Positions 1-64,000 of a stretch of 64,000 nt of DNA are shown here, in pieces. The notes under the pieces were generated by a model that saw only the letters and a program-made list of their open reading frames with translations, had not been told where the DNA came from and did not search any database. Every line of letters starts with the position of its first letter. The first letter of the stretch is position 1. Origin of the DNA: Bradyrhizobium jicamae (GTDB lineage: Bacteria > Pseudomonadota > Alphaproteobacteria > Rhizobiales > Xanthobacteraceae); NCBI RefSeq assembly GCF_001440395.1, contig NZ_LLXZ01000096.1, forward strand, positions 1-64,000. Direction: 5' to 3'. The translations under genes and the position numbers were made by a program.

Positions 1-142
1 CATCTGTAGCGCCTATACCAGCACCGGCATTGGTCTCGAGCAGTACGCTGTGGCCTCCGGCCACATACTCGCGGACCGCTCCAGGGGTCAGGCCCACACG
101 GTATTCGTGCGTCTTGATTTCTTTGGGAACACCGACCTTCAA
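1..142 (-). CDS. ald: Alanine dehydrogenase, N-terminal part (runs off the left edge)
   Basis: NAD-dependent alanine dehydrogenase (pyruvate + ammonium to L-alanine, reversible, cytosolic). Only the first 47 codons are in the window. They match the family N-terminus closely: KVGVPKEIKTHEYRVGLTPG, then the AVREYVAGGHSV and ETNAGAGIG blocks with no break. The start chosen is TTG at 142, preceded 8 bases upstream by GGAG. The related relic at 8316 has ATG at the same place. In rhizobia Ald links ammonium assimilation to alanine release from bacteroids, which fits the glutamate dehydrogenase and Lrp genes further along. Whether the rest of the gene is intact cannot be seen. Confidence 0.85.
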   Translation of the reverse strand, partial: MKVGVPKEIKTHEYRVGLTPGAVREYVAGGHSVLLETNAGAGIGATD

Positions 143-510
143 TTGCAATCTCCTAACTTGGACAAACGCTTTTATAATCGAAAGAGCGGTGCAAACCTGC
201 GACGCCGGCGGCCAAGCACCGCCTAAATTCACCGATCATTAGCAGCATCACGCAGGATTCCATCGGAATGACACCCCAGCGCCGAGCTCAGCACCAGCGC
301 CGATCTATCCAGCATCGCGATCGCGCGCTGGCAACGCGCCCTGGAAGACGAAGATATATCATTGGGTATCAGGGCGATGCTTGACCTGAACCCATTCAGG
401 CTTCAACACTACTATGCTGGTTAGAGTCACGTTGGACAGCTAAAGTATCGAGGCACTGAATTGTTCGAAACCGGCATTGTCAAATGCCTGCCAGTGAATC
501 GTTGGTTTCT
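143..510. other. Upstream region of ald, no gene recognised
   Basis: No convincing reading frame on either strand. The first 40 bases or so resemble the region upstream of the ald relic at 8316 (shared TTTATAATCG-type stretch near 170 and 8345). I see no sigma-54 promoter or NifA site for ald here. Confidence 0.5.
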
Positions 511-727
511 GATGTCGGCAAGCGACTATCTCCTCACAGTTCCGGCTCGTGATATCCAAAGGCTTTCGAGAGAATTCAATGGAGACGGCCATCCAACAAA
601 TCGATGTAACCTGCCACTGCGTATTTCCTCCAGATGGATTTAGAGGCCCAAGAACTGGATCGATCCACTCGACGCCGCCGCGCTAAAGCGCGCCGTCCAT
701 CGGGTGAGGCGCTCTCCTGATTTCAGG

Positions 728-925
728 TTAGAACGCTCGCCGCTTGGGTTTTTGAGTGGGGCGAACGCAACGCGCGTCGCGCTCGCGCTGGAGGAGCCAT
801 GCGCTCACGGCGTAAGCTATGCCGAACACAGCGAAGAAGATCGACAGCAAAGTGAAAATTAGCATCGGCGACACACTTAGCTTTGTTTGCGGAACGCGGG
901 TCTCGTCAGATTTCCTGTCGGACAC
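728..925 (-). CDS. Small single-span membrane protein (repeat unit 1)
   Basis: 65 codons from a GTG start. Polar N-terminus (about 20 residues), one hydrophobic segment at about residues 21-43 (contains LSIFFAVFGIAYAVSAWLL), and an arginine-rich C-terminal tail, predicting an inner-membrane protein with a basic cytoplasmic tail. No family recognised. Support for reality is that the second repeat copy (4905-5100) keeps the same reading frame over this stretch with mostly conservative changes, although that copy has a frameshift at its N-terminus. Weak ribosome binding site. Confidence 0.45.
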   Translation of the reverse strand: MSDRKSDETRVPQTKLSVSPMLIFTLLSIFFAVFGIAYAVSAWLLQRERDARCVRPTQKPKRRAF

Positions 926-1541
926 CCCGGTTAATCAGCTTGCTGAGAATCTCTACACCCTGACGCTACGTAAGGTTCAAGCCACTTGAACAGATTCAGT
1001 ACGAAGCGCGTGCAGAAGCTGCAGTTTTTCAGTTCGGCACGTCGCTTGCTTGTTCAGGCAGTATCACCGATACATCATTGATATAGGGGCTCCGAGCGTC
1101 CTCGGCACCGTCGGGCCTGCTCCGCCAACTCTCTGCGGCCAATCGGCAGGAGGTGCGATATGAAACTGCACGTTCGGGCAGCTGTGGCTGCGTTCGCGTT
1201 GGCTCATAATCCCTCGGTCGTCTTGTAGTTGGAGTGTATGACCTCGAACGATGTGCATGTAGCGGGATCGGCTTGTTCCACGGCGGCGTGGTTGGCGGAT
1301 ACGATGATGTCAGCCACTGCGACGTCGCTGGCGAGCAACCTAACCTGTACGTGAAAAGTCGGACTTAATACTCACACCGACTGGCTTGGGAGTACAGGGG
1401 CTTCGACCACGACACGTCATCCGACTTCTCAGTGAGTAACGCGAGGTGAAGCCCACATGTTGGTATTACAGCGTTTGATCGTTGCAGGTGGCTTACCGCC
1501 TTCCTACGTGAGTGGCTGAGTTTAAAAGCATCTGGCGTTCG

Positions 1542-1982
1542 ATGAAAAGCTATCAACCATTCGCCCTGATGGGGCGTTCCATCAACTGGCGAGTAGTCCT
1601 GCGGATCACGGCCTTCGCGTGGCTATTCGTGGAGCTGGCACAGCCATCGAGCGGCCCTCGATCGGCACAAGCCGGCGCTCCGCCAAGCGGAGCTCCCGTC
1701 AATCCGGCCCCGCCTGATGACCTGGATGCGGATTACAAGTCAGTTAACGCTCGCTCACTCCCGGCGGGGCATTGTCGCGTCAAGGATTCGGAGCTCAGCA
1801 ACGTTCAGTTGGGCTCAAACTACGCAGACGTTGTTTACCTGTTCGGCTGCGCAGGCACTATCACTTCACATGAGACCGTTGACGGATTCAAGTTTCACGT
1901 GCTTGCTTGGAATGACGGGCAGGTCTTAGCGCTATTCGTTAACGGAAAGCTGTCGATCACATCGCAGTCCGGCCTTCGGTAG
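1542..1982 (+). CDS. Small exported hypothetical protein (repeat unit 1)
   Basis: 146 codons from ATG 1542; the frame is open back to GTG 1512, but 1542 is the start shared with its paralogue at 5767. One hydrophobic segment at about residues 18-35 followed by small residues looks like a signal peptide or N-terminal anchor. Then comes a proline/alanine linker and a conserved C-terminal domain of about 80 residues with two cysteines (GHCRVKDSEL and YLFGCAGTIT). That domain is almost the same in the second copy (5767-6216), including SLPAGHCRVKDSEL/SIPAGHCRVKDSEL and the C-terminal LSITSQSG. Both copies stayed open while the surrounding DNA decayed, which argues for function. Family not recognised. 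Confidence 0.6.
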   Translation: MKSYQPFALMGRSINWRVVLRITAFAWLFVELAQPSSGPRSAQAGAPPSGAPVNPAPPDDLDADYKSVNARSLPAGHCRVKDSELSNVQLGSNYADVVYLFGCAGTITSHETVDGFKFHVLAWNDGQVLALFVNGKLSITSQSGLR

Positions 1983-2164
1983 ACGATTCGAGGCTCTCGT
2001 AAGCCTGGCGAGCGCATTTGCTCCTATCCTTTTGCATCACCGCTTTACACATGTGCTGATCTCGCAAGGCGTACGATACCAGAAGCGCCGATTTGTTAAC
2101 CTAAAGACAATCCCAACAATTGATGTCACGTGCGGTTTCGAGCCTTGAACACAGCCAGCGCGAG

Positions 2165-2430
2165 GTGCCTGCAGACGCTGCCATTTTTCGTTCAATAGGC
2201 TGCTTTGCATTGTTCAAGGCAGCATCGCCAATAGCCGTCGCGGTGATGTAGGGCGGCCTCCGGCGCTTGACAGCGGGTCGGGTTCGCTCCGCCCAGCTTC
2301 GGCGGCGATTGGCTGCGTGTGTATTTGTAAGGCAATATGAAACCGCACTTGCGGGCGGCTGCCGTCGCATTCGCTCACGGTCTCCGCCGTGATGTCCTCA
2401 GCGTGTACGAACACGAAACCCGTGGGTGTG
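2165..2430. repeat. Partial third copy of the repeat core
   Basis: About 260 bases resembling the central non-coding block of units 1 and 2 (around 1010-1260 and 5200-5440). Shared stretches include GCAGCATCGCCAA, the GCTCCGCC(C)A run and ATGAAACCGCAC/ATGGAACCGCGC followed by TGCGGGCGGCTGC-like sequence. The overlapping reading frames on both strands here look like chance frames in GC-rich relic DNA. Nothing else is recognisable between 1983 and 2589. Confidence 0.6.
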
Positions 2431-2589
2431 ATAGAATCAGTGCTCTCCGCACGAGATCCGGCCGCTCTGTACCCTACGGCCATGACACGCGAATGGTCCA
2501 ATGCGATAATCGGCGACACACGAAATGTAGGAGCAAAGCCTCGCTTGCCTCGTTCTGCTCTCGACGAAGACGGCAACAATACTTCGGGA

Positions 2590-3957
2590 TCAGTTGCCAA
2601 GTGCCTGCGCGACCAGCGCCTTAATCATGCGGTAGTAGTAGGTGCGAGTAGATCCTGGGGTCTGCGCCATGAAAACGACTGCTAGTTGCTCCGTTGGATC
2701 GATCCAGAAGAACGTTCCACCGTAGCCTGCCAACATGTACTCGCCTTCGGAACCCGGTACGCCTGCCAGTCCTGGCCCTTGCCGAACCAAAAAGCCGAGT
2801 CCGAACGTATAACCATCCAAACCCATCAGAGAGATTCCGGGTGATGCTGGTACCCCGGGACGATTGCCGAGGTGATCTGAAGTCATCAGCTTAACCGTGG
2901 TTGGGCTTAGATACCGACGGCCGTCCAGAGTTCCGCCATTCAGCATCATTTGACAAAAGCGCAGGTAGTCGGCCGCTGTCGATACGCCGCCTTCTCCGGC
3001 AAGGTCATTCGACGGATCGATCTTCATGTCGAGAAATTGTTCCTCCTTACGCAGCGGCTCGGCAATTCGAGTCCAATTTGCCTGAGGAACCTTAAACCCA
3101 GTGTCAGCCATCTTCAGCGGGCGGAATAGCCGCTCATCAAGAAACGCCGATAGGCGCTGGCCCGAAACCGCCTCGACCACGTGGCCGAGCACATCTACAG
3201 CCAAGCCGTACTCAAAGGTGGTGCCGGGCTCACGGACCAGAGGCGCTTTGGCAATCCCGGCCGTGAATTGTTCAGGCGTGATCAAGCGTGACGGCTCAAT
3301 AAGAAGGTTTGTTTCGGTGTAAGCCGCTTTGATCTCCGGAATTTTTGAGAACTTTCCGTAAGTAAGCCCAGCCGTATGTCGGAAGAGATCGTGGATGGTC
3401 ATCCGACGCTTGGCGGGCTCGCGGGTCGTCTTGCCGTCTTTGTCCGTGGCCAGGACGTCCATTTTGGCCAACTCCGGCAGGAACTTGGAAACGTGATCGT
3501 TGAGCTGGACCTTGCCTTCCTCGACCAACATCATGGCGCCAACTGAAGCGAGTGGCTTTGTCATGGAACAGAGGCGGAAGATCGCGTCCTCGGTCATCGG
3601 CTTGCCCGCCGCCTTATCGAGGAAACCGACAGCTTCTGAATAGATCAGATTGCCTCGCCGGGTGATCATAACGACGGCGCCTGGCATGCGCTCCGCATCG
3701 ACTTCCTGTTGCAGCACCGCGCGAATTCGGGAGAGCCGCTCTGGCGAAACACCGACGGCTTCGGGTTGGGCACTTGGCCACGTGTGGATGCTATTGTCGC
3801 TGACGACATGCTTGCGGCAACGATCGGGCTCCGAAACGCCGGCCTCATGCTCCTTCAAACTCTCGATGATCTGTCCTTCCGAAAAGCGATTGCGCTTCAT
3901 GCTCTGATCGTTGTCTTGGGCGAGAGCGAACTTCAAACCGGTTAAGCCCGCGGGCAC
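2590..3957 (-). CDS. Serine hydrolase (class C beta-lactamase fold) with IS3 OrfA-derived N-terminus
   Basis: 455 codons. From about residue 62 the protein is a beta-lactamase/transpeptidase-like serine hydrolase (esterase or peptidase of the class C family). It has the SxxK motif SMTK at 131-134 (nucleophile Ser131, Lys134), a Tyr250 in the FEYG segment where the YxN motif sits, and GYGG at 411-414 in the place of the KTG/HxG strand. Residues 20-60 are not part of that family: KRNRFSEGQIIESLKEHEAG followed by a CRKH-VVSD helix-turn-helix is the N-terminus of an IS3-type OrfA. The two are joined in frame with no stop. No signal peptide remains, so the enzyme would be cytosolic unless translation starts inside. 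It could be a live chimera or a gene that lost its native 5' end. Confidence 0.75.
   Translation of the reverse strand: MPAGLTGLKFALAQDNDQSMKRNRFSEGQIIESLKEHEAGVSEPDRCRKHVVSDNSIHTWPSAQPEAVGVSPERLSRIRAVLQQEVDAERMPGAVVMITRRGNLIYSEAVGFLDKAAGKPMTEDAIFRLCSMTKPLASVGAMMLVEEGKVQLNDHVSKFLPELAKMDVLATDKDGKTTREPAKRRMTIHDLFRHTAGLTYGKFSKIPEIKAAYTETNLLIEPSRLITPEQFTAGIAKAPLVREPGTTFEYGLAVDVLGHVVEAVSGQRLSAFLDERLFRPLKMADTGFKVPQANWTRIAEPLRKEEQFLDMKIDPSNDLAGEGGVSTAADYLRFCQMMLNGGTLDGRRYLSPTTVKLMTSDHLGNRPGVPASPGISLMGLDGYTFGLGFLVRQGPGLAGVPGSEGEYMLAGYGGTFFWIDPTEQLAVVFMAQTPGSTRTYYYRMIKALVAQALGN
3778..3900 (-). mobile_element. IS3-family OrfA fragment fused to the serine hydrolase
   Basis: About 41 codons starting at ATG 3900. 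They encode the OrfA N-terminal helix-turn-helix (MKRNRFSEGQII, KEHEAGVS, CRKH, SDNSIHTW). It ends in frame at the hydrolase. No OrfB or terminal inverted repeat is seen beside it. A related OrfA relic lies at 7432-7690. Confidence 0.75.
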
Positions 3958-4008
3958 GGTCAGCGAGGTCTTGTCCCCAGTAATCCTAGTTGTAAGTGAG
4001 CACGCGTC

Positions 4009-4518
4009 TCACTTCAGTTGTTCAGCTTCACGCCAATCTGTAAACTCTAGCTCGAATCGACCAAAACCCGCGGGCTTGGTTGTGAATTTAACGGTCTTTC
4101 CTGAGAGGGCCGCCAATGTGCCGGATGCGAACTTAAACACGGTCTTACCGGAAGCGTCGACGCCAACAGCTTTACCGTCCTCCATGACAGTAGAGCCGGT
4201 GCCCTCCAAGACCTGCCCAACCGCAAATCCGTCAGGCGCGTGGTGAAGGTCGAGAGAAGCCAAATACGTTCCTTTCTGACCATCCCATTCACTTACCGAC
4301 ACTGCTGTAACAAGGGCTTCCTTCAAGAGACCATCCACGCCGCGACAGGTATACTGAAAGCTGACAATGTCGTGTTCATTCCGATCACCTAAGGGCTCTC
4401 GAGCAGCGACTATGGCGGTACATTCGTAGCGCCCGATTGTGTCAGCGAGGGTAACCCCGCTTATCCCAATCAAATCGAGCGCAGAACATAGTGCAGTAGC
4501 GAGAAAGGGCTTCGTCAT
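4009..4518 (-). CDS. Exported hypothetical protein
   Basis: 169 codons from ATG 4518; the frame is open to 4563, but 4518 gives a clean Sec signal peptide (MTKPFL, hydrophobic core at about 6-23, cleavage near TLA|DTIG). The mature part is about 145 residues with two cysteines (YEC and YTC), many beta-type segments and a C-terminal GKTVKFTTKPAGFGRFELEF stretch, suggesting a small secreted beta-barrel or jelly-roll. No family recognised. It lies upstream of the serine hydrolase on the same strand with a 51-base gap, so co-transcription is possible. Confidence 0.6.
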   Translation of the reverse strand: MTKPFLATALCSALDLIGISGVTLADTIGRYECTAIVAAREPLGDRNEHDIVSFQYTCRGVDGLLKEALVTAVSVSEWDGQKGTYLASLDLHHAPDGFAVGQVLEGTGSTVMEDGKAVGVDASGKTVFKFASGTLAALSGKTVKFTTKPAGFGRFELEFTDWREAEQLK

Positions 4519-4904
4519 TTTGGCTACGCCTTCGCGGATGGATTCTTCGCCTGGTACGTACAACTTGACGCCACGTGCGATTCAAGGCCCTTCGAGGGCT
4601 TGTCGCGTGAGTGCTTCCCGTAGCTAGGACGAGCGGTCGAGGTGCAATCATTGACGCAGCAGGGAGGGAGCACCACCTCAACTTTGATTTTCTTCCGTGA
4701 ATGGAAAGGATGTCGGCAAGCGATTATCTCCTTATAGTTCTGGCTCGTGATATCCAAAGGCCTTCGAGAGAATTCAATACAGGCGGCCATCCAACAAATT
4801 GATGTAACCTGCCACTGTGTGTTTGCTCCAGATGGATTTAGAGGCTGCGGCGAGCCGCGCTAAAGCGCGCGGCCCACCGGGTAAGGCGCTCTCCTGATTT
4901 CAGA

Positions 4905-5100
4905 TTAGAATGCTCGCCGCGTGGTTTTTTGGATGGGGCGAGCGTAACGCGCATCGCGCTCGCGCTGCCCATGGCAGAGCCATGCGCTCACGGCGTAAAC
5001 TGTGCCGAACACAGCGAAGAAGATCGACAGAAAAATGAAAAATAGCATCGGCAGCACACTTCGTTTTGTTTGCGGACCGCGGGTCTCGTCAGATTTTCTG
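4905..5100 (-). pseudogene. Second copy of the small membrane protein, frameshifted
   Basis: In the frame ending with TAA at 4905 the translation follows the unit 1 protein through LSIFFAVFGTVYAVSAWL and the basic tail RDARYARPIQKTTRRAF. Relative to unit 1, one extra base near 5100 moves the GTG start out of frame. Translation could still begin at ATG 5048, giving 47 residues that keep the membrane segment. Confidence 0.5.
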
Positions 5101-5766
5101 TAAGAACACCGGCAGCCCTGGTTCGTTAGCTTGGTCAGTCTCTACACCCTGACGCTACGTAAGGTTCAAGCCACTTGTACAAATTCAGTGCGAAGCGCCT
5201 GCAGAAGCTGACGTTTATAAGGTCCGCACATTGCCTGCTTATTCAGGCAGCATCGCCAACGCGCCCGTCACATATAGGGGCTCCGCGTTCTCGGCCACCG
5301 CCGGCTCCGCTCCGCCCAACTCTCTGCGGCCAATCGGCAGACGTGCGGTATGGAACCGCGCGTTCGGGCAGCTGCGGTCACGTTGCCTCCTAGTCTTGTC
5401 GTCGGAGTGTATGAATCCGATAGGTGTGTGTATTGCGGGATCGGCGTGTTCGTACGCCGCGGCGTAGTTGGCGGATACGACTATGTCAGCCACTTCCACA
5501 TCCCCGGCGAGTTACCGAACCTTTACCACCCCGGTGAAGCGTCACACCCAGTACTCGCACTGAATGGCTTGGGAGTGTACAGCGGCTTTGACCACGACAC
5601 GCCATCCTACTTCTCAGTGGAAAGTAACGCGAGATGAAGCCCACATGTTTGATTACAAAGACGACGCATACCTCGCATACAGCGTTTGATCGTGAATCGC
5701 AGGCGACCTCTGCCGCCTCTTTTACTTGAGCGGTGAGTATTGAAGTCTACAAGCATCTGGCATTTG

Positions 5767-6216
5767 ATGAATATCTCTCAAGCATTCGCCCTGACAGGCC
5801 GTTCCATCAACTGGCGACTCGCCCTACGGAGCGCAACGATACTGGCTTCCGCGTGGCTATTCGTGCAGCTAGCCCAGATATCGAGCGGGCCCTCGACTGC
5901 ACAAGCCAGCGCTCCGCCAAGTGGAGCCTTCGTCAATCCGGTTGCCCCTGATGACCTGGATGCGGATTATAAGTCGGTTGACGCTCGCTCAATCCCGGCC
6001 GGGCATTGTCGCGTCAAGGACTCGGAGCTCAGCAGTGTTCCGTTGGGCGCAAACTACGCGGACGTCGTTTACGTGTTCGGCTGCGCTGGCACTATCACTT
6101 CAAGTAAGATCGTCGACGGGATCAAGTTCCACGTGCTTGCTTGGAATGACGGACAGGTCTTAGCGCTATTCGTTAACGGAAGGCTGTCGATCACATCGCA
6201 GTCCGGCCCTCGGTAA
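5767..6216 (+). CDS. Small exported hypothetical protein (repeat unit 2)
   Basis: 149 codons from ATG 5767 (frame open to TTG 5740). Paralogue of the gene at 1542: N-terminal hydrophobic segment at about residues 17-35 (LASAWLFVQLAQ), alanine/proline linker, then the same two-cysteine C-terminal domain (AGHCRVKDSELSSV, YVFGCAGTITS, WNDGQVLALFVNG). Nearly all differences from copy 1 fall in the linker and signal, which suggests selection on the C-terminal domain. Function unknown. Confidence 0.6.
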   Translation: MNISQAFALTGRSINWRLALRSATILASAWLFVQLAQISSGPSTAQASAPPSGAFVNPVAPDDLDADYKSVDARSIPAGHCRVKDSELSSVPLGANYADVVYVFGCAGTITSSKIVDGIKFHVLAWNDGQVLALFVNGRLSITSQSGPR

Positions 6217-6370
6217 ACGATTCGACGCTCTTGCAAGCTTGTCGAGCGCATTTTGCTATTATGTTTTGCATCCGGCCTTACACATGCGAAGCCGATCTCG
6301 TCAGACGTACGACACCTGAAGCGGCGACTTGTTAGTTTGGAGACAATCCCAACAATCTGGCGTCACGCGC

Positions 6371-6944
6371 GTCGCTGTCGTCGAGGTGGGGACCACAATC
6401 GGAGCGTTCCTACCGCACGCGGATTGTCGGTGACTGACAGCCTGATGCACGCACGCGAACTGCCGTGGATTGAACCTGTCAAAGCGATGCATGTCTCCCG
6501 GCACCTCACCTTCCAAACACGATGATCCAGACGCTAGCACGTGCTGACGTTTAATCACCATTCTTGCTGAGCAGAAGGACACGACTGTCCCGTCGCGGAG
6601 TGACTGAGCCGCAGAGTGGTGTCAAGGAAACGCATGCTTGGCGACGAGCCACCAAACCTACCAAATTGCGCGGGCACTAAATGGACGTGAAAGCGACAGC
6701 AGTCATCTCAGCTTCACCAAACGTCTCTATTAGCTTCCTGGATCCATCGAGGGTGCTTTCAACAAGACTCCAAGCGCATTCCAACTCCTTATGACCATCT
6801 GATTTGCAACCCGTGGCATCTGTCTGGCAGGAGTACTTGGACGGTGGATTTAATGAGGCTGTGCTTTCTTTTTTGCTAGAAAGCGAGCCGGCCGATCGTC
6901 ATACCGACTTTTGATCTAAGGATGTCACGCTGGAGTTCTTAATC
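6371..6944. other. Non-coding stretch after repeat unit 2
   Basis: I see no supported gene, promoter or repeat. The overlapping short frames at 6253-6582 have no protein-like features. Confidence 0.5.
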
Positions 6945-7190
6945 ATGGAACAGACTTCACCCGAGCGGCGCCAAGCCTCTGACAGCCTCGTGAGCACCGC
7001 ATTTGACAAGTCATGGCGCTTTGTCGAGACGGATCCATTGCTGGAGCATAATACTAAGGAATTGCTGCGCAGCCGGCTACGAGCTTATCTGGAACTCTCA
7101 CTGAGAAACGGCGAGCAGGACATATTGCATCTTGCAAATAGCGCGATTTGGAAGCTGCGCATCGAACTAGGACAGCGTTCGGACCTGTAG
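6945..7190 (+). CDS. Small conserved-type rhizobial hypothetical protein
   Basis: 81 codons from ATG 6945, with GGAG about 10 bases upstream. Soluble, helical and charged: FDKSWRFVETDPLL, then ELLRSRLRAYLEL and ILHLANSAIWKLR. This pattern (F-K/D-W-F early, then LRxRLAxxL, then LANxAIxxLR) resembles a family of short proteins that I recall as common and multicopy in Bradyrhizobium genomes, with no assigned role. It stands alone between relic DNA; no operon partner. Confidence 0.6.
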   Translation: MEQTSPERRQASDSLVSTAFDKSWRFVETDPLLEHNTKELLRSRLRAYLELSLRNGEQDILHLANSAIWKLRIELGQRSDL

Positions 7191-7431
7191 TGTCGCCCCC
7201 CTGAAGGAAGACTCCTTTTCACGCAATTCTCTGCGCACGCTTTGGTCCCGTGAACGGCGCAAGGAGTACGAAGCACCTGATGATGAGGAGAAAACAGTGT
7301 CGCTCTTTCATTGGGCGGTGCCCTGCTCATGGTCAGTAGTTGCGCATTTCCCGTGATTAGATAAATGTGGCATAACATCGAAAACTGCTCAGGCACATTG
7401 CGCCTGTTCGGAAGCGTGCGCGCCCGCTTCG

Positions 7432-7690
7432 GGTGAGCCGATCATCGGGTTTCACGGAGCAACACGAGGCCGACGTATCGGTTTCCGACTTATGCCCGAA
7501 GTGGCGTTAACGGCGCCGGCACCTACAAATGGAAAGCCGTGTTCGGCGGGCTGAAGTCTCGGAGGTCAGCGGCTCACCGTTGGGAGGAGAACGCGCGGCT
7601 TAAACGGCTTCTGGCCGACGCATCCTGACAACGCTGCCTTGAAGGATCCGTTGGGACAGAAGTGGTGACGCTAGCGGGCCAAGCTCAAAA
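7432..7690 (+). mobile_element. Decayed IS3-family OrfA
   Basis: Pieces of an OrfA transposase in shifting frames: EPIIGF (for EQIIGF), then HEADVSVSDLCPKW, then TYKWKAVFGGL, then ENARLKRLLADA followed by a stop and LKDPLGQKW. These correspond in order to the whole OrfA of the IS407/ISRj2 kind. At least two frameshifts and two stops; no OrfB beside it. Confidence 0.7.
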
Positions 7691-7714
7691 CGTGAGAGGG
7701 ACTTGGACTTTGTA

Positions 7715-8056
7715 TCATACAGACAGCCGCAACGAAATCTCAGTGCTCGCGAAGGTCCTGTCGGGCGTTAATATCTCCATATCTAGGACGCGCATCGATG
7801 CAGGTCGATCTTCATAAATGTACCGCACGCGCCAGAGCGGCCTTATGTCCGGTGTGAAGCTGAAGTCGCCAGAGTCAAGCGCTCTCGCGATCATTCGGAC
7901 GGCATCACTGTTCCTTATTGGCAAGGAGAACGCTGCATCGATAAGAGCCGCCAAGCTCACGCCGTCTGCGAGTAACACACGTGCAATGTTGTCGCCGTGA
8001 ACGCGACGCAACGTTGAGACGATTGCCGCTACGGCGTCTGGATCCTTCAAAGGCAC
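7715..8056 (-). CDS. Hypothetical protein, 113 residues
   Basis: GTG start at 8056 with AGGA about 12 bases upstream. The translation has a balanced composition, a helical first half (DAVAAIVSTLRRVHG, LLADGVSLAALIDAAF) and a strand-rich second half (IRPLWRVRYIYED, MRVLDMEILTPDR), so it looks like a folded protein. No family recognised. It lies directly downstream of the ald relic on the same strand. Confidence 0.45.
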   Translation of the reverse strand: MPLKDPDAVAAIVSTLRRVHGDNIARVLLADGVSLAALIDAAFSLPIRNSDAVRMIARALDSGDFSFTPDIRPLWRVRYIYEDRPASMRVLDMEILTPDRTFASTEISLRLSV

Positions 8057-8189
8057 TCCGCGCTATTCCTGCTTGAGCCACGCACATGCTTCGGGTCCGG
8101 CGCCGGATGAAAGCTAACTGAATTGGAACTGGTTCTCTCGAAGTTGCGCCCCTTCCGGCCTGACGATAATTGTTGTCCGTTGCGCCAAA

Positions 8190-8316
8190 TCCCGGCGCCT
8201 GCATCTATCTTGACTATCACCCCGTAGCCAGCCACTACATATTCGCGGACGATTCCAGGCGTAAGGCCCATACGGTAGTTGTGCGCCTTAATTTCCATGA
8301 GAACACCGACCTTCAT
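8190..8316 (-). pseudogene. 5' relic of a second alanine dehydrogenase gene
   Basis: ATG at 8316 with AAGGAGAT just upstream. MKVGVLMEIKAHNYRMGLTPG, then VREYVVAGY and DAGAGI, match the first 42 or so codons of ald at 1-142. After about 8190 the resemblance stops and the frame continues into unrelated sequence. The upstream 30-40 bases also resemble those of the intact copy, so a segment with promoter and start was duplicated and then truncated. Confidence 0.8.
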
Positions 8317-8356
8317 TCGCAAATCTCCTTAACTGGCAGCCTTTCATAATCGTAGG

Positions 8357-8917
8357 GCAACGCAAAGTTGCAAAGCAGCCGGCGAAATGGCGCAGAGATC
8401 CAGCGATTTTGACACTATTGCGCAGTACTTCAGACGAATGAACGCCGACGGATCGGTATGAAACTCCCTCGCGAGCTCAGCGCGCGCATTAGCCAGACTC
8501 TCCAATCGGATGGCACTATCGCGCGATCGCGCGCCGACGTTCGTCGTGTTCACGCCGTCGCTCGACACAACGGCAGGAGATCCCAGGTTCATTCGGCGTG
8601 GGCACCCATACATTGAGCGAAATCGCAGATGGCTGAAAGAGCAGCCGCAAACGCCGATCCAGCGGTGCGCGCGCGAAGGGATTTGGCACGACATCTGAGC
8701 AGAGGGATCTCAAACAATGCGGACGTGCCGCATTTCAATGGTGGCCGGAATACGCCTACCCGGGAAGTCATTTAACTCTCCATCAAGCGGGGATTTCGGC
8801 GGCTGTCTGCCGATAGTGAACTCCTTCGACCTCAACCCTAATGCTGTACTCCATGAGCCCAGCTCGGGCGCGCGCTCGTTGCTGTCTCTCATAAATGGAC
8901 ACATGTGCTTATGGAAA
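8357..8917. other. Relic region, no gene recognised
   Basis: Overlapping short frames on both strands, none protein-like. It lies downstream (minus strand) of the orphan sigma-54 promoter at 8983. The longest candidate transcript would first meet a 22-codon frame (MEYSIRVEVEGVHYRQ...) at about 8855-8785, too short to judge. Confidence 0.4.
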
Positions 8918-8982
8918 GGAGAGCATCGCTCGTCTTGCGCGTCTGGATGTACTCGTCTCACTCAGTGTTGCGGCCTCTCAAA

Positions 8983-8998
8983 AGCAACGGCCGTGCCA
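8983..8998 (-). promoter_or_regulatory. Sigma-54 promoter (orphan copy)
   Basis: Minus strand TGGCAC-GGCCG-TTGCT, a full match to the -24/-12 consensus TGGCAC-N5-TTGCW. A NifA site lies 77 bases upstream (9075-9090). No convincing gene follows. Confidence 0.75.
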
Positions 8999-9074
8999 TC
9001 GGCGTTCAAATGCATTAGTCTTCTGATTCTCTTTGAAGATTGGTACCCCGGCAAACCCGACAGCCGCGTATCGC

Positions 9075-9090
9075 TGTCAGAAAGCTGACA
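9075..9090. promoter_or_regulatory. NifA upstream activator sequence
   Basis: TGT-CAGAAAGCTG-ACA, a perfect TGT-N10-ACA site at the usual distance from the sigma-54 promoter at 8983-8998. Confidence 0.75.
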
Positions 9091-9234
9091 AGCATCACCC
9101 GTATTGGCGTGCGAAAGGCCGCTGTTTCGCGGCGATTGTCGCGGCCGCAGGCGGAATGAAATTGCTTTTCTTACTTAAAGGTCAGTGTCCCACTTTGCGT
9201 CGGGGGCTACCCTTCCCTTGTTTGTTAAGCTCGA

Positions 9235-9415
9235 CAAGTCATGCGCCGCATCTCGCGGTGACAGCGCGTTCGGAGGACGGCGAGATCATGGCCCTCTCCC
9301 ATCGCATCAACGAACGTATGGCGGACAGCTCCACCCGGAATTGATACTTACCTAACAAGGGAACACTTTGCTGCAAAACTTCTCGCGATCGCGGAAACTT
9401 CCTGAGGGTAAGCAT
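9235..9415 (+). pseudogene. Relic of a class I glutamine amidotransferase (TrpG-like) C-terminus
   Basis: In one frame HLAVTARSEDGEIMALSHR, and in the next frame YGGQLHPELILT-stop-QGNTLLQNF. Together these follow the anthranilate synthase component II C-terminus (VTARTEDGEIMALxHR...YGVQFHPESILTxxGxxLLxNF), including the catalytic HPE motif. One frameshift and one stop lie within 180 bases. No TrpE or TrpD part was recognised nearby. 9416-9783 holds nothing I can identify. Confidence 0.6.
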
Positions 9416-9783
9416 CGGAACATGGTTTGCTTGCGGGAAGCGCTCCGCATGGCAATGAAGACGAGCGGGGGCGGATTGGCGAGAAGGACTTTGCATGCAT
9501 CAGTGCCGCCATGTGCTTGGATTTGAAAATCCTTGACGATGACGAGTTGAGTCCTTCGGTAGGTTATTGTAGAATGCGAGATTATTCCCCCCTTACGAGA
9601 TCGCGGCGCGCCTCCATTATGTCAAGCGCTTCCGCCGCTAGCCGGCCCGGTTCATCCCACGATTCGAACCTTCAGCCTGCTGCAAACGATCCATCACTGA
9701 CTGGATGGATTCTACTTGCCCCTGGCTCGCCAAAGAGAATGGGCTAATTAGCGGATAAACCAATTGTTCTTGTCACTCCTTCT

Positions 9784-10941
9784 TCACGTTTCCTTCGGCG
9801 GCCGCGCTTTGACAGTTTCAGGAGACTGGTTTTGCGGAGCCGAACAAAGATCTCCGTAACAAGCCTTCTCACCCTTGTAGTTGGCCAGCGCCTGCAGCAA
9901 CGGCGGCACCAAGTACTGTTTCGCCTCCTCCTGCATAGGCTTCGGATGGTCCAGCGATCTCAGTGCCAGTTCGATCAACTGGATCGCGCGTTCCTTATTG
10001 CCGCTCTCAAAATAATACTGAGCCACCGCCCCATACGACAGGAACTTATGGCTGTCGCCCTTCGGCGGATTTAGGGCCAGGATGTGTTCGGACAAATCCT
10101 TGCCCATCGCAAAGCGCTCGGCACGCGGGAGGTGGGAGGTGTCCTTCGCCGGATCGAAGAGTTGCCTTATAGCCATAGCCATCCACCCCTCGTCTCTTTT
10201 GTCGATCGCGTCGCGAACCAATTGCCGCATGACCGGTAAGCCGGTCCGCGTGTCGTGCATTTTATGAAGCAATAGATTAGCAAGAGTAACGCGGAACTCG
10301 ATTTTGTCCGGCATCAAGGCGAGGCCCTCTTCGACGGCCGAGAGCGCTGTTTTCCAATCCCCCGCCTCCATCGCCGGCCGAAGTTTGGCGTAGATCGGCT
10401 TGGTCAGCGCTCGTTCACGCGCTTCGCCCTGATTCCCGGCGATCCGCTTCGTATTAGTGGCCTTAGCTTCATGGCGTGGGCGCCAGGTGCGCTTGAACAT
10501 TCTCGGCAAAACGTCATCGAGTAGCATCGGATGACCGATAAAGGCGATGTGGCCATTGCAGTCGACGACGAAGGAGCTGGGAATCCCCAAATAAGAACTG
10601 GGCTCCATCCAAAGCTTGTTCATTTCACCTGTGTGGTCGATCGCGATCCGAAAGTTCAGGTTGGCGAACTTTTCGGTCAGCCACGCGTCCAATGTTACTC
10701 GGGCCTCGTCCGCCGTTGGAGCTTTTTCGCGAGCTGCGACTCCGACGACCTGAAGTCCGCTGTCTCTATATTTCTCTTGCAGCTGCACCAGATGGGGCAT
10801 CGCCGCCACACATGATTTGCACCACGTTGCCCAAAATTCGACGATGTAGACTTTTCCGGGCTGGAAGTTCGTGAGAGGCTGGCCGCGCAGCCAACTCTCC
10901 ACTTTGATCGGAGGAGCCTCTGACCCGATGCGCAGCACCAT
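9784..10941 (-). CDS. Two-domain TlpA-like thioredoxin protein under a NifA/sigma-54 promoter
   Basis: 385 codons from ATG 10941, chosen over GTG 11013 because GGAGAG lies 4-9 bases upstream. Residues 1-150 are a TlpA/ResA-type thioredoxin domain: FWATWCKSC with the redox pair Cys41/Cys44, then a PSSFVVD segment near the cis-proline position. Residues about 185-385 form a helical, TPR-like domain (GDWKTALSAVEEGLALMPD, YYFESGNKERAIQLIELAL). No signal peptide or membrane anchor is seen, unusual for a TlpA relative, so it may act in the cytosol as a thiol-disulfide or peroxide-linked reductase. The promoter at 11067-11082 and the NifA site at 11176-11191 imply expression in nitrogen-fixing, low-oxygen cells. 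The substrate is unknown. Confidence 0.8.
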   Translation of the reverse strand: MVLRIGSEAPPIKVESWLRGQPLTNFQPGKVYIVEFWATWCKSCVAAMPHLVQLQEKYRDSGLQVVGVAAREKAPTADEARVTLDAWLTEKFANLNFRIAIDHTGEMNKLWMEPSSYLGIPSSFVVDCNGHIAFIGHPMLLDDVLPRMFKRTWRPRHEAKATNTKRIAGNQGEARERALTKPIYAKLRPAMEAGDWKTALSAVEEGLALMPDKIEFRVTLANLLLHKMHDTRTGLPVMRQLVRDAIDKRDEGWMAMAIRQLFDPAKDTSHLPRAERFAMGKDLSEHILALNPPKGDSHKFLSYGAVAQYYFESGNKERAIQLIELALRSLDHPKPMQEEAKQYLVPPLLQALANYKGEKACYGDLCSAPQNQSPETVKARPPKET

Positions 10942-11066
10942 ATTGCTCTCCAAAGCCGTTGCCAAGTTGCGGGGCTTATGCGCGAGCTTGTCTCCCTGTA
11001 AGAAGCGACGCACGGATCCACGGGAAGGAGAGCATCGCTCGTTTTGCTCTCCTGCGTGATCTCAAA

Positions 11067-11082
11067 AGCAATGACCGTGCCA
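11067..11082 (-). promoter_or_regulatory. Sigma-54 promoter of the TlpA-like gene
   Basis: Minus strand TGGCAC-GGTCA-TTGCT, full consensus match, about 125 bases upstream of ATG 10941. Confidence 0.85.
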
Positions 11083-11175
11083 ACGCCGTCCGCGCATTAC
11101 GCGTTTGATTACCCTTTTGAAAACGCCTCCACGCCTAAGACGGCGGTGTTTTGAACCTGACGAGCTCAGTGCCGC

Positions 11176-11191
11176 TGTCACAAACCAGACA
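11176..11191. promoter_or_regulatory. NifA upstream activator sequence
   Basis: TGT-CACAAACCAG-ACA, perfect TGT-N10-ACA, 94 bases upstream of the sigma-54 promoter at 11067-11082. Confidence 0.8.
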
Positions 11192-11280
11192 AGCACCAGC
11201 GGTCTTGGCGCGCGAAACGGCGCCGCTTTTGCGGTGATTATCGCTGCAGCTGGCGAAGCGAAATTGCTAGCTCATTGACA

Positions 11281-11914
11281 AAGTCTGTCAGGCTCGATGC
11301 GAAGAGATTCGTGCTAAAGCCCTGCCGTTTCGGTCGAGCGTGAAAACTACCGGCACTACCAACAGAAGCTTGAACCTAATGAGAAGTGGCGACATGAAAG
11401 TAAGCCGCCTCGAACTGGTCGAGCAGTTGAGTGAATCGGCGAGATTGTTGCGCGTCCCCGCCAGACGTTCGCATTCGTCTGCTCCATTACAAATGGAGCT
11501 ATCAGTTGCGACAAAAGGGCTATCCGTCGCGAGTTTTCATGCCCGCTGGCAAAATTCGGGAACGAAGATGTCGACAGAACTCTGCTCGATATGGCATCGC
11601 AGTGTGTGGACGCTTTGCCAAGCGGCGGCCCCCGCACGGACAGCTTGCGTCGATCCCGCCAAGATTGCGGGATTCACTACCTTGAAGACAGGCATGCCTC
11701 GCGCGCGATGCAGGGCCAGTGAACTGGGGCAACTTATGGCATGGATGAGCGACGCAAATACCCAGTATCAAGTTGCACAACGTCCGGGCTGTCCAACTTC
11801 AATTCATGAAGCCATCACCTCGGTTGGCTTACCTCTTCGCCCGGCCGTCCTCACACAAGTCTCCACTCCGACCTTGCGTGTTCAAATTGCGCCGCGTTTG
11901 AGTACCGGTAGATG
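11281..11914. other. Relic DNA, no gene recognised
   Basis: Open frames exist on both strands (for example plus 11340-11939) but none resembles a known family along its length. The short stretch LRQKGYPSRVFMPAGK at about 11505-11550 faintly recalls a proline dehydrogenase C-terminus, too little to call. Confidence 0.4.
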
Positions 11915-12395
11915 TTGGGCTATCTTGTGGTGCAGCTGATCCGCAACGCCTTCGCAGCCGTGGGCCAGCGCTCACTGGAAGTCGCGGCCACCGTGTGCCT
12001 CTCCTTTGCGTGCCTTCTTGACGGCCTAATCCCGGCGCGGCCTTTCTCATCGTCGCCGTGCTCGGCTTAGCGCACACGATCGGCGAATTCGGCCTGGTGC
12101 TAATGATCGGCGGCAATTCCCGGACCGTCAGCGTGCTGTTGTTTGCAATCTTCGACTATGTGAAAGCGTCGCACCGGTGCGAGGCAAGCTGGCTTGCCGC
12201 GGGCATGGTCGTCTTCGCCGCGGTGCTCCTCACCCTGAGCTGGTTGCTTTCCGCTCGACGCGCAGGAAAGCGTTCCGGCCAAAGGTGCGCGATTTTCGGC
12301 GCTGCTGCAAGACCGCTGTGGCGCGCTGCATTGCCGGCCTCGAGCCTCGGCGACCGGTTTCTGCGTCATCGAGTAGTCAAATCCCACGAACAAGT
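11915..12395 (+). pseudogene. Decayed modB-modC junction fragment
   Basis: The 3' third of a molybdate permease (VVQLIRNAFAAVGQRSLEVAATV, frame slip, [27 protein letters not shown]) is followed by the start of modC in broken frames (VPAKGA..., LHCRPRASATGFCVIE). It aligns with the intact modB (about 17680-18030) and modC (about 18117-18235). Missing relative to those are modA, the first two thirds of modB, the modC Walker A region and everything after. Confidence 0.8.
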
Positions 12396-12534
12396 CCGGA
12401 CGACTCCGCGCTCAAGATAAAACTCATTCTCCTCTTAGCGAGGAAGTCAAGCACGCTTCAAGTCTTTGAGCGCTTGATATAGGCTTTCTTTAGCGCCCCG
12501 CTGCGTGGATAATTGTGTGCCTTCGGAGTCTACC

Positions 12535-12865
12535 ATGCGCCAAATCCAGCCGTTCAGCTGGCAGCCTTCCGGAACCCGATTCTCGAGAATTGTCGGTTTT
12601 CTCTACAGATCAGCCGCGGATATCGCATTCTTCGTCACAACTCTGGGTCTTATTGGTTTCGCGGGCGGCCTAGTCGTGTCGAAGACGATCGACACGAGCC
12701 CGCACACGTGCACCGAATCGCCTGCCATAGACGGTCTTGGTGGCGCTGTTTGCCATTCAACACAAAGGCATGGCGCGCAAGCGCTTCAAACATTGCTGGA
12801 CACAATATGTGCCGAAGCGCACTGAAGAAGTTAAACAGTGGGATGACGACCAACACCACCGGCAT
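12535..12865 (+). pseudogene. Relic of an MddA/NnrU-type membrane methyltransferase
   Basis: First frame: FSRIVGFLYRSAADIAFFVT then IGFAGGLVVSKTIDT, the N-terminus of the methanethiol S-methyltransferase (isoprenylcysteine methyltransferase-like) family. After a frameshift near 12690: VALFAIQHKGMARKRFKHCW then YVPKRTEE, the next conserved block (FAxQHxxMARxxFKxxWTxxVP). The catalytic C-terminal half is absent. Confidence 0.65.
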
Positions 12866-12965
12866 GAAGCGGAGTCCGACGATGAAGAAGGAAATGTCTT
12901 CTTAAAGGATGTATTCCTTTTTGCGTATGGGTGGACGCCTCGGCGTCGAGTGGACCGATCGTTAG

Positions 12966-13250
12966 CTAGCCGTAGCCGGCAGGCACTCCCGCAAGAAGAG
13001 ATGCCATTAGGGAGCCGAGGGCTATCAAATGCGTGATCGCGGCGGAAAGGATCTCGACGCCCGGCATCAGTGAATCGAACGGCTTCGATATGCCCTGGCA
13101 CGGCAAATCCTCGCCGACGACGCTGTTAGTGATCGGCGTCAGGAGACCTTGATAGTTCCCTAGCTGGTAGAGCTGCCTGCGCAACATCAAACAAGACAGG
13201 AAGGGTTTTCCAGGGTTGATGAATGCAAGCTTTTGGGCTTGATGACCCAA
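12966..13250 (-). CDS. Doubtful hypothetical ORF
   Basis: 94 codons. The second half (PGVEILSAAITHLIALGSLMASLLAGVPAG) could be a membrane segment. The first codons lie in the arm of the hairpin at 13224-13259, so the start is suspect. No family recognised; it may be a relic or chance frame. Confidence 0.25.
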   Translation of the reverse strand: MGHQAQKLAFINPGKPFLSCLMLRRQLYQLGNYQGLLTPITNSVVGEDLPCQGISKPFDSLMPGVEILSAAITHLIALGSLMASLLAGVPAGYG

Positions 13251-13259
13251 AAGCTTGCA
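13224..13259. repeat. Perfect 14-bp inverted repeat (hairpin)
   Basis: TGCAAGCTTTTGGG, 8-base loop, CCCAAAAGCTTGCA. It lies about 100 bases beyond the 3' end of the outer-membrane protein gene. No T-run follows on either strand, so a simple intrinsic terminator is not supported. It could be a transposon end or a protein-binding palindrome. Confidence 0.7.
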
Positions 13260-13357
13260 GCTTTGTTCCCGACCTCCGCTTGACTAGAGCCACAGGACCT
13301 AGTCTTTCGTCATTTTAGTCGCGACCGCCCGAAGGTTAGAGCGACGAGCGAGCAGTT

Positions 13358-15049
13358 TCAGTCAAACTTGTAGGAGGCTTGCAAGAACGTGCCCCACCGT
13401 TCCATGCTGTACTTCGCAGGCGCAGGCAAAGTAACGATGCCGGATCCAATGCAGCCGGTGCAGATTGACTCGCTGTATCTTGGAGTCCACATCGCCCAAT
13501 AGCGGCCCCCGACGCCGATGCTGAAATTGTCGGTGACGAAATACGATAGGACTCCTTCCACCTGCACACCAGCGCCACCAGTCCCGCGCTGATCGAGGAA
13601 GGTCGTGAAATTGCGCATGAGATGGCTGTCGCGCCCCTGGAAATCCGTCCAGGGCAGGTAAGCAACGTCGGCGCTAACGCGCCAACGGTCGAGCAACATG
13701 GTCTCAGCGCTGACGCCAATACGCACCGCATTCCAGTCGGTATCTTGGCTGCCGATTGTCCTTTCACGCGGCGCAAGACATGGCAACGAGGCAATCTGCA
13801 CGCATCCTTTAGAGTCAGACTTCTGGCCGTAATAGCTCCAGCCGATAAATCCACCGATCTTGTAGGTCATGCCACGCAGGAAATCGTACCCGGCATCGGC
13901 CGTGTAGTACATAAACCTTCCGTTGGCTTGGCCCGAACTCGTATTGGTATAGGCCAGGGGATCCTTGGAGAAGCCTACCAGGCCCCAATCTTCGTCGTTC
14001 TGATTTCCATTGTTGAAGCGCCCGAATCCGATAGTGCCCTTCAGGAAGATCCCCCAGGGGCTGTCAAGCCGTTCGAACAACTCACCGGAAATCCCATCCA
14101 TCTTGTGATAGGTGAGCCTTGATACAAGATCGCTCAGACCGTTGTCCCATTGAAATCTTCCTCGGCTCAGCCAGAGCCTTGTGCCGCTTTCCAGCGACCA
14201 CCCTCGAATGAAGGCAATCGGCGGTGCGCTGACAGTCGGCTCTGTGGCGTATAGCGACGCATCGGGCCATCCCGGCGTCCGTGGGTCGGCGTCAAAATGG
14301 TAGTTCAGACCAATTTTGCCGATGTGATAGCTGCTGGACAGGCCAGTGATGTTGGCTGGGACCGTTGCCAATGGCGGAAACTGTATGGTCGGAGGGGTCG
14401 CCACGCTTGGTCCGCCGAACCTCAGATAGTCGTACTCGAATTTGACGGACCATGCCGGCGTGAGCGCTTGCTCGACGCCCGCGCCGATTATGCCACCGAT
14501 ACGACCATAGTCGAAATGGGTGGCATTCTGTAGCTCCCAGCGACCGAATTCGTTGTTATTGACGACATCGCCGCGATTGTGTTGCCAAGCCACGCCCGCC
14601 TTGAGGTAGGCCAGCGTGTGCCCCTGCGGGCCAAACGCATATCCCAGGCGGCCCGTTCCCGTGACGAAGACGTCTGGCCCCGCCTTGCAGTTTGCGCTCA
14701 CCACAATGCCGGAGAAGGCAAGACAGGTGTTTGTACCTTCCGCGACCGCGCCACTGGCATCCAATTCGAGGCCAAAAACCCCGCGGTGCCTCTGCCAATT
14801 GTAGCCGATCTGACCTCCCGCCAGGAACACAGGGGTATCGACGACATCGCCGTAAATCGACGGACCATAGGGATCACTGAACGATGTCCGGCCGCCGCCC
14901 CCGCCGACGTGCCCGCCAATATATCCTCCGGTCCAGTTCCACAGTGCCGGTGGGACCTTTACTGCCGGCTGGAGATCCGCCGACTTGACGGCACCGCTTG
15001 CAACGAGCGCAGCTGTTGCGGCACCCCAAAAAAGAAGTTTAGATCGCAT
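13358..15049 (-). CDS. Outer-membrane beta-barrel protein, two-part
   Basis: 563 codons from ATG 15049 with AGAGGTGAT immediately upstream; the frame is open to 15208, but this start gives a signal peptide (MRSKLLFWGAATAALVASGAVKSA|DLQP). Residues 25-265 match the Omp25/RopB-like small barrel typical of Rhizobiales (WTGGYIGGHVGGG, GGQIGYNWQ, GRLGYAF, YLKAGVAWQ, KFEYDYLRFG). Residues 285-563 form a second strand-rich region (GWSLESGTRLWLSRGRFQWD, FFLKGT-like repeats, YDFLRGMTYKIGGFIGWSYYG) that resembles omptin-like or other 10-12-strand barrels, ending in YKFD, close to the aromatic C-terminus of outer-membrane proteins. A small-barrel plus large-barrel fusion is the simplest reading. Role unknown; surface adhesion, transport or proteolysis are all possible. 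Confidence 0.75.
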   Translation of the reverse strand: MRSKLLFWGAATAALVASGAVKSADLQPAVKVPPALWNWTGGYIGGHVGGGGGRTSFSDPYGPSIYGDVVDTPVFLAGGQIGYNWQRHRGVFGLELDASGAVAEGTNTCLAFSGIVVSANCKAGPDVFVTGTGRLGYAFGPQGHTLAYLKAGVAWQHNRGDVVNNNEFGRWELQNATHFDYGRIGGIIGAGVEQALTPAWSVKFEYDYLRFGGPSVATPPTIQFPPLATVPANITGLSSSYHIGKIGLNYHFDADPRTPGWPDASLYATEPTVSAPPIAFIRGWSLESGTRLWLSRGRFQWDNGLSDLVSRLTYHKMDGISGELFERLDSPWGIFLKGTIGFGRFNNGNQNDEDWGLVGFSKDPLAYTNTSSGQANGRFMYYTADAGYDFLRGMTYKIGGFIGWSYYGQKSDSKGCVQIASLPCLAPRERTIGSQDTDWNAVRIGVSAETMLLDRWRVSADVAYLPWTDFQGRDSHLMRNFTTFLDQRGTGGAGVQVEGVLSYFVTDNFSIGVGGRYWAMWTPRYSESICTGCIGSGIVTLPAPAKYSMERWGTFLQASYKFD

Positions 15050-16419
15050 ATCACCTCTGGAACACAAACTTGCGCGCCATGTTGCAGCGAAGGCCGAATG
15101 GCCGACGTTGTTGGCCGCTTCCACGCCGCTTGTGGTGTGCAGGATCCAGGCCAGCGGAGGCGATGCGCATCTCTGCGATTTTTGATCGCGATGTCGTCTT
15201 CGCAACAAGACTAGCGGATTTTAAAACAACGCGGGTTTGATGTCGGACACAAAGCGCATGCTGCTCGGCATTTCCGGCGGATTGAATAGGTGACTGCTCT
15301 TTTGCGAATGGTTCGTCTCTTGGTCCAGTCTCCTCGCAACCATGCAATGAAATTATGAGCCTTTAGCTGTACCACACGATCTTTCGGGAAGTCGTTTCAA
15401 TGCCCGATAGATTCCTGGAAACAACTTTTCGCGAAATTCCTGCCACCGGTTAGGCTGGTCAGCGAATGCGGCGGAGCTTGCCGGCCGGCTGCAGGCTGTG
15501 AGAGCGCTGTCGTCGAGAAGCGCCGGTATATGCGCGGCGATCTGGATGGGAGCGTTACAATCAAGATGGTGTGTCAGTGTCACGGTATATGTGCTCAGTC
15601 TCCAGAGCTCGCCGCATTGGCAGATTGCTCACGGACTCTCCATGCGCAAGGGCTGAGCGACGCTGGAGCTTGCTCGTCGCCATCTGGATACGGCTGATCC
15701 CTACTTCTATACGGATAGCGAAGACGAACTTTGGCTTGGCACGATTCTCGCGGATGGCATTCCGCGCCGCATACGAGAGACGTGCCAATGTCTCTCCTCG
15801 AGCCACGCAGGCTGATGAAAAATTAATAGGCGGCCGCCGTTGACGTTGCGCGGAATTGACCATGGCAACATCGACCGGCGCTCGGTCACCGACAGAACGG
15901 TTCGTGGCGCGAAAGGCTTTGGTTCGCATTGGAGGCGCCCGAGACCTAGTCATTGGATGCGCAGCTAGTCGTATAGGCTCCAGTTAACGAGCCGGATCAT
16001 TGCGTCGATTGTCGACATTTGGCGTAATTGTCTGCCAATGAGCCGAGATGGCTGCGGTCGCATTAAGTCCTAGCTCTATGACGAGATCGAGAAACGATCT
16101 GTCGCGGGAGCGAAGGCCGGCGGGCTCGGCTGCGGTTAGTAGGCCACCTTCGAGGATGAGCTGTCCGTCGCCTCCCGTAGTTTTCTCTTCGGGCAACAGG
16201 GGACCGCAAAGGATGGTAGCGCTCGTACTTGTATCCCGCGCTTCTTCGTTGAAGTGCGTCGCGGATCTCGCCGAAAGGGGCAAGCGTTGGAGTGACGCGA
16301 TTGGTCCCGACGCCGCCTTCATCATTGTCAAGCGGTCGGCCACGCTAGCGCGAGAGGCGACCGGCATCACATGATGCATCCATCTTGTCGCGGCAGCCGT
16401 GTCCAGTTGAAGACGGCTA
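15050..16419. other. Long relic stretch without a supported gene
   Basis: Short overlapping frames only. One protein-like run (HLDTADPYFYTDSEDELW, then LGTILADGIPRRIRE) at about 15675-15780 on the plus strand is cut by stops and frameshifts and was not identified. The long frames on both strands at 15984-16436 are GC-driven and not family-like. Confidence 0.4.
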
Positions 16420-16435
16420 TGTCGGAAAGCCGACA
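16420..16435. promoter_or_regulatory. NifA upstream activator sequence of modABC
   Basis: TGT-CGGAAAGCCG-ACA, a perfect TGT-N10-ACA site 82 bases upstream of the sigma-54 element at 16518. Its core resembles the site at 9075. Confidence 0.8.
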
Positions 16436-16517
16436 ATGCGAGCCCGCCATTCCACAGGGCGCGCTAGCACCCATGCGGGTTTCACTCCTGTCAAGCAAGG
16501 CACGCAACATGCGCGAG

Positions 16518-16533
16518 CGGCACGCCGTTTGCT
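16518..16533 (+). promoter_or_regulatory. Sigma-54 promoter of modABC
   Basis: CGGCAC-GCCGT-TTGCT, one mismatch (first base) to TGGCAC-N5-TTGCW, with the invariant GG and GC at the right spacing. The predicted start of transcription is about 55 bases before modA. Confidence 0.8.
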
Positions 16534-16599
16534 GGGAAGAGCAGCAAAGAGCCGCCGTGGCAAAAGAAGGTCGCAGCGGCTCATTCCAGGACGTTCCCG

Positions 16600-17349
16600 A
16601 TGAGACTTGCCCGATTTATCCTGATCAACGCAACTCTGATGCTGGTTATGCTCGGAAATGCGGAGGCGGCGAGCATAAATGTCGCGGGCGCTGCGAACTT
16701 CACCGAGTCGGCGAAGATTGCAGCGTCGTTCAAGCGGACGACCGGGCACAAGGGTCTGTTGCTCTTTGGCGCGAGCAGAGAATTGTGCAGCCAGATCACC
16801 CAAGACGCACCATTTCAGGTGCTTCTATCGACCAGCCGCTCCTGCTCGAAGAACCGAGTTGAGTACGGTCTCGCGGTCCAGGAAAGCCGCTTCAGCTATG
16901 TGATCGGCAAGCTCGTGCTGCGGAGTTCGATTGCGACGTTTGTGAATGGCGCGGTGACGCTCAAGACGACGTGTTTCGCAAACCTGTCGATCTGCAATCT
17001 GGTCCCGTCGCCTGATGGCGCAGCCGCGGTCCAGCCAATAAGCACGCTCGGCCTCTATGAGGCAATGCAGCCGAACCTAGTCGAGGGCGCAACTATGACG
17101 CAAGCCTATCAATTCATCGAGACCGGCAAAGCCGAGCTCTCTGTCGCGCCGTCACAGCTCATAGTCACCATCGACGATTGGCGTCGAATGATTCCGCAGG
17201 AACTTCATGTCCTCATCCCCGTGGGTCCCGTGCTGGTCTTGATTTGCACCGATGGCAAAACCAGACGCGCCTCCCTCGATTTCCTCAGAAGGCCGCAAGC
17301 CCACGCGGTCATCGCGCGCGAAGGCTACGTCCGCGGCGAGCAGAGTTGA
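16600..17349 (+). CDS. modA: Molybdate ABC transporter, periplasmic binding protein
   Basis: 249 codons from ATG 16600. N-terminal Sec signal ([15 protein letters not shown]). The ModA fold is recognisable throughout: [44 protein letters not shown], then [12 protein letters not shown] and the C-terminal [15 protein letters not shown]. It binds molybdate in the periplasm for the ModB/ModC importer, and Mo is needed for nitrogenase FeMo-co and for the molybdenum hydroxylase in this window. It is more divergent than usual, with an altered NGAPADVF-type region (here [10 protein letters not shown]) and cysteines at several places, so binding efficiency may differ. First gene of a tight operon: modB starts 5 bases after its stop. 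Confidence 0.85.
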
Positions 17350-17354
17350 CGCGC

Positions 17355-18041
17355 ATGGAACTCTTTTCGGCCGAGATTTGGCAGTCGCTCGGGCTCACGA
17401 TCGAGCTCGCGAGCCTGACGACCTTGGTCCTGCTAATCGTTGGTACGCCGCTCGCGTGGTGGCTAGCACGCTCGAAGAGCCTTTGGGCTAAGGCGGTGGG
17501 CACGATCATCGCGCTGCCGCTGGTGCTGCCGCCAACGGTACTCGGCCTCTATCTGCTGTTCATGCTCGGCCCGAACGGCCCCGGCGGCTTTCTCGCCTCT
17601 ATCTGGGGCTGGCGCACGCTCGCCTTCACCTTTGCAGGGCTCGTGGTTGGATCGGTTTTGTGCGCGGTGCCCTTCGTGGTGCAGCCCATCCGCAATGCCT
17701 TCGCTACGATGGGCAACCGCCCGCTGGAAGTAGCAGCCACTCTGCGCGCCTCTCCGTTATATGCCTTCTTCACGGTCGCCTTGCCCTTGGCACGACCGGG
17801 ACTTCTCACAGCCGCCGTGCTTGGCGTCGCGCATACAACTGGCGCGTTCGGCCTTGTGCTGATGATCGGCGGCAACGTTCCCGGGCGCACCAAAGTGCTG
17901 CCGGCCTTTCTCTTCGACTATGTCCAAGCCTCGCGCTGGCGCGAAGCGAGCAGTCTTGGCGGCGGCATGGTGATGTTCGCCTTTGCGGCAATCCTCACCT
18001 TAACCTTGATCGAGAAATACAGCGCAAGGAGGAGCACGTGA
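17355..18041 (+). CDS. modB: Molybdate ABC transporter, permease
   Basis: 228 residues from ATG 17355 (a longer frame from 17178 overlaps modA and is rejected). A BinT-type permease with five to six membrane segments ([69 protein letters not shown]) and the EAA loop [20 protein letters not shown] that contacts ModC. It forms the inner-membrane channel for molybdate. A decayed paralogue lies at 11915-12395. The stop overlaps the modC start by four bases (GTGA). Confidence 0.9.
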
Positions 18042-19198
18042 GGACAGCCACACCGGGCCAGATCGAAATCGCCTTCAAGGGCCAGCCGGGCAGCTCTCCG
18101 CTCGATGCGCACTTCAGCGTACCGGCCAAAGGTGTGACGGCAATTTTCGGGCCGACAGGCTGCGGTAAAACCGCGGTAGCCCGCTGCATCGCCGGCCTCG
18201 AGCACTTGCCGACCGGTTTTTGCGCCATCGATGGCGAGGTGTGGCAGGATGAGACCACGTTCCGCCCGCCGCATCTGCGCCCCATCGGTTATGTGTTCCA
18301 ACACGCGAGCCTTTTTCCCCATTTGTCGGTCAAGCGCAACCTGCTTTACGGCGCGCGCAAAGCCGAACCGACGCCGAATGCCTTTGAGGAGGTTATCGAA
18401 TTGATGGGCATCGCACCGCTGCTCGACCGCTCGCCAGCGCTCCTCACGGGAGGCGAGCAGCAGCGCATCGCCATCGGCCGGGCGCTGTTGTCCCAGCCCA
18501 GATTGCTTGTGATGGACGAGCCGCTTGCCGCGCTTGATCGCCGCGCCAAGAGCGAGATTCTGCCGTTCCTCGAGCGCCTGCATGAGAAGGTCGCGCTGCC
18601 GATGATCTATATCACCCATGACATGGTTGAGATCGAACGCCTTGCCAATCATCTCGTCATCATGGAGCGTGGCACGGTGACCGCGGCCGGGCCGTTGCAT
18701 GTCTTGCAGACCGATCCTGCGCTGCCGCTTGCGGCAAGCCGCGAAGCCGCTGTCAGTCTTGATGCCGTGGTAGGCGGTTATGACGGACGCTATGGGCTAC
18801 TCATCCTTCGCGTCAAAGGTGCGCGCGTGTTGGTGCCGGCGGCGCCGCTTCCACCGGGCGTGCACCAACGGCTGCGCGTCGCAGCCCGCGACGTCAGCGT
18901 CGCACGCGAGCCGCCGCGCGCAAACTCCATCGTCAATGTTTTTCCGGCGCGGATAAAGGCCTCTTTGCCGCTCGGCGCGGGTGAGATTACGCTTGTGCTT
19001 GCACTCGGGGGCTCGGGCACGGAGATTTTGGCGCGCATTACGCGCTTCTCCTTTGACTCGCTAGGGCTCAAGGATGGAATGGACGTATTCGCTCAGGTCG
19101 AGGGCGTCATGCTGGTCTCGGCCTCTGAACCGCCACTGCGGACCATAGTGGCTTCCACACCAGCGGGAGATGCCGGACAGCCAAGCCCCGTTCCCTGA
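18038..19198 (+). CDS. modC: Molybdate ABC transporter, ATP-binding protein
   Basis: 386 residues from GTG 18038. ATPase motifs: Walker A GPTGCGKT at 38-45, signature LTGGEQQR (T in place of the usual S), Walker B LLVMDEP, and the switch ITHD. The C-terminal 110 residues form the molybdate-binding (MOP/TOBE) regulatory domain ([39 protein letters not shown]), giving feedback control of transport by Mo. Normal length for ModC. Likely expressed from the NifA/sigma-54 promoter at 16518 with modA and modB. Confidence 0.9.
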
Positions 19199-19221
19199 AC
19201 CTTAACAAGTGGATCAAGGCC

Positions 19222-19735
19222 ATGATCGCCAACATCGCCGAGATCGATCCCAACCTCCTCGCGGCAATCCTTTATAGGCCGGAACACGATGTGGATACGC
19301 TGCTCGCCGACTTCACCCAGGATCTCGCGCAGCAAGGCGTGCTAGTCGGCGGCATTATCCAGTGAAACTTTAGAGACGCGGAAGGCAGAGGACCATGCTC
19401 GCGCTCGACGTTGCGACGGGGGCACGAGATTTCGATATGCCAGCCACTCGGCATCGGCGCCATGTCCTGCAAGCTCGATACTGATGGGCTTGCCGACGCC
19501 GTAATTGTCGCCCGCGCGATCAACGAGGAGGTCGATCTCCTCGTGATCAACAAGTTCTCCAATCAGGAGGCGTCCGGACAGGACCTGCGTGACGAATTAT
19601 TGATGCGATCATCCGTGACGTGCCGCTCTTCACCGCCGTCCCGAAAAATGCCTTTCCGACTGACGGACTTTCACCGGCGATGTCGGCACGATGCTGCTGT
19701 GCGAGCGCAAAGTCAGGGTGGGATGGTAGCGCGGC
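19222..19735 (+). pseudogene. Broken DUF2478 gene downstream of modC
   Basis: First segment MIANIAEI...AAILYRPEHDVDTLLADFTQDL...VLVGGIIQ ends in TGA (19363-19365). The translation continues after the stop and two slips with CQPLGIGAMSCKLDTDGLAD, LLVINKFSNQEASGQ and RDEL. This matches DUF2478, a P-loop-type family whose genes neighbour molybdate transport genes. One stop and at least two frameshifts. 19736-20110 holds nothing recognised, although REGIADLEPEIVHRL near 19825 looks like another relic fragment. Confidence 0.75.
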
Positions 19736-20116
19736 ATCGCTGGGCGCCTGCCACGGATCCGCGCGCGTTGCATCGCGGCAGCGGCTACGGCTATCTACCG
19801 ACCATCACATCCGACGACTTTATCAGAGCCGAGAGGGCATCGCCGACCTTGAGCCCGAGATCGTCCACCGCCTCATGGTGATCGGGGGACACACCGTTAG
19901 TTCCGGTCCCCCCTCCACCTTCACATGAGCTATCGTGGGGCGCTTTGTGACGGCCAATTGCCGCCAGCGATGAGTTTCACCTTGCCAAGTCCCAAATTGC
20001 ATCGGCGTCGACTTAGCCGAACACGCTTGGCCAGTCGTTGAACACACCTGCCGCATGCACACAGCATGATTTGTTGCGAGAAGGCAATGGGAGCAATCAG
20101 CCGAAACGATGGCCTT

Positions 20117-20141
20117 CGGATGCTTGCATGCCAAGCATCCG
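20117..20141. promoter_or_regulatory. Inverted repeat upstream of ahpC
   Basis: CGGATGCTTG-CATGC-CAAGCATCCG, a perfect 10-bp palindrome with a 5-base centre, 35 bases before the sigma-54 promoter. It is a possible binding site for an activator or redox regulator. No NifA site was found at this promoter. Confidence 0.5.
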
Positions 20142-20176
20142 ATTGCTTTGTGTTCCGGCAGTTGAAGGTCTCGAGA

Positions 20177-20192
20177 TGGCATATGGCTTGCT
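20177..20192 (+). promoter_or_regulatory. Sigma-54 promoter of ahpCD
   Basis: TGGCAT-ATGGC-TTGCT, one mismatch to TGGCAC-N5-TTGCW, about 54 bases before the ahpC start. Confidence 0.7.
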
Positions 20193-20245
20193 TCGCTGAT
20201 GGGGGTCTCGTCACTCCACGCTCGAAGTAAACTTGTGAGGACAAT

Positions 20246-20800
20246 ATGCTTGGAATTGGAAATAAGTTGCCGTCGTTCGAAATCACAGGCGTGAAGCCCG
20301 GCTTCCACGTGCAGGAAGAGAAAGGGCTGAGCGCATTCGAGACGTTGACTGAAGACAGCTTCTCTGGAAAATGGAAAATCATTTTCTTTTATCCCAAAGA
20401 TTTCACCTACGTCTGCCCGACCGAGATCGCCGAGTTCGCGCGCCTGTCCAAGGATTTCGTCGACCGTGATGCCGTCGTGCTGGGTGGCTCGACCGACAAT
20501 GAGTTCTGCAAACTCGCCTGGCGGCGCGAGCACAAGGATCTGCACCATCTGCCGATCTGGCAATTTGCCGACACCAACGGCGCGCTGGTCGATGGCCTGG
20601 GCGTGCGCTCCCCTGACGGCGTCGCCTATCGCTATACCTTTGTCGTCGATCCGGACAATATCATCCAGCATGTCTATGCGACGAACCTGAATGTCGGTCG
20701 CAGCCCCAAGGACACGCTGCGCGTACTGGACGCGCTACAGACCGACGAGCTCTGCCCCTGCAACCGCGAGATCGGCGGCGAAACTCTGAAAGTCGCCTGA
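20246..20800 (+). CDS. ahpC: Peroxiredoxin AhpC
   Basis: 184 residues, full length for the AhpC/Prx1 class. It reduces H2O2, organic peroxides and peroxynitrite in the cytosol. The peroxidatic cysteine is Cys57 in DFTYVCPTE; the resolving cysteine is in DELCPC (Cys170/Cys172). The extra C-x-C is typical of the group reduced by AhpD rather than AhpF. The ATG at 20246 is preceded by GAGGAC. ahpD follows 6 bases after the stop. The sigma-54 promoter suggests use in nitrogen-fixing cells, where respiration and leghemoglobin chemistry create peroxide. Confidence 0.93.
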   Translation: MLGIGNKLPSFEITGVKPGFHVQEEKGLSAFETLTEDSFSGKWKIIFFYPKDFTYVCPTEIAEFARLSKDFVDRDAVVLGGSTDNEFCKLAWRREHKDLHHLPIWQFADTNGALVDGLGVRSPDGVAYRYTFVVDPDNIIQHVYATNLNVGRSPKDTLRVLDALQTDELCPCNREIGGETLKVA

Positions 20801-20806
20801 GGTATC

Positions 20807-21352
20807 ATGTTTATCGAACAGTTGAAGGACCAGATTCCGGATTTCGCCAAGGACGTCAGAATCAATCTGGCATCGATGGTGGCGGATGAGACGTTCTCAC
20901 CGCAGAGCAAATACGGGCTATTGCTGGCGACCGCGATCGCTACCCGCAATCCGGCCGTGACCGCCGCAATGGAATCTGCCGCTGCCGAGGTGCTGTCGCC
21001 CGCGGCGCTTACGGCGGCGAAATCCGCAGCTTCGGTGATGGCGATGAACAACGTCTATTACCGTTTCGCTCACCTCGCTTCCAATCCGGAATACAAGAGG
21101 ATGCCGGCGCGGCTGCGCATGAACGTGATCGCCAATCCCGGGGTTGACAAAGCCGATTTCGAGCTGTGGTCGCTGGCGGTTTCCGCCATCAACGGCTGCG
21201 GTGCCTGCATGGATGCCCATGAGAAAGCACTGCAGGAAGCCGGCGTCGGCTCGGTTGCGATCCAGGCCGCGGTGCGCTTTGCTGCGATCGTGCAGTCGGT
21301 TGCGGTTGCGATCGAGGCGGCCGGGCACGGCGTGGCCCAGGCAGTGAAGTGA
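20807..21352 (+). CDS. ahpD: Alkylhydroperoxidase AhpD
   Basis: 181 residues, all-helical AhpD fold. Active site [10 protein letters not shown] with Cys131 and Cys134 and His138. It reduces AhpC using lipoamide-type electrons from the 2-oxoacid dehydrogenase complexes and has weak peroxidase activity itself. Co-transcribed with ahpC. No intrinsic terminator with a T-run after the stop; a short GC hairpin lies at about 21362-21382. Confidence 0.93.
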
Positions 21353-21609
21353 TCCCCCCTCTCCCGCTCCTGGCCGGGAGAAGGTCGGCGTGAAGGGCAG
21401 TATCCACGTCTGAGAGCGCAGCACGCTCCTAACCCAGGGTTGCGGTTTCGCATTCGCTCTCTCCGCGCAAGCGTTGCGAGGCGAAGCTGACAGCTGAAAC
21501 GTCGCCTCCGCCTACACGGCGTTCCATGCGCAGCCGTTCGGATCGGTTGCGCGTGACCCTGCTGGACGGCAGCTATTGTCCGACACCGGTCAAGCGACCG
21601 CTCATGTCT

Positions 21610-21740
21610 TCCCTCGCTCATATGTCGCCTATCGGTGGTGCGAACCCGACGCGACGGCGCCGTGATGGCGCGGATGCCATGCCGGCGCATCAGCCGTTCG
21701 ATCCGGCCGCGGCTGGCGCCACGTCCGGAGGTCAAGTTGG
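21610..21740 (-). mobile_element. IS3-family OrfB fragment
   Basis: The translation LTSGRGASRGRIERLMRRHG followed by IRAITAPSRRVRTTD matches the helical region before the DDE domain of OrfB (VNRKRIQRLMRxxGIRAIxxxxRRxRTTD). It has no catalytic domain and frames break on both sides. Confidence 0.65.
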
Positions 21741-21799
21741 GTGCAACTGGCCACCGCAGAATCGGCTGCGGCCCCATGTCGCGAGCTTGTGTTGCATTT

Positions 21800-21940
21800 C
21801 ACTGGTTATCAAAGGTCTTCACCATCGCTATGTAGCGGATACTCGCGGACGTACTCGGCGATCAGCCCGGGCGAAGCCAGGTTTTCCTCGATACCCTTCA
21901 ACACCAAGGCCTCGATGGCATCGCAATGGAGACACGACCA
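21800..21940 (-). pseudogene. Possible C-terminal relic of a serine recombinase
   Basis: EALVLKGIEENLASPGLIAEYVREY is the kind of helix found near the C-terminus of large serine recombinases (xVLxGLxxxLxxPxxVxxFVxEY). Only about 30 codons; weak call. The rest of 21353-22005 is relic DNA. Confidence 0.35.
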
Positions 21941-22005
21941 CGATCGATCTGAACTCGCTCCGCGGTTAGAGCGCATTCTAAATCGCTATCAATAGGCCGA
22001 AGGCT

Positions 22006-22911
22006 TCATGGGCGAGACAGATTAGATCGTGTCAGTTTGCCTTTGCCCGCCATAACTGAGAGATTCAACTTGTTCGCGACGGCAACTAGGACCGGCACCG
22101 AAACTGCGCTCTCGTCTGCCAGCCGCACAGCGCAACCGATATCCTTGGCGGAATTCGCCATTGAGATTGCCAGAACATCAGGTTTCCCGCCCAACAAAAA
22201 GGCCACGAAGGCTTGAAATATTCCGCTGTTGTTGGAGCCGCGACTGACGAGAGAGCGGAGCGTTACGAGATCGATGTCAAGGCCGCTCGCAAATTGGCAG
22301 ACCTCCGCGGCTACCGCCGCTATCCCCATTGTCATGCTGTTCTAAACAAGCTTGAGCTTGTGACCTTGTCCGACCTCTCCGACATGAAGAACCGTCTCAC
22401 AGAATGCAGCAGGAATGCCTTCAGCCACAGGAAAACGCTTCTCATTCGATCCAACGATCGCGTTGAGAAGGCCTAGCTCTGCTTGTTCGGGGCTCCGTGT
22501 TATAGGCGCATCTATAAAGCCTACGCCGCGTTTTCGCGCCTCATCGGCCAGCGCGACCGTCGAGGTAGGATAAGCCGTCGAGCAGTCAATTATCAAACCT
22601 CCTCGTGGCATATGGACAAACAGCCCATCTTGCCCGAGGCAAACTGCCTCAACCTCGTTGCTTGAAGGCAAGGATAGCACCACGGCACTTACATGCTGCG
22701 CCAACTCAGCGATCGAAGGATGTTCATGGGCACCTGCATTACTCAAGCGATCCGCACCGAAGCGATTTCTATTGGCTTTGATATACAGCTCGAGCTGGTG
22801 ACGCAACAGGCTGATACCGATACCGGTTCCTATGCGTCCAGCTCCGATGAGGCCTATTCTCTGCTTCGTCGTTTTTGGAACGACGTTGGGTGATGATTCC
22901 TCGCCAATCAT
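22006..22911 (-). pseudogene. 3-hydroxyisobutyrate dehydrogenase-like oxidoreductase with an internal amber stop
   Basis: One frame of about 300 codons, the normal length of the HIBADH/6-phosphogluconate dehydrogenase-like family, broken only by TAG at 22342-22344. Before the stop: NAD(P)-binding IGLIGAGRIGTGIG, then GGLIIDCSTAYP, GFIDAPITRSPEQAE and the active-site helix GEVGQGHKLKLV carrying the catalytic lysine. After it, in the same frame: NSMTMGIAAVAAEVCQF and the helical C-terminal domain to SAKDIGCAVRLADE. Unless suppressed, the product is truncated and inactive. Its ATG overlaps the stop of the HAD gene (22908) by four bases, so it was the last gene of the PurF-HAD-HIBADH operon. Confidence 0.85.
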
Positions 22912-23594
22912 GATTTATGCATTCCAAAAAACCCGTGCCTTTGTAAGATTGGCAACAGCTCGTGATGGTTGCAAATCGTGTAATCTGGGTGCGCCGCCCG
23001 CAAGCGCGAATCCGAAACAAATCCTCCGGTAATGGATATGCTTATGAGTCCGAGATTGCGTGCAATATCCGTTTCGACCGGCATATCGCCGATGATGAAG
23101 GTTGACGCTGGCTTCAGATTGTTTTTCTGCATGTACAGACGAAGCCGTTCTCCTTTGCTCATCGATTTGTATTGTGTGGCGCGACTTTCAAAGGCGAGCA
23201 CATCGTTGATGTAGTCATTGATTCCAAGTCTTCTCAGTTGGGAGCGCAGAGGGTCGACTATATGGTTGCTCACGATGATGCACGAAGCTGCTTCTCGGTG
23301 CGCTAACTCCAATACTCTGCGCGCGCCCTCGCGCAGATCGGTTTTACCCGCAAGAGGTTCGTAAGTGTCGTGAAAGATTGCACTCCCATCGCGATCCACC
23401 GTCTCAATCTCTTCGTGCGACATTCCGAGACTGCGATAAAGAAGAGATAGCGGAACGTCGAAATGTTCCCGAAACGTTTTCATGTCGATCGTTGCATGAT
23501 CAAAGCGATCTAGTATGGCATTGGTCGCTTGGAGCACTGTGTACGCATCATCGAGCAGCGTTCCATTCCAATCAAAGACGAGAACGGGTTTCAT
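22908..23594 (-). CDS. HAD-family phosphatase (phosphoglycolate phosphatase-like)
   Basis: 228 residues. Motif I DWNGTLLDD (Asp8 nucleophile, with Asn10 where many HADs have a second Asp), a helical cap at about residues 20-90, motif II in IIVSNH, motif III lysine in the KSMSKGERL region, and motif IV IIGDMPVETD. The DxN variation in motif I, keeping the nucleophile, is seen in some DWNGTL-type family members. Cytosolic. Middle gene of a three-gene operon whose two partners are broken, so its role is probably lost or changed. The substrate cannot be predicted. Confidence 0.85.
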   Translation of the reverse strand: MKPVLVFDWNGTLLDDAYTVLQATNAILDRFDHATIDMKTFREHFDVPLSLLYRSLGMSHEEIETVDRDGSAIFHDTYEPLAGKTDLREGARRVLELAHREAASCIIVSNHIVDPLRSQLRRLGINDYINDVLAFESRATQYKSMSKGERLRLYMQKNNLKPASTFIIGDMPVETDIARNLGLISISITGGFVSDSRLRAAHPDYTICNHHELLPILQRHGFFGMHKS

Positions 23595-23603
23595 GATCTG
23601 ACC

Positions 23604-25186
23604 TCAAGCAGGGATTGATTTCGAGTTGGGGCGATCGGCCACTAAGTCGCGCAAGTTCGTATTCGCGCGCTTCTGCCCCGCAGGGGTTGGCATCTCGAAA
23701 GTAAACGGTGACAAATCGAACTCCTCTTGCCTGCAGGACAGCAACGATACCAGAACTGGAAACGGTAGATACCTTATCGTGGCCGCGTTGATCGATGCCG
23801 CAATATTAGTTTCGATGATTTTGAGAACTTGGGAGTCCATCTTGTGGAAGCGAAGGATTTGCGTGCGCTGTTCGGGCGGCAATCGTTTCCATACCTGCAG
23901 AATGCCAACTCATCTAGTGTGTCGATCCATAGTAGTTCGGAGCCACTATAGGCGGCGAAACGATCGCCCAATGCACGGCTTTGGCCCCAGCGGCAAGCAG
24001 CGTATTCGTGATAGCCTGACTGGTATCGCCACGAATGAGGGCCTCGTCGACAATTATTATCGTGGCTTTAGCAAGGCTAATTTCCAACACGCGGTACTTT
24101 TGAGCAATGCGAGGCTTTCGCTCGCTGGGTGTACCGATGAGAGTTCGCTGAAAAAATTGCGTTGCGACGACTTCCCGACGCTCGGCGAACACGCCGTGTT
24201 CGGCGAGAGACGCAAACAGACCATCGGCGTACGGGCCCCCAGTATGCTGGCATGGAGGAAACGATTGTGGGTGTCGAGCCTGGTGCTGCTTGCAGTCCCC
24301 GAGCAACAAGGCCACCAAGAGCGACCCCAATGTTGTGACGGATTTCGAAGTATGATTGGCCTTCGATCGATGTGTTCGGATTTCCTAAGTAGAGAGTTTC
24401 GTGAGCGGAAAGTTTGCCATTGTATCGTCTGTTGTTCACTGAACGATCAACGCAGCACCCCAGTTTCCCGTCTACATACTTGATGTGGCCTGGAAGGATT
24501 TGCTGTGTCTTACCCTCTAGACCGGCAAAGGCACAATTTTCCAAGGCAAAGAGCACGAACCCGTCATGTGTTTGCATCGTTTCCAATGGTCGCGAACCAC
24601 ATCGATTGCGGTATGCAACTAGATTTCCTTCTCCGTCCAGCAAAAGCGCGCAAATAGCGCTTTCAATACGGTCATCAATGTCGCGAAAGACGTTTTCGTA
24701 ATTGACGGGCAGGCCGTGCCGCCAATAGTCTCTTTCACAAGAGCGTTCAATCCACTTGAGCAAGAGCTCAGCATCTGTGTTGCCGCCTAACCTATGACCC
24801 TGGGCAAGCAATTCTCCCGTGGGTTCACGGGCATTGACCAAAGCTCCATCCAGAGAAATTGCCAAATAGCGGCTGGTGCCCGCGTTGTTGTGAATTGGCT
24901 GAAGGTCGCCCCCCTCCCCAATTCCACGGCATCGGCTACGGATATGGGCGATTGCAACATGGAGCCTAAAACTCGGATCTCGGACATCGTGCTCAATGCG
25001 CACTAAATCGCATGATGACTGAAGCGCTCTCGCATATCGAATACCTTCTTTGTGCGTGAAAGCCGCAACGTTGACCCCCGCCTGCCCCCGGAGCGCAAGT
25101 TTCGGAACCATGTGCTTGAGCCGATCATAAACAGTCGCCCGTGAATTGCTTGAAGAGCATAGAAAGGCGGCAGCGACACCGGACAT
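23604..25186 (-). pseudogene. PurF-like amidophosphoribosyltransferase, frameshifted
   Basis: Starts at ATG 25186 (frame open to 25207). The first frame gives an N-terminal class II glutamine amidotransferase domain (LRGQAGVNVAAF, VAIAHIRSRCRG, GDLQPIHNN, ISLDGALVN, GGNTDAELLLKW) and the beginning of the phosphoribosyltransferase domain (GHIKYVDGK, FEIRHNIGVALG). Frame changes near 24270, 23945 and 23890 are needed to continue through VATQFFQRTLIGTPSERK, the PRPP loop IIVDEALIRGDTSQAI and the C-terminal PPEQRTQILRF part. The position of the amidotransferase nucleophile is Ser (MSG instead of MCG), so glutaminase activity was probably absent even before decay. It was the first gene of a sigma-54 operon with the HAD and HIBADH-like genes. 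It is not the housekeeping purF. Confidence 0.75.
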
Positions 25187-25254
25187 GCTATTAGCCCTTC
25201 TTTTCAAAAAACCAATGTCCTGGGACCATCAAGACGTGGTTGCGCCTCTCTTTA

Positions 25255-25270
25255 AGCAAGCGCCGTACCA
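25255..25270 (-). promoter_or_regulatory. Sigma-54 promoter of the PurF-like operon
   Basis: Minus strand TGGTAC-GGCGC-TTGCT, one mismatch to the consensus, GG and GC spacing correct, 69 bases upstream of ATG 25186. Confidence 0.6.
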
Positions 25271-25350
25271 GTCCTTAGAAGTCTTAACTCGCGCCGCCAG
25301 AGCGACGGAATTCGGAAAAGTTAGCCATTTGGCTGCCATTGATGATCTCG

Positions 25351-25366
25351 CGTCGGATTCCCGACA
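25351..25366. promoter_or_regulatory. Degenerate NifA upstream site
   Basis: CGT-CGGATTCCCG-ACA, one mismatch to TGT-N10-ACA, 81 bases upstream of the promoter at 25255-25270, the same spacing as at modABC and the TlpA-like gene. Confidence 0.5.
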
Positions 25367-25689
25367 CGTTGTCTGAAGCGGGACGCGTTAGTACGAAATG
25401 AGCCAAGCTCTGACTGTTGGTCGTCGTCTTATCGTCCCACGGAGTCCTTCGCGCTCAAGCTTGCATGCGACGCAGTCCGCTCACATGAGCGAGCATGACG
25501 ATTTAAGCTGCGCCAGGCCTCCTGATCCGTACGCATCCGGCGTAGCCCCCGGGCTCGGTTGGATTATTCAGACGGCCAGCGTTTAAGCGACTCGGGATTT
25601 TCCTTGTAAATCTGGATGAGTTCGATGAGGCGTTCGATGCCGAAGTCGGTGAACGCCTGAACACCGTCTTTGCCAACGCCATAGACCCA

Positions 25690-26380
25690 TATGGCTCCGT
25701 CAACGATTCCATTTCATCAGCGACGTCTCGTAGCCAATCTGTAAGCGTCGTTCGCGGGCCACGGCCTTGAGGGCTTGAGTGCGGTAGGCCCAAGGCAGTA
25801 GCTGGTCGATATCGCGATTTGAATGTCCGGCGACGTTCATCGTCAGGACGTCGGTGAGGTGCGCGAGAGGATCGACGCCGTTGATCTTGCAGGTTTGTGC
25901 CGACTGCCGAACTACACCTCTGCGGAAGTCGACCGGCCTCGTCGCGACCATGATCTTCACACCCGCCGTAGTCCCGATCATGTGATCGCCTCACAGCCCA
26001 CAGCACATCGCGCAGCCAGGCCGGATCGACCCGGCCGCTGCGCAAACCGCCGCACCGCCAAACTCGATGCTGATCGATATCGAGTTCCGTGTTGCCGCCC
26101 CTCCCACAGTCCCAGCGGAGCGAAGCTCCGACGCCACCGGAACGAAGAGTGGCGCATCCTCCGTCGGCAAGCTCAGCAAACCGGACGCGCCGCCTTGCCC
26201 AAGCGAACAGGTGTTGCGTCGTGCCGGTGCGCCACCTCGGACACAACAGCGCCCGGAGCACACGACTCCGCCACGATCCACCCCCTTGACACCGTCACTC
26301 CACCGCCACCGACGCCACGCTCCGACCAGAATATCCGCCCGGCCCCGTGCTTCGAAGCGTCAATAATATGGTCAACCATA
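25690..26380 (-). mobile_element. IS66-family remnant with internal deletion
   Basis: Read on the minus strand: a TnpA relic (VVSEVAHRHDATP, LFVPVASELR, ISIEFGGAAV), then a TnpB start (MIGTTAGVKIMVATRPVDFRRGV), joined directly to the C-terminus of the TnpC transposase (INGVDPLAHLTDVLT, RDIDQLLPWAY). Most of TnpB and TnpC is deleted. A short frame just beyond (GKDGVQAFTDFGIERLIELI, about 25685-25585) is another unidentified relic. Confidence 0.75.
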
Positions 26381-26400
26381 TATGCGAACCTAACTGTATA

Positions 26401-26818
26401 GGACGGCTCACATCTTGCTGATCAGCTCACGCCTGACAAGGTGCGGGCAACGCCCCGCCTACGATCACTCCGAGTGGTCAAGGTTATGAGTAATTGAAAG
26501 CCGCGCGTGCCTATTCTTGCTCTTACACCGGATGAGAGGATCGCTCGGCGCATGTGCCTCCTGTGGGGAGGACATGGTCGACCAAAATGGTCGGCGGAAG
26601 ATCGCGACGAGATCTCGGCACGCCGCAACTTGCTTGCCCCAATGTCAACGACCACTCCACCGCGGCTAATGTACTGGGTTCCGCCTCCTTGCCACGCGTT
26701 CTTTCAGAACCGCACCCGCCGGTGGTCGCCAATGATGCGAGCTTAATCGTCCACCGCTCGCACAGCCGGACTCATGCCTGTTCAAAAATAAGCCTCGCAG
26801 CGTCACGTCTAGATTTGC
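26401..26818. other. No gene recognised
   Basis: Antiparallel open frames in GC-rich sequence on both strands, none with family-like features. Confidence 0.4.
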
Positions 26819-27346
26819 TCACCAACATGCGATGGAAGCCATTGGCAAAGTGAAGCCAGCTTTGACTCGATCCAAAACGACCATAGTTTCCAAGCGCTTA
26901 ATGTCTGGATTTTCGTGTGTAAGGCACCGAGTGAAATGGGCGTAGTCTTCCATATCATTCGCTGTCACCAACAGCACGAAGTCGACTTGGCCGGTAACGT
27001 AGAATGCGCTCATCACCTCGGTCATCTTGCGGATTGACCGCTTGAAACGATCAAGGATGTCGGCCCGATCGCGCTCAAACGAAATGTGAACCAAGGCGGT
27101 CACGTTTCGTCCGATCGCTTTTGGAGACACGATTGAAACATCTGCTTCTATGATGCGGTCCGATCGTAAGCGCTTCAGCCGGCGCTGAACTCCAGATGCG
27201 GATAAGCCGACCTTCGCGCCGAGCTCCTCACTGGTCAGACGATTGTTGCGTTGCACAAGATCGAGGAGACGAGCATCGATTCGCTCAATAACATGCGATC
27301 GCCCAGTCCTGGCAGACGAAGTTACTTCGGCGAGCGGACCTGTCAT
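26819..27346 (-). CDS. Lrp/AsnC-family transcriptional regulator
   Basis: 175 residues from ATG 27346 with GGAGGAGG about 9 bases upstream. N-terminal winged helix (IDARLLDLVQRNNRLTSEEL, VGLSASGVQRRLKRL) and C-terminal ligand-binding RAM domain (GRNVTALVHISFE, VMSAFYVTGQVDFVLLVTAND). Such proteins sense amino acids and usually control a neighbouring catabolic gene. Here the neighbour is gdhA, now separated by an IS66 fragment, so the regulatory pairing with glutamate dehydrogenase is likely but inferred. Confidence 0.88.
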   Translation of the reverse strand: MTGPLAEVTSSARTGRSHVIERIDARLLDLVQRNNRLTSEELGAKVGLSASGVQRRLKRLRSDRIIEADVSIVSPKAIGRNVTALVHISFERDRADILDRFKRSIRKMTEVMSAFYVTGQVDFVLLVTANDMEDYAHFTRCLTHENPDIKRLETMVVLDRVKAGFTLPMASIACW

Positions 27347-27499
27347 TTTACAAACCTCCTCCTCACCATTCGTGTACGAACGTCACCCGAGTATTGCGCA
27401 ATGAGCGCAAGCAGTGCGAAGTAAAACTGAGTGACAAGGCCGACCGGCATCGCCGCGCAAGCGGTGAAGACGACGGTTGCGGCGCGCTGATCGATACCC

Positions 27500-27710
27500 G
27501 ATCCGGCCCTGGAGTGATCTCGACAGGAACAAGAGCTGGCACGGCATCACCGCCCGGGCGGCCCTGGCGCGCCTGCCGGCGCCATGTGAACAATGGGCTC
27601 GATGTCACACGATCCCGCCGCGCCGCCCCACAAACAGTCTCGGCGGCCTGCACGATTTCCTCGATCTGGCGAACCTTCTCGTCGTAACTCCAGCGCCGCC
27701 GCCGTTTGAC
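27500..27710 (-). mobile_element. IS66 TnpA fragment
   Basis: KRRRRWSYDEKVRQIEEIVQ, then GAARRDRV, LFTWRRQARQG and ALVPVEI match TnpA of the IS66 family. Both ends are lost. It lies between gdhA and its presumed Lrp regulator. Confidence 0.7.
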
Positions 27711-28030
27711 GCCGCAGGAAGCTTTTTGCGCTCTCTTGAGACCAGGCACCACGCCATTGCCCTCCCCTCGGCGGCGGGCGATAAGCTGCCCGCTAAATCG
27801 CCGCACCGATTGCTGCCAATGTCCAACTTGCCGTCCCTCGACGGCGACCCCGACGCCGTCCAACCGCATTGCTCGCATGCCTAACATCCTCGGCATGTGT
27901 CACCCAATTTCGCCCAGGCAGGCGCGAAAGAAGCTGTGCGGCGCAGTTCGATCGATGATGATGTTCGAATCCTGGCCGGCATCCGAATTATGTCAGTCCC
28001 CGAAGCGGTGGCGAGCGAAAAAGACGACGT

Positions 28031-29290
28031 CTACGGGAATAGTCCGCGTGTTTCTTTTGCTCCGCGAACACGCTCGACGCCTATCGCCATGGCTGCGGTG
28101 CGATTGAACAGGTTTTCACGTTTGCTGCGCGTCAGGACAAGCTCAAAAGCACGGTCCAAGAGTTGATACTCCCGGCGCGTGACTTCCTCCTCTTCCCAGA
28201 ATAGTCGCTGGAGGTCCTGCACCCATTCAAAGTAGCTGACCACGACACCGCCCGAGTTGCAGAGAATGTCGGGGATGAGGAAGATCTCCTCCTGACGGCC
28301 TTCCAGGATCCGATCGGCTTCCGGTGTCGTCGGGCCGTTGGCGCCCTCGGCAAGGATACGGCAGCGCAGCTTACCGGCTATTTCGGCGTCGATGACCCGT
28401 TCCACGGCAGCCGGAACAAGCACGTCACACGGCATCGTCAGCATCTCTGCTGGGTCTAGAGCGAGCTCGTTCGAGTAGCCATCCAGGCTACCTTGCGAGG
28501 CCGCATGTCTGACCAGCTGTGGTATGTCGAGGCCCCGAGGTTGATAAAGCGCGCCCGTGTGATCACTGACCGCGATCACTTTCACTCCCATATTGTGCAG
28601 CTCGAGCGCAGCGATCGAACCGACATTTCCAAAGCCTTGAACAACGGCTGTTGCGCCATTGAGTCGGATTTTGAGCTCGTCCGCGCCGCGGCGAACCAAA
28701 TGAGCTACACCCCGGCCTGTCGCTTCACGGCGACCGAGCGTTCCGCCGGCGCTGACAGGTTTGCCTGTCACAATCTCGGTGACGGTTTGGCCCTGATACA
28801 TCGAGTATGTATCCATGAACCACGCCATGATCTGCTCGTTTGTCCCAAGGTCGGGAGCCATGACATCTGTGTGCGGCCCGACAAAGGGGATCATTTCCTG
28901 CATATAGCGGCGCGATAGGGCCTCAAGCTCACGCTTCGACAAGCTCGAAGGGTCGACGTTAATTCCGCCCTTGGCGCCGCCATATGGCAATCCGACCAAG
29001 GCACACTTCCAGCTCATCCAGATCGCGAGCGCGGCAACTTCACCGAGGTCGACGGTCGGCGCGAATCTGGTGCCCCCTTTTGTAGGGCCAAGTGTGAGAT
29101 GATGTTGCACCCGGTAGCCTTCAAAAACCGCCGTTGTGCCGTCATCGCGGTGAATTGGACACGACACCGTGACAGATCGCTTCGGCAGCAATAGGCGGGA
29201 TCTTGCGTCATCCGGTATGTCCAGATAATTGGCGATCACCTCGAATTGCTTTGCGGCCATCTCAAATACTGGCCCACGGTATGTAGTCAC
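28031..29290 (-). CDS. gdhA: Glutamate dehydrogenase (Glu/Leu/Phe/Val dehydrogenase family)
   Basis: 419 residues from GTG 29290 (AGGAG 6 bases upstream), full length for the hexameric NAD(P) enzyme: 2-oxoglutarate + ammonium to glutamate, or the reverse. Substrate-binding lysines Lys71 (GPTKGGTRF), Lys95 (WKCALVGLP) and catalytic Lys107 (YGGAKGGI), Asp in APDLGTNE, and the Rossmann motif QGFGNVGS. Its start overlaps the stop of the preceding ORF (29287) by four bases, suggesting coupled translation. With ald and the Lrp gene it points to amino-acid/ammonium metabolism in the symbiotic state. Confidence 0.92.
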   Translation of the reverse strand: MTTYRGPVFEMAAKQFEVIANYLDIPDDARSRLLLPKRSVTVSCPIHRDDGTTAVFEGYRVQHHLTLGPTKGGTRFAPTVDLGEVAALAIWMSWKCALVGLPYGGAKGGINVDPSSLSKRELEALSRRYMQEMIPFVGPHTDVMAPDLGTNEQIMAWFMDTYSMYQGQTVTEIVTGKPVSAGGTLGRREATGRGVAHLVRRGADELKIRLNGATAVVQGFGNVGSIAALELHNMGVKVIAVSDHTGALYQPRGLDIPQLVRHAASQGSLDGYSNELALDPAEMLTMPCDVLVPAAVERVIDAEIAGKLRCRILAEGANGPTTPEADRILEGRQEEIFLIPDILCNSGGVVVSYFEWVQDLQRLFWEEEEVTRREYQLLDRAFELVLTRSKRENLFNRTAAMAIGVERVRGAKETRGLFP

Positions 29291-29862
29291 GCTAGCTCCT
29301 GAGGCAGGATATGAAACATCGGATGCTCATGCTCCAGGGCCACCTTTGACACCCGAATGCGCGCTTTCGCATTCCACATGTGGAGGAGATATTGATCAAT
29401 CAGTAAGGCCGCCCCTCGCGTCACGCCAAAAATATGACCAATGCGATGAAAGCGAGATTGACTAAGGCCGCCACGAAGGCCCAACAGCGAATCGCGGCGG
29501 GCGAAAATTCGAGAGCGTCCTTCGACGTGTCGACCCAAAGCGGCGGCATTCAAGTCAACTCCAAATGCGCGGGTTAAGAGACAGACCTGCATTAGAGCAG
29601 AACTGCTCACGCCGCTAAAACCGAGCGTTTCGACCGCGCGTACAGGCCTTGAAGTTGCGTCGATCGGGCTCGCAAAGGAGGAGCCGGCCGCTTGGCTGGG
29701 TCGAAGCTGACGACAGATGCGGTAGACCGCATCAACATCGCTTCTCGACGCAGCAACTGGATCCGGCGAGTCGAATGCTGTTCTACCCCTCACGTTCGAC
29801 CTCCCTCGGTAGTGGCAGAATAGCAGTGCTAGCGCATCGATACTCGGCGTTACAGCCGGCAA
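29287..29862 (-). CDS. Hypothetical protein coupled to gdhA
   Basis: 191 codons; not recognised. The C-terminal 80 residues look like a folded domain (RRDSLLGLRGGLSQSRFHRI, GVTRGAALLIDQYLLHMW, HPMFHILPQELA), while the N-terminal half is low in pattern and the true start may be further in (for example GTG or ATG codons after residue 60). The TGA stop overlaps the gdhA GTG by four bases, which supports its being translated. Confidence 0.45.
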   Translation of the reverse strand: MPAVTPSIDALALLFCHYRGRSNVRGRTAFDSPDPVAASRSDVDAVYRICRQLRPSQAAGSSFASPIDATSRPVRAVETLGFSGVSSSALMQVCLLTRAFGVDLNAAALGRHVEGRSRIFARRDSLLGLRGGLSQSRFHRIGHIFGVTRGAALLIDQYLLHMWNAKARIRVSKVALEHEHPMFHILPQELA

Positions 29863-30098
29863 TCCTCGACCATTCCGGTGAAATTCACCGCGGAAGCGCC
29901 TGTTTTCGGGGCATTTCTCCAGGTGCCACCGAAGGAAGATCGAATCGATTCACCGCGGCCAACGAGTCGGGCAATTTTCCCTAAACGGTCGAGGGTTGGT
30001 CCTCGCCCGGCAAAAGTTGCTGTCTGATTTTGACCATGCCGCAGTCTCGCAAGAAGCGATGCATTTTGCGGGAGCAATGCCCTTTCTCCTGCGGAAAA

Positions 30099-30881
30099 TC
30101 AGCCGGCCGTCGTGAGATTGAGTTTCAGCGCGCGTGGCAGTGATCGGCCGCCGTCCATGACGATCGATTGTCCCGTCACAGCAGAAAAATCCGAAGTACA
30201 GAGAAGGGCTGACATTCGGGCGACCTCATGTTCCGTCACAAGTCTTGCCAAGGGCGTTTCCGCGATCACGGAGTTCTTGTAGTCAATCATCGTGTCGGTG
30301 CACTCGCTGGCGATCTGGCCGGGTACGATTGCATTTACGGTAACGAGCGGCGCAAATTCGAACGCGAGACATTCGGTCAAATGGATAACAGCCTGTTTGG
30401 CAAGACCGTATACTGAATGCGACCGCGCGTAAGCCGAGGTTGCGCTCACATTGATGATCCGCCCCCAGCCCATTCGCTCCATGCCCGCGATCGCGCGTTG
30501 AGCAAGCTGGTACGGCGCCCTTACGTTGATCGCCATGACCGTCTCCCAGTCCGAGAGGGGCAGCGAGCGAAACGGCGCATCCGCATAGGGGCCTGCATTG
30601 TTTACCAGAATGCTGACGTCTCCGAGCCGCTCCGCGACGCGCGAAACGAGCGCAGTCGGCGCCTCTGGATCGCCGAGGTGAGCCGAGAAAACCGCCGCCC
30701 GACCACCGATCGCAGCGATGCGAGCGGCAACGCTTTCGCCGTCACTTAATGCACGTCGGCAGTGCACTGCGACGCGCGCCCCACGCCTAGCGAGCTCGAT
30801 GGCGATTGCAGCGCCCGCGCCGGACGAAGAACCGGTGACAAGGGCGACCTTGCCCTCAAGATCTTTTTCACCCGCACTCAT
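30099..30881 (-). CDS. Short-chain dehydrogenase/reductase (SDR) 1
   Basis: 260 residues, classical SDR: cofactor motif TGSSSGAG (16-23), NNAG (94-97), catalytic Ser146, Tyr158 and Lys162 (SVYGLAK), and a C-terminal VTGQSIVMDGG. NAD(P)-dependent alcohol/ketone oxidoreductase in the cytosol. Last gene of the LLM1-RedY1-SDR1 unit; it overlaps the RedY-like gene by four bases. Closest general type is 3-oxoacyl-ACP reductase/FabG-like, but the neighbours point to a catabolic hydroxyl or keto intermediate. Confidence 0.9.
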   Translation of the reverse strand: MSAGEKDLEGKVALVTGSSSGAGAAIAIELARRGARVAVHCRRALSDGESVAARIAAIGGRAAVFSAHLGDPEAPTALVSRVAERLGDVSILVNNAGPYADAPFRSLPLSDWETVMAINVRAPYQLAQRAIAGMERMGWGRIINVSATSAYARSHSVYGLAKQAVIHLTECLAFEFAPLVTVNAIVPGQIASECTDTMIDYKNSVIAETPLARLVTEHEVARMSALLCTSDFSAVTGQSIVMDGGRSLPRALKLNLTTAG

Positions 30882-31198
30882 GGATCGATCCTTTTACACC
30901 AGATGGGCTTCAGTTTTGACTCATCCAGATATTTACTGTGTATCACTTCAATCAGATCGTTGGCGGATGTGGCCAGCTCCGCCTCGTAGGCGGCGCGATC
31001 CGTCACTTCGATCCGTTCCATGTAGTCCCATGCACCGCCCTCGAACGGCACCGGCTCGGTCAGACGATGAATCCGATAGCTGGTAATCGTCTTGAGCTTT
31101 GCTGTGAACGGATAATCGACCTCGCTTTCGAATCGTTCGTACTCGTCGCGGTCGACGCCGGGCTTCAATGCGGTCAGGATATTAACGACCCTCGCCAT
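30878..31198 (-). CDS. RedY/HapK-like small ferredoxin-fold protein 1
   Basis: 106 residues. Pattern VNILTALKPGVDRDEYERFES...YPFTAKLKTITSYRIHRL...YMERIEVTD matches the RedY/HapK-like dimeric alpha-beta barrel family named after prodiginine biosynthesis proteins; no catalytic role is firmly assigned. A homologue at 54810 has the same arrangement (TLKAGVDPAEYETWVRERDY, SYKVHRI, YVERIEVKS). Each lies close to an LLM oxidoreductase, so a partner or product-binding role for the LLM reaction is a fair inference. Overlaps SDR1 by four bases. Confidence 0.75.
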   Translation of the reverse strand: MARVVNILTALKPGVDRDEYERFESEVDYPFTAKLKTITSYRIHRLTEPVPFEGGAWDYMERIEVTDRAAYEAELATSANDLIEVIHSKYLDESKLKPIWCKRIDP

Positions 31199-31541
31199 AG
31201 TCTGCTCCTTGTGAACTACTGGTACGTAACGAAAGCTGGCGAACTCTCGCTTGCGAATGCTTCCTGGTCCTTAGTTCGGGCTATTGAGAGGCGCTCGCTC
31301 TTCCAGAACGAGCATCGGGGACTTGCCCTGGGTCGGGCTTCGGAGTGGCAGAATGTCAGCAATTCTATTGGTTCATCGCGGTGGCTCGGCGAATGCGCGG
31401 GAGGGGCTGATCTGTCGCGCCCCCGCCTTTTCCCGTCGAACGACCTCATCATCTCCAATATCTCGCTCATGTCTGCACTGCACCTCGATGAAAATACGCG
31501 TGCCGCCCTCGATCAGCATTCAAATGAACGAGCCTTAAGAT
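31199..31541. other. Spacer between RedY-like 1 and LLM 1, no gene recognised
   Basis: 343 bases with chance frames only. The second cassette (53707-55130) has a gap of just 62 bases between these two genes, so this spacer may be an insertion or relic. Confidence 0.45.
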
Positions 31542-32600
31542 CTAAGCCGTCCGATTGTCGGGTTCTTTCGCAAAAGCCGCCTCGACAGCGGGCCAGACTT
31601 GCGTTCCGAAGCGCACAATAACGTCTTCGTAGGTGGTGCCAGGAGCCGGAACCGGAAAGATGTTGAAGCCCGTAATGCCGGCGCGGCGAAGGTCGATCAC
31701 GTGTTGGGACACCTCCTGCACAGTCCCGCAAAGAGTGAGAGCGTCGACATGCCTGTCACTGACGAGAGGAAAAAGAGAGGCGAACGGGGCAACCCCGGCA
31801 GCATAGGGAACGGGACCAATGGCTTCGACGACATTCTTCGGCAGAGTCAATCCTTGTGCTTCCAGCGTGTAGAACCTCGAATTGGCTTGCGCGATGATCC
31901 GTGTCACCGAAGGCCGCAATATATCCCGCGCTTGCTTACCGTCGTTAGTGATGCAACAATCGAGTCGCGCGACAAGCTTAACTTCGTTCGGAGGACGGCC
32001 GGCCTTCCGCGCACCTTCGGCGACTGTCGATGCGAAAGCCCTTGCTTCTTCGGCGGAGCCACAGCCCTCCATCATCACGCCGTCTGCGATTGCTCCGCCC
32101 ATTTTCTGGCCCAGCGGTCCGTTGCTGGCGACGCGAACAGGAACACGCGATCGCAGCGGCGTGAAATTCAACCGGCCGCGGTGAAACTGAATGATCTCGC
32201 CCTGGTAGTCGACCTCCTGCCCGGCCATGAGCTGACGGATCAGATCAACGGCTTCGCGAATGGCGAGCGGGGGCTTGCGCGATTGGATCCCGAGCTCCGC
32301 AAAGCCGGATACGCCGGCGCCGATGCCGAGAATGGCGCGCCCCTTCGAAACTTCATCGAGGGTGCCCAAAGCCATGGCGGTTAGAGCTGGATGCCGCGCA
32401 AATGGATCCGTGACGCAGGGACCGAGATTGACGCGCGCGGTTTGCCCCGCCAGAAACGAGAGACACGAGTAGGTTTCCCGGAAAAAGCGCTCATCAGCGA
32501 GCCAGACGGTCTCGAACCCGCTCTCTTCGGCAAGCCTAGTGCGAGCCGCGAGGCCAGCCACGGGCTGGTCGCCAAGCATCAACAGTTCTATCGACATCAA
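31542..32600 (-). CDS. LLM-class F420-dependent-type oxidoreductase 1
   Basis: 352 residues, the bacterial luciferase-like (TIM-barrel) family, in the subgroup close to F420-dependent Mer/glucose-6-phosphate dehydrogenase-type enzymes: ESGFETVWLADERFFRE, LGPCVTDPFARHPALTAMAL, GRAILGIGAGVSGFAELGI, VASNGPLGQKMGGAIADGVM. It would use F420H2 (or FMNH2) to reduce or mono-oxygenate an organic substrate. The presence of a full F420 pathway in the same cluster favours F420. A paralogue at 53707 is similar over the whole length. Confidence 0.85.
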   Translation of the reverse strand: MMSIELLMLGDQPVAGLAARTRLAEESGFETVWLADERFFRETYSCLSFLAGQTARVNLGPCVTDPFARHPALTAMALGTLDEVSKGRAILGIGAGVSGFAELGIQSRKPPLAIREAVDLIRQLMAGQEVDYQGEIIQFHRGRLNFTPLRSRVPVRVASNGPLGQKMGGAIADGVMMEGCGSAEEARAFASTVAEGARKAGRPPNEVKLVARLDCCITNDGKQARDILRPSVTRIIAQANSRFYTLEAQGLTLPKNVVEAIGPVPYAAGVAPFASLFPLVSDRHVDALTLCGTVQEVSQHVIDLRRAGITGFNIFPVPAPGTTYEDVIVRFGTQVWPAVEAAFAKEPDNRTA

Positions 32601-32789
32601 CTTCTCCGATTATTGTCTTCGGCCGCGCAGGGCAGCTGATCCGGACGATGGGTGATGGTGGTCTCCAAGCTTGGGCAAAGGCGTACGGCGTTAGAACATC
32701 TCGCTTAGTCTCAAGGATACGCCGATCTGAAGAAGAGCTTTCCCTTAAGGACCGGCTGCGGGAAGCCCACGCCGTACGATGGCTGATGC

Positions 32790-32921
32790 GCGTCATGGAG
32801 GCGACGGCAGGACGGGATTACTGGGTAAGAGGTCGACCAGGAGAAATCCGATCACGCTGACGCTGAACGAGATCGGCGGCCGCAAAGTTGTCCTACGAAG
32901 CACGAAATCGAAGTACGACAT
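32790..32921 (-). pseudogene. 5' relic of a DppB-type permease
   Basis: From ATG 32921: MSYFDFVLRRTTLRPPISFS followed by VSVIGFLLVDLLPSNPV. This follows the start of the intact permease at 60403 (MGFFYYVTRRLALALPTLFG, VSVICFTLTYLLPGNP), including the LLPxNP motif. It breaks after about 40 codons. It sits 28 bases after the binding-protein gene, as dppB sits 36 bases after its own, so an entire permease/ATPase set was lost here. Confidence 0.75.
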
Positions 32922-32949
32922 GACTTATCCAGCGCACCCGGGCTACGCT

Positions 32950-34575
32950 TCAAGCCAGCTTCATTTTGTTGAAGCGCTCAAAGGAATCCCAATACTTCCC
33001 AACGCTCACGAGCTCGGACCGCGTCACTCTGGCCCAATTGTCGTACCAAAGCAGACCCCAGGTCGCATCATCCAGAAGGATCTTCTGCGCCACCTTGACC
33101 CCAGCCATACGCTTTGCAGGATCGGCCTCACGCATATTCTCGTCGATGATCTTATCGAGGGTCGGATTGGCGTAGGCTCCCTTATTGGTCGCCATCGCCT
33201 TACTATGGAAGTTCCAATAGAGGTGATAAACTGGATCGTTGATCCAGGATTGCCAAGATTCGATCGACAGCTCGTGCCCGCCGCTCGATGACAGCTGGCG
33301 GAAGGTTGCGTCGGTCTCCTTTTCGATGCTGACTTGAAAGCCGATTTTCTCCAGCTCGCGCTGAATCCAAATCGCTGCCTGCTCGTGGGGCGCATAACCC
33401 ACACGAACCGCAAGCTTTACCGGGATTGTTCCTGAGCCGAACCCGGCTTCGGCCATCAATGACTTGGCCTTGGCCACATCGTATTTGTACGGTGAGAGCG
33501 AACCGTCATAGCCGGGGGTCTGAGCTGCGATCGGGCTTTTCATCTGCTCTCCGTAGCCATAAAGGACGTTCGGGATGATCGCGTGGATCGGCATCGCGTA
33601 GTTGATCGCCCGACGAACCTTCAGGTTGTCGAACGGCTTCTTCTTCAGATTCATACAGAGGAAATTGCAATTGGTGTCGGGCAAGGACACCACGTTGAGG
33701 CCCGGCTCACCCTCAAGACTCTTGAGATTCTTCGGCGACATCGAGTTGGGTCCGACCACCATGTCGATGGCCTTGCGTTTGAGCAGCAGAATCCGGTCCG
33801 CTTCATTGGCCGTAGATTTGATGACGATGCGCCTGAAATACGGCGCAGGCCCCCAATAGCCGGGGGTCGCTTCCAGCACCACCTCGACGCCCGGCTCGTT
33901 GCGGATGGGTTTGTAGGGCCCAAGTCCGGCTGTGTTGCGCTTGAGCCATTGAGCGGCCCAGGGATCGTCGGCGGTCGCGTGTAGCTTGATCTCGTCGGGA
34001 TCCAGGAGTGCGTTGTTGGACAAGGCCAGGACGTCAAGCAACATGGCGCTTGGCGCCGGCAGGTTGATGGCAAAGGTGCTGTCGTCGCGAACCTCGAATT
34101 GATCTGCCTGCGTCACCCCGATCATGGTCGGAAAGATGAGTCGCATATAGCCGGGCGATTGCAGTCCGCGATCAAACAAGTATTTCACCGCCTGGGCATT
34201 GACCGGCCGTCCGCTCGGAAACTTCAAGCCTTGTCGGATCTTTACGACAAGGGCCTTGTTGTCGTTCTCATATTTCCAGCTTTCGCCGATGCCGCCGACG
34301 AAAACACCAGGTTTGGAGATCGACAGGTTAGGCGATCCGGTGACTGGCTCCGTACCCCAGCCCAGCACCGTGTCGTAGATGTTTGCCTGAACGATGTAGG
34401 CGCCATCGGACTTGAACTGCGCCGGATCGAAGGAATCGATATCCGAGCCCCAAGCGACCGTGAGCGTTGAAGCATCCCGTGCATTTGCAGGCCCGGCAAA
34501 AAGGCCTGGCGCGAACATCGCACTTCCGCTCGCCGCCAGCTTGAGGAAGTTGCGGCGCGACTGATTTCCAAACAT
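32950..34575 (-). CDS. Oligopeptide-type ABC transporter binding protein 1 (orphan)
   Basis: 541 residues, SBP_bac_5 (DppA/OppA) family. Tat signal SRRNFLKL at 6-13 followed by a hydrophobic stretch and cleavage near ANA|RDAS. Mature protein landmarks: LTVAWGSDIDSFDPAQF, AVKYLFDRGLQSPGYM, KAIDMVVGPNSMSPKN, RRAINYAMPIHAIIPNVLYG, WQSWINDPVYHLYWNFHS. Same length as, and strongly similar to, the protein at 58741. It has no permease or ATPase genes of its own (see the relic at 32790-32921), so it may feed the transporter at 60403-64000. The folded Tat export and the absence of a typical peptide context suggest a small-molecule ligand. Confidence 0.9.
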   Translation of the reverse strand: MFGNQSRRNFLKLAASGSAMFAPGLFAGPANARDASTLTVAWGSDIDSFDPAQFKSDGAYIVQANIYDTVLGWGTEPVTGSPNLSISKPGVFVGGIGESWKYENDNKALVVKIRQGLKFPSGRPVNAQAVKYLFDRGLQSPGYMRLIFPTMIGVTQADQFEVRDDSTFAINLPAPSAMLLDVLALSNNALLDPDEIKLHATADDPWAAQWLKRNTAGLGPYKPIRNEPGVEVVLEATPGYWGPAPYFRRIVIKSTANEADRILLLKRKAIDMVVGPNSMSPKNLKSLEGEPGLNVVSLPDTNCNFLCMNLKKKPFDNLKVRRAINYAMPIHAIIPNVLYGYGEQMKSPIAAQTPGYDGSLSPYKYDVAKAKSLMAEAGFGSGTIPVKLAVRVGYAPHEQAAIWIQRELEKIGFQVSIEKETDATFRQLSSSGGHELSIESWQSWINDPVYHLYWNFHSKAMATNKGAYANPTLDKIIDENMREADPAKRMAGVKVAQKILLDDATWGLLWYDNWARVTRSELVSVGKYWDSFERFNKMKLA

Positions 34576-34689
34576 TCAAGTCCCCCTGCCTAAATTGTCG
34601 ATTTGAGTGCACAAGCTCGAAGTGGATAGTCCCGCCCCCGTGGCGAGCCTCAGGCCGTCTCCTGCAAGGGGGCGACGGCGAAGTTCGCC

Positions 34690-34790
34690 ACCGCCTAGTA
34701 CAGACGCACCAAGGGTGGTCCCGATAGAAGGTGCCCCGGCCGAGATCAGGACGAGCAACTCGGGACAGGGACAAGACGCTGCACGCCCCT
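34690..34790 (-). pseudogene. 5' relic of an SDR gene behind GntR 1
   Basis: PCPELLVLISAGAPSIGTTLGA corresponds to the start of the SDR at 39297 (YPELRVLISAGASGIGAALA). In both places it follows a GntR gene directly. Here only about 30 codons remain before unrelated sequence, and the glycine motif is damaged (PSIG). Confidence 0.75.
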
Positions 34791-35530
34791 CAGGCCGATC
34801 TGTCTTCGCGCCTGCGGTTTGGAGCAGCGACCGATCGCGCCTTTTCCGGTTTGTCGATAACACGCGACAGGCTGTTGGCCGCCTGCATGATGTCATCGGT
34901 CACAGCCGCGCGAGCGGCGGGGCCGTCCCGATGCATTAACGCATCGAGGATCCGGCGGTGCGCGTCCATGGAGCGCCGCAGGTGCGTGGCGTCCGGTGCA
35001 ACGAGCACGAAGCAAGGACCAATAAGGACCCAGAAATTCTCGACTGCGCCAAGGATGATGGGCGCTTGAGCGATCTCGTAAATCCGCCGGTGAAAGGCGA
35101 AATTCGCCGATAGATAACCGGGCACATCGACCGCGTCGGCGGCTGCCTGGAGGCGATCATAGAGCTGAGTGATTTCGGAATCATCAACACCCGTCATGCG
35201 GGAGGCTGCGCGCTCGGCCAGGAGCCCCTCAAGCGCCACCCGGGCATCGCGCACATCGCGTAGTTGGGACCCCGACAGCTCAACCACGCTCAGCCGCGCC
35301 GTGTCGCTGAACTCAAATGCTCCTTCAGCCTGCAGGCGGCGCAACGCCTCGCGCACCGGCATCGGGCTCGAGCCCAGCGCCTCGGCAAGACCACGAATTG
35401 TGAGCCTCTGGCCCGGCGCGAAGCGGCCGGCCATCACGCTGTCGCGCAAATGCCGGTAGACCTGATCCGCCATCGAATCCCGAGCGACGGACGGAAGTGG
35501 CGGCAGCGGTTTGGTCTTCCTCACCTGCAC
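34790..35530 (-). CDS. GntR-family (FCD-type) regulator 1
   Basis: 246 residues from GTG 35530 with GGAG 7 bases upstream. N-terminal winged helix (DQVYRHLRDSVMAGRFAPGQ, LTIRGLAEALGSSPMPVREAL, RLQAEGAF) and a C-terminal helical FCD ligand domain (LRDVRDARVALEGLLAERAA, DVPGYLSANFAFHRRIYEIA, DAHRRILDAL) with the histidines that bind metal in this family. Usually a repressor released by a small carboxylate or lactone. A near-identical paralogue is at 39294. A TGTGATCACA palindrome 26 bases upstream (35556) suggests autoregulation. Confidence 0.9.
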   Translation of the reverse strand: MQVRKTKPLPPLPSVARDSMADQVYRHLRDSVMAGRFAPGQRLTIRGLAEALGSSPMPVREALRRLQAEGAFEFSDTARLSVVELSGSQLRDVRDARVALEGLLAERAASRMTGVDDSEITQLYDRLQAAADAVDVPGYLSANFAFHRRIYEIAQAPIILGAVENFWVLIGPCFVLVAPDATHLRRSMDAHRRILDALMHRDGPAARAAVTDDIMQAANSLSRVIDKPEKARSVAAPNRRREDRSA

Positions 35531-35553
35531 ATTTTCTCCAGTCTTGTTCGAGA

Positions 35554-35567
35554 TATGTGATCACAAA
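35554..35567. promoter_or_regulatory. GntR operator, site 1
   Basis: TATGTGATCACAAA with core TGTGATCACA at 35556-35565, directly upstream of GntR 1. The same core, with flanking ATA on the left and a nearby (A)GCG/CGTCAAG on the right, occurs at 40047 and 43125. Confidence 0.7.
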
Positions 35568-35732
35568 TAGCGAACACCGTCAAGCTAATCCTAACCGCTC
35601 CTCTTGAACGCAAGGCGCCGCGAAGAGACTTAGCCGCGAAGAGACTTAGAAGATGATGCGAACGACATGCACCAGAGTAGCCGTCAGTGGCGCGGATGGA
35701 CCGCAAGTACTTCGAAGCCGGCTCTGCTTAGA

Positions 35733-35762
35733 AAGACCTCCGACGGGCATGCCGGAGGTCTT
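35733..35762. terminator. Candidate bidirectional hairpin terminator
   Basis: AAGACCTCCG, 10-base loop, CGGAGGTCTT, followed by TCTTG. A 10-bp GC-rich perfect stem with short A/T flanks. It lies between relic DNA and the GntR 1 promoter. Confidence 0.5.
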
Positions 35763-35829
35763 CTTGTCAAAATCGGTTCTAAAAAGCTCTTTTCTTTCTC
35801 GTTCCTGCTAGTTTCCAAAAGGGATCACC

Positions 35830-36090
35830 AGTTACGCTGAGCTCGCAGGAGCAAGCTCACCGTGCTCTGGTCCTTTAGCTCGTAGGTAGAACCGGGCTTG
35901 GCGATACCGGTCTGCGTCGGCTACACCACCGTGCTACCAGCCGCGTACTTCTGGTCAAGCATGCCTTCAGCCAGACCGGCCGAGAAGATCAGTCCGGGGG
36001 CCAGCGCGTGATCACGCCGGCGACGGCATAGTTGAAGGCAGGATTACAGCCGGCCACGCCACTCGAGAGGGCAAAGCCCCCGACAAATGC
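35830..36090 (-). pseudogene. Possible outer-membrane protein C-terminal relic
   Basis: The translation CNPAFNYAVAGVITRW, a slip, SAGLAEGMLDQKYAAG, a stop, then ELKDQSTVSLLLRAQRNW ending in an aromatic residue looks like the last strands of a beta-barrel protein. Broken by a frameshift and a stop. 36091-36569 contains nothing recognisable. Confidence 0.35.
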
Positions 36091-36569
36091 GCAGCATGGT
36101 CTCAGCTGGGTGCTCTCGACCTCATAATCCGGCCAGTGGGTCCAGCCGTCTTCGTCATATCTGGGCAAACAGCGGACACTTCTCGCCTGTATTGCATCAC
36201 GCTGCCCTCCCCTTCAAAAAGTCGCACAGAACGTCCGACCTTCAGCGGTCGATCACCCTTTCTCATCCCGGCACCGAAGTGGCGCGTGACGATGTGTCAT
36301 ATGGTCCAGCCCGCGCTCTATTCGAGACCATGGTCAAACCAGAGAACGCTACAATTGGACCAGTGTGCCAGCTTGAAGAGCTATGGGCCGAGGCAGGCGA
36401 AACCATTGAGTGTTGGACTATGCTCGGCTGAATGCAAGGCGACGAAATCGCGCTCGTACAACGGCAATGGGCCGGACGCGGTTCGCAGTGGTTCCGGTTC
36501 ATGGGTCATTGGGTCGTCTCTCGATCTATCGCCAGCCTCATTCGTCTGCGCAACCGAGCAGCCGCACGA

Positions 36570-37502
36570 TCAGAAGCCGACATCGCCGGTCCCTTTCAGC
36601 TCCAGCGTGGCGCGCGCCTCGTCCGGCGTCGCCAGCTCCAATCCGAGTCCTGTGAGGATCGAGCGGGCTAGTCTCACCTGCTCCGCGCTGGAGCTGGCGA
36701 GCTTGCCGGGCCCTGCCCAAAGGCTATCCTCGAGGCCCACGCGGATATTGCCGCCCATCGCGGCCGCCATGGCGCCTACCCGCATCTGCGCCGCGCCAGC
36801 GCCGAGCACCGACCAGACATAGTCGTTGCCGAACAGCCGATCGGCGGTGCGGCGCATCGTGGCGACGTCCTCGTAATGCGCGCCGATCCCGCCGAGCAGG
36901 CCAAAGACGGATTGGATGAAGAATGGCGGCCGGACGAGACCGCGGTCGACGAAGTGCTTGAGATTGTAGAGGTGGCCAAGATCGTAGCACTCGAACTCAA
37001 ATCGCGTGCGGCCGGGCGCACACAGCGAGAGAACCTCCTCGATCTCGGCGAAGGTGTTGCGGAAAACGAGGTTACGTGAAGACTCCAGGTGCTGGCGCTC
37101 CCATTGATGGGTGAAATTGTGATAGCGATCGAGCATCGGGAAGAGGCCGAAGTTGAAGGAGCCCATGTTGAGCGAGGCGAGTTCAGGCCGGAAATGACGG
37201 GCGGGCTCCACGCGTTCGGCAACCGTCATAAATGGACTACCGCCTGTCGTTATGTTGATCACGGCGCGGGACCGGCGGCTCAACTCTGGGACAATCTTCT
37301 GAAACCCTTCGACCGATTGGTCCGGCTGACCGGTCTTCGGGTTACGCGCGTGCACATGCAGGATGGCAGCACCCGCTTCCGCGGCGCGTACCCCCTCTTC
37401 GATAATCTCTTCCGGCGTCACTGGAAGATGTTCTGACATTGAGGGCGTGTGGATCGCGCCGGTCAGCGCGCAGGTGAGAATGACCTTGCCGGTCTTGGCC
37501 AT
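36570..37502 (-). CDS. Beta-keto acid cleavage enzyme (BKACE, DUF849)
   Basis: 310 residues, full length. TIM barrel with the Zn-binding pair His49/His51 in ILHVHARNP, the substrate motif NITTGGS, FECYDLGHLYNL, and the catalytic segment RVGLEDSLW. Members condense a beta-keto acid with acetyl-CoA to give acetoacetate and a new CoA thioester; specificity differs between subgroups. Its place after SDR and SMP-30 genes suggests that the substrate is the beta-keto acid formed after lactone opening and oxidation. Last gene of the minus-strand run from 40034. Confidence 0.9.
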   Translation of the reverse strand: MAKTGKVILTCALTGAIHTPSMSEHLPVTPEEIIEEGVRAAEAGAAILHVHARNPKTGQPDQSVEGFQKIVPELSRRSRAVINITTGGSPFMTVAERVEPARHFRPELASLNMGSFNFGLFPMLDRYHNFTHQWERQHLESSRNLVFRNTFAEIEEVLSLCAPGRTRFEFECYDLGHLYNLKHFVDRGLVRPPFFIQSVFGLLGGIGAHYEDVATMRRTADRLFGNDYVWSVLGAGAAQMRVGAMAAAMGGNIRVGLEDSLWAGPGKLASSSAEQVRLARSILTGLGLELATPDEARATLELKGTGDVGF

Positions 37503-37607
37503 CGAAAATCTCCAGAGAAAATCGGTGATGTAAGGGGCAGCACCCTGGTGGCGAGGACACCGTTAAGCTGCCTTGCCTGCCCTTTGATGAAGCTGTTTTT
37601 TTGCGGC

Positions 37608-38486
37608 TCAGCTCCCGAAGCGCGGCTCCGGGATGCCCTTGACGCTTAGCCCCGTGATTGCAAACAGGGCACCGCGCTGCTGGCCGTCATCGGGGAAGCG
37701 TGGCAAGGGTGGCTTCGCCATGGACGTCACGTATAGAATGTCGAGGTTGGGACCGCCGAACATCACGCTCGTGACCTTGCGCACCGGCATCTCAATAATG
37801 CGGTCAACGCTGCCGTCCGGCGCGTAACGCACGAGCTTACCATCGTAGACGAGCGCCTGCCATAGGAAGCCTTCTGCATCGACGGTAGCGCCGTCCGCGG
37901 CACCGCCGTTCGAACGATCCACTGTCGCGAAACGGCGCCGCTTCGTCGCAGCACCGGTCTCGATTTCATAGTCGTAGGCCCAGATCTCTCCCGTCCAGGT
38001 GTCGGCGAAATAGAAGGTCCGGTCGTCCGGGCTCCAGCACGGGCCATTGGAGACGATGATCTTCTCATCCAAGACGTGGAGCGAGAGATCGGGATCGAGC
38101 CGATAGAGACGGCCGGAGGCCTCGTCTTCCAGCGTATCCATGGAGCCAAATAGGAAACGTCCGCGGCGATCGACTTTACCGTCATTCAGGCGATTGCGCG
38201 GCAAATGTGTCTCGGGTGTCGCGATCGGCGTCAGGACGCCACTCTCCAGATCGAGATCATGCACGCCCGATTGGAGCGCAACGAGCGCGTGCATACCGTC
38301 GCGCCGCAGCGCCATCGAGCCGATCTTCGCCCCGACATCCCAGGCGCGAAGCTCGCGTCCATCTGCGGTCGCGCGAAAAACGCGGCCATCAATGCTGTCT
38401 AGCCAGTACAGACGCTGCTGCTCGACGTCCCAAAGCGGGCCTTCGCCAAGCGTCGTCTTCAGATCCGCTACGATCTCGATCTGCAA
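37608..38486 (-). CDS. SMP-30/gluconolactonase/LRE-family hydrolase
   Basis: 292 residues, six-bladed beta-propeller. Metal and active-site residues: Glu15 in TLGEGPLW, Asn101-Asp102 in RLNDGK, Asn147 in VSNGPCWS and the Asp in the GATVDAEGFLW region. These enzymes open sugar or related lactones. Cytosolic (no signal). Between SDR2 and BKACE, it fits a dehydrogenase-lactonase-cleavage sequence. LRE relatives can also act as regulators or drug-hydrolysing enzymes, so the lactone is inferred. Confidence 0.88.
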   Translation of the reverse strand: MQIEIVADLKTTLGEGPLWDVEQQRLYWLDSIDGRVFRATADGRELRAWDVGAKIGSMALRRDGMHALVALQSGVHDLDLESGVLTPIATPETHLPRNRLNDGKVDRRGRFLFGSMDTLEDEASGRLYRLDPDLSLHVLDEKIIVSNGPCWSPDDRTFYFADTWTGEIWAYDYEIETGAATKRRRFATVDRSNGGAADGATVDAEGFLWQALVYDGKLVRYAPDGSVDRIIEMPVRKVTSVMFGGPNLDILYVTSMAKPPLPRFPDDGQQRGALFAITGLSVKGIPEPRFGS

Positions 38487-38508
38487 GTCACCCCCCCGTT
38501 CTTACGGT

Positions 38509-39297
38509 TCATAAATATTCCACGTTCCCGTCAATGCTGATCGCCTGGCCGGTCACGTTGCGTCCACCTGGCGAACAGAGGAATAGGGCCATCGCCGCAA
38601 CGTCTTCGGCCGTCACCATGCGACGCAGTGAGATCTTCTTGAGGTATTCTTGGCGCATCGTGTCATAACTGGTACCTAGCTGCTCGGCGCGCGCGCGGAT
38701 CACGCCTTCGATGCGCGGACCCTCGACGATGCCCGGCAAAAGCGCGTTTACGCGGATGTCCTCGGGACCGAGTTCGGCGGCGAGCGATTTGACGAGCCCG
38801 ACAATGGCCCATTTCGTTGCGGCATAGGGGGTACGCCAAGCATAGCCGAGCCGGCCGGCAACGGAGGCCATGCAGAGGACTTGCCCATGGCGCGATTGGC
38901 GGAGCATTGGTACTGCGTGAGAGGCGAAGCGGTACTGCGCGTTGAGGTTGATATCAATTGTTTGCTGCCAGTCAGATTCTGCAATAGCGTCGATTCCGCC
39001 GGTCGGTCCTGCAATGCCCGCATTGTTGATAAGCACATCGAGACCGCTCCAACGCGCAGCCTGCGCGCGAAATAGGGTGGCTACCGCCTCGCGATCTGAC
39101 ACGTCGGCCTTGGTGGCAAGCACCTGTGGATGCTGATCGCGGAAGTCTGCAAGCGCATCCTCGTTGATGTCGCAGATATGCACGTGCGCACCCGCCTCAA
39201 CGAAGGCACGGGCAAGTGCGGCGCCAATGCCGGACGCGCCCGCCGAGATCAGGACGCGCAGCTCGGGATAAGGCACAAGACGCTGCAACACGCTCAT
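38509..39297 (-). CDS. Short-chain dehydrogenase/reductase (SDR) 2
   Basis: 262 residues from ATG 39297, which overlaps the GntR 2 stop by four bases (ATGA); the longer frame to 39615 lies inside gntR and is rejected. Cofactor motif SAGASGIG (18-25, with Ala for the usual Thr/Gly pattern), NNAG at 91-94, catalytic Ser145, Tyr158, Lys162 (YAATK), C-terminal VTGQAISIDGN. An Asp at the end of beta-2 (ICDIN) favours NAD. Likely oxidises a hydroxyl to a ketone or lactone upstream of the SMP-30 enzyme. Confidence 0.9.
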   Translation of the reverse strand: MSVLQRLVPYPELRVLISAGASGIGAALARAFVEAGAHVHICDINEDALADFRDQHPQVLATKADVSDREAVATLFRAQAARWSGLDVLINNAGIAGPTGGIDAIAESDWQQTIDINLNAQYRFASHAVPMLRQSRHGQVLCMASVAGRLGYAWRTPYAATKWAIVGLVKSLAAELGPEDIRVNALLPGIVEGPRIEGVIRARAEQLGTSYDTMRQEYLKKISLRRMVTAEDVAAMALFLCSPGGRNVTGQAISIDGNVEYL

Positions 39298-40034
39298 GTT
39301 GATATATCTTTGCGCCTGCGCCTTGGAGCAGCAACGGAACGCTCCTTGGCCGCTTTGTCCAGAAGGCGAGACAGGCAATTGGCCGCCTGCATGATGTCGT
39401 CGGTCACGGCCGCGCGGGCGGCGGGGGTGTCGCGGTCCAGCAGAGCATCGAGGATCCGGCGGTGCGCGTCCATGGAACGCTGCAGGTGGGCAGCGTCGGG
39501 CGCCACGAGTACGAAGCAGGGACCAATGAGCAGCCAAAAATTCTCGACGGCACCGAGAATCATCGGCGCCTGCGCGATCTGGTAGATCCGCCGGTGAAAA
39601 GCGAAGTTCATCCACAGATAAGCGGACCCATCCACTGCGTCAGCGGCTACCTGAAGGCGACCGTAGAGCTGCGTGACCTCTGCATCGTCGACGCGCGTCA
39701 TGCGCGAGGCTGCGCGCTCAGCCAGCAGCCCCTCCAGCGCCACCCGCGCATCGCGCACATCCCGCAGCTGCGGCTCGGATAGCTGGCCCACGCTGAACCG
39801 CGCCGTACCGCTGAATTCGAAGGCCCCTTCGGCCTGCAGGCGGCGGAGCGCCTCGTCCACCGGCATCGGGCTCGAGCCCAGCGCCTCGGCAAGGCCGCGG
39901 ATTGTCAGCCTCTGGCCCGGCGCAAAACGGCCGGCCATCAGACCATCTCTCAAATGCCGGTAAACCTGATCCTTCACCGCCTCCTGGGCGACCGACGGCG
40001 ATGGCGGCAAAGTAATAACGTTGTGCAATTTCAA
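39294..40034 (-). CDS. GntR-family (FCD-type) regulator 2
   Basis: 246 residues from TTG 40034. Same domain plan as the regulator at 34790 and almost the same sequence in the DNA-binding part (RFAPGQRLTIRGLAEALGSS identical), so both should bind the same operator. One difference in the recognition region is PVDEALRRL here against PVREALRRL there. The arginine in that position is usual in GntR proteins, so this copy may bind DNA more weakly. First gene of the GntR2-SDR2-SMP30-BKACE run; operator at 40047-40060. Confidence 0.9.
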   Translation of the reverse strand: MKLHNVITLPPSPSVAQEAVKDQVYRHLRDGLMAGRFAPGQRLTIRGLAEALGSSPMPVDEALRRLQAEGAFEFSGTARFSVGQLSEPQLRDVRDARVALEGLLAERAASRMTRVDDAEVTQLYGRLQVAADAVDGSAYLWMNFAFHRRIYQIAQAPMILGAVENFWLLIGPCFVLVAPDAAHLQRSMDAHRRILDALLDRDTPAARAAVTDDIMQAANCLSRLLDKAAKERSVAAPRRRRKDIST

Positions 40035-40046
40035 GGCCCCTTTGGA

Positions 40047-40060
40047 TATGTGATCACATA
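40047..40060. promoter_or_regulatory. GntR operator, site 2
   Basis: TATGTGATCACATA, a perfect 14-bp palindrome 12 bases upstream of the GntR 2 start codon. Best copy of the three sites. Confidence 0.75.
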
Positions 40061-40238
40061 AGAAGCGTCAAGAGTCGCCTCGATGGGTGGTCTATCTGGC
40101 TCACCGAAATTCCGAGCCGCGCGGTGTGGGCAGCGGGCCCGGTGTTGTCGAACGGCTCGGCTTGAGCTTGACGATTCAGAGCGCCGAGAGCCTGCAGCAG
40201 CAATGAGCCTCGGACCGAAGGCAATAGGGTTAGAGGTT

Positions 40239-41153
40239 TCACGCATCAAGCAGTTCGTTCGATGACAGCTGTAGGATTTCGACCGCGTGCAGGCCGTCCA
40301 CCAGGGCCCGGTACTGCGGTCGCGCCGCGACCGTGGCGGCAACGAGTTTCTTTCCCGGGCCAATTTCGCCGGCGCGGATCAGCAGCACGCCCTTCCAGAA
40401 CGTTGGCTCGGGGTCAGCTCCGATCAGTGCCTGAGCGTCCGTGAGCGTACGCAGTGCCTCCGCAAGCTGCGGACCTGTCGCTACCGCAGCGCGCGAGAGC
40501 AGCCCGGGTGTGAAGACAGACGCACCGAAGATCGTGTGTGCCTGACAGAGCTTAGCGAGCCTTCGCAATTCGACGAGCGGGGCCGGATGGTCGTCGACTC
40601 GCACATCGATGCCCCGGTTGCTCCAAAGCGCTGGACCGGCGTCGGCCGACACCACAAGGAGCGCGGCCGACATCCGGCCACGGGCGTCACCGCCGGCGGC
40701 CTCACCTGCATCCATGGCCGCCAGCATACGGTCGACGAGTGGGCCGGCAGTGTTCTCGTACGCTGCGAGCATGGCAGAAACGACGTCGTCGCTGGCGAGC
40801 ATATTTCCCAGCACCACAACGTTATTGGCCTGAAGTTGAGCACGATACGGAACGCAGCGATCGCCAGTAAACATGGCTTTGCCGCCGGCGGCATCGAGGA
40901 AGGCGACCTGGCGCAGTTCTCGGTCGGCGTCCTTTGCGAGCAGACTCGCGAGCGCCGACTCCGCCGATGCGCCTGAAGCCATGAGGTCTAGCCCATTCGG
41001 CCCGTACGCTGGATCGACGAAGGACTGGGTCGCAACTGCACCAACGCCGGCTCGCGCAAACGTCACAACGCGCCCGAGTGCAAAATAATGCGACTGGCTT
41101 GCCACACCCAACTGGCCGGTGATTGCGTCTCTGGCGACGATCGAGCACGTCAT
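40239..41153 (-). CDS. DUF1028 protein (Ntn-hydrolase-like)
   Basis: 304 residues. MTCSIVARDAITGQLGVASQ followed by YFALGRVVTFARAGVGAVATQ, the AYGPNGLDLMASG stretch and GDRCVPYRAQLQANN are hallmarks of DUF1028, a family with an Ntn-type fold often found with amidohydrolase or peptide-utilisation genes. Function not established; an amide or lactam hydrolase is plausible. The start lies 2 bases after the stop of the alpha/beta hydrolase, so they are co-translated. Normal length includes a C-terminal extension of about 80 residues. Confidence 0.85.
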   Translation of the reverse strand: MTCSIVARDAITGQLGVASQSHYFALGRVVTFARAGVGAVATQSFVDPAYGPNGLDLMASGASAESALASLLAKDADRELRQVAFLDAAGGKAMFTGDRCVPYRAQLQANNVVVLGNMLASDDVVSAMLAAYENTAGPLVDRMLAAMDAGEAAGGDARGRMSAALLVVSADAGPALWSNRGIDVRVDDHPAPLVELRRLAKLCQAHTIFGASVFTPGLLSRAAVATGPQLAEALRTLTDAQALIGADPEPTFWKGVLLIRAGEIGPGKKLVAATVAARPQYRALVDGLHAVEILQLSSNELLDA

Positions 41154-41155
41154 GT

Positions 41156-41941
41156 TCAGACCTCAACATGTTTGAGGTGCGCCTTGATCGCCGCGATCAA
41201 AGTCGGCGGATCTTCCAGCATCGGCAAATGACCGATGCCTGGCAGGAGAACGTGTGGAGCATGCAGCATGGCTGCCATTTCGGCGCCGGCCGCGGGAGGG
41301 CAGGTAAGGTCGAACTCGCCGGTCAGAACCGTCACAGGACAGCTTACGCTAGCAACCTGGGCCCTGATATCTGCCGCGCAGGCGGCCCGCCACACCCGAC
41401 GGATGTCGTCCTTGCCGTTGGGATTGCGCAATGCCATGGTCTTGGCCACCACCTCGGCGGATGCGTATGGACCGAGGGCGTATTTCGGCAGGACGAGCTC
41501 AAACATCTCGGTGACGGTGTGATGCTCAAGGGTGGATAGCACCGCCGCATTGTCGGGATCCTTCGAGTAGAGCTGGCTGCCTACCGCAACAGCCGAGATG
41601 ACCCGATCCGGCTCGGCGGCTGCGAGATAGACCGAGATCGCCCCGCCGAGCGAACCGCCGATGGCGTGAAAGCGACCGACGCCCGCCCGGTCGACGGCGT
41701 CGATGCAGTCCTGCGCCCACCTTGCAAGGTCGTAGTGCTCGGCCGGTGGCGAGTCACCGAATCCACGCATGTCAGGGACAATCGCGAACCGGTCAGCGAA
41801 CGCCGGTACGATCTCGGCCCACGCCGCACCCCGGAGATTGATGGGATGCACGAACAGAAGCGGCGACCTGCTCGCGTCCATCTCGCCATGGTAAGAGACG
41901 GCAATCGTACCGACCGGTCGTTTGATAGTAAGCCGCCTCAT
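41156..41941 (-). CDS. Alpha/beta-fold hydrolase
   Basis: 261 residues from ATG 41941 (GGAGGAG 6-12 bases upstream; the longer frame to 42067 is rejected). Catalytic triad Ser97 in GGSLGG, Asp211 in TGEFDL and His238 in GIGHLP; oxyanion region LLFVHPINLRG. Similar in type to 3-oxoadipate enol-lactonase and C-C or ester hydrolases of ring-cleavage pathways. Cytosolic. Middle of the ORF98-SnoaL-hydrolase-DUF1028 run behind operator site 3. Confidence 0.9.
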   Translation of the reverse strand: MRRLTIKRPVGTIAVSYHGEMDASRSPLLFVHPINLRGAAWAEIVPAFADRFAIVPDMRGFGDSPPAEHYDLARWAQDCIDAVDRAGVGRFHAIGGSLGGAISVYLAAAEPDRVISAVAVGSQLYSKDPDNAAVLSTLEHHTVTEMFELVLPKYALGPYASAEVVAKTMALRNPNGKDDIRRVWRAACAADIRAQVASVSCPVTVLTGEFDLTCPPAAGAEMAAMLHAPHVLLPGIGHLPMLEDPPTLIAAIKAHLKHVEV

Positions 41942-42130
41942 AAATTCTCCTCCACGGGCACGACGTCCCAAACGACCGCAAGGACGCTCAAATGCGGCTC
42001 GTTCGTCGATTCCAACGAACGCTCGAGCATGTGCCCATCCGCCTTCTCGCGCGCGCGGCGGGCACATGGAACAGCAGCTTCCGCTGGAAAATCTGTTCTG
42101 ATCTCCTTGCAGACAGGCTGGTTGCCTGGG

Positions 42131-42640
42131 CTATGGCTTTTGGTCGTCCGTGACCGAGAAGCTCTTGCCAAAACTGGGCGGCAGATAGCCGACGCCGCGC
42201 GAGGCATAGCTATCGCCGAACGGCTGCCGGACCTTATCTTTTGGCGCCATCTCCGAGCAGTGGAAGTGCCAGATCTTCCACTCCGGCTTTCCGTCTCCGT
42301 CATTACGCACGTAGATCTCCGTGCTGCGCAGGTACTGTTCCGGTTTCTCGACGGTCTCGAAGTTGCCTTCGCAAAGCAGGTAAGCCATGTCTCCGTGCAC
42401 ATCCAGACGCCAGATGTGCATGACCGCGGGTTTCGATCGCGGCGTGTCCTTGAACCACTCCCAGAAGGCGGTAAGCTCTTCCCGCCCGAAGTACGGATCA
42501 CCGCTCAGGTTGAAATTCAAGAATGCGGTCCCACTCGGGAAGCAGGTTCGCATCAAGGGGATATCCCACTTGTAATTGGCGACCCACCAGTTGCGGTGCG
42601 CTTTCAAAATGGCTGCTCGGTCCTCATCTACAGTCGGCAT
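42131..42640 (-). CDS. SnoaL/NTF2-like protein
   Basis: 169 residues. NTF2-like cone fold: VDEDRAAILKAHRNWWVANY, GREELTAFWEWF, VMHIWRLDVHGDMAYLLCEG, EWKIWHFHCSEM. Such proteins are small-molecule isomerases, cyclases, dehydratases or non-catalytic binders. The C-terminal 35 residues extend beyond the usual domain. A role on the same intermediate as the neighbouring hydrolase is inferred. Confidence 0.8.
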   Translation of the reverse strand: MPTVDEDRAAILKAHRNWWVANYKWDIPLMRTCFPSGTAFLNFNLSGDPYFGREELTAFWEWFKDTPRSKPAVMHIWRLDVHGDMAYLLCEGNFETVEKPEQYLRSTEIYVRNDGDGKPEWKIWHFHCSEMAPKDKVRQPFGDSYASRGVGYLPPSFGKSFSVTDDQKP

Positions 42641-42807
42641 GGATGCTCCTAGTGGTGTGATCGTGAAATTGGTCGCCGAGGATCCCCTTAGATTGGCGAC
42701 CTCATCGACCTCTGGTCCAACGACCAGGGCAGATTTTCGTTTGTTACTGGATGTGCTCCCGAAGCCATGGTCGTCTCCAGACGCCCTGGACAGCAGTTCT
42801 GAGCGGC

Positions 42808-43104
42808 TCAGCTGAGCGGGCGCGGCGCCAAGCGCGAGATGGCGAGCCCACAGCCAGACCCAAATCGAGACGATGATGCCGCTCCTCGTGTTCGCAGGAC
42901 GTCAATCACGCCAAGGCAGCACGGGCATAGCTCGCGAAGCACCGCCACCAACTCGGTGGACTTGTTGATCCAATCGACCCCGCGACACAGCGCGTCGCGC
43001 ACCCGCATCAAACTTGAACCGAGTGCCACAACGAGCAGCGCGAAGCGGTGGCCGTGTTGGGCGACCAATAGCCAGCCGTGGGCTGGCGCGACAATGCGAC
43101 TCAC
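42808..43104 (-). CDS. Hypothetical ORF behind operator site 3
   Basis: 98 codons from GTG 43104, with GGAGGAA 6-12 bases upstream and the operator 23 bases upstream, so the translation signals are good. The product is rich in Cys and Arg with one weakly hydrophobic segment (FALLVVALGSSLM) and is not recognised. It may be the 5' remainder of a former first gene of this operon. Confidence 0.45.
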   Translation of the reverse strand: MSRIVAPAHGWLLVAQHGHRFALLVVALGSSLMRVRDALCRGVDWINKSTELVAVLRELCPCCLGVIDVLRTRGAASSSRFGSGCGLAISRLAPRPLS

Positions 43105-43124
43105 TCGATTTCCTCCACTTTAGA

Positions 43125-43138
43125 TATGTGATCACAAA
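43125..43138. promoter_or_regulatory. GntR operator, site 3
   Basis: TATGTGATCACAAA with core TGTGATCACA at 43127-43136, in front of the ORF98-SnoaL-hydrolase-DUF1028 operon. Sequence to its right (AATAAGCGTCAAGC) recalls that of site 2 (AGAAGCGTCAAGA). Confidence 0.7.
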
Positions 43139-43203
43139 TCAAAATAAGCGTCAAGCATGTCGGGAAGAGGCGCTTAACCTGGCGCGTGGACGCCTGCCCT
43201 CCG

Positions 43204-45663
43204 CTAGGTCATTTCAACAGCCTTGTTACGGGGCTCGGGTACGCCTGCCCCATCGCGGCGGTCGTCCAGTCCAGTAACAATCGGCTTCAGCTCAGGAGGG
43301 TTCAACGAAGCGACATAGCGATCATCCGCAACATCGCCATAGACCGTCGTACGTTGGCGCGGCAGGCGTGCCATGTCGCGGATAAGCTCTTCCACTTGCT
43401 TCGGAGGCATTTCGTGGCCGTGCTGGGCACCGGCTGAACGCGAGATCGTTTCATCCATCAACGTGCCGCCGAGATCGTTCACGCCGGCATCAAGGCAGGC
43501 GCGGATGCCGTTTTCCCCAAGCTTCACCCACGACGCCTGGATGTTGGAGATCATGCCGTGGAATACGAGCCGTCCGATCGCATGCATGAGAACGACCTCG
43601 CGAAACGTCGGTCCCTTGCGCGAGCGCCCCTTCAAATAGATCGGTGCTTCCATATGGACGAACGGCAATGGGACAAATTCAGTGAAGCCGCCGGTGTCGG
43701 CCTGAAGATTTCTGATGTGCAAGAGATGCTTCGCCCAATGCTCGTAACGATCAACATGGCCGAACATGATGGTTGCGGTGCTGCGCAATCCGGCTCGATG
43801 CGCCGCTCCCATGATCTCCAGCCACTGCGCCGTGTTGATCTTGTCGGGACACAGAATAGCGCGGACCTCGTCATCCAGGATTTCCGCGGCTGTCCCGGGC
43901 AATGTGCCAAGACCGACTTCCTTCAACTTGCGAAGAAATTCATCGACCGAAATCCGGAGCGTCTTCGCACCCTGGAATACCTCGAGCGGCGAAAAGGCAT
44001 GGACATGCATCTCGGGCGTGAACTGCTTTACCGTCCGGCAAATCTCAAGGTACTTCGCGCCGGTATAAGACGGATGGATCCCACCCTGCATGCAAACTTC
44101 GGTCGCGCCGCGCTCCCAAGCTTCGCGCGCGCGACGCCCGATCTCGTCCATCGAAATATCGTAGGGCCGCCCTCGGAGATTCTCCGCGAGTTTGCCCTTG
44201 GAAAACGCACAGAACTGGCACCTGAAGTAGCAGATATTGGTGTAATTGATGTTGCGGTTGACGACATAGCTGACGGTATCGCCGTTGACGTCGCGGCGCA
44301 GCTCGTCGGCGGCGCGGCACACGGCTGTGAAATCGCGCTCCTCGGCCTCGAACAGGGAAACTATCTCTGCTTCGTCAAGTTGTGTCCCCGATTGAGCCCT
44401 TGTGACAATTCTCCCAACGGGGCTGATGATGGCAGGCATCTTAATTTCTTCATACAGGATCGCAAGGTCGCCGGCAGGCGGGTCGCACCTCGCCCCCGGG
44501 CACCACTCGTCCAAACGTGGCCAGCCGTTTCCATCGATGAGCCGCAGCAAGGTTTGCTGCAGCGATCTGTCAGACCAGCGTGCATATTGACGCGCATAGG
44601 AAGGATAAACTGCGAGACGCTCGACGAGCTTCTTGCCGCATGCGGCGGTGGCCTCCGCAAGACGTGCGAGATGCGGCCAAGGCGCCTCGGGATTGACATG
44701 GTCCGGCGTGACTGGGGAAACGCCGCCCCAGTCATTGATGCCAGCGGCTACGATCATGTCGAGTACGCCCGGGCTGAGATTGGGCGGAGCCTGGATGTTC
44801 ATATCGGGCCGGAACAGCAATCGCGCCAATGCAATGGTCCAGAGATGCTCTTCAAGCGCCGGCGCCGGCGCATGTCTCATCCGGGTATTCGGCTTCGGCT
44901 TGAAGTTCTGGATAATGATCTCTTGAATATGCCCGTAGCGTTCGTCCAGATTGCGCAATGCCAACAGCGACGAGATGCGCTCAAGCGGCGTCTCGCCGAT
45001 ACCGACAAGCAATCCAGTCGTAAAAGGCACAGCAAGCTGGCCGGCGAGTTCAATCGTCCACAGCCGCCTTGCCGGATCTTTGTCGGGCGAACCGAAATGC
45101 GGTCCTCCAGGCTCGCACAGCCGCGCGGATGCACTTTCGAGCATAATTCCTTGCGAGATGGAAACCGTCCGCAAGGCTGCGATATCATCGGCTTCCATCA
45201 AGCCCGGATTGAGATGGGGCAGCAGGCCCGTCTCGCGGAAAACGACTTGTGCAGCTTTTTTGAGATAAGCGAGCGTCGTTGCAAAGCCCATCTCGTGCAG
45301 CTCGTTCGCCGCATGGCGGTACCGCAGCTCAGGCTTGTCGCCCAGCGTAAACAGCGCCTCTTTGCATCCAGCGTCACGACCGGCTTGCGCGATCGCGAGC
45401 ACCTCATCGATGGTGAGGTAGGCGCGTTGCCCTTTGCGAGGCGCATGGGCGAATGTGCAGTAATGGCAGACATCCCGGCATAGCTGCGTAAGCGGAATGA
45501 AGACTTTTCGCGAATAGGAGATTTTTCTGCCGTGGAGCTCATCCCGCGTACTTGCCGCCATCCTCATCATATCGGAATGAGATACATCACGGACGAGGGA
45601 CAAGACCTCGGAGGCCGAAATATCGCTTCGCCTAAGCGAATCCTGAAGCATCCGATTTGTCAT
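43204..45663 (-). CDS. fbiC: FO synthase, fused CofG-CofH (FbiC)
   Basis: 819 residues. Two radical-SAM domains in one chain: CofG part with CRDVCHYC (Cys62, Cys66, Cys69) and CofH part with CYFRCQFC (Cys478, Cys482, Cys485), the CX3CX2C clusters. Together they make the deazaflavin FO from tyrosine and the pyrimidine 5-amino-6-ribitylaminouracil. Further landmarks: FTLGDKPELRY, NDWGGVSPVTPDHVNPE, GGIHPSYTG, GTAAEILDDEVR. The fused form is typical of bacteria. ATG 45663 has GAGGAG upstream. Last gene of the F420 operon, 43 bases after cofC. Confidence 0.96.
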   Translation of the reverse strand: MTNRMLQDSLRRSDISASEVLSLVRDVSHSDMMRMAASTRDELHGRKISYSRKVFIPLTQLCRDVCHYCTFAHAPRKGQRAYLTIDEVLAIAQAGRDAGCKEALFTLGDKPELRYRHAANELHEMGFATTLAYLKKAAQVVFRETGLLPHLNPGLMEADDIAALRTVSISQGIMLESASARLCEPGGPHFGSPDKDPARRLWTIELAGQLAVPFTTGLLVGIGETPLERISSLLALRNLDERYGHIQEIIIQNFKPKPNTRMRHAPAPALEEHLWTIALARLLFRPDMNIQAPPNLSPGVLDMIVAAGINDWGGVSPVTPDHVNPEAPWPHLARLAEATAACGKKLVERLAVYPSYARQYARWSDRSLQQTLLRLIDGNGWPRLDEWCPGARCDPPAGDLAILYEEIKMPAIISPVGRIVTRAQSGTQLDEAEIVSLFEAEERDFTAVCRAADELRRDVNGDTVSYVVNRNINYTNICYFRCQFCAFSKGKLAENLRGRPYDISMDEIGRRAREAWERGATEVCMQGGIHPSYTGAKYLEICRTVKQFTPEMHVHAFSPLEVFQGAKTLRISVDEFLRKLKEVGLGTLPGTAAEILDDEVRAILCPDKINTAQWLEIMGAAHRAGLRSTATIMFGHVDRYEHWAKHLLHIRNLQADTGGFTEFVPLPFVHMEAPIYLKGRSRKGPTFREVVLMHAIGRLVFHGMISNIQASWVKLGENGIRACLDAGVNDLGGTLMDETISRSAGAQHGHEMPPKQVEELIRDMARLPRQRTTVYGDVADDRYVASLNPPELKPIVTGLDDRRDGAGVPEPRNKAVEMT

Positions 45664-45706
45664 CGTCAGAACTCCTCATGCTCCGCTATGCACGGCGGAG
45701 CTCCCA

Positions 45707-46444
45707 TCACTTTGCGCAACTGACCTCGAACTCACTTCTGATTGCCGCATCAACGATCGAGCGACCGCTTTGTCCAGCACCTCCGCCGCGTCGCCTTTCC
45801 GCCAAATTGATCGAACGTAGATAGCAATCCGTCGCGGTGGAAGTGTTCAGGTCAAGAAACTCAAACAGATCGCCGGGACGATCCAGATCAAGCCCAATCC
45901 TTGCATTGCGGGACACGATGGGCTTAATGCCAATGCGGTTTGCAGCGGCGATGTGGCGGGCAAAGCTATTAGGGCCGAAACATGGTGCGAATAAGCCTGC
46001 CAAGCTTGACGCAAGCGCGTTTGTGCCACCATCGCGCGTCGCCCGCACGAGGACGGCGCGACCGCGCCCCGCAGCGTCCAAGAGAGCTGAAACATCCTCG
46101 CTCAAGATTGCTGGCACATCGCTCGGCAGAGCGATGACAAGCCGGCCTCCACGGTTTTCGACCTCAGCGAGCCCCGCCGTTATTGCCTCGTTCGTTCCGT
46201 TCGCGCCGGCGTCATCAATGACCACAGCACCTAAATGGGCTGCTTCTCGTGCTACATCGTCTGCGCCGGTGACGACAGCGACTTTCTTCGATCTCGGCGC
46301 GCTGCATGCCGCCTTAAGAACATCGGCCAGCATCGTTCGTGCCAATGTGGCGCGCTCGGACGTGGTCAAAAATGGTGAGAGCCGCTGCTTTGCGCACAAG
46401 AATGTCTTCGCCGGGACAATCACCCATGCATCCGGACTGGTCAC
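45707..46444 (-). CDS. cofC: 2-phospholactate-type guanylyltransferase CofC
   Basis: 245 residues. Nucleotidyltransferase fold: VIVPAKTFLCAKQRLSPFL, VVTGADDVAREA, NEAITAGL, LVIALPSDVPAI, RATRDGGTNALASS, and GLDLDRPGDLFEFL. It activates phospholactate, phosphoenolpyruvate or 3-phosphoglycerate with GTP for transfer to FO by CofD; which acid is used cannot be told by eye. The C-terminus carries about 40 residues beyond the usual end. The start overlaps the cofD stop by four bases. Confidence 0.92.
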   Translation of the reverse strand: MTSPDAWVIVPAKTFLCAKQRLSPFLTTSERATLARTMLADVLKAACSAPRSKKVAVVTGADDVAREAAHLGAVVIDDAGANGTNEAITAGLAEVENRGGRLVIALPSDVPAILSEDVSALLDAAGRGRAVLVRATRDGGTNALASSLAGLFAPCFGPNSFARHIAAANRIGIKPIVSRNARIGLDLDRPGDLFEFLDLNTSTATDCYLRSINLAERRRGGGAGQSGRSIVDAAIRSEFEVSCAK

Positions 46445-47451
46445 GGTGCGCCTCCGCTCGAGGGTCGTCTTTCCTGCCGGTTGCGCTTTGTTCGAAGGCT
46501 CTCGCCGAAGACAAGCGCATGCTCCGCGAGGGTGATTTTTGATTGCAAGTCTGTCATCAGCGTAGGTGCTACATGCACATCGATCCCCAGGTCGGCAGCC
46601 CCTGCGGCATCCGTCGTATCTATGACCAAGCCATCGATCAGCCCGGCGTAATGTCTCGAAATCTCTCCATTTGTCGCCTGCAGGCCGAGTTCGTCCATTA
46701 TCTTTCGCGTCGGCCCCTTGATTGCCTGGCCGCCGATAATTGGGGAAATGGCGATGACAGGAACACGGGCCGCGCGCAACTTTTCAGTTGCTCCTGGAAC
46801 AGCCAGGATCGGATCAATGCTGAGATAGGGGTTGGAGGGACCTACGATGATGAGGCCGAGATCCTCAGCATCGAGTGACTGAAGCACCTCCTCTGTCATA
46901 CGGGCGCTTTCCGCACCTCTGAACCGGATCTGCTTGACAGCTGGCTCGCAGCGACGCCCAACAAAATAGCGCTGGAATTCGAGTTCACCTTCCGTACTTA
47001 CAACGATTGTGGAAAGCTTGTCGTTGGTTATCGGCAGCACGTTTGAACGAATGCCGAATCGACGTGCAACATCGATCGCAATGGCCGTGAGACTCTCACC
47101 GCTTAACCGGCGGCGGGTCCGCTCCACATGCATTGCCATGTCGCGATCGCCGAGCAAGAACCACGTCTCGCCCCCAATTTCCTTCAAAGCCTCCATGAAG
47201 TTCCAACTCTCATCGGAGCGACCCCAACCACGTCGCGGGTCGCTCAAACCACCGAGCGTATAAAGAACTGTATCCAGGTCAGGGGAGATATTGAGCCCGA
47301 GATGCTCGAAATCGTCGGCGACATTGACGATGACGGTCAGACGTTCTCCAAGGACGTGCTGCAAACCGAGGGCAAGCTTTGCCCCTCCGACGCCCCCGCA
47401 GAGCGCCACCACACGGCCTTCCTGAGACAGATGATGCGACCGTCCGTTCAT
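46441..47451 (-). CDS. cofD: 2-phospho-L-lactate transferase CofD
   Basis: 336 residues. N-terminal VVALCGGVGGAKLALGL (binding of the phospholactyl-GDP-type donor), VNVADDFEHLGLNISPDLDT, NFMEALKEIGG, FLLGDRDMAMHV, LPITNDKLSTIV, GPSNPYLSIDPIL, and SPIIGGQAIKGPT. It makes F420-0 (or dehydro-F420-0) from FO and the CofC product. Full length for CofD/FbiA. Overlaps cofE by four bases. Confidence 0.95.
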   Translation of the reverse strand: MNGRSHHLSQEGRVVALCGGVGGAKLALGLQHVLGERLTVIVNVADDFEHLGLNISPDLDTVLYTLGGLSDPRRGWGRSDESWNFMEALKEIGGETWFLLGDRDMAMHVERTRRRLSGESLTAIAIDVARRFGIRSNVLPITNDKLSTIVVSTEGELEFQRYFVGRRCEPAVKQIRFRGAESARMTEEVLQSLDAEDLGLIIVGPSNPYLSIDPILAVPGATEKLRAARVPVIAISPIIGGQAIKGPTRKIMDELGLQATNGEISRHYAGLIDGLVIDTTDAAGAADLGIDVHVAPTLMTDLQSKITLAEHALVFGESLRTKRNRQERRPSSGGAP

Positions 47452-48212
47452 CTGAACAGATCCTGTTCTTTCGGACGCACAAGAGCCGATGCAGCGTTGA
47501 TCCGCGCAGGAGACGAGAATCCGCGGACGTGGACGACGGGTTGGCCTTCGGCGGCCTGCCCCATCAAAAGCGAGGCAGCAGCTGCCAGTTCATCTGCCAC
47601 GGCGATCTCCGTCACCTGCATTGGCCGTCCAAACAGATCGGGCTTGCCGATTATGCTCTGAAGCGCAGGCAGCCCAGCAGTTCCGAGCGCCACGCCAACG
47701 ACACCGTTGCGCCAAGGACGGCCGAAGCTATCGTTCACGAGAACTCCGACATTTACACCGAAATGTCGATCGAGCCCGGCCTTCAGACGTTCGCAACTGT
47801 CATCGGGGTTTTCTGGCAGCAACAACACGCGATGGCCGCGATCCTGCTCGATATTGGATTCATCAATTCCCGCATTCGCCATCACGAACCCAAGGCGGTG
47901 GGCAACGATCATCACATTCTGCCTTGAGCGGATGATCTCGCTTGATTCCGAGAGCACCACCTCGATGTGTCGGGGATCTTTGCCGACCGTTTTTGCAAGT
48001 TCCAAGGCCCGGTCGGAAGGGCTCACGTCATCAAGATAGACGTATCTATTTTCTGCCTTCGAGACGATTTTCTGTGCAACGACAAAGACATCACCTGAGG
48101 CGACGGCGATTTCTGCCCGGGTAACGCCATCCGCAATGATACGAACCAGATCGTCGTCCGGCCCCACGCGAGGGATCCCGGGAAGGGCAGTATAAGTGAT
48201 GCTCCTAGTCAT
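47448..48212 (-). CDS. cofE: F420-0:gamma-glutamyl ligase CofE
   Basis: 254 residues. GDVFVVAQKIVSKAENR, SRQNVMIVAHRLGFVMANAGIDE-type region, LVNDSFGRPWRNGVVGVALG and EIAVADELAAAASLLMGQ are CofE signatures. It adds glutamates to F420-0 with GTP and metal. Stand-alone like archaeal CofE; the C-terminal FMN/nitroreductase domain of actinobacterial FbiB is absent. First gene of cofE-cofD-cofC-fbiC; GAAGGAAGG upstream of ATG 48212. The 273-base gap to the Lrp gene may hold a separate promoter. Confidence 0.95.
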   Translation of the reverse strand: MTRSITYTALPGIPRVGPDDDLVRIIADGVTRAEIAVASGDVFVVAQKIVSKAENRYVYLDDVSPSDRALELAKTVGKDPRHIEVVLSESSEIIRSRQNVMIVAHRLGFVMANAGIDESNIEQDRGHRVLLLPENPDDSCERLKAGLDRHFGVNVGVLVNDSFGRPWRNGVVGVALGTAGLPALQSIIGKPDLFGRPMQVTEIAVADELAAAASLLMGQAAEGQPVVHVRGFSSPARINAASALVRPKEQDLFR

Positions 48213-48485
48213 CGGTCTTCCTTCCTTCTCGGCTGCCCATTTCCGGAACTTGTTTTTTATTCTGGCACATGAGCATCTCGCCTTGAAATCGATGTCTACC
48301 GACGGTGCCTACTGCGAACGCGTACTATATCTCATCTACTTCTCTCCCTAGACAGCCTCTAGGTGACAAACCGCCCAGATAAGCTGTCGATGCTATCGTC
48401 CTGCAGGAGTGCTTACGAACTCTTTGCGCGCGCTTGCACCGTCGGCCCCTGCCGAGTTGCAAACCTACGCTGCGCTCCGGGCGGT

Positions 48486-48995
48486 CTAGCCTCGAAGCGC
48501 CGCAGGAGAAATCGATCGCTTCACGACGGTGCGCATTGCGAAGCTGGATTGCAGTCTCGCCACACCTGGCAGCCGCGACAGGTGTTGCCTATGGATACGT
48601 TCGTAGTCCTCCATGTCACGTGCTAGCACTTCAAGCCGATAATCGTCCGTACCAGACATGAGGTGGCACGAGACGACGTCGGGGCACTTCTGGATTTCAG
48701 TCTCGAAAACCGTAAGAGCATCCTCGCTTTGGCGATTAAGCGTGATGTGAACGATCACCGTCAGCGGAAAGCCAAGCGAAGTTGCATCGATGTCGGCTGA
48801 GTAACCTCTGATGATGCCGGCTTTCTCCAATTGCAGCACGCGTCTTGCGCAGGAGGTCGCTGAGAGGCCGACCCGTTCGGACAGCGCCAACTGGCTTTTT
48901 CGGGCATCCTGAATGAGTTCACGCAAGATTTTACGGTCGAGAGGATCGAGGGCTGTGAGCATCGTGGCGAACGCCCATGTCGTTGTTCCGTTCAC
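48486..48995 (-). CDS. Lrp/AsnC-family regulator of the F420 region
   Basis: 169 residues from GTG 48995, which overlaps the npdG stop by four bases (GTGA); ATG 48962 is an alternative. Winged helix (LDPLDRKILRELIQDARKSQ, VGLSATSCARRVLQLEKAGI) and RAM domain (LTVIVHITLNRQ, VVSCHLMSGTDDYRLEVLARD). Placed between npdG and the cof operon, so it probably controls one of them or itself in response to an amino-acid-like ligand. Confidence 0.9.
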   Translation of the reverse strand: MNGTTTWAFATMLTALDPLDRKILRELIQDARKSQLALSERVGLSATSCARRVLQLEKAGIIRGYSADIDATSLGFPLTVIVHITLNRQSEDALTVFETEIQKCPDVVSCHLMSGTDDYRLEVLARDMEDYERIHRQHLSRLPGVARLQSSFAMRTVVKRSISPAALRG

Positions 48996-49654
48996 GTCAG
49001 GCCGGAAATCGAGATTCCGGCGCCCTTCACTTTGTATTTGCGGTTAATCGCGATCAGGACAGAGGTAAGAGCCTCGGCTGCGGCCGAGTTCGCAAGCGCA
49101 CCGCCATCGATGCCGCGATTGCTCACAGCATCCGCCAGCAGCATCACCTCCTTGCGAGCATCGGGGTCATCGCTGAACACGAGGACGTCGCAGTCCGCCT
49201 TGCCTCCGGCATGAAGCTTCTGCGAGCCGACATTGTGGAAGGCGCCGACAACCCGCGAGCTCGGATCAAGCAGCGATTTCGCGATCAGAGCTGCCGAACC
49301 GGCACTCGGGAGTTGAACGACAGACACCTTTGGCGGCACGAGCGGCACGACCGCAGTGACGACGATCTTGCTCTTGGCAGCATCCTTGATCTCGGCGAGG
49401 CTTGCTTCATAATTGGAGAAAGGCACGGCAACGACGACAATGTCGCTCTTCGCAGCGGCGGCAGGATTAGTATCTCCGCTGATATTGCCGAACCCTTCCG
49501 ACCTCAGCAGCGAGACGGCATCCTGAGCGCGCTCAATTGAGCGCGATCCAAGAATAACGGAGTATCCGGCGCGACTCCAGCTGCGGGCAAGGCCAGATCC
49601 GAGATCGCCGGTGCCGCCGACGATTGACAAAATAAGACGGGTAGCGTTCGACAT
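48992..49654 (-). CDS. npdG: F420H2:NADP oxidoreductase NpdG
   Basis: 220 residues from ATG 49654 with AAGGTG upstream (the longer frame to 49759 is rejected). N-terminal Rossmann IVGGTGDLGSGLA, then VILGSRSIERAQDA, SDIVVVAVPFSNYEASL, VVTAVVPLVPP, VVGAFHNVGSQKL and the C-terminal GIDGGALANSAAAEALTSVL, all diagnostic of the NpdG/Fno family. It transfers hydride between NADPH and F420, giving the F420H2 needed by the two LLM enzymes. Conserved with F420 genes in bacteria. Confidence 0.93.
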   Translation of the reverse strand: MSNATRLILSIVGGTGDLGSGLARSWSRAGYSVILGSRSIERAQDAVSLLRSEGFGNISGDTNPAAAAKSDIVVVAVPFSNYEASLAEIKDAAKSKIVVTAVVPLVPPKVSVVQLPSAGSAALIAKSLLDPSSRVVGAFHNVGSQKLHAGGKADCDVLVFSDDPDARKEVMLLADAVSNRGIDGGALANSAAAEALTSVLIAINRKYKVKGAGISISGLT

Positions 49655-49843
49655 ATGGATTACACCTTCTTTGCTTGCGGCATGACGTCTTCCGCGAAAA
49701 TCTGCTTTGCTCGACTGTGGCGATATCACACCGGTACTCAACGGGTGAGTGGCTGCCACACCTTCACGCGCACAGGCGGTTCAAAACGGGATCGCCGGCA
49801 GGTCCATGATATCGAGTCCCTCCTGGGCAAAAGGATTTCAATG

Positions 49844-50077
49844 CTAGCCGCCCTCAAGATATGGAAAGAAGTTGAGCTCGGCACCGTCTTTGACTTCGGC
49901 GGACAAGGGCACCACCATGTCGCCAATCGACGCCAGCCAGACCTCGTGCTCAGCGCTCAAGGAGTCGATTACGTTGATGACCGTCGTTCCGTCAGGCAGG
50001 TCAAGCTGAATGGATCCAACTCCGTCGGGCAAGAACCGGCGGAGATTTCCATGCATATTGACCTCGACGCGGATCAT
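49844..50077 (-). CDS. MoaD/ThiS-like ubiquitin-fold sulfur carrier
   Basis: 77 residues. Beta-grasp pattern VEVNMHGNLRRFLPDG, LDLPDGTTVINVIDSL, then VVPLSAEVKDGAELNFFPYL and a C-terminal Gly-Gly, the thiocarboxylate end. It overlaps the molybdenum hydroxylase large subunit by four bases, so it is probably dedicated to that enzyme (cofactor synthesis or sulfuration) or is a sulfur donor in the pathway. No partner E1-like gene (MoeB/ThiF) is in the window. Confidence 0.85.
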   Translation of the reverse strand: MIRVEVNMHGNLRRFLPDGVGSIQLDLPDGTTVINVIDSLSAEHEVWLASIGDMVVPLSAEVKDGAELNFFPYLEGG

Positions 50078-52347
50078 GACTGTTGCACTCGTAAAGCCGC
50101 GGCAATCTTTTCAGCTGTCATGGGCAGCGAATTCGGCCAACAGCCCGTCGCCGCTGCGATCGCATTGCCGATTGCCGCCGGAGGCTCGATGCAGGGTGGC
50201 TCGCCGACCCCTTTGGCGCCGTAAGGACCAGCAGCCGAGCGGCATTCGACGATGATGCTCTCGATCTCCGGGACATCCATCGCTGTTGGCATCTTGTAGT
50301 CGGTCAGGTTCGCATTCATGACACGACCATCCTGATAAACAATCTCTTCCGACAGCGCCTGGCCGATACCTTGTGCCACTCCGCCCTCGATTTGGCCCTC
50401 GATATAGGTTGGGTTGATCGCATAGCCTACGTCCTGCGCCACCACATAACGGTTGATAGTCACCTTTCCGGTCGCTTGATCGACCGACAGGTCGACGGCA
50501 TGCGCGTGATAGCTTGGAGTATTCCAGACCGGGAGCGGATGATTCTGAACGCGCGTTGGGTCATAGGGCGGCGCGGGCGAAATGGCCGTGCCATGCGCGA
50601 TGAGTCCACCGCCTGCAAGACGCGAGATCCGCGCCAGTTCCGCAATCGAAATCGACTTGTTGCCGGCAATTACATGCTTGTCTTGCAGACTCATACCCTC
50701 AATCGGCGCATCGAGCTGCTTGGCCGCAAGTTCAAACATCTGACGCCGTAACTCGGCGGCGGCCGCAAGGCACGCATTTCCGACCGAAAACGCAGTACGG
50801 CTCCCCTGAGCGCCGTAGTCAAATGGCGCGGCTTGGGTGTCCACACCAGTCGCATTGACGTCGGTGAGATCAAGCGACAGCTCCTCGGCCAAGATTTGCG
50901 CGGCTCCGGTGATGGCGCCCGTGCCGATTTCGACGGCGCCGCTCACCAGGGTGGCTGTTCCGTCCGGGTTGATCTTTACGTAGACACCGGACGAACCACC
51001 CGTCGTCATCCACCAGCTGCAAGCAATGCCCTTGCCGCGTCCCGGCTCCGGCTTGCGATCGTGCCAGCCGATCGCATTCGCCGCCTTGCGCAGGCATTCC
51101 TCGATGCTCACCGACTTGTGGATTTCGCCAGAAGGACCTGGGTCGCCTTCCTTAACGACGTTCCGCAGGCGAATTTCGAGAGGATCCAATCCGAGATCCT
51201 TCGCGATCATGTCCATCTGGCATTCCATGGCGAAGTTTGCCATCGGGCCAGCAGGGGCGCGGAAAGAGCCCGAATGAACCTTGTTCGTGTAGACGGCGAT
51301 GCCTTCCAGCTCGAGCGCGCCGGTTTTGTAAGGACCTGCCATCACTTGGAGCGAGATTGCAGCTGTGCCCGGCCCCGAGCCCGCATAGGCGCCGCAATCC
51401 ACGATGATCTTGCCGCTTCGCGCCAAGAGGTGCCCGTCCTTGTCGACACCCGTCTTAACCAGAACAACGGAGGCCTGCCGGGGCAGCGCGGCTGTAAGCT
51501 CTTCCTCGCTCGTCGACATAACCTTGATCGGGCGCGCGGTCTTTCGCGCCAAAAGAGCGGCAAAGTGCTCGACGCCGATTCTGAGCTTGCCGCCGAACCC
51601 GCCGCCGATACCAGGCACGGTGACGCGGACGCGCGCGGATGGGAGATCTAGGATTTCGGCCAACGTATTTTGGGTATCGAACGGCAATTGCGTGTTACAC
51701 CATACCGTCACGTTACCATTTGCGTCCCAGTCGGCGGTCGCGACGCGGGGCTCGGTGTATCCGGGATGCTGCAAAGCCGTTGTGAACCGATGCTCGTAGA
51801 CCTTGTAAGATTTTGCGAACGCCGCCTCGACATCACCGACACGGATACGCGCTTGGCCTGCGATATTGCCGCTTCTCGCAATGATCGGGAGCGCTTTGTA
51901 GGTTTCCCAATTTGGATGGATGCGGATATTGCTATTGAGAGCCTCTTCCGGGTCGAACAGCGTCGGCAAATTTTCGTATTCGACCTCAATGGCCTCGAGC
52001 GCACGCTCGGCAATCTCGAGCGAAGTCGCGGCAACGGCTGCAATCGCATGTCCCACAAACAGAACGCGATCGACTGCGAACACGGTCGTGTCGCGTACGG
52101 CCGTCCCGTAACGAATCGCCGGTATGTCGGCCGACGTGATGATACCCCGCACGCCATGAATTGATGCAGCTCGTGAGGTATCGATCTTTTTGATGAGCGC
52201 GTGCGCTCGAGGACTGCGTAGAACCTTGCCATAGAGCATGCCAGGCAGCTTGAAGTCCGCGGCATAAACGTGCTTTCCCGTGACTTTGCCGACGCCATCG
52301 AGGCGGGGGAGTCGACGACCGGCGACGCTATGATTCTGTGCGTTCAT
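50074..52347 (-). CDS. Xanthine dehydrogenase-family molybdopterin large subunit
   Basis: 757 residues from ATG 52347, overlapping the small-subunit stop by four bases (ATGA). Landmarks: RLDGVGKVTGKHVYAADFKL, GIGGGFGGKLRIGVEH, SGSFRAPAGPMANFAMECQM, VSGAVEIGTGAITGAAQIL, YGAQGSRTAF, VAQDVGYAINP, and the catalytic glutamate Glu716 in GVGEPP. It hydroxylates a (hetero)aromatic ring or aldehyde with water. The CO dehydrogenase motif AYxCSFR is absent (FRAPAGP here), so it is not form I CODH. Similar in plan to nicotinate, isoquinoline or carnitine-type hydroxylases; substrate unknown. Confidence 0.92.
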   Translation of the reverse strand: MNAQNHSVAGRRLPRLDGVGKVTGKHVYAADFKLPGMLYGKVLRSPRAHALIKKIDTSRAASIHGVRGIITSADIPAIRYGTAVRDTTVFAVDRVLFVGHAIAAVAATSLEIAERALEAIEVEYENLPTLFDPEEALNSNIRIHPNWETYKALPIIARSGNIAGQARIRVGDVEAAFAKSYKVYEHRFTTALQHPGYTEPRVATADWDANGNVTVWCNTQLPFDTQNTLAEILDLPSARVRVTVPGIGGGFGGKLRIGVEHFAALLARKTARPIKVMSTSEEELTAALPRQASVVLVKTGVDKDGHLLARSGKIIVDCGAYAGSGPGTAAISLQVMAGPYKTGALELEGIAVYTNKVHSGSFRAPAGPMANFAMECQMDMIAKDLGLDPLEIRLRNVVKEGDPGPSGEIHKSVSIEECLRKAANAIGWHDRKPEPGRGKGIACSWWMTTGGSSGVYVKINPDGTATLVSGAVEIGTGAITGAAQILAEELSLDLTDVNATGVDTQAAPFDYGAQGSRTAFSVGNACLAAAAELRRQMFELAAKQLDAPIEGMSLQDKHVIAGNKSISIAELARISRLAGGGLIAHGTAISPAPPYDPTRVQNHPLPVWNTPSYHAHAVDLSVDQATGKVTINRYVVAQDVGYAINPTYIEGQIEGGVAQGIGQALSEEIVYQDGRVMNANLTDYKMPTAMDVPEIESIIVECRSAAGPYGAKGVGEPPCIEPPAAIGNAIAAATGCWPNSLPMTAEKIAAALRVQQS

Positions 52348-52838
52348 TGGCTGCCTCCCGAGATTGCCATGCGTTCTGCCGCGGTGGCCACCGCGTCGAT
52401 GATCTTGCTGTAGCCCGTACAACGGCACAGGGTGCCAGCGATTGCTTCCCTGATTTCGTCCCGCGAGGGCCGACTGCCGGGATTTTCATCGAGGAACGAC
52501 TTTGCAGTCAGAATCATTCCGGGAATGCAATAGCCGCACTGCACGGCACCGCACTCGATGAATGTCTGCTGCAGCGGATGCAGATGCTCGGGATCGCCGA
52601 TGCCTTCGATTGTGGTGATCGAGCATCCCTCGACCTGGCCCGCGAGCAGGATGCAGGAATTTACTGCCTTTCCGTCAAGCAGTACCGTACAGACGCCGCA
52701 CTCGGCTTCGAGGCAGTTCTCCTTGGTCCCCATCATGCCGATCTCGTTTCGCAAAACCTGTAGCAGGGTCCAATGGGGCTCGATGAGCACCTGGTGGCTT
52801 TCGCCGTTGACAACAATGTTGAGGATCTTCCGGTTCAT
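52344..52838 (-). CDS. Molybdenum hydroxylase [2Fe-2S] small subunit
   Basis: 164 residues. Plant-type cluster Cys42, Cys47, Cys50, Cys62 (ENCLEAECGVCTV, NSC) and the second all-helical cluster Cys101, Cys104, Cys138, Cys140 (QCGYC, LCRC). It passes electrons from the Mo site to the FAD subunit. The EAECG spacer replaces the common xxGxCG, still C-x4-C-x2-C. Overlaps its neighbours by four bases each way. Confidence 0.95.
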   Translation of the reverse strand: MNRKILNIVVNGESHQVLIEPHWTLLQVLRNEIGMMGTKENCLEAECGVCTVLLDGKAVNSCILLAGQVEGCSITTIEGIGDPEHLHPLQQTFIECGAVQCGYCIPGMILTAKSFLDENPGSRPSRDEIREAIAGTLCRCTGYSKIIDAVATAAERMAISGGSQ

Positions 52839-53710
52839 CGGCGTTCTTCCCCAGTTCGCTCAAAACAAGCCGTTAGCGCGCGCTCGACCATGATCGAAAC
52901 AAGCCGGCGGCGATAGTCGGCCGAGGCGCGGACGTCAGAGATAGGCGCACACTCTTCGGCAGCGAGCTTTCCGGCCTCGGCAAAGCTGGTTTGGTCGGCA
53001 AGCTGGCCCTCCAGATAGGCCTCGGCCGCTTTCGCCCGGAACACCTTCGGGGCGGCGGCGCCGATAGCCAATCGAACTGAAGCGCAGCGCGAGCCGCCGG
53101 CCTCGAGCGTCAAACAGGCAGCGACACAAACGACGGAAATCTCCATCGCTCGCCGGCGTCCTTCCTTCACGAAGGCAGTCGCGGACCTGGCGGGAAGTTT
53201 GGCAAGTCGGATGCTGGTCACGATCTCCACCGGCAACAGACTGGTTTTTCCCGGGCCAACGATGAAGTCCTGCAAGGGAACAGAGCGGCTTCCGTTCGGG
53301 CCTGTGATGTCGAGCACGGCATCGAGCGCGAGCAAAACGGGCACAAAGTCGGCGGCCGGCGATGCGTTAACGATATTGCCGCCGATGGTTGCAATGTTCT
53401 GGACCTGACGTCCGCCAATCACGCTCGCGGCCTCGATGAGCGCCCGAAGGCTGCCCGCAAACGCAGGGTGCGTTTCGATAGTGTGGTACTTGGTCAATGC
53501 GCCGAGCGTGAACTCGTCTGACGTCTCGGCGATACCCGACAAGCCCGGCAGGCAAGCGACATCGATCAAATGCGAGGGATCGATTTTCTTGCGATTGATT
53601 TGGATCACTATGTCACTCCCACCGGCAATAAAGCGTGCTGTCGGAAACAACCGTTGAGCAAGATCGACGGCTTCAGTGACCGTCGCAGGCCGATGAAAAT
53701 CAAAGCTCAT
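52835..53710 (-). CDS. Molybdenum hydroxylase FAD-binding medium subunit
   Basis: 291 residues from ATG 53710, overlapping the LLM 2 stop by four bases; the frame to 53746 is rejected. FDFHRPATVTEAVDLAQRL, the FAD loop RFIAGGSDIVIQI, ASVIGGRQVQNIATIGGNIVNASPAADF-type flavin-binding segments and VRLAIGAAAPK. Standard length for the CoxM/XdhA-like subunit. The order medium-small-large is the usual one for bacterial ring hydroxylases. Confidence 0.95.
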   Translation of the reverse strand: MSFDFHRPATVTEAVDLAQRLFPTARFIAGGSDIVIQINRKKIDPSHLIDVACLPGLSGIAETSDEFTLGALTKYHTIETHPAFAGSLRALIEAASVIGGRQVQNIATIGGNIVNASPAADFVPVLLALDAVLDITGPNGSRSVPLQDFIVGPGKTSLLPVEIVTSIRLAKLPARSATAFVKEGRRRAMEISVVCVAACLTLEAGGSRCASVRLAIGAAAPKVFRAKAAEAYLEGQLADQTSFAEAGKLAAEECAPISDVRASADYRRRLVSIMVERALTACFERTGEERR

Positions 53711-54747
53711 GGCTTGGCCCCTTCTGCCACTTGCACTGCGGGCCACACCTCGCGCCCCATTTTGGCGATCGTGTCCTCAATTGAACCTCCGTCTGCGGCA
53801 AAAGGCATGATGATTATGCCGTCGACGCCGGCCTGACGCAGTTCGATCACACGCGCAGTTACTTCTTGGACGTTGCCGGCGAGAGTGAAGGCGTTGACGT
53901 GGCGATCGGTTACGTGGGGCAACAGAGGAAGATAGGGCGCCACCCCAGACGCGTAGTGCGCCCCCTGAACGGAAGCGACTAGGTCGTCCGGCAATGTGAG
54001 GCCCTGCTGTTCAGCTGTCACAAATTTAAGGCGACCCGCGCCGAGCAACCTCGCAACGGTCGGACGCAGAGCATCACGGGCAGCCTGGCCATCCGAGGCA
54101 ATACAAGCATTAAGTCGGACGATCAGTTTGACGGATTTGGGATCACGGCCTGCTTTTCTGGCGCCATCATCCAATGTCGCACGAAATGCCTTTACTTCCG
54201 CCGCGTTGCCGCCTGCCTCCATGAGCGCGCCATCAGCGACGGCGCCCGCGGTCCGCTGACCGAGCGGCCCGTTGCTCCCCACATAGATGGGAATATTCGC
54301 CCGGATCGGGTCGAAGTTCAGCTTGCCTTCCTTAAACTGGATGACCTCTCCCTCGTACGTAACGGTCTCGCCACGCAGTAGCCTGCGAATGACCTCGATC
54401 GCCTCGCTTATGGCACGCGCGGGCTTTTTGCGATCGATGCCAAGCTCCGCGAAGCCCGATATGCCCGCGCCGATACCGAGGATCGCGCGCTTGTCGGAAA
54501 TTTCGTCAAGTGTCGCGATTGCCATGGCGGTCAAGGCCGGGTGCCTTGCATAGGGGTCGGTTACACAAGGTCCGAGCCTCACTCGGGACGTGTTTTGAGC
54601 AAAATAGCTCAGGCAGGAATAGACCTCCCGATAGAACCGTTCATCGGCAAGCCAGACCGTATCGTAGCCGCTCGCCTCGGCGAGCTTCACGCGATCAAGC
54701 ATTTTGACCATAGGTGCGTTGCCGAGGATTAGCAGATCGATCGTCAT
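53707..54747 (-). CDS. LLM-class F420-dependent-type oxidoreductase 2
   Basis: 346 residues, paralogue of the enzyme at 31542 with the same landmarks (SGYDTVWLADERFYRE, LGPCVTDPYARHPALTAMAI, AILGIGAGISGFAELGI, YVGSNGPLGQRTAGAVADGA). TIM-barrel luciferase-like enzyme expected to use F420H2. It is translated directly before the molybdenum hydroxylase (ATGA overlap with the medium subunit), so the two probably act on consecutive intermediates. Confidence 0.87.
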   Translation of the reverse strand: MTIDLLILGNAPMVKMLDRVKLAEASGYDTVWLADERFYREVYSCLSYFAQNTSRVRLGPCVTDPYARHPALTAMAIATLDEISDKRAILGIGAGISGFAELGIDRKKPARAISEAIEVIRRLLRGETVTYEGEVIQFKEGKLNFDPIRANIPIYVGSNGPLGQRTAGAVADGALMEAGGNAAEVKAFRATLDDGARKAGRDPKSVKLIVRLNACIASDGQAARDALRPTVARLLGAGRLKFVTAEQQGLTLPDDLVASVQGAHYASGVAPYLPLLPHVTDRHVNAFTLAGNVQEVTARVIELRQAGVDGIIIMPFAADGGSIEDTIAKMGREVWPAVQVAEGAKP

Positions 54748-54809
54748 TATTTGGGTTTCCTGTTGGCGCTTACGTCATGGGTGAGGCAGATCTCAACCGA
54801 TCGATAAAG

Positions 54810-55130
54810 TCATTCAATTTCGTCGGTGACGAAATAGATGTTCTTCGAGCGATCGAGAAACTTGCCATAAAGCTCCTCGCGCAACTTCACGCCGGCCGGC
54901 GAGGCCAGGTCCTTGTCGTGCTGCTCGAGGCTTTTCACCTCGATCCGCTCGACATATTGCCAGCCTGAATTTTCGGCACCCTGGATGGGAGGCCGAATGC
55001 GGTGCACCTTGTAGCTCACGAAGTTCTCGAGGCTACGGACGAGAGCGTAGTCGCGTTCGCGTACCCACGTCTCGTATTCGGCCGGATCGACTCCGGCCTT
55101 GAGCGTGCTAATCAAGAAGCGGACTGGCAT
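54810..55130 (-). CDS. RedY/HapK-like small ferredoxin-fold protein 2
   Basis: 106 residues, homologous to the protein at 30878 over its full length: RFLISTLKAGVDPAEYETWV, RERDYALVRSLENFVSYKVHRI, WQYVERIEVKSLEQHDKDL. The start overlaps the end of the hydantoinase-like gene by 19 bases; the LLM 2 gene follows after 62 bases. See the entry at 30878 for the family. Confidence 0.78.
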   Translation of the reverse strand: MPVRFLISTLKAGVDPAEYETWVRERDYALVRSLENFVSYKVHRIRPPIQGAENSGWQYVERIEVKSLEQHDKDLASPAGVKLREELYGKFLDRSKNIYFVTDEIE

Positions 55131-56695
55131 GTGACTTCCTCCTTGTTGGATTTCCTAATACGTGTTGATCGAATGTCTCCTACGATCTTGACCCGAACGC
55201 GCATTGCATTTCCGGGCAAATAGGCGATCGGCGTGTCCTCTGCCTCGATTAATGCGAGCGATTCGGAGTCCGCGCCGGCCTCCACTGCACGAGCCTCTGC
55301 GAGCTTGCGCGCCGATGCGATCGCTTCGCTACGAGTCACACCCTGAAACACCTGATCGACTTCGCCACTCACCTGAGCGATTGCCGCACCCACTGCGTTG
55401 GCGCAACCGCCATGCTGAACGCGCACAACACGTCCGACACCCTGCAATTCTTCAGGGACGAGAAACGCTCCGCCACCGACGGCGATGAGGGTGACGTCGC
55501 CGGCGCTGGTCTTCATGCGATCGACATTCTCTTCGAGCATCTCCTTGCAGCGGCGCAACACATTACGCACCTGATCAGCACTGATGTGCGCGAGGCGCTT
55601 GCGATCTCCAAGGTCGATCAATCCGGCGGCGACGCCGATGTCGGTCGCGGTCAACCTGTTGCCACCGAACACAAGCGCCTCGTCGGACAAGCGGTAGCCG
55701 ACGCTGAGGGGACCGATTGCGCCCGAGTTGAGGTCGACATGGCTGCCACCGCCAAGCCCGATGGAGACGAGATCTGGCATTCGAAATAGCGTTCTGACCC
55801 CACCGACGTGCACGACTGCGTTGGCTTCGCGTGGGAAGCCCTGGCGCAAATGGCCGAAATCTGCCGTCGTACCGCCGACGTCGACCACCACCGCTTCCTT
55901 CAAGCCGGAGAGATAGGCGGCGCCCCGCATCGAGTTGGTCGCACCGGAGGCAAAGCTGAACACAGGGTACTCGGCAGCACGGGCGGCTTCCGCCACCGTG
56001 CCATCGTTTTGCGTCACGAAGAGAGGCGCCGACAGTCCCACCTCCGACTTCGCCTGTTCAAAAGCGTGGATTGTCTCTTCTGCCAGGGCAATGAGAGACG
56101 CATTCAGAATCGCCGCATTCTCGCGCTCAAGCAGCCCAATCCCGCCGAGAAGATGCGCGCAGGTCACTGACACATCCGGGATTTCCTCGTGCATGATCGC
56201 GGCGATCGCCATTTCGTCAGAGGGATCAAGAGGAGAGAACAGCGCATTGACCACGACATATTTCAGGCCGAGATCGCGGATCTCGCGGGCGATCTGTCTC
56301 GCGGCCGCAACATCGAGCGGCGCGAACCTACGCCCGTCGTAATCGTGACCTCCTTCGATCTGCCAGACCCCACCGTTGGCAAGTTCAGCCAGGTCGGAGG
56401 GCCAGTCGGTGAAGGGCGGCAAAGCACTCGTGGCAGGAAGGGCAATGCGGATGACCGCAACCTTCGTGAGATTCCGACGCTGCACGACCGCATTGATGAA
56501 GTGCGTCGTGCCGATCATCAAGGCATCGACACCCGCGCCAAGGTCCACGGCGGTATCGAGTGCTTCGATCGCCGCGGCGACGCCGCTGGTGACGTCGGGA
56601 GTGGTAGCGACTTTCACGCCCTGCACGACCTTCCCGTCGGCGATCAGTACGGCATCCGTGTTGGTGCCACCCACATCAATTCCTATGCGTTTCAT
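55112..56695 (-). CDS. Hydantoinase/oxoprolinase A-like protein
   Basis: 527 residues. ASKHA-type fold: GIDVGGTNTDAVLI at the N-terminus, TTHFINAVVQRRNLTKVAVIR, GLKYVVVNALFSPLDPSDE, LLGGIGLLERENAAILNASL, VVVDVGGTTADFGHL, and GLGGGSHVDLNSG. Shorter than classic HyuA (about 650-700) and typical of the subgroup paired with DUF917 proteins. It would catalyse ATP-dependent opening of a cyclic imide, lactam or hydantoin-like ring, or acetone-carboxylase-type activation. No HyuB gene follows. ATG 56695 overlaps the DUF917 stop by four bases. Confidence 0.9.
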   Translation of the reverse strand: MKRIGIDVGGTNTDAVLIADGKVVQGVKVATTPDVTSGVAAAIEALDTAVDLGAGVDALMIGTTHFINAVVQRRNLTKVAVIRIALPATSALPPFTDWPSDLAELANGGVWQIEGGHDYDGRRFAPLDVAAARQIAREIRDLGLKYVVVNALFSPLDPSDEMAIAAIMHEEIPDVSVTCAHLLGGIGLLERENAAILNASLIALAEETIHAFEQAKSEVGLSAPLFVTQNDGTVAEAARAAEYPVFSFASGATNSMRGAAYLSGLKEAVVVDVGGTTADFGHLRQGFPREANAVVHVGGVRTLFRMPDLVSIGLGGGSHVDLNSGAIGPLSVGYRLSDEALVFGGNRLTATDIGVAAGLIDLGDRKRLAHISADQVRNVLRRCKEMLEENVDRMKTSAGDVTLIAVGGGAFLVPEELQGVGRVVRVQHGGCANAVGAAIAQVSGEVDQVFQGVTRSEAIASARKLAEARAVEAGADSESLALIEAEDTPIAYLPGNAMRVRVKIVGDIRSTRIRKSNKEEVTCQSAS

Positions 56696-57768
56696 GAGCG
56701 AAATACCGACTTAAAATCGATGTCATAACCGAAGGCACGGGGCCCGACATGATCGAGGCCGCGCGGCGAAAGGAAGACCGGAGAGGCTGGAAGCGCGATC
56801 ACCGTCACGCGCTGCCCGTAACGAATGGTTTCCGTTCCGATCGCTTCGCCGGATTCACTATCGAGAACGCAAATGAGGTCGGGTGTTGACACGATGGGCT
56901 GCCCATAGCACCACACGACGATCCACTCGTTCTGGAAGTCGACCTGCACCTGCGCACCTTGATCGCCACCAAGCCCCTCGATGACCGTGCGGCCGCGCAA
57001 AAAGCCCTCCGTTGTTCGTCGCTCCACCTCGACGACTTTGCCAAAGAAGAGCTGCTTGCCGGATTCGGCTTTTAGAATAGCCGCGATCGCATCGAGATGC
57101 TTCCGATTGGCCTCGGCAACAGCCCGTCCGAGGTTGATCGCCTTTGATGTTGTGCGGGGAATTCCCCACGCCTTGACTTCCGCGCCAGTGCGCGGGGCCT
57201 TGCAGGTCGCAACGATGGAACCGAATTCAGTGCAAAGCTTACGACTAACGCGCTCCATCCATTTCCAGGATGCAGTCTTGCCAACGATGGCCTCGTTGCC
57301 GCGCGGGTCTATCGAGGTCAGCGGATAAGGCGCGAGATTACCGACAGCAAAGCTGGTCATCTGCGCTTCAGGGTATGCCCGCCCCATCGCGTCCGCGTCC
57401 ACAACCGGAATTCCGAGATGGACGGCAGCAAGCAAGGACTGCATCCCGTTGCCACCGCCGATCTCAACCGGCATCACGGCTTTGAATTTGCGGCCAATAT
57501 GTTCCTCCATTGCCGAAACGGCACGAGCGATCAGGCGGCTGTCGACCAACCTCTCCTGGAAGACAAGCGGCGCCCCCATGACAGAGACAACCGCAATCGG
57601 ATCGCCATCATCCAACTCATCCGGATCAATCAGATCGATCCGCACGCCATCATTATAGAAACGACGCAAACTCAATAGAGCATGATACGGACTCCCCCCG
57701 CCCCCGGTTCCGAGGATCCAGGCCCCTACCGAGAGAGCTTCGATATCCTCTGCACTCAATTGCCTCAT
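56692..57768 (-). CDS. DUF917 protein
   Basis: 358 residues from ATG 57768 (GGAGG about 7 bases upstream; the frame to 57891 is rejected). LSVGAWILGTGGGGSPYHAL, MPVEIGGGNGMQSLLAAVHL, VVDADAMGRAYPE and GYGQPIV-like CYGQPIVSTPDL are DUF917 marks. The family is nearly always next to short HyuA-like proteins and probably forms a two-protein enzyme with them. First gene of a long minus-strand run in which most genes overlap down to the Lrp gene at 48486. Confidence 0.9.
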   Translation of the reverse strand: MRQLSAEDIEALSVGAWILGTGGGGSPYHALLSLRRFYNDGVRIDLIDPDELDDGDPIAVVSVMGAPLVFQERLVDSRLIARAVSAMEEHIGRKFKAVMPVEIGGGNGMQSLLAAVHLGIPVVDADAMGRAYPEAQMTSFAVGNLAPYPLTSIDPRGNEAIVGKTASWKWMERVSRKLCTEFGSIVATCKAPRTGAEVKAWGIPRTTSKAINLGRAVAEANRKHLDAIAAILKAESGKQLFFGKVVEVERRTTEGFLRGRTVIEGLGGDQGAQVQVDFQNEWIVVWCYGQPIVSTPDLICVLDSESGEAIGTETIRYGQRVTVIALPASPVFLSPRGLDHVGPRAFGYDIDFKSVFRS

Positions 57769-57814
57769 GTATGCCTCCAACCCCAAACGCCTGGGGCGAT
57801 AAACGACTGGTAGC

Positions 57815-58609
57815 TCAAGCAGCGGCGTGGCCACCGCCTCGGGACGGATGCGCGCGCTGCGCCAGGAACGAATCTCCAAAGCGGTGCGCAATCCGCTGGG
57901 CCGCGGTGGTAAGTAGCGTGATGATGCGACTCCTCTCCTCGTCGCTCACGTGCGAGGCGGGATAGGAAATACAGAAGCCCACCGTCTCGCCGATCTCAGG
58001 ATCGGCCACGCTAACGGAGATGGAGCCAACACCTGGGATAGCTTCATCGACCGCCTCGGCCCAGCCGAACCGACGCGGCTCGCCGAGGGCAGCCAGCAAC
58101 TCGTCGACGCTTTGCGGTGAACGCGGGGAAGGCGGAATGATGCCCGCCGCGTGAAAAGATCGAACAGCATCGTCTGAGAGGCGAGACAACAGACTGCGCC
58201 CGATTGCAGTCGCAAAAGCCGGCGCACGCTGCCCGAGCGGCGTAAACACACACAAGGCGTGAGAGCCCTGATACATGCGGATGACCAAGACGTCGGCGCC
58301 ATCAAGGATCGAGACGTAACCGGTATGGCCGGTTTGTCGACTGATCTCCCTTACGGCCTCATCGACCGCATCAATCAATGAAGAGTTCAGCTTGTACAGC
58401 CGGGAAATCTCGAAAAGCAGGTTTCCGACCTTGTACCGCGGCGGGTTTTCCGAGCGCGACAACAGCCCCTCCTTCAGCATCGCCTTTAGAAGCCTAGATG
58501 CTGAACTTTTAGGCAAACTCAGTAGCTGCGACACATCAGTCACCGATACTTCAAGCCTGCTCGGGCTAAAAAGCCTCAGCACTTCAGCGGCATTTTCTAG
58601 TGTGCTCAA
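57815..58609 (-). CDS. IclR-family transcriptional regulator
   Basis: 264 residues from TTG 58609. N-terminal winged helix (AAEVLRLFSPSRLEVSVTDV, LLSLPKSSASRLLKAMLKEG) and C-terminal GAF-like effector domain (SRQTGHTGYVSILDGADVLV, AFATAIGRSLLS, VGSISVSVADPE, FCISYPA). Divergent from the transporter operon at 58741 and directly upstream of the DUF917 run, so it is placed to control both. A palindrome lies in the shared 131-base gap (58624-58640). Confidence 0.9.
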   Translation of the reverse strand: MSTLENAAEVLRLFSPSRLEVSVTDVSQLLSLPKSSASRLLKAMLKEGLLSRSENPPRYKVGNLLFEISRLYKLNSSLIDAVDEAVREISRQTGHTGYVSILDGADVLVIRMYQGSHALCVFTPLGQRAPAFATAIGRSLLSRLSDDAVRSFHAAGIIPPSPRSPQSVDELLAALGEPRRFGWAEAVDEAIPGVGSISVSVADPEIGETVGFCISYPASHVSDEERSRIITLLTTAAQRIAHRFGDSFLAQRAHPSRGGGHAAA

Positions 58610-58623
58610 TTGTTAATCGCCAT

Positions 58624-58640
58624 GTTTCATTAGTTGAAAC
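58624..58640. promoter_or_regulatory. Candidate IclR operator in the divergent promoter
   Basis: GTTTCA-TTAGT-TGAAAC, a perfect 6-bp inverted repeat with 5-base centre, 15 bases from the IclR start. A second inverted repeat, AACGCT-CATGA-AGCGTT at 58704-58720, lies close to the start of the binding-protein gene and could be a second site or an mRNA hairpin. Confidence 0.5.
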
Positions 58641-58740
58641 TGAGTTGACAATAACAAAACGATGACGATAATGCAAGCGACGCCGGCACACCGAGGCCGG
58701 CAAAACGCTCATGAAGCGTTGAGCCAGAGGGGAGGATTAG

Positions 58741-60366
58741 ATGAGAAACGACTCGCGCCGTCGGGACTTCTTAAAACTTGCCGCTACCAGCGCCGCGGCG
58801 CTCGCATTCGCTGGTGGACCCCGGCTCGCTGCCGCGCAAGAAAAGCGGACGCTGACAGTCGCCTGGGATGCCGATATCGACACACTCGATCCGGCCTCGT
58901 TCAAGACGACGGGTGGCTACACCGTACAGGCCAACATCTACGACAGCCCGCTGATGTGGAAAGTGCAGCCGGTGTCGGGAAAGCCTGGGCTGTCACAGCC
59001 AAAGCCAGGCGAGATCGAGGGCAGTATCGCCCAGTCGTGGTCCTTCGAAAATGGTGGCGCCACTCTGGTGCTGAACATCCGCAAGGGCGTGACGCTTCCC
59101 AGCGGGCGTGAAGTCAACGCGACAACCGTGAAGTATCTCCTTGATCGCGGGCTCCAGTCGCCGGGCTATATGCGTATCCTGTTTCCGCGGCTTCTGCAGA
59201 TCACAAAACCCGACCAGTTCAAGGTCCGAGACGAGTTTACGATCGAGATCAACATGCCGGCGCCGAGCCCGATGGCGCTGGACACGATGGCACTGATCAA
59301 CAACGCCCTGCTTGAACCAGACGAAGTTAAGGCCAATGCCACCGCGGAAGATCCCTGGGCGACCACTTGGCTAAAGCGAAATACCGCGGGGCTCGGCCCC
59401 TATCGGCTGGTCAAGAATCAACCGGGAGTGGAGGTTGTCCTGGAAGCGCAAGCCGATCACTGGCGAGGGAGGCCATATTTCGATCGGGTGGTCTTCAAGT
59501 ACGTACCCAACGAAGCGGATCGCGTCCTGCTTCTCAAGCGCAAGGCGATCGACATGATCGCCGGCAGATCAAGCCTGTCCCCGCGCAATGTGAAGAGTCT
59601 CGAAGGCGAATCCGGATTGAAGATAGTGTCCGTTCCAGACACACTTTGCCACTGGCTCTGCATGAACACGCAAAAGCCCTTCCTCAACAACGTCAAAGTG
59701 CGCCAGGCCATTAACTACGCAATTCCCGTCCAGGCGATCATCCCGAGCGTTTTGTACGGTTATGGCAGTGAGATGAAGAGCCCGGTGCCAAGTCTGACGC
59801 CCGGCTACGACCCCACAATCAGCCCCTACAAGTTCGACATTGCAAAGGCCAAGGACCTGATGCGCGAGGCCGGCTTCGGCAAAGAACCCATTCCGATCGA
59901 CTTGGCAGTGCGCGTCGGATGGCAGCCGCACGAGCAGGCCGCTATCTGGATCCAGACCGAACTGGAAAAGATCGGCTTCAAGGTGAGCATCGTGAAGGAA
60001 ACCGACGCCACCTTCCGCCAGGCCGCTACCAAAGGTGATCACCAGCTCTCGATCGAATCCTGGCAATCCTGGATTAATGATCCATTCTATCACGTGTTTT
60101 TCAATTTCCACAGCACGGCAAAGGGCACCAACACGTCGTTCTATTCAAATGCGGAGCTCGACAAGCTGATCGATGAGAACATGCACGAACCGGACGCCGG
60201 CAAGCGCCTCGCGGCGGCTAAACGTGTGCAGGAGATCATCATCGGTGACGCCGTCTGGGGCCATCTCTGGTACGACAACTGGACCCGCGTCATGCGAACC
60301 GACCTCGTCGGCATTGAGAAACGCTGGGACAGCTTCGAGCGCTTTTTCAGCATGAAGCTCGCTTGA
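58741..60366 (+). CDS. Oligopeptide-type ABC transporter binding protein 2
   Basis: 541 residues from ATG 58741 with GGGGAGGA 6-13 bases upstream. Tat signal SRRRDFLKL at 5-13, then an Ala-rich hydrophobic stretch and cleavage near AAA|QEKR. SBP_bac_5 fold: LTVAWDADIDTLDPASF, TVKYLLDRGLQSPGYM, KAIDMIAGRSSLSPRN, RQAINYAIPVQAIIPSVLYG, WQSWINDPFYHVFFNFHS. Paralogue of the protein at 32950. First gene of the intact transport operon; divergent from IclR. Confidence 0.93.
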   Translation: MRNDSRRRDFLKLAATSAAALAFAGGPRLAAAQEKRTLTVAWDADIDTLDPASFKTTGGYTVQANIYDSPLMWKVQPVSGKPGLSQPKPGEIEGSIAQSWSFENGGATLVLNIRKGVTLPSGREVNATTVKYLLDRGLQSPGYMRILFPRLLQITKPDQFKVRDEFTIEINMPAPSPMALDTMALINNALLEPDEVKANATAEDPWATTWLKRNTAGLGPYRLVKNQPGVEVVLEAQADHWRGRPYFDRVVFKYVPNEADRVLLLKRKAIDMIAGRSSLSPRNVKSLEGESGLKIVSVPDTLCHWLCMNTQKPFLNNVKVRQAINYAIPVQAIIPSVLYGYGSEMKSPVPSLTPGYDPTISPYKFDIAKAKDLMREAGFGKEPIPIDLAVRVGWQPHEQAAIWIQTELEKIGFKVSIVKETDATFRQAATKGDHQLSIESWQSWINDPFYHVFFNFHSTAKGTNTSFYSNAELDKLIDENMHEPDAGKRLAAAKRVQEIIIGDAVWGHLWYDNWTRVMRTDLVGIEKRWDSFERFFSMKLA

Positions 60367-60402
60367 GCGCACCAAATTTCTTTGGGACGGGAGAGCTCTC
60401 CA

Positions 60403-61419
60403 ATGGGATTTTTCTATTACGTGACGCGACGGCTTGCGCTCGCATTGCCCACGCTGTTTGGCGTCAGCGTGATCTGCTTCACCCTCACCTACCTACTACC
60501 CGGCAATCCAGCGATGGTGAAGGCGGGCCCTTTCGCCACACCGGAACACCTTGCCGAGATGGAACGCCAGATGGGATTGGATCGCCCATGGCCCGAACAG
60601 TATTTCCGGTACGTCTCGGGCACTGTACGAGGCGACCTCGGCGAGAGCGCATCGACGGGACGCCCGGTATCCCAGGACTTTCTGCAGCGTCTACCGGCCA
60701 CCCTGGAATTGAATCTGGCCAGCCTCCTCATAGCGATCGTCGTCGGTATCCCTCTCGGTGTTCTATCCGCGGTGCATCGCGACACGTTCATTGACCATCT
60801 CGGACGAGTGGTCGGCATCGCTGGCGTCGCGATGCCCAGCTTCTTGACGGGGCTGCTCTTCGTCTACGTCTTCTTCTACATGCTCAACATAGCCCCCTCA
60901 CCGCTTGGACGTCTGGAATCAGGGATCGAACCTCCTCAGCACGTCACCGGTCTCTATGTGATTGACTCCTTGATTACCGCAAACTGGACAACCTTGCGTT
61001 CGAGCCTCCACCAGTTGATGCTGCCGGCCGCCACACTTGGACTCAGCGCGATAGCGCCGGTAGCACGGATGGTGCGTTCCACCATGCTTGAGATCCTCGA
61101 GTCCGATTACATCAAAGCTGCGTGGGCAGCAGGATTGCCCCGACGAACGGTGATCTACAGAGATGCCCTGCGAAATGCGCTGATACCGGTTATCACAATC
61201 TCAGGTATCGTTTTTGGGTTCCTGATGGCTGGAAATGCTGTGGTCGAAAGTGTGTTCTCGTGGCCCGGCATCGGTAACTACGCCGTTACTGCATTGCTTA
61301 CGAAGGATTCGGCCCCGATCCAGTCCTTCATCCTTTTCGTCGCTGTAACGTGTGTCATCGTCAATCTCGCGGTCGACATCGCGTATGGCCTCGTCGACCC
61401 CAGGATACGGCTTAGCTGA
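60403..61419 (+). CDS. ABC transporter permease (DppB type)
   Basis: 338 residues from ATG 60403, GGGAGAG 9 bases upstream (the frame from 60382 is rejected). MGFFYYVTRRLALALPTLFG, the family motif LPGNPAMV, long periplasmic loop with GLDRPWPEQYFRY, and the EAA loop ILESDYIKAAWAAGLPRRTVIYRDALRNAL. Six membrane segments. Forms the inner-membrane channel with the DppC-type protein. It overlaps the next gene by one base (TGATG). Confidence 0.93.
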   Translation: MGFFYYVTRRLALALPTLFGVSVICFTLTYLLPGNPAMVKAGPFATPEHLAEMERQMGLDRPWPEQYFRYVSGTVRGDLGESASTGRPVSQDFLQRLPATLELNLASLLIAIVVGIPLGVLSAVHRDTFIDHLGRVVGIAGVAMPSFLTGLLFVYVFFYMLNIAPSPLGRLESGIEPPQHVTGLYVIDSLITANWTTLRSSLHQLMLPAATLGLSAIAPVARMVRSTMLEILESDYIKAAWAAGLPRRTVIYRDALRNALIPVITISGIVFGFLMAGNAVVESVFSWPGIGNYAVTALLTKDSAPIQSFILFVAVTCVIVNLAVDIAYGLVDPRIRLS

Positions 61420-62294
61420 TGTCTGAATCTTTGTTTGTATCGTCCTCAACCGCCTTGACCCTGATGTGGCAGCGGCTGAAGCAAAATCCGCTTTCGTTTG
61501 CGGCGCTATGCGTCATTGTGCTCATCGCAACCGCAGCGATATTTGCGCCACTCGTGGCACCTTATGCGCCCGATGCGACTGATGCGACAGCCGCGTTGGA
61601 GTCCCCATCCTGGCGGCATCCGCTGGGCACCGACGAGTATGGCCGGGATCAACTGTCGCGCATCATTTTTGCCGCCCGCGTCGACCTCGTGGTCGCTTTT
61701 GCGGCAACCTTGATTGCCGTCACAATTGGAGGTCTGCTCGGAGCCATCCTTGGCTATAGCCGTGGCTGGGCGGATATGGTCGCGATGCGCGCTGTCGATG
61801 CTCTCATGGCCTTCCCAGCGTTCGTGCTGGCGATGGGCATTACAGCGGGATTGGGCAACTCCACCACCAATGTCGCAATTGCCATTTCCATCACCCAGAT
61901 CCCTGCCTACTTGCGCTTGACTCGTGGAGAGATGCTTCGCCTTCGCGAGATGGAGTATGCCGATGCCGCACGCACTGTTGGTAATCCAACCTGGCGAATC
62001 GTCCTGATTCACCTGCTGCCGAACTGCCTTCCGCCGCTGATTGTTCAGGCAACGCTTGCGACCGGTTTCGCACTTCTGACCATGGCTTCGCTGTCCTTTA
62101 TCGGTCTCGGCATTCAGCCGCCGCAGAGCGAGTGGGGTGTTATGGCGGCTGAAGGCGCCTCACAGATCGTCACAGGAGAATGGTGGCTGTTCCTGTTTCC
62201 TGGTCTGGCGATCATGATTTCCGTTCTCGCATTCAACCTTGTCGGCGATGGATTGCGTGATTTGCTTGACCCGCGCATGCGAGGAGTAAGATGA
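61419..62294 (+). CDS. ABC transporter permease (DppC type)
   Basis: 291 residues. N-terminal membrane segment LCVIVLIATAAIFAPLVAPY, then HPLGTDEYGRDQLSRIIFAA (family hallmark), EAA loop MEYADAARTVGNPTWRIVLIHLLP and LSFIGLGIQPPQSEWG. Partner of the DppB-type permease. Its stop overlaps the next ATG by four bases. Confidence 0.93.
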   Translation: MSESLFVSSSTALTLMWQRLKQNPLSFAALCVIVLIATAAIFAPLVAPYAPDATDATAALESPSWRHPLGTDEYGRDQLSRIIFAARVDLVVAFAATLIAVTIGGLLGAILGYSRGWADMVAMRAVDALMAFPAFVLAMGITAGLGNSTTNVAIAISITQIPAYLRLTRGEMLRLREMEYADAARTVGNPTWRIVLIHLLPNCLPPLIVQATLATGFALLTMASLSFIGLGIQPPQSEWGVMAAEGASQIVTGEWWLFLFPGLAIMISVLAFNLVGDGLRDLLDPRMRGVR

Positions 62295-63268
62295 CCGAAC
62301 TGCTTAACATCTCCGATCTGACCGTTCATTTCCAGATCAATCAGGGAGCGATTGAAGCCGTCGATCACATCAACCTGACAATCCGCCGTGGCGAGGTCCT
62401 TGGATTGGTCGGCGAGTCGGGGTCGGGGAAGTCGGTGACCTCTTTCGCCATCCTGCGCCTGATCCGTCCGCCAGGACGCGTGGTGTCGGGAAATGTGCAG
62501 TTTGACGGCGTGGATCTCGGCTCACTGACCGAGGAGGAGATGCGGCGCATTCGAGGCGCAAAGATCGCGATGGTCTCGCAAAGCCCACGAACCGCCCTCA
62601 ACCCGGTCCTCACAGTCGGAAAGCAGATCTCAAGGTTGCTAATGCTCCACGCAGGCTTGTCGGCGCGAGAGGCCGAGAAGCGGATGCTGGAGATGCTGCG
62701 CCTGGTTCGCATTCCAGCCCCGGAGAAGCGGGCCAACCAATACCCGCACCAGTTATCCGGAGGAATGTGTCAGCGCGTAATGATCGCGATGGCGCTTGCG
62801 ACGTCACCGGAGCTGCTGCTCGCAGACGAGCCCACCACAGGGCTCGACGTTTCAATCGCGGCCAAGATTCTCGATCTGCTGCGCGAGTTGAGCGCAAGGA
62901 CCGGTGCTGCAATTATGCTCGTAACCCACGACCTGGGCGTGGTTGCCGAGATCTGCGACCGGGTTGCCGTGATGCATGCGGGCCAGGTTGTGGAATGCGC
63001 GCCCATGCGCGAGCTGTTTCACAATCCCGCTCATCCATATACGAAGGCGCTTGTCCGATCGATACCGCGAGTTGACCGCGACGTCGTTCTTGAGCCGATA
63101 CCGGGCTCCGTCCCCTCCTTGGTCAATCCGCCGCCGGGGTGCCGTTACGCGGGACGATGTGAGTGGGTCAGCGATCGCTGTCGCGTTTCGCGGCCCCCGT
63201 TGGTCGAGGCCGCTCCTGGCCATGTTGTAGCATGCTATGGATTCGAGGAACATCGTGACGCTAATTGA
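62291..63268 (+). CDS. ABC transporter ATP-binding protein (DppD type)
   Basis: 325 residues. Walker A GESGSGKS at 41-48, signature LSGGMCQRV (the usual Arg of GMRQRV is Cys), Walker B LLLADEP, D-loop GLDVS, switch VTHDLG, and the C-terminal oligopeptide-type extension with a Cys cluster (PPPGCRYAGRCEWVSDRC), which often binds an Fe-S cluster in this group. Overlaps the next gene by 14 bases. Confidence 0.93.
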   Translation: MTELLNISDLTVHFQINQGAIEAVDHINLTIRRGEVLGLVGESGSGKSVTSFAILRLIRPPGRVVSGNVQFDGVDLGSLTEEEMRRIRGAKIAMVSQSPRTALNPVLTVGKQISRLLMLHAGLSAREAEKRMLEMLRLVRIPAPEKRANQYPHQLSGGMCQRVMIAMALATSPELLLADEPTTGLDVSIAAKILDLLRELSARTGAAIMLVTHDLGVVAEICDRVAVMHAGQVVECAPMRELFHNPAHPYTKALVRSIPRVDRDVVLEPIPGSVPSLVNPPPGCRYAGRCEWVSDRCRVSRPPLVEAAPGHVVACYGFEEHRDAN

Positions 63269-64000
63269 GGTTCGTGATCTGCAAATGCACTTCCCATTAG
63301 GCGGGTTTGGGCGCACGCTCGCACGTCTACGAGGTGAGGTCGCGCCCGTGGTGCGGGCGGTCGATTCCGTCTCATTCGACGTCGCCCCCGGCGAAACTTT
63401 AGGACTGGTGGGCGAGTCCGGCTGCGGCAAATCCACGGTCGCCCGTTGTCTGGTGCGGCTACTGGATCCAACTGGTGGATCGATTCGATATGCAGGCAAG
63501 GAGATTGCAACGCTGGATCCGCACGCGTTGAAGCCATTCCGCCGCGACATCCAAATGGTGTTCCAGGATCCCACCGCCTCCCTCAATCCCAGGCTTTCGG
63601 TGAGAAGCATGGTCGAGGAGGCGCTCATGCTTCATACCAAGTACGCTCCGAAGGAACGCCGCGCACGTGTCGAAGAGCTTATGCACGAGGTGGGGCTCGG
63701 TCGCGATCTTTTGGACAGATATCCTCATGAGCTTTCCGGTGGGCAGCGCCAGCGTGTGAATATTGCCCGGGCCATCGCCACAAATCCCCGCTTCGTTGTT
63801 CTCGACGAGCCGACGTCGGCACTCGACGTGTCGTTGCGATCGCGCGCGATTCTCTTGCTGGAGAACCTACGTGAACATCACGGACTATCCTACCTCTTCA
63901 TTTCGCACGATCTGGCCACGGTGAAGTACCTCGCGAGCCGCGTTGCAGTGATGTATCTCGGCAGCATCGTGGAATTGTCGGACACGCGTGATCTGTTCGC
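63255..64000 (+). CDS. ABC transporter ATP-binding protein (DppF type), cut by the window end
   Basis: About 248 codons visible from GTG 63255; the gene runs off the right edge. Walker A GESGCGKST (53-61), Q-loop VFQDPTASLNPR, signature LSGGQRQRV, Walker B VVLDEPTSALDVS, switch ISHDLA. Second ATPase of the importer, completing SBP-DppB-DppC-DppD-DppF. The start inside the end of the DppD-type gene suggests translational coupling; an alternative start is ATG 63285. Confidence 0.93.
   Translation, partial: MTLIEVRDLQMHFPLGGFGRTLARLRGEVAPVVRAVDSVSFDVAPGETLGLVGESGCGKSTVARCLVRLLDPTGGSIRYAGKEIATLDPHALKPFRRDIQMVFQDPTASLNPRLSVRSMVEEALMLHTKYAPKERRARVEELMHEVGLGRDLLDRYPHELSGGQRQRVNIARAIATNPRFVVLDEPTSALDVSLRSRAILLLENLREHHGLSYLFISHDLATVKYLASRVAVMYLGSIVELSDTRDLF

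Follow-up and report, generated by a model that had tools for sequence, protein, structure and literature searches.

What does a soil bacterium of the Bradyrhizobium type use cofactor F420 for? The 64,000-nt stretch of Bradyrhizobium jicamae DNA analyzed here (the window) carries a compact group of F420 biosynthesis genes, which a sequence-only reading had described as a complete operon in an alphaproteobacterium. The genes, with the families and alignments that identify them, are as follows.

43204..45663, minus strand: fbiC (fused cofG-cofH, FO synthase), 819 aa; NF006687 and motifs
45707..46444, minus strand: cofC/fbiD guanylyltransferase, 245 aa, GTG start; TIGR03552, alignment to 7p97 and 6bwg
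46441..47451, minus strand: cofD/fbiA transferase, 336 aa; TIGR01819, alignment to 3c3d and 6uvx
47448..48212, minus strand: cofE glutamate ligase, 254 aa, without the fused FbiB C-terminal domain; TIGR01916

Using the curated NCBIfam cut-offs as the family test, we found all four proteins above threshold: FbiC at 1155 bits (cut-off 1018), CofC at 143 (105), CofD at 279 (257), and CofE at 272 (181). All four frames are open, and the proteins are 68-89% identical across eight other Bradyrhizobium genomes with the same locus type (type A), which marks them as conserved genes rather than chance ORFs. Together with closest relatives in Bradyrhizobium and an FNO gene beside the operon, these scores bear out the description of a complete operon. 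The layout that had been reported is exact to the base: cofE and cofD share 4 nt (ATGA), as do cofD and cofC (GTGA), and fbiC follows cofC after 43 nt. The diagnostic motifs that had been noted were also recovered. FbiC contains two CX3CX2C radical-SAM clusters, with first residues 62 and 478; in the alignments, CofC retains K13 and the Gly-Pro-x-Ser pocket, and CofD retains the aspartates of the DD...PDLDT region, for which a metal role has been described (PMC8498797). The four genes are predicted to produce F420. The 273 nt between the adjacent AsnC gene and cofE would permit separate transcription, and cofEDC-fbiC may form its own unit apart from that gene; scanning the operon's surroundings for promoters and terminators yielded about as much as shuffled sequences did.

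Regarding the subtype of the cofactor, the alignment places Gly at position 162 of CofC (FGPNSFARH), where 3-PG enzymes have Ser162. Ser or Thr at this position is diagnostic of the 3PG-F420 subtype of Mycetohabitans (PMC8764529), and this variant is ruled out by the glycine. The PEP/dehydro-F420 route is marked by an FbiB C-terminal domain or an FbiE nitroreductase, and neither was found in the genome: the profile search for the former gave at best 37.8 bits (cut-off 249.6), and the search for a close FbiE gave at best 40 bits and 29% identity, its query being a nitroreductase from the F420 locus of T. roseum that we regard as FbiE; a more distant FbiE may be present. The probable tail acid is 2-phospholactate or PEP rather than 3-phosphoglycerate.

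By itself, the operon is ordinary. F420 has been reported from Alphaproteobacteria before, with production by Oligotropha and Paracoccus on record (PMC8498797). Of 385 alphaproteobacterial genomes sampled, 62 have a CofD (58 over the cut-off), as do 42 of 265 Bradyrhizobium genomes (41 over the cut-off), the latter count indicating that F420 is not a housekeeping cofactor in this genus. The suggestion that proteobacterial operons are fewer and acquired therefore stands in part: they are not rare, but acquisition fits the patchy distribution of the cof genes and the several cassette types within Bradyrhizobium. In the CofD tree, a check that the sequence-only reading had proposed, the window CofD falls among cassettes of the Bradyrhizobiaceae/Xanthobacteraceae type, apart from the small number of actinobacterial and archaeal sequences included. 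The operon shares its enzymes, fused FbiC, stand-alone CofE, and nearby FNO with described proteobacterial F420 operons (fbiC-cofC-cofD-cofE with npdG); unlike them, it is embedded in a catabolic-type island that encodes a Mo hydroxylase and a Mer-like LLM. The interest lies in these surroundings: F420 genes within a conserved degradation-type cluster that appears to use F420.

Our main finding is that the F420 operon is one module of a conserved, same-strand catabolic-type island of ~22 kb. Its other genes, together with the divergent importer and a second LLM gene, are listed below.

31542..32600, minus strand: LLM2, a further Mer-like oxidoreductase with 57% identity to LLM1
36570..42640, minus strand: downstream conserved part, comprising SnoaL-like, alpha/beta hydrolase, DUF1028, GntR, SDR, SMP-30 lactonase, and BKACE genes; family matches
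48486..48995, minus strand: Lrp/AsnC-family regulator; PF01037, PF13412
48992..49759, minus strand: npdG/fno, NADPH-dependent F420 reductase, true start likely an internal ATG near 49654; TIGR01915
49844..50077, minus strand: ThiS/MoaD-like small protein; PF02597
50074..52428, minus strand: large subunit of the molybdenum hydroxylase, its start probably near 52347; PF01315, PF02738, PF20256
52344..52838, minus strand: Mo-hydroxylase 2Fe-2S subunit; PF01799, PF00111
52835..53746, minus strand: FAD subunit of the Mo hydroxylase, its start probably near 53710; PF00941, PF03450
53707..54747, minus strand: LLM1, Mer-like oxidoreductase of the luciferase family, probably an F420H2-dependent reductase; PF00296, solved relatives, CofD co-occurrence
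54810..55130, minus strand: HapK/REDY-like small protein; PF11639
55112..56695, minus strand: hydantoinase/oxoprolinase A-type protein; PF05378, PF01968
56692..57891, minus strand: DUF917 protein, S-methyl-thiohydantoin-desulfurase-like, its start probably near 57768; PF06032, PF20906
57815..58609, minus strand: IclR-family regulator; PF01614, PF09339
58741..63268, plus strand: ABC importer of the oligopeptide type, with a solute-binding protein, two permeases, and an ATPase; first two genes by PF00496 and PF00528

The FNO protein scored 174 bits against TIGR01915 (cut-off 150) and is the sole copy over the cut-off in the genome. Among solved structures, the hydantoinase-A protein is closest to N-methylhydantoinase and 5-oxoprolinase. 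The DUF917 protein falls below the curated cut-offs of both desulfurases (NF058532, 112 versus 450 bits). In the downstream part, BKACE exceeds its cut-off (NF053538, 512 versus 430 bits), and the span from SnoaL to SMP-30, with GntR left out of the count, is present in all eight type A stretches.

The LLM fold alone is no guide to the use of F420 versus FMN. Ten LLM proteins were aligned; the nearest solved relatives of LLM1 are F420-dependent Mer enzymes, at 122-191 bits, compared with 39 bits for the best FMN alkanesulfonate monooxygenase. LLM1 differs from a true Mer in its tie to a Mo hydroxylase and in lying below the Mer cut-offs, with 218 bits against TIGR03555 (cut-off 348.7) and 229 bits against a cut-off of 276. 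As the latter is its best score and LLM1 stays under the thresholds of all F420-LLM families compared, sequence alone leaves room for FMN use. LLM1 could then be an FMN-dependent monooxygenase, since such enzymes exist in the LLM family, and the catabolic block would be unrelated to F420 and linked to it by hitch-hiking. We consider this improbable in view of the likeness to Mer and of the co-occurrence with CofD. LLM1 homologs (E ≤ 1e-30) are present in 24 of the 385 class genomes, 23 of which have CofD, against a base rate of 62/385 (Fisher p = 2e-19, which overstates the independence of these related genomes). By contrast, DUF917 homologs (E ≤ 1e-60) occur in 23 of these 385 genomes, six of them with CofD (p = 0.15). 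Moreover, all nine Bradyrhizobium genomes with an LLM1 orthologue fall within the 42 that have CofD. From its relatives and its distribution, we infer that LLM1 probably uses F420.

The block IclR-DUF917-HyuA-HapK-LLM1-Mo(FAD, FeS, large)-ThiS recurs with 62-82% identity in a genome from outside the order (G636), flanked by counterparts of all four importer genes that are 76-82% identical. A cofEDC cassette directly follows the block there, but its proteins are only 49, 52, and 30% identical to those of the window, and a single clade for the two CofD proteins was rejected (AU test, p-AU 5e-8). FNO had no match in the G636 block stretches. The same block is thus found beside two different cof cassettes, one case of re-pairing. 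This observation bears on the idea of a general-purpose operon that serves many LLM enzymes of the genome and for which the neighborhood was merely a convenient landing site. A genome search for F420 users, covering PF00296, FNO, and PF04075 (the FDOR family), returned 20 PF00296 matches, as that idea would lead one to expect, and most F420 loci elsewhere in the class have other neighbors; PF04075 gave no matches, in a search that also recovered 0 of 14 controls. The re-pairing, the tracking of CofD by LLM1 homologs, and the restriction of CofD to a minority of Bradyrhizobium genomes all argue the other way and make a general-purpose operon unlikely.

We favor, with a probability of roughly 0.62, the reading that F420 would be made on site to supply the catabolic pathway of the same island. 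In agreement with a shared pathway, 4-nt overlaps are found at four junctions, LLM1/FAD, FAD/2Fe-2S, 2Fe-2S/large subunit, and large subunit/ThiS, with two of the starts behind them re-read at internal ATGs. We infer the order of steps, the direction of the Mo reaction, and the substrate as follows. After uptake through the ABC importer, the substrate, probably an N-heterocycle, would undergo Mo-dependent oxidation. FNO would reduce F420 with NADPH, and LLM1, drawing on F420H2, would reduce either a product or the next substrate of the translationally coupled Mo hydroxylase; the cyclic amide or hydantoin-like ring that results would then be taken up by the hydantoinase-A and DUF917 proteins. 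The most likely chemistry would be Mo-dependent hydroxylation of the ring, its low-potential hydride reduction, and hydrolytic ring opening. Alternatively, the Mo step could be reductive, since among the nearest solved structures of the large subunit (1rm6 and 7dqx) the closest relative is 4-hydroxybenzoyl-CoA reductase. That enzyme itself was rejected, as all three subunits score below the cut-offs (alpha 547 versus 995, gamma 154 versus 258, and beta 123 versus 405 bits), and a CO dehydrogenase identity also falls below its cut-offs.

An F420 step of similar logic was predicted in 2025 for Chloroflexota uric-acid clusters, whose reductive variant likewise combines ring hydrolases with an Xdh-type Mo enzyme and a PF00296 reductase that putatively depends on F420 (PMC12507026). 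The portion of that source used here names the F420 version for Chloroflexota only (PMC12507026). The presence together of an Xdh-type Mo enzyme, a PF00296 reductase, and a HyuA-named gene would suit a uric-acid or purine-type reductive pathway as in E. coli and Chloroflexota. Such a pathway is very unlikely here, as the island HyuA belongs to PF05378/PF01968, a family distinct from that of the uric-acid pathway HyuA (IPR011778), and no SsnA-type amidohydrolase was found beside Xdh and the reductase among the annotated island ORFs.

Returning to on-site F420 supply, we compared 97 F420 loci, only 22 of which have a Mo hydroxylase and a cyclic-amide protein near the cof genes. Plasmid loci of Paraburkholderia (two), Aromatoleum, and Paracoccus lacked this pair within the stretches examined, and many F420 loci thus serve other pathways. 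Class-wide, a Mo hydroxylase is present in only 6 of 57 F420 loci, a count that held with a wider query set, and is not supported as their general companion. The wider set also recovered FNO in 43 of these 57 loci, LLM in 35, and cyclic-amide-type genes in six, four of which lack a Mo hydroxylase. Analogous loci occur on Sinorhizobium meliloti pSymA, in Bradyrhizobium type B (where LLM was not found in 11 of 12 stretches), and in Mesorhizobium sp. 61-13. The S. meliloti locus (pSymA/pRmeGR4c) shares with the island the cof genes, FNO, LLM, Mo hydroxylase, ABC importer, and a cyclic-amidohydrolase-type gene. It differs in that its LLM is of another subfamily (TIGR03619, 190 bits versus a cut-off of 167) and that a dihydroorotase-like gene takes the place of HyuA/DUF917; PntAB and a CoA-transferase are also present.

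As of a 2021 review, in the part drawn on here, F420-using enzymes from bacteria outside Actinobacteria had no tests (PMC8498797). The island suggests a purpose for F420 in Bradyrhizobium-type soil bacteria, and it supplies candidate F420 users (LLM1, LLM2, and FNO), a partner enzyme, and a Bradyrhizobium gene cluster, making an F420 role in Proteobacteria directly testable. Quite tentatively, rhizobial F420 might be a pathway-private cofactor whose cof genes travel with swappable catabolic modules, here an aerobic Mo-hydroxylase/F420H2-LLM/cyclic-amidase set that would dearomatize and open N-heterocycles, and in S. meliloti a single such locus might lie behind a cluster of published nodule-competitiveness associations. 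The pSymA locus matches a dozen functions in the published list of these associations, which offers a possible metabolic reason for results of a genome-wide study.

All four genes that the sequence-only reading had assigned to a complete F420 operon score over their NCBIfam equivalog cut-offs:

47448-48212, minus strand, cofE
46441-47451, minus strand, cofD
45707-46444, minus strand, cofC
43204-45663, minus strand, fbiC

The spacing in window coordinates was as claimed, with two 4-nt overlaps along cofE-cofD-cofC and fbiC 43 nt after cofC, and a motif check found both CX3CX2C clusters of FbiC. Alignment to the 6uvx and 3c3d sequences showed the CofD aspartates to be present, and CofC aligned with K13 present and with Gly at the position where 3-PG-using enzymes carry Ser162, the residue rule for such enzymes given in PMC8764529. 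According to the same paper, CofC assays cannot distinguish 2-phospholactate from PEP as the in vivo substrate, so the tail acid could be either. The fused FbiB C-terminal domain is absent from CofE; its best match in the genome reached 37.8 bits against a cut-off of 249.6 bits, and a T. roseum nitroreductase whose gene lies near cofC, used as a query, reached 40 bits at best. The four genes are confirmed as an F420 operon, ordinary as an operon, and judging from gene content, F420 is very probably made in this organism.

The genome (8.73 Mb, 235 contigs) holds one CofD, whose closest relatives (86-88%) are those of Bradyrhizobium valentinum, retamae, hereditatis, and sp. sGM-13. CofD was found in 42 of 265 Bradyrhizobium genomes (41 over the cut-off) and in 62 of 385 sampled alphaproteobacterial genomes (58 over the cut-off), so alphaproteobacterial F420 is known and moderately common; the complete alphaproteobacterial operon stands, while its supposed scarcity does not. 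Three Bradyrhizobium F420 loci (L080, L081, and L084) have two separate FbiC matches each, which suggests that their cofG and cofH are unfused and indicates that several cassette types coexist within the genus. One Bradyrhizobium genome (G018) has three distinct F420 loci (L078, L095, and L096), each with a CofD gene that passes the cut-off. The F420 locus L093 of genome G207 has one internal TAG in the CofD reading frame and is possibly decaying.

The operon lies in an island of same-strand genes running from 58609 to 36570, in the following order:

Upstream: IclR, DUF917/S-Me-THD, HyuA-type, HapK-like, and LLM1 (Mer-like luciferase-family oxidoreductase, 53707-54747, minus strand)
Middle: Mo-hydroxylase FAD, 2Fe-2S, and large subunits, ThiS-like, FNO (NADPH-dependent F420 reductase), AsnC
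F420 genes: cofE, cofD, cofC, fbiC
After fbiC: SnoaL, alpha/beta hydrolase, DUF1028, GntR, SDR, SMP-30, BKACE
Plus strand, divergent from the island: oligopeptide-type ABC importer

The genes from LLM1 to ThiS overlap by 4 nt, given two starts re-read at internal ATGs. Eight further Bradyrhizobium genomes have a locus of this type (type A) and keep the order from HyuA to SMP-30; across these stretches, beyond whose ends BKACE mostly lies, each of 18 compared island proteins was present in 8/8 (68-96% identity) and a small ORF, w57, in 6/8 (54-60%). The island FNO is the sole copy over the cut-off in the genome. BKACE (36570-37502), near the island end, scores over the NF053538 cut-off (3,5-dioxohexanoate:acetyl-CoA acetone transferase), which may hint at a later pathway step.

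The best solved relatives of LLM1 are F420-dependent Mer enzymes (122-191 bits), followed by a 'luciferase family protein' (80 bits), the F420 enzymes hydroxymycolate dehydrogenase, one Fgd, and Adf (58-64 bits), and alkanesulfonate monooxygenase (39 bits). In the profile search, LLM1 scored below the cut-offs of all the F420-LLM families listed. Its homologues (E <= 1e-30) occurred in 24 of the 385 alphaproteobacterial genomes, 23 of them with CofD (Fisher p 2e-19, related genomes being counted as independent). The one genome without a CofD match (G519) is a 63% complete assembly, and the other LLM1 genomes of its genus (G289 and G421) both have CofD. Of the 23 genomes with a homologue of the block's DUF917 protein, 6 have CofD (p 0.15), a contrast rather than a matched control since the threshold used here (E <= 1e-60) was a different one. 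Within Bradyrhizobium, LLM1 orthologues (best match 88-100% identical, E <= 1e-100) were found in 9/265 genomes, all among the 42 with CofD; these nine all have the same locus type and are not independent cases. From these comparisons, LLM1 likely uses F420.

We propose that LLM1 and the Mo enzyme act in one catabolic pathway, with a probability of about 0.7, which is a judgement, as are our gradings of F420 production, LLM1, and the substrate. The closest solved relative of the Mo large subunit is 4-hydroxybenzoyl-CoA reductase alpha (391 bits) and the second is 6-hydroxypseudooxynicotine dehydrogenase (267 bits), so the Mo step could run in either direction; the FAD and FeS subunits scored better against the xanthine or glyceraldehyde dehydrogenase families. 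A tentative candidate for the substrate is an N-heterocycle whose ring would be opened as a cyclic amide. The island suggests a testable role for F420 in rhizobia.

The block from IclR to ThiS recurs in G636, a genome of the same class and another order, at 66% (IclR), 80% (DUF917), 76% (HyuA), 82% (HapK), 77% (LLM1), 63% (FAD), 79% (FeS), 74% (large), and 62% (ThiS) identity, with adjoining importer genes 76-82% identical to those of the window. The cofE, cofD, and cofC directly after this block, however, are only 49, 52, and 30% identical. Those of another locus, L006, are 76, 68, and 57% identical, and its stretch gave no match to DUF917, HyuA, or HapK and distant LLM and Mo matches (29-35%). 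The CofD tree places the window sequence among Bradyrhizobiaceae/Xanthobacteraceae cassettes and that of G636 with G559, a member of its own family; a single group of type A and G636 CofD was rejected (p-AU 5e-8, 40/132 rows). One catabolic block thus stands beside two different F420 cassettes. G636 and G559, both with CofD, also carry a second, weaker core in the same order (DUF917-like 28-31%, LLM1 49-51%, FAD 43-44%, FeS 60-62%, large 53-56%), in stretches without a cof match.

Twelve of 40 fetched Bradyrhizobium loci form a second type (type B) with Mo hydroxylase, LamB/YcsF, FNO, and cofEDC-fbiC, a solute-binding protein in 11/12, and an LLM in 1/12. Loci with both a Mo large subunit and a cyclic-amide-type gene numbered 20/40 in Bradyrhizobium (eight of type A and twelve of type B) and 2/57 in the class sample. 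Mesorhizobium sp. 61-13 combines hydantoinase B, Mo hydroxylase, LLM, FNO, cofEDC, and fbiC. S. meliloti R28 pSymA carries a dihydroorotase-like gene, a branched-chain-type ABC importer, FNO, cofD, cofC, fbiC, CoA-transferase, a TIGR03619 LLM, an ArgE-type deacylase, PntAB, and Mo hydroxylase. Its cofE, between FNO and cofD, is split into two frames (L260, 13775-14540) and is one open frame in GR4; the split is either a sequencing error or marks a strain without working CofE. Plasmids of Agrobacterium rubi and Variovorax PBL-E5 combine cof genes and an LLM with ABC genes and with PxpA or other types of amide hydrolase; no Mo hydroxylase was among the genes listed. The fetched stretches of plasmid loci from Paraburkholderia (two), Aromatoleum, and Paracoccus alcaliphilus held neither a xanthine-dehydrogenase-type Mo hydroxylase nor such a cyclic amidase, and speak against generality. 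Sixteen DUF917 loci from other genomes included one with Mo and none with LLM or FNO; of the ten such genomes within the class sample, three had CofD elsewhere.

The nearest precedent, in PMC12507026, is the Chloroflexota uric-acid clusters, where a predicted F420-dependent PF00296 reductase lies beside Xdh and ring hydrolases. As of a 2021 review (PMC8498797), F420-using enzymes outside Actinobacteria were untested. Among the matches listed for rhizobial or Mo-linked F420 catabolism in open-licence full texts, no title concerned such an island. S. meliloti k-mers have been associated with nodule competitiveness (PMC8407117), an association that need not be causal. In the part of that study available, twelve listed functions have pSymA-locus counterparts (CofD, CofE, FbiD, dihydroorotase, LivF, PntA, PntB, a 'caffeine dehydrogenase' Mo subunit, GctA, GctB, an F420-type LLM, and a deacylase) and many have none, e.g., helicase, sugar transport, and catalase. 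Its authors name the fbi operon and call its role worth attention; in the same part they do not describe a single locus. GR4, one of its competitive strains, matches the R28 locus at 99% identity over 24.7 kb.

Elsewhere in the window, a SBP_bac_11 solute-binding protein and an ABC ATPase with a TOBE domain (16600-19198), some 31 kb away from the Mo-hydroxylase genes, might, as a guess, form a molybdate importer. One ORF at 2590-3957 joins a transposase helix-turn-helix to a serine beta-lactamase-family domain (PF00144).
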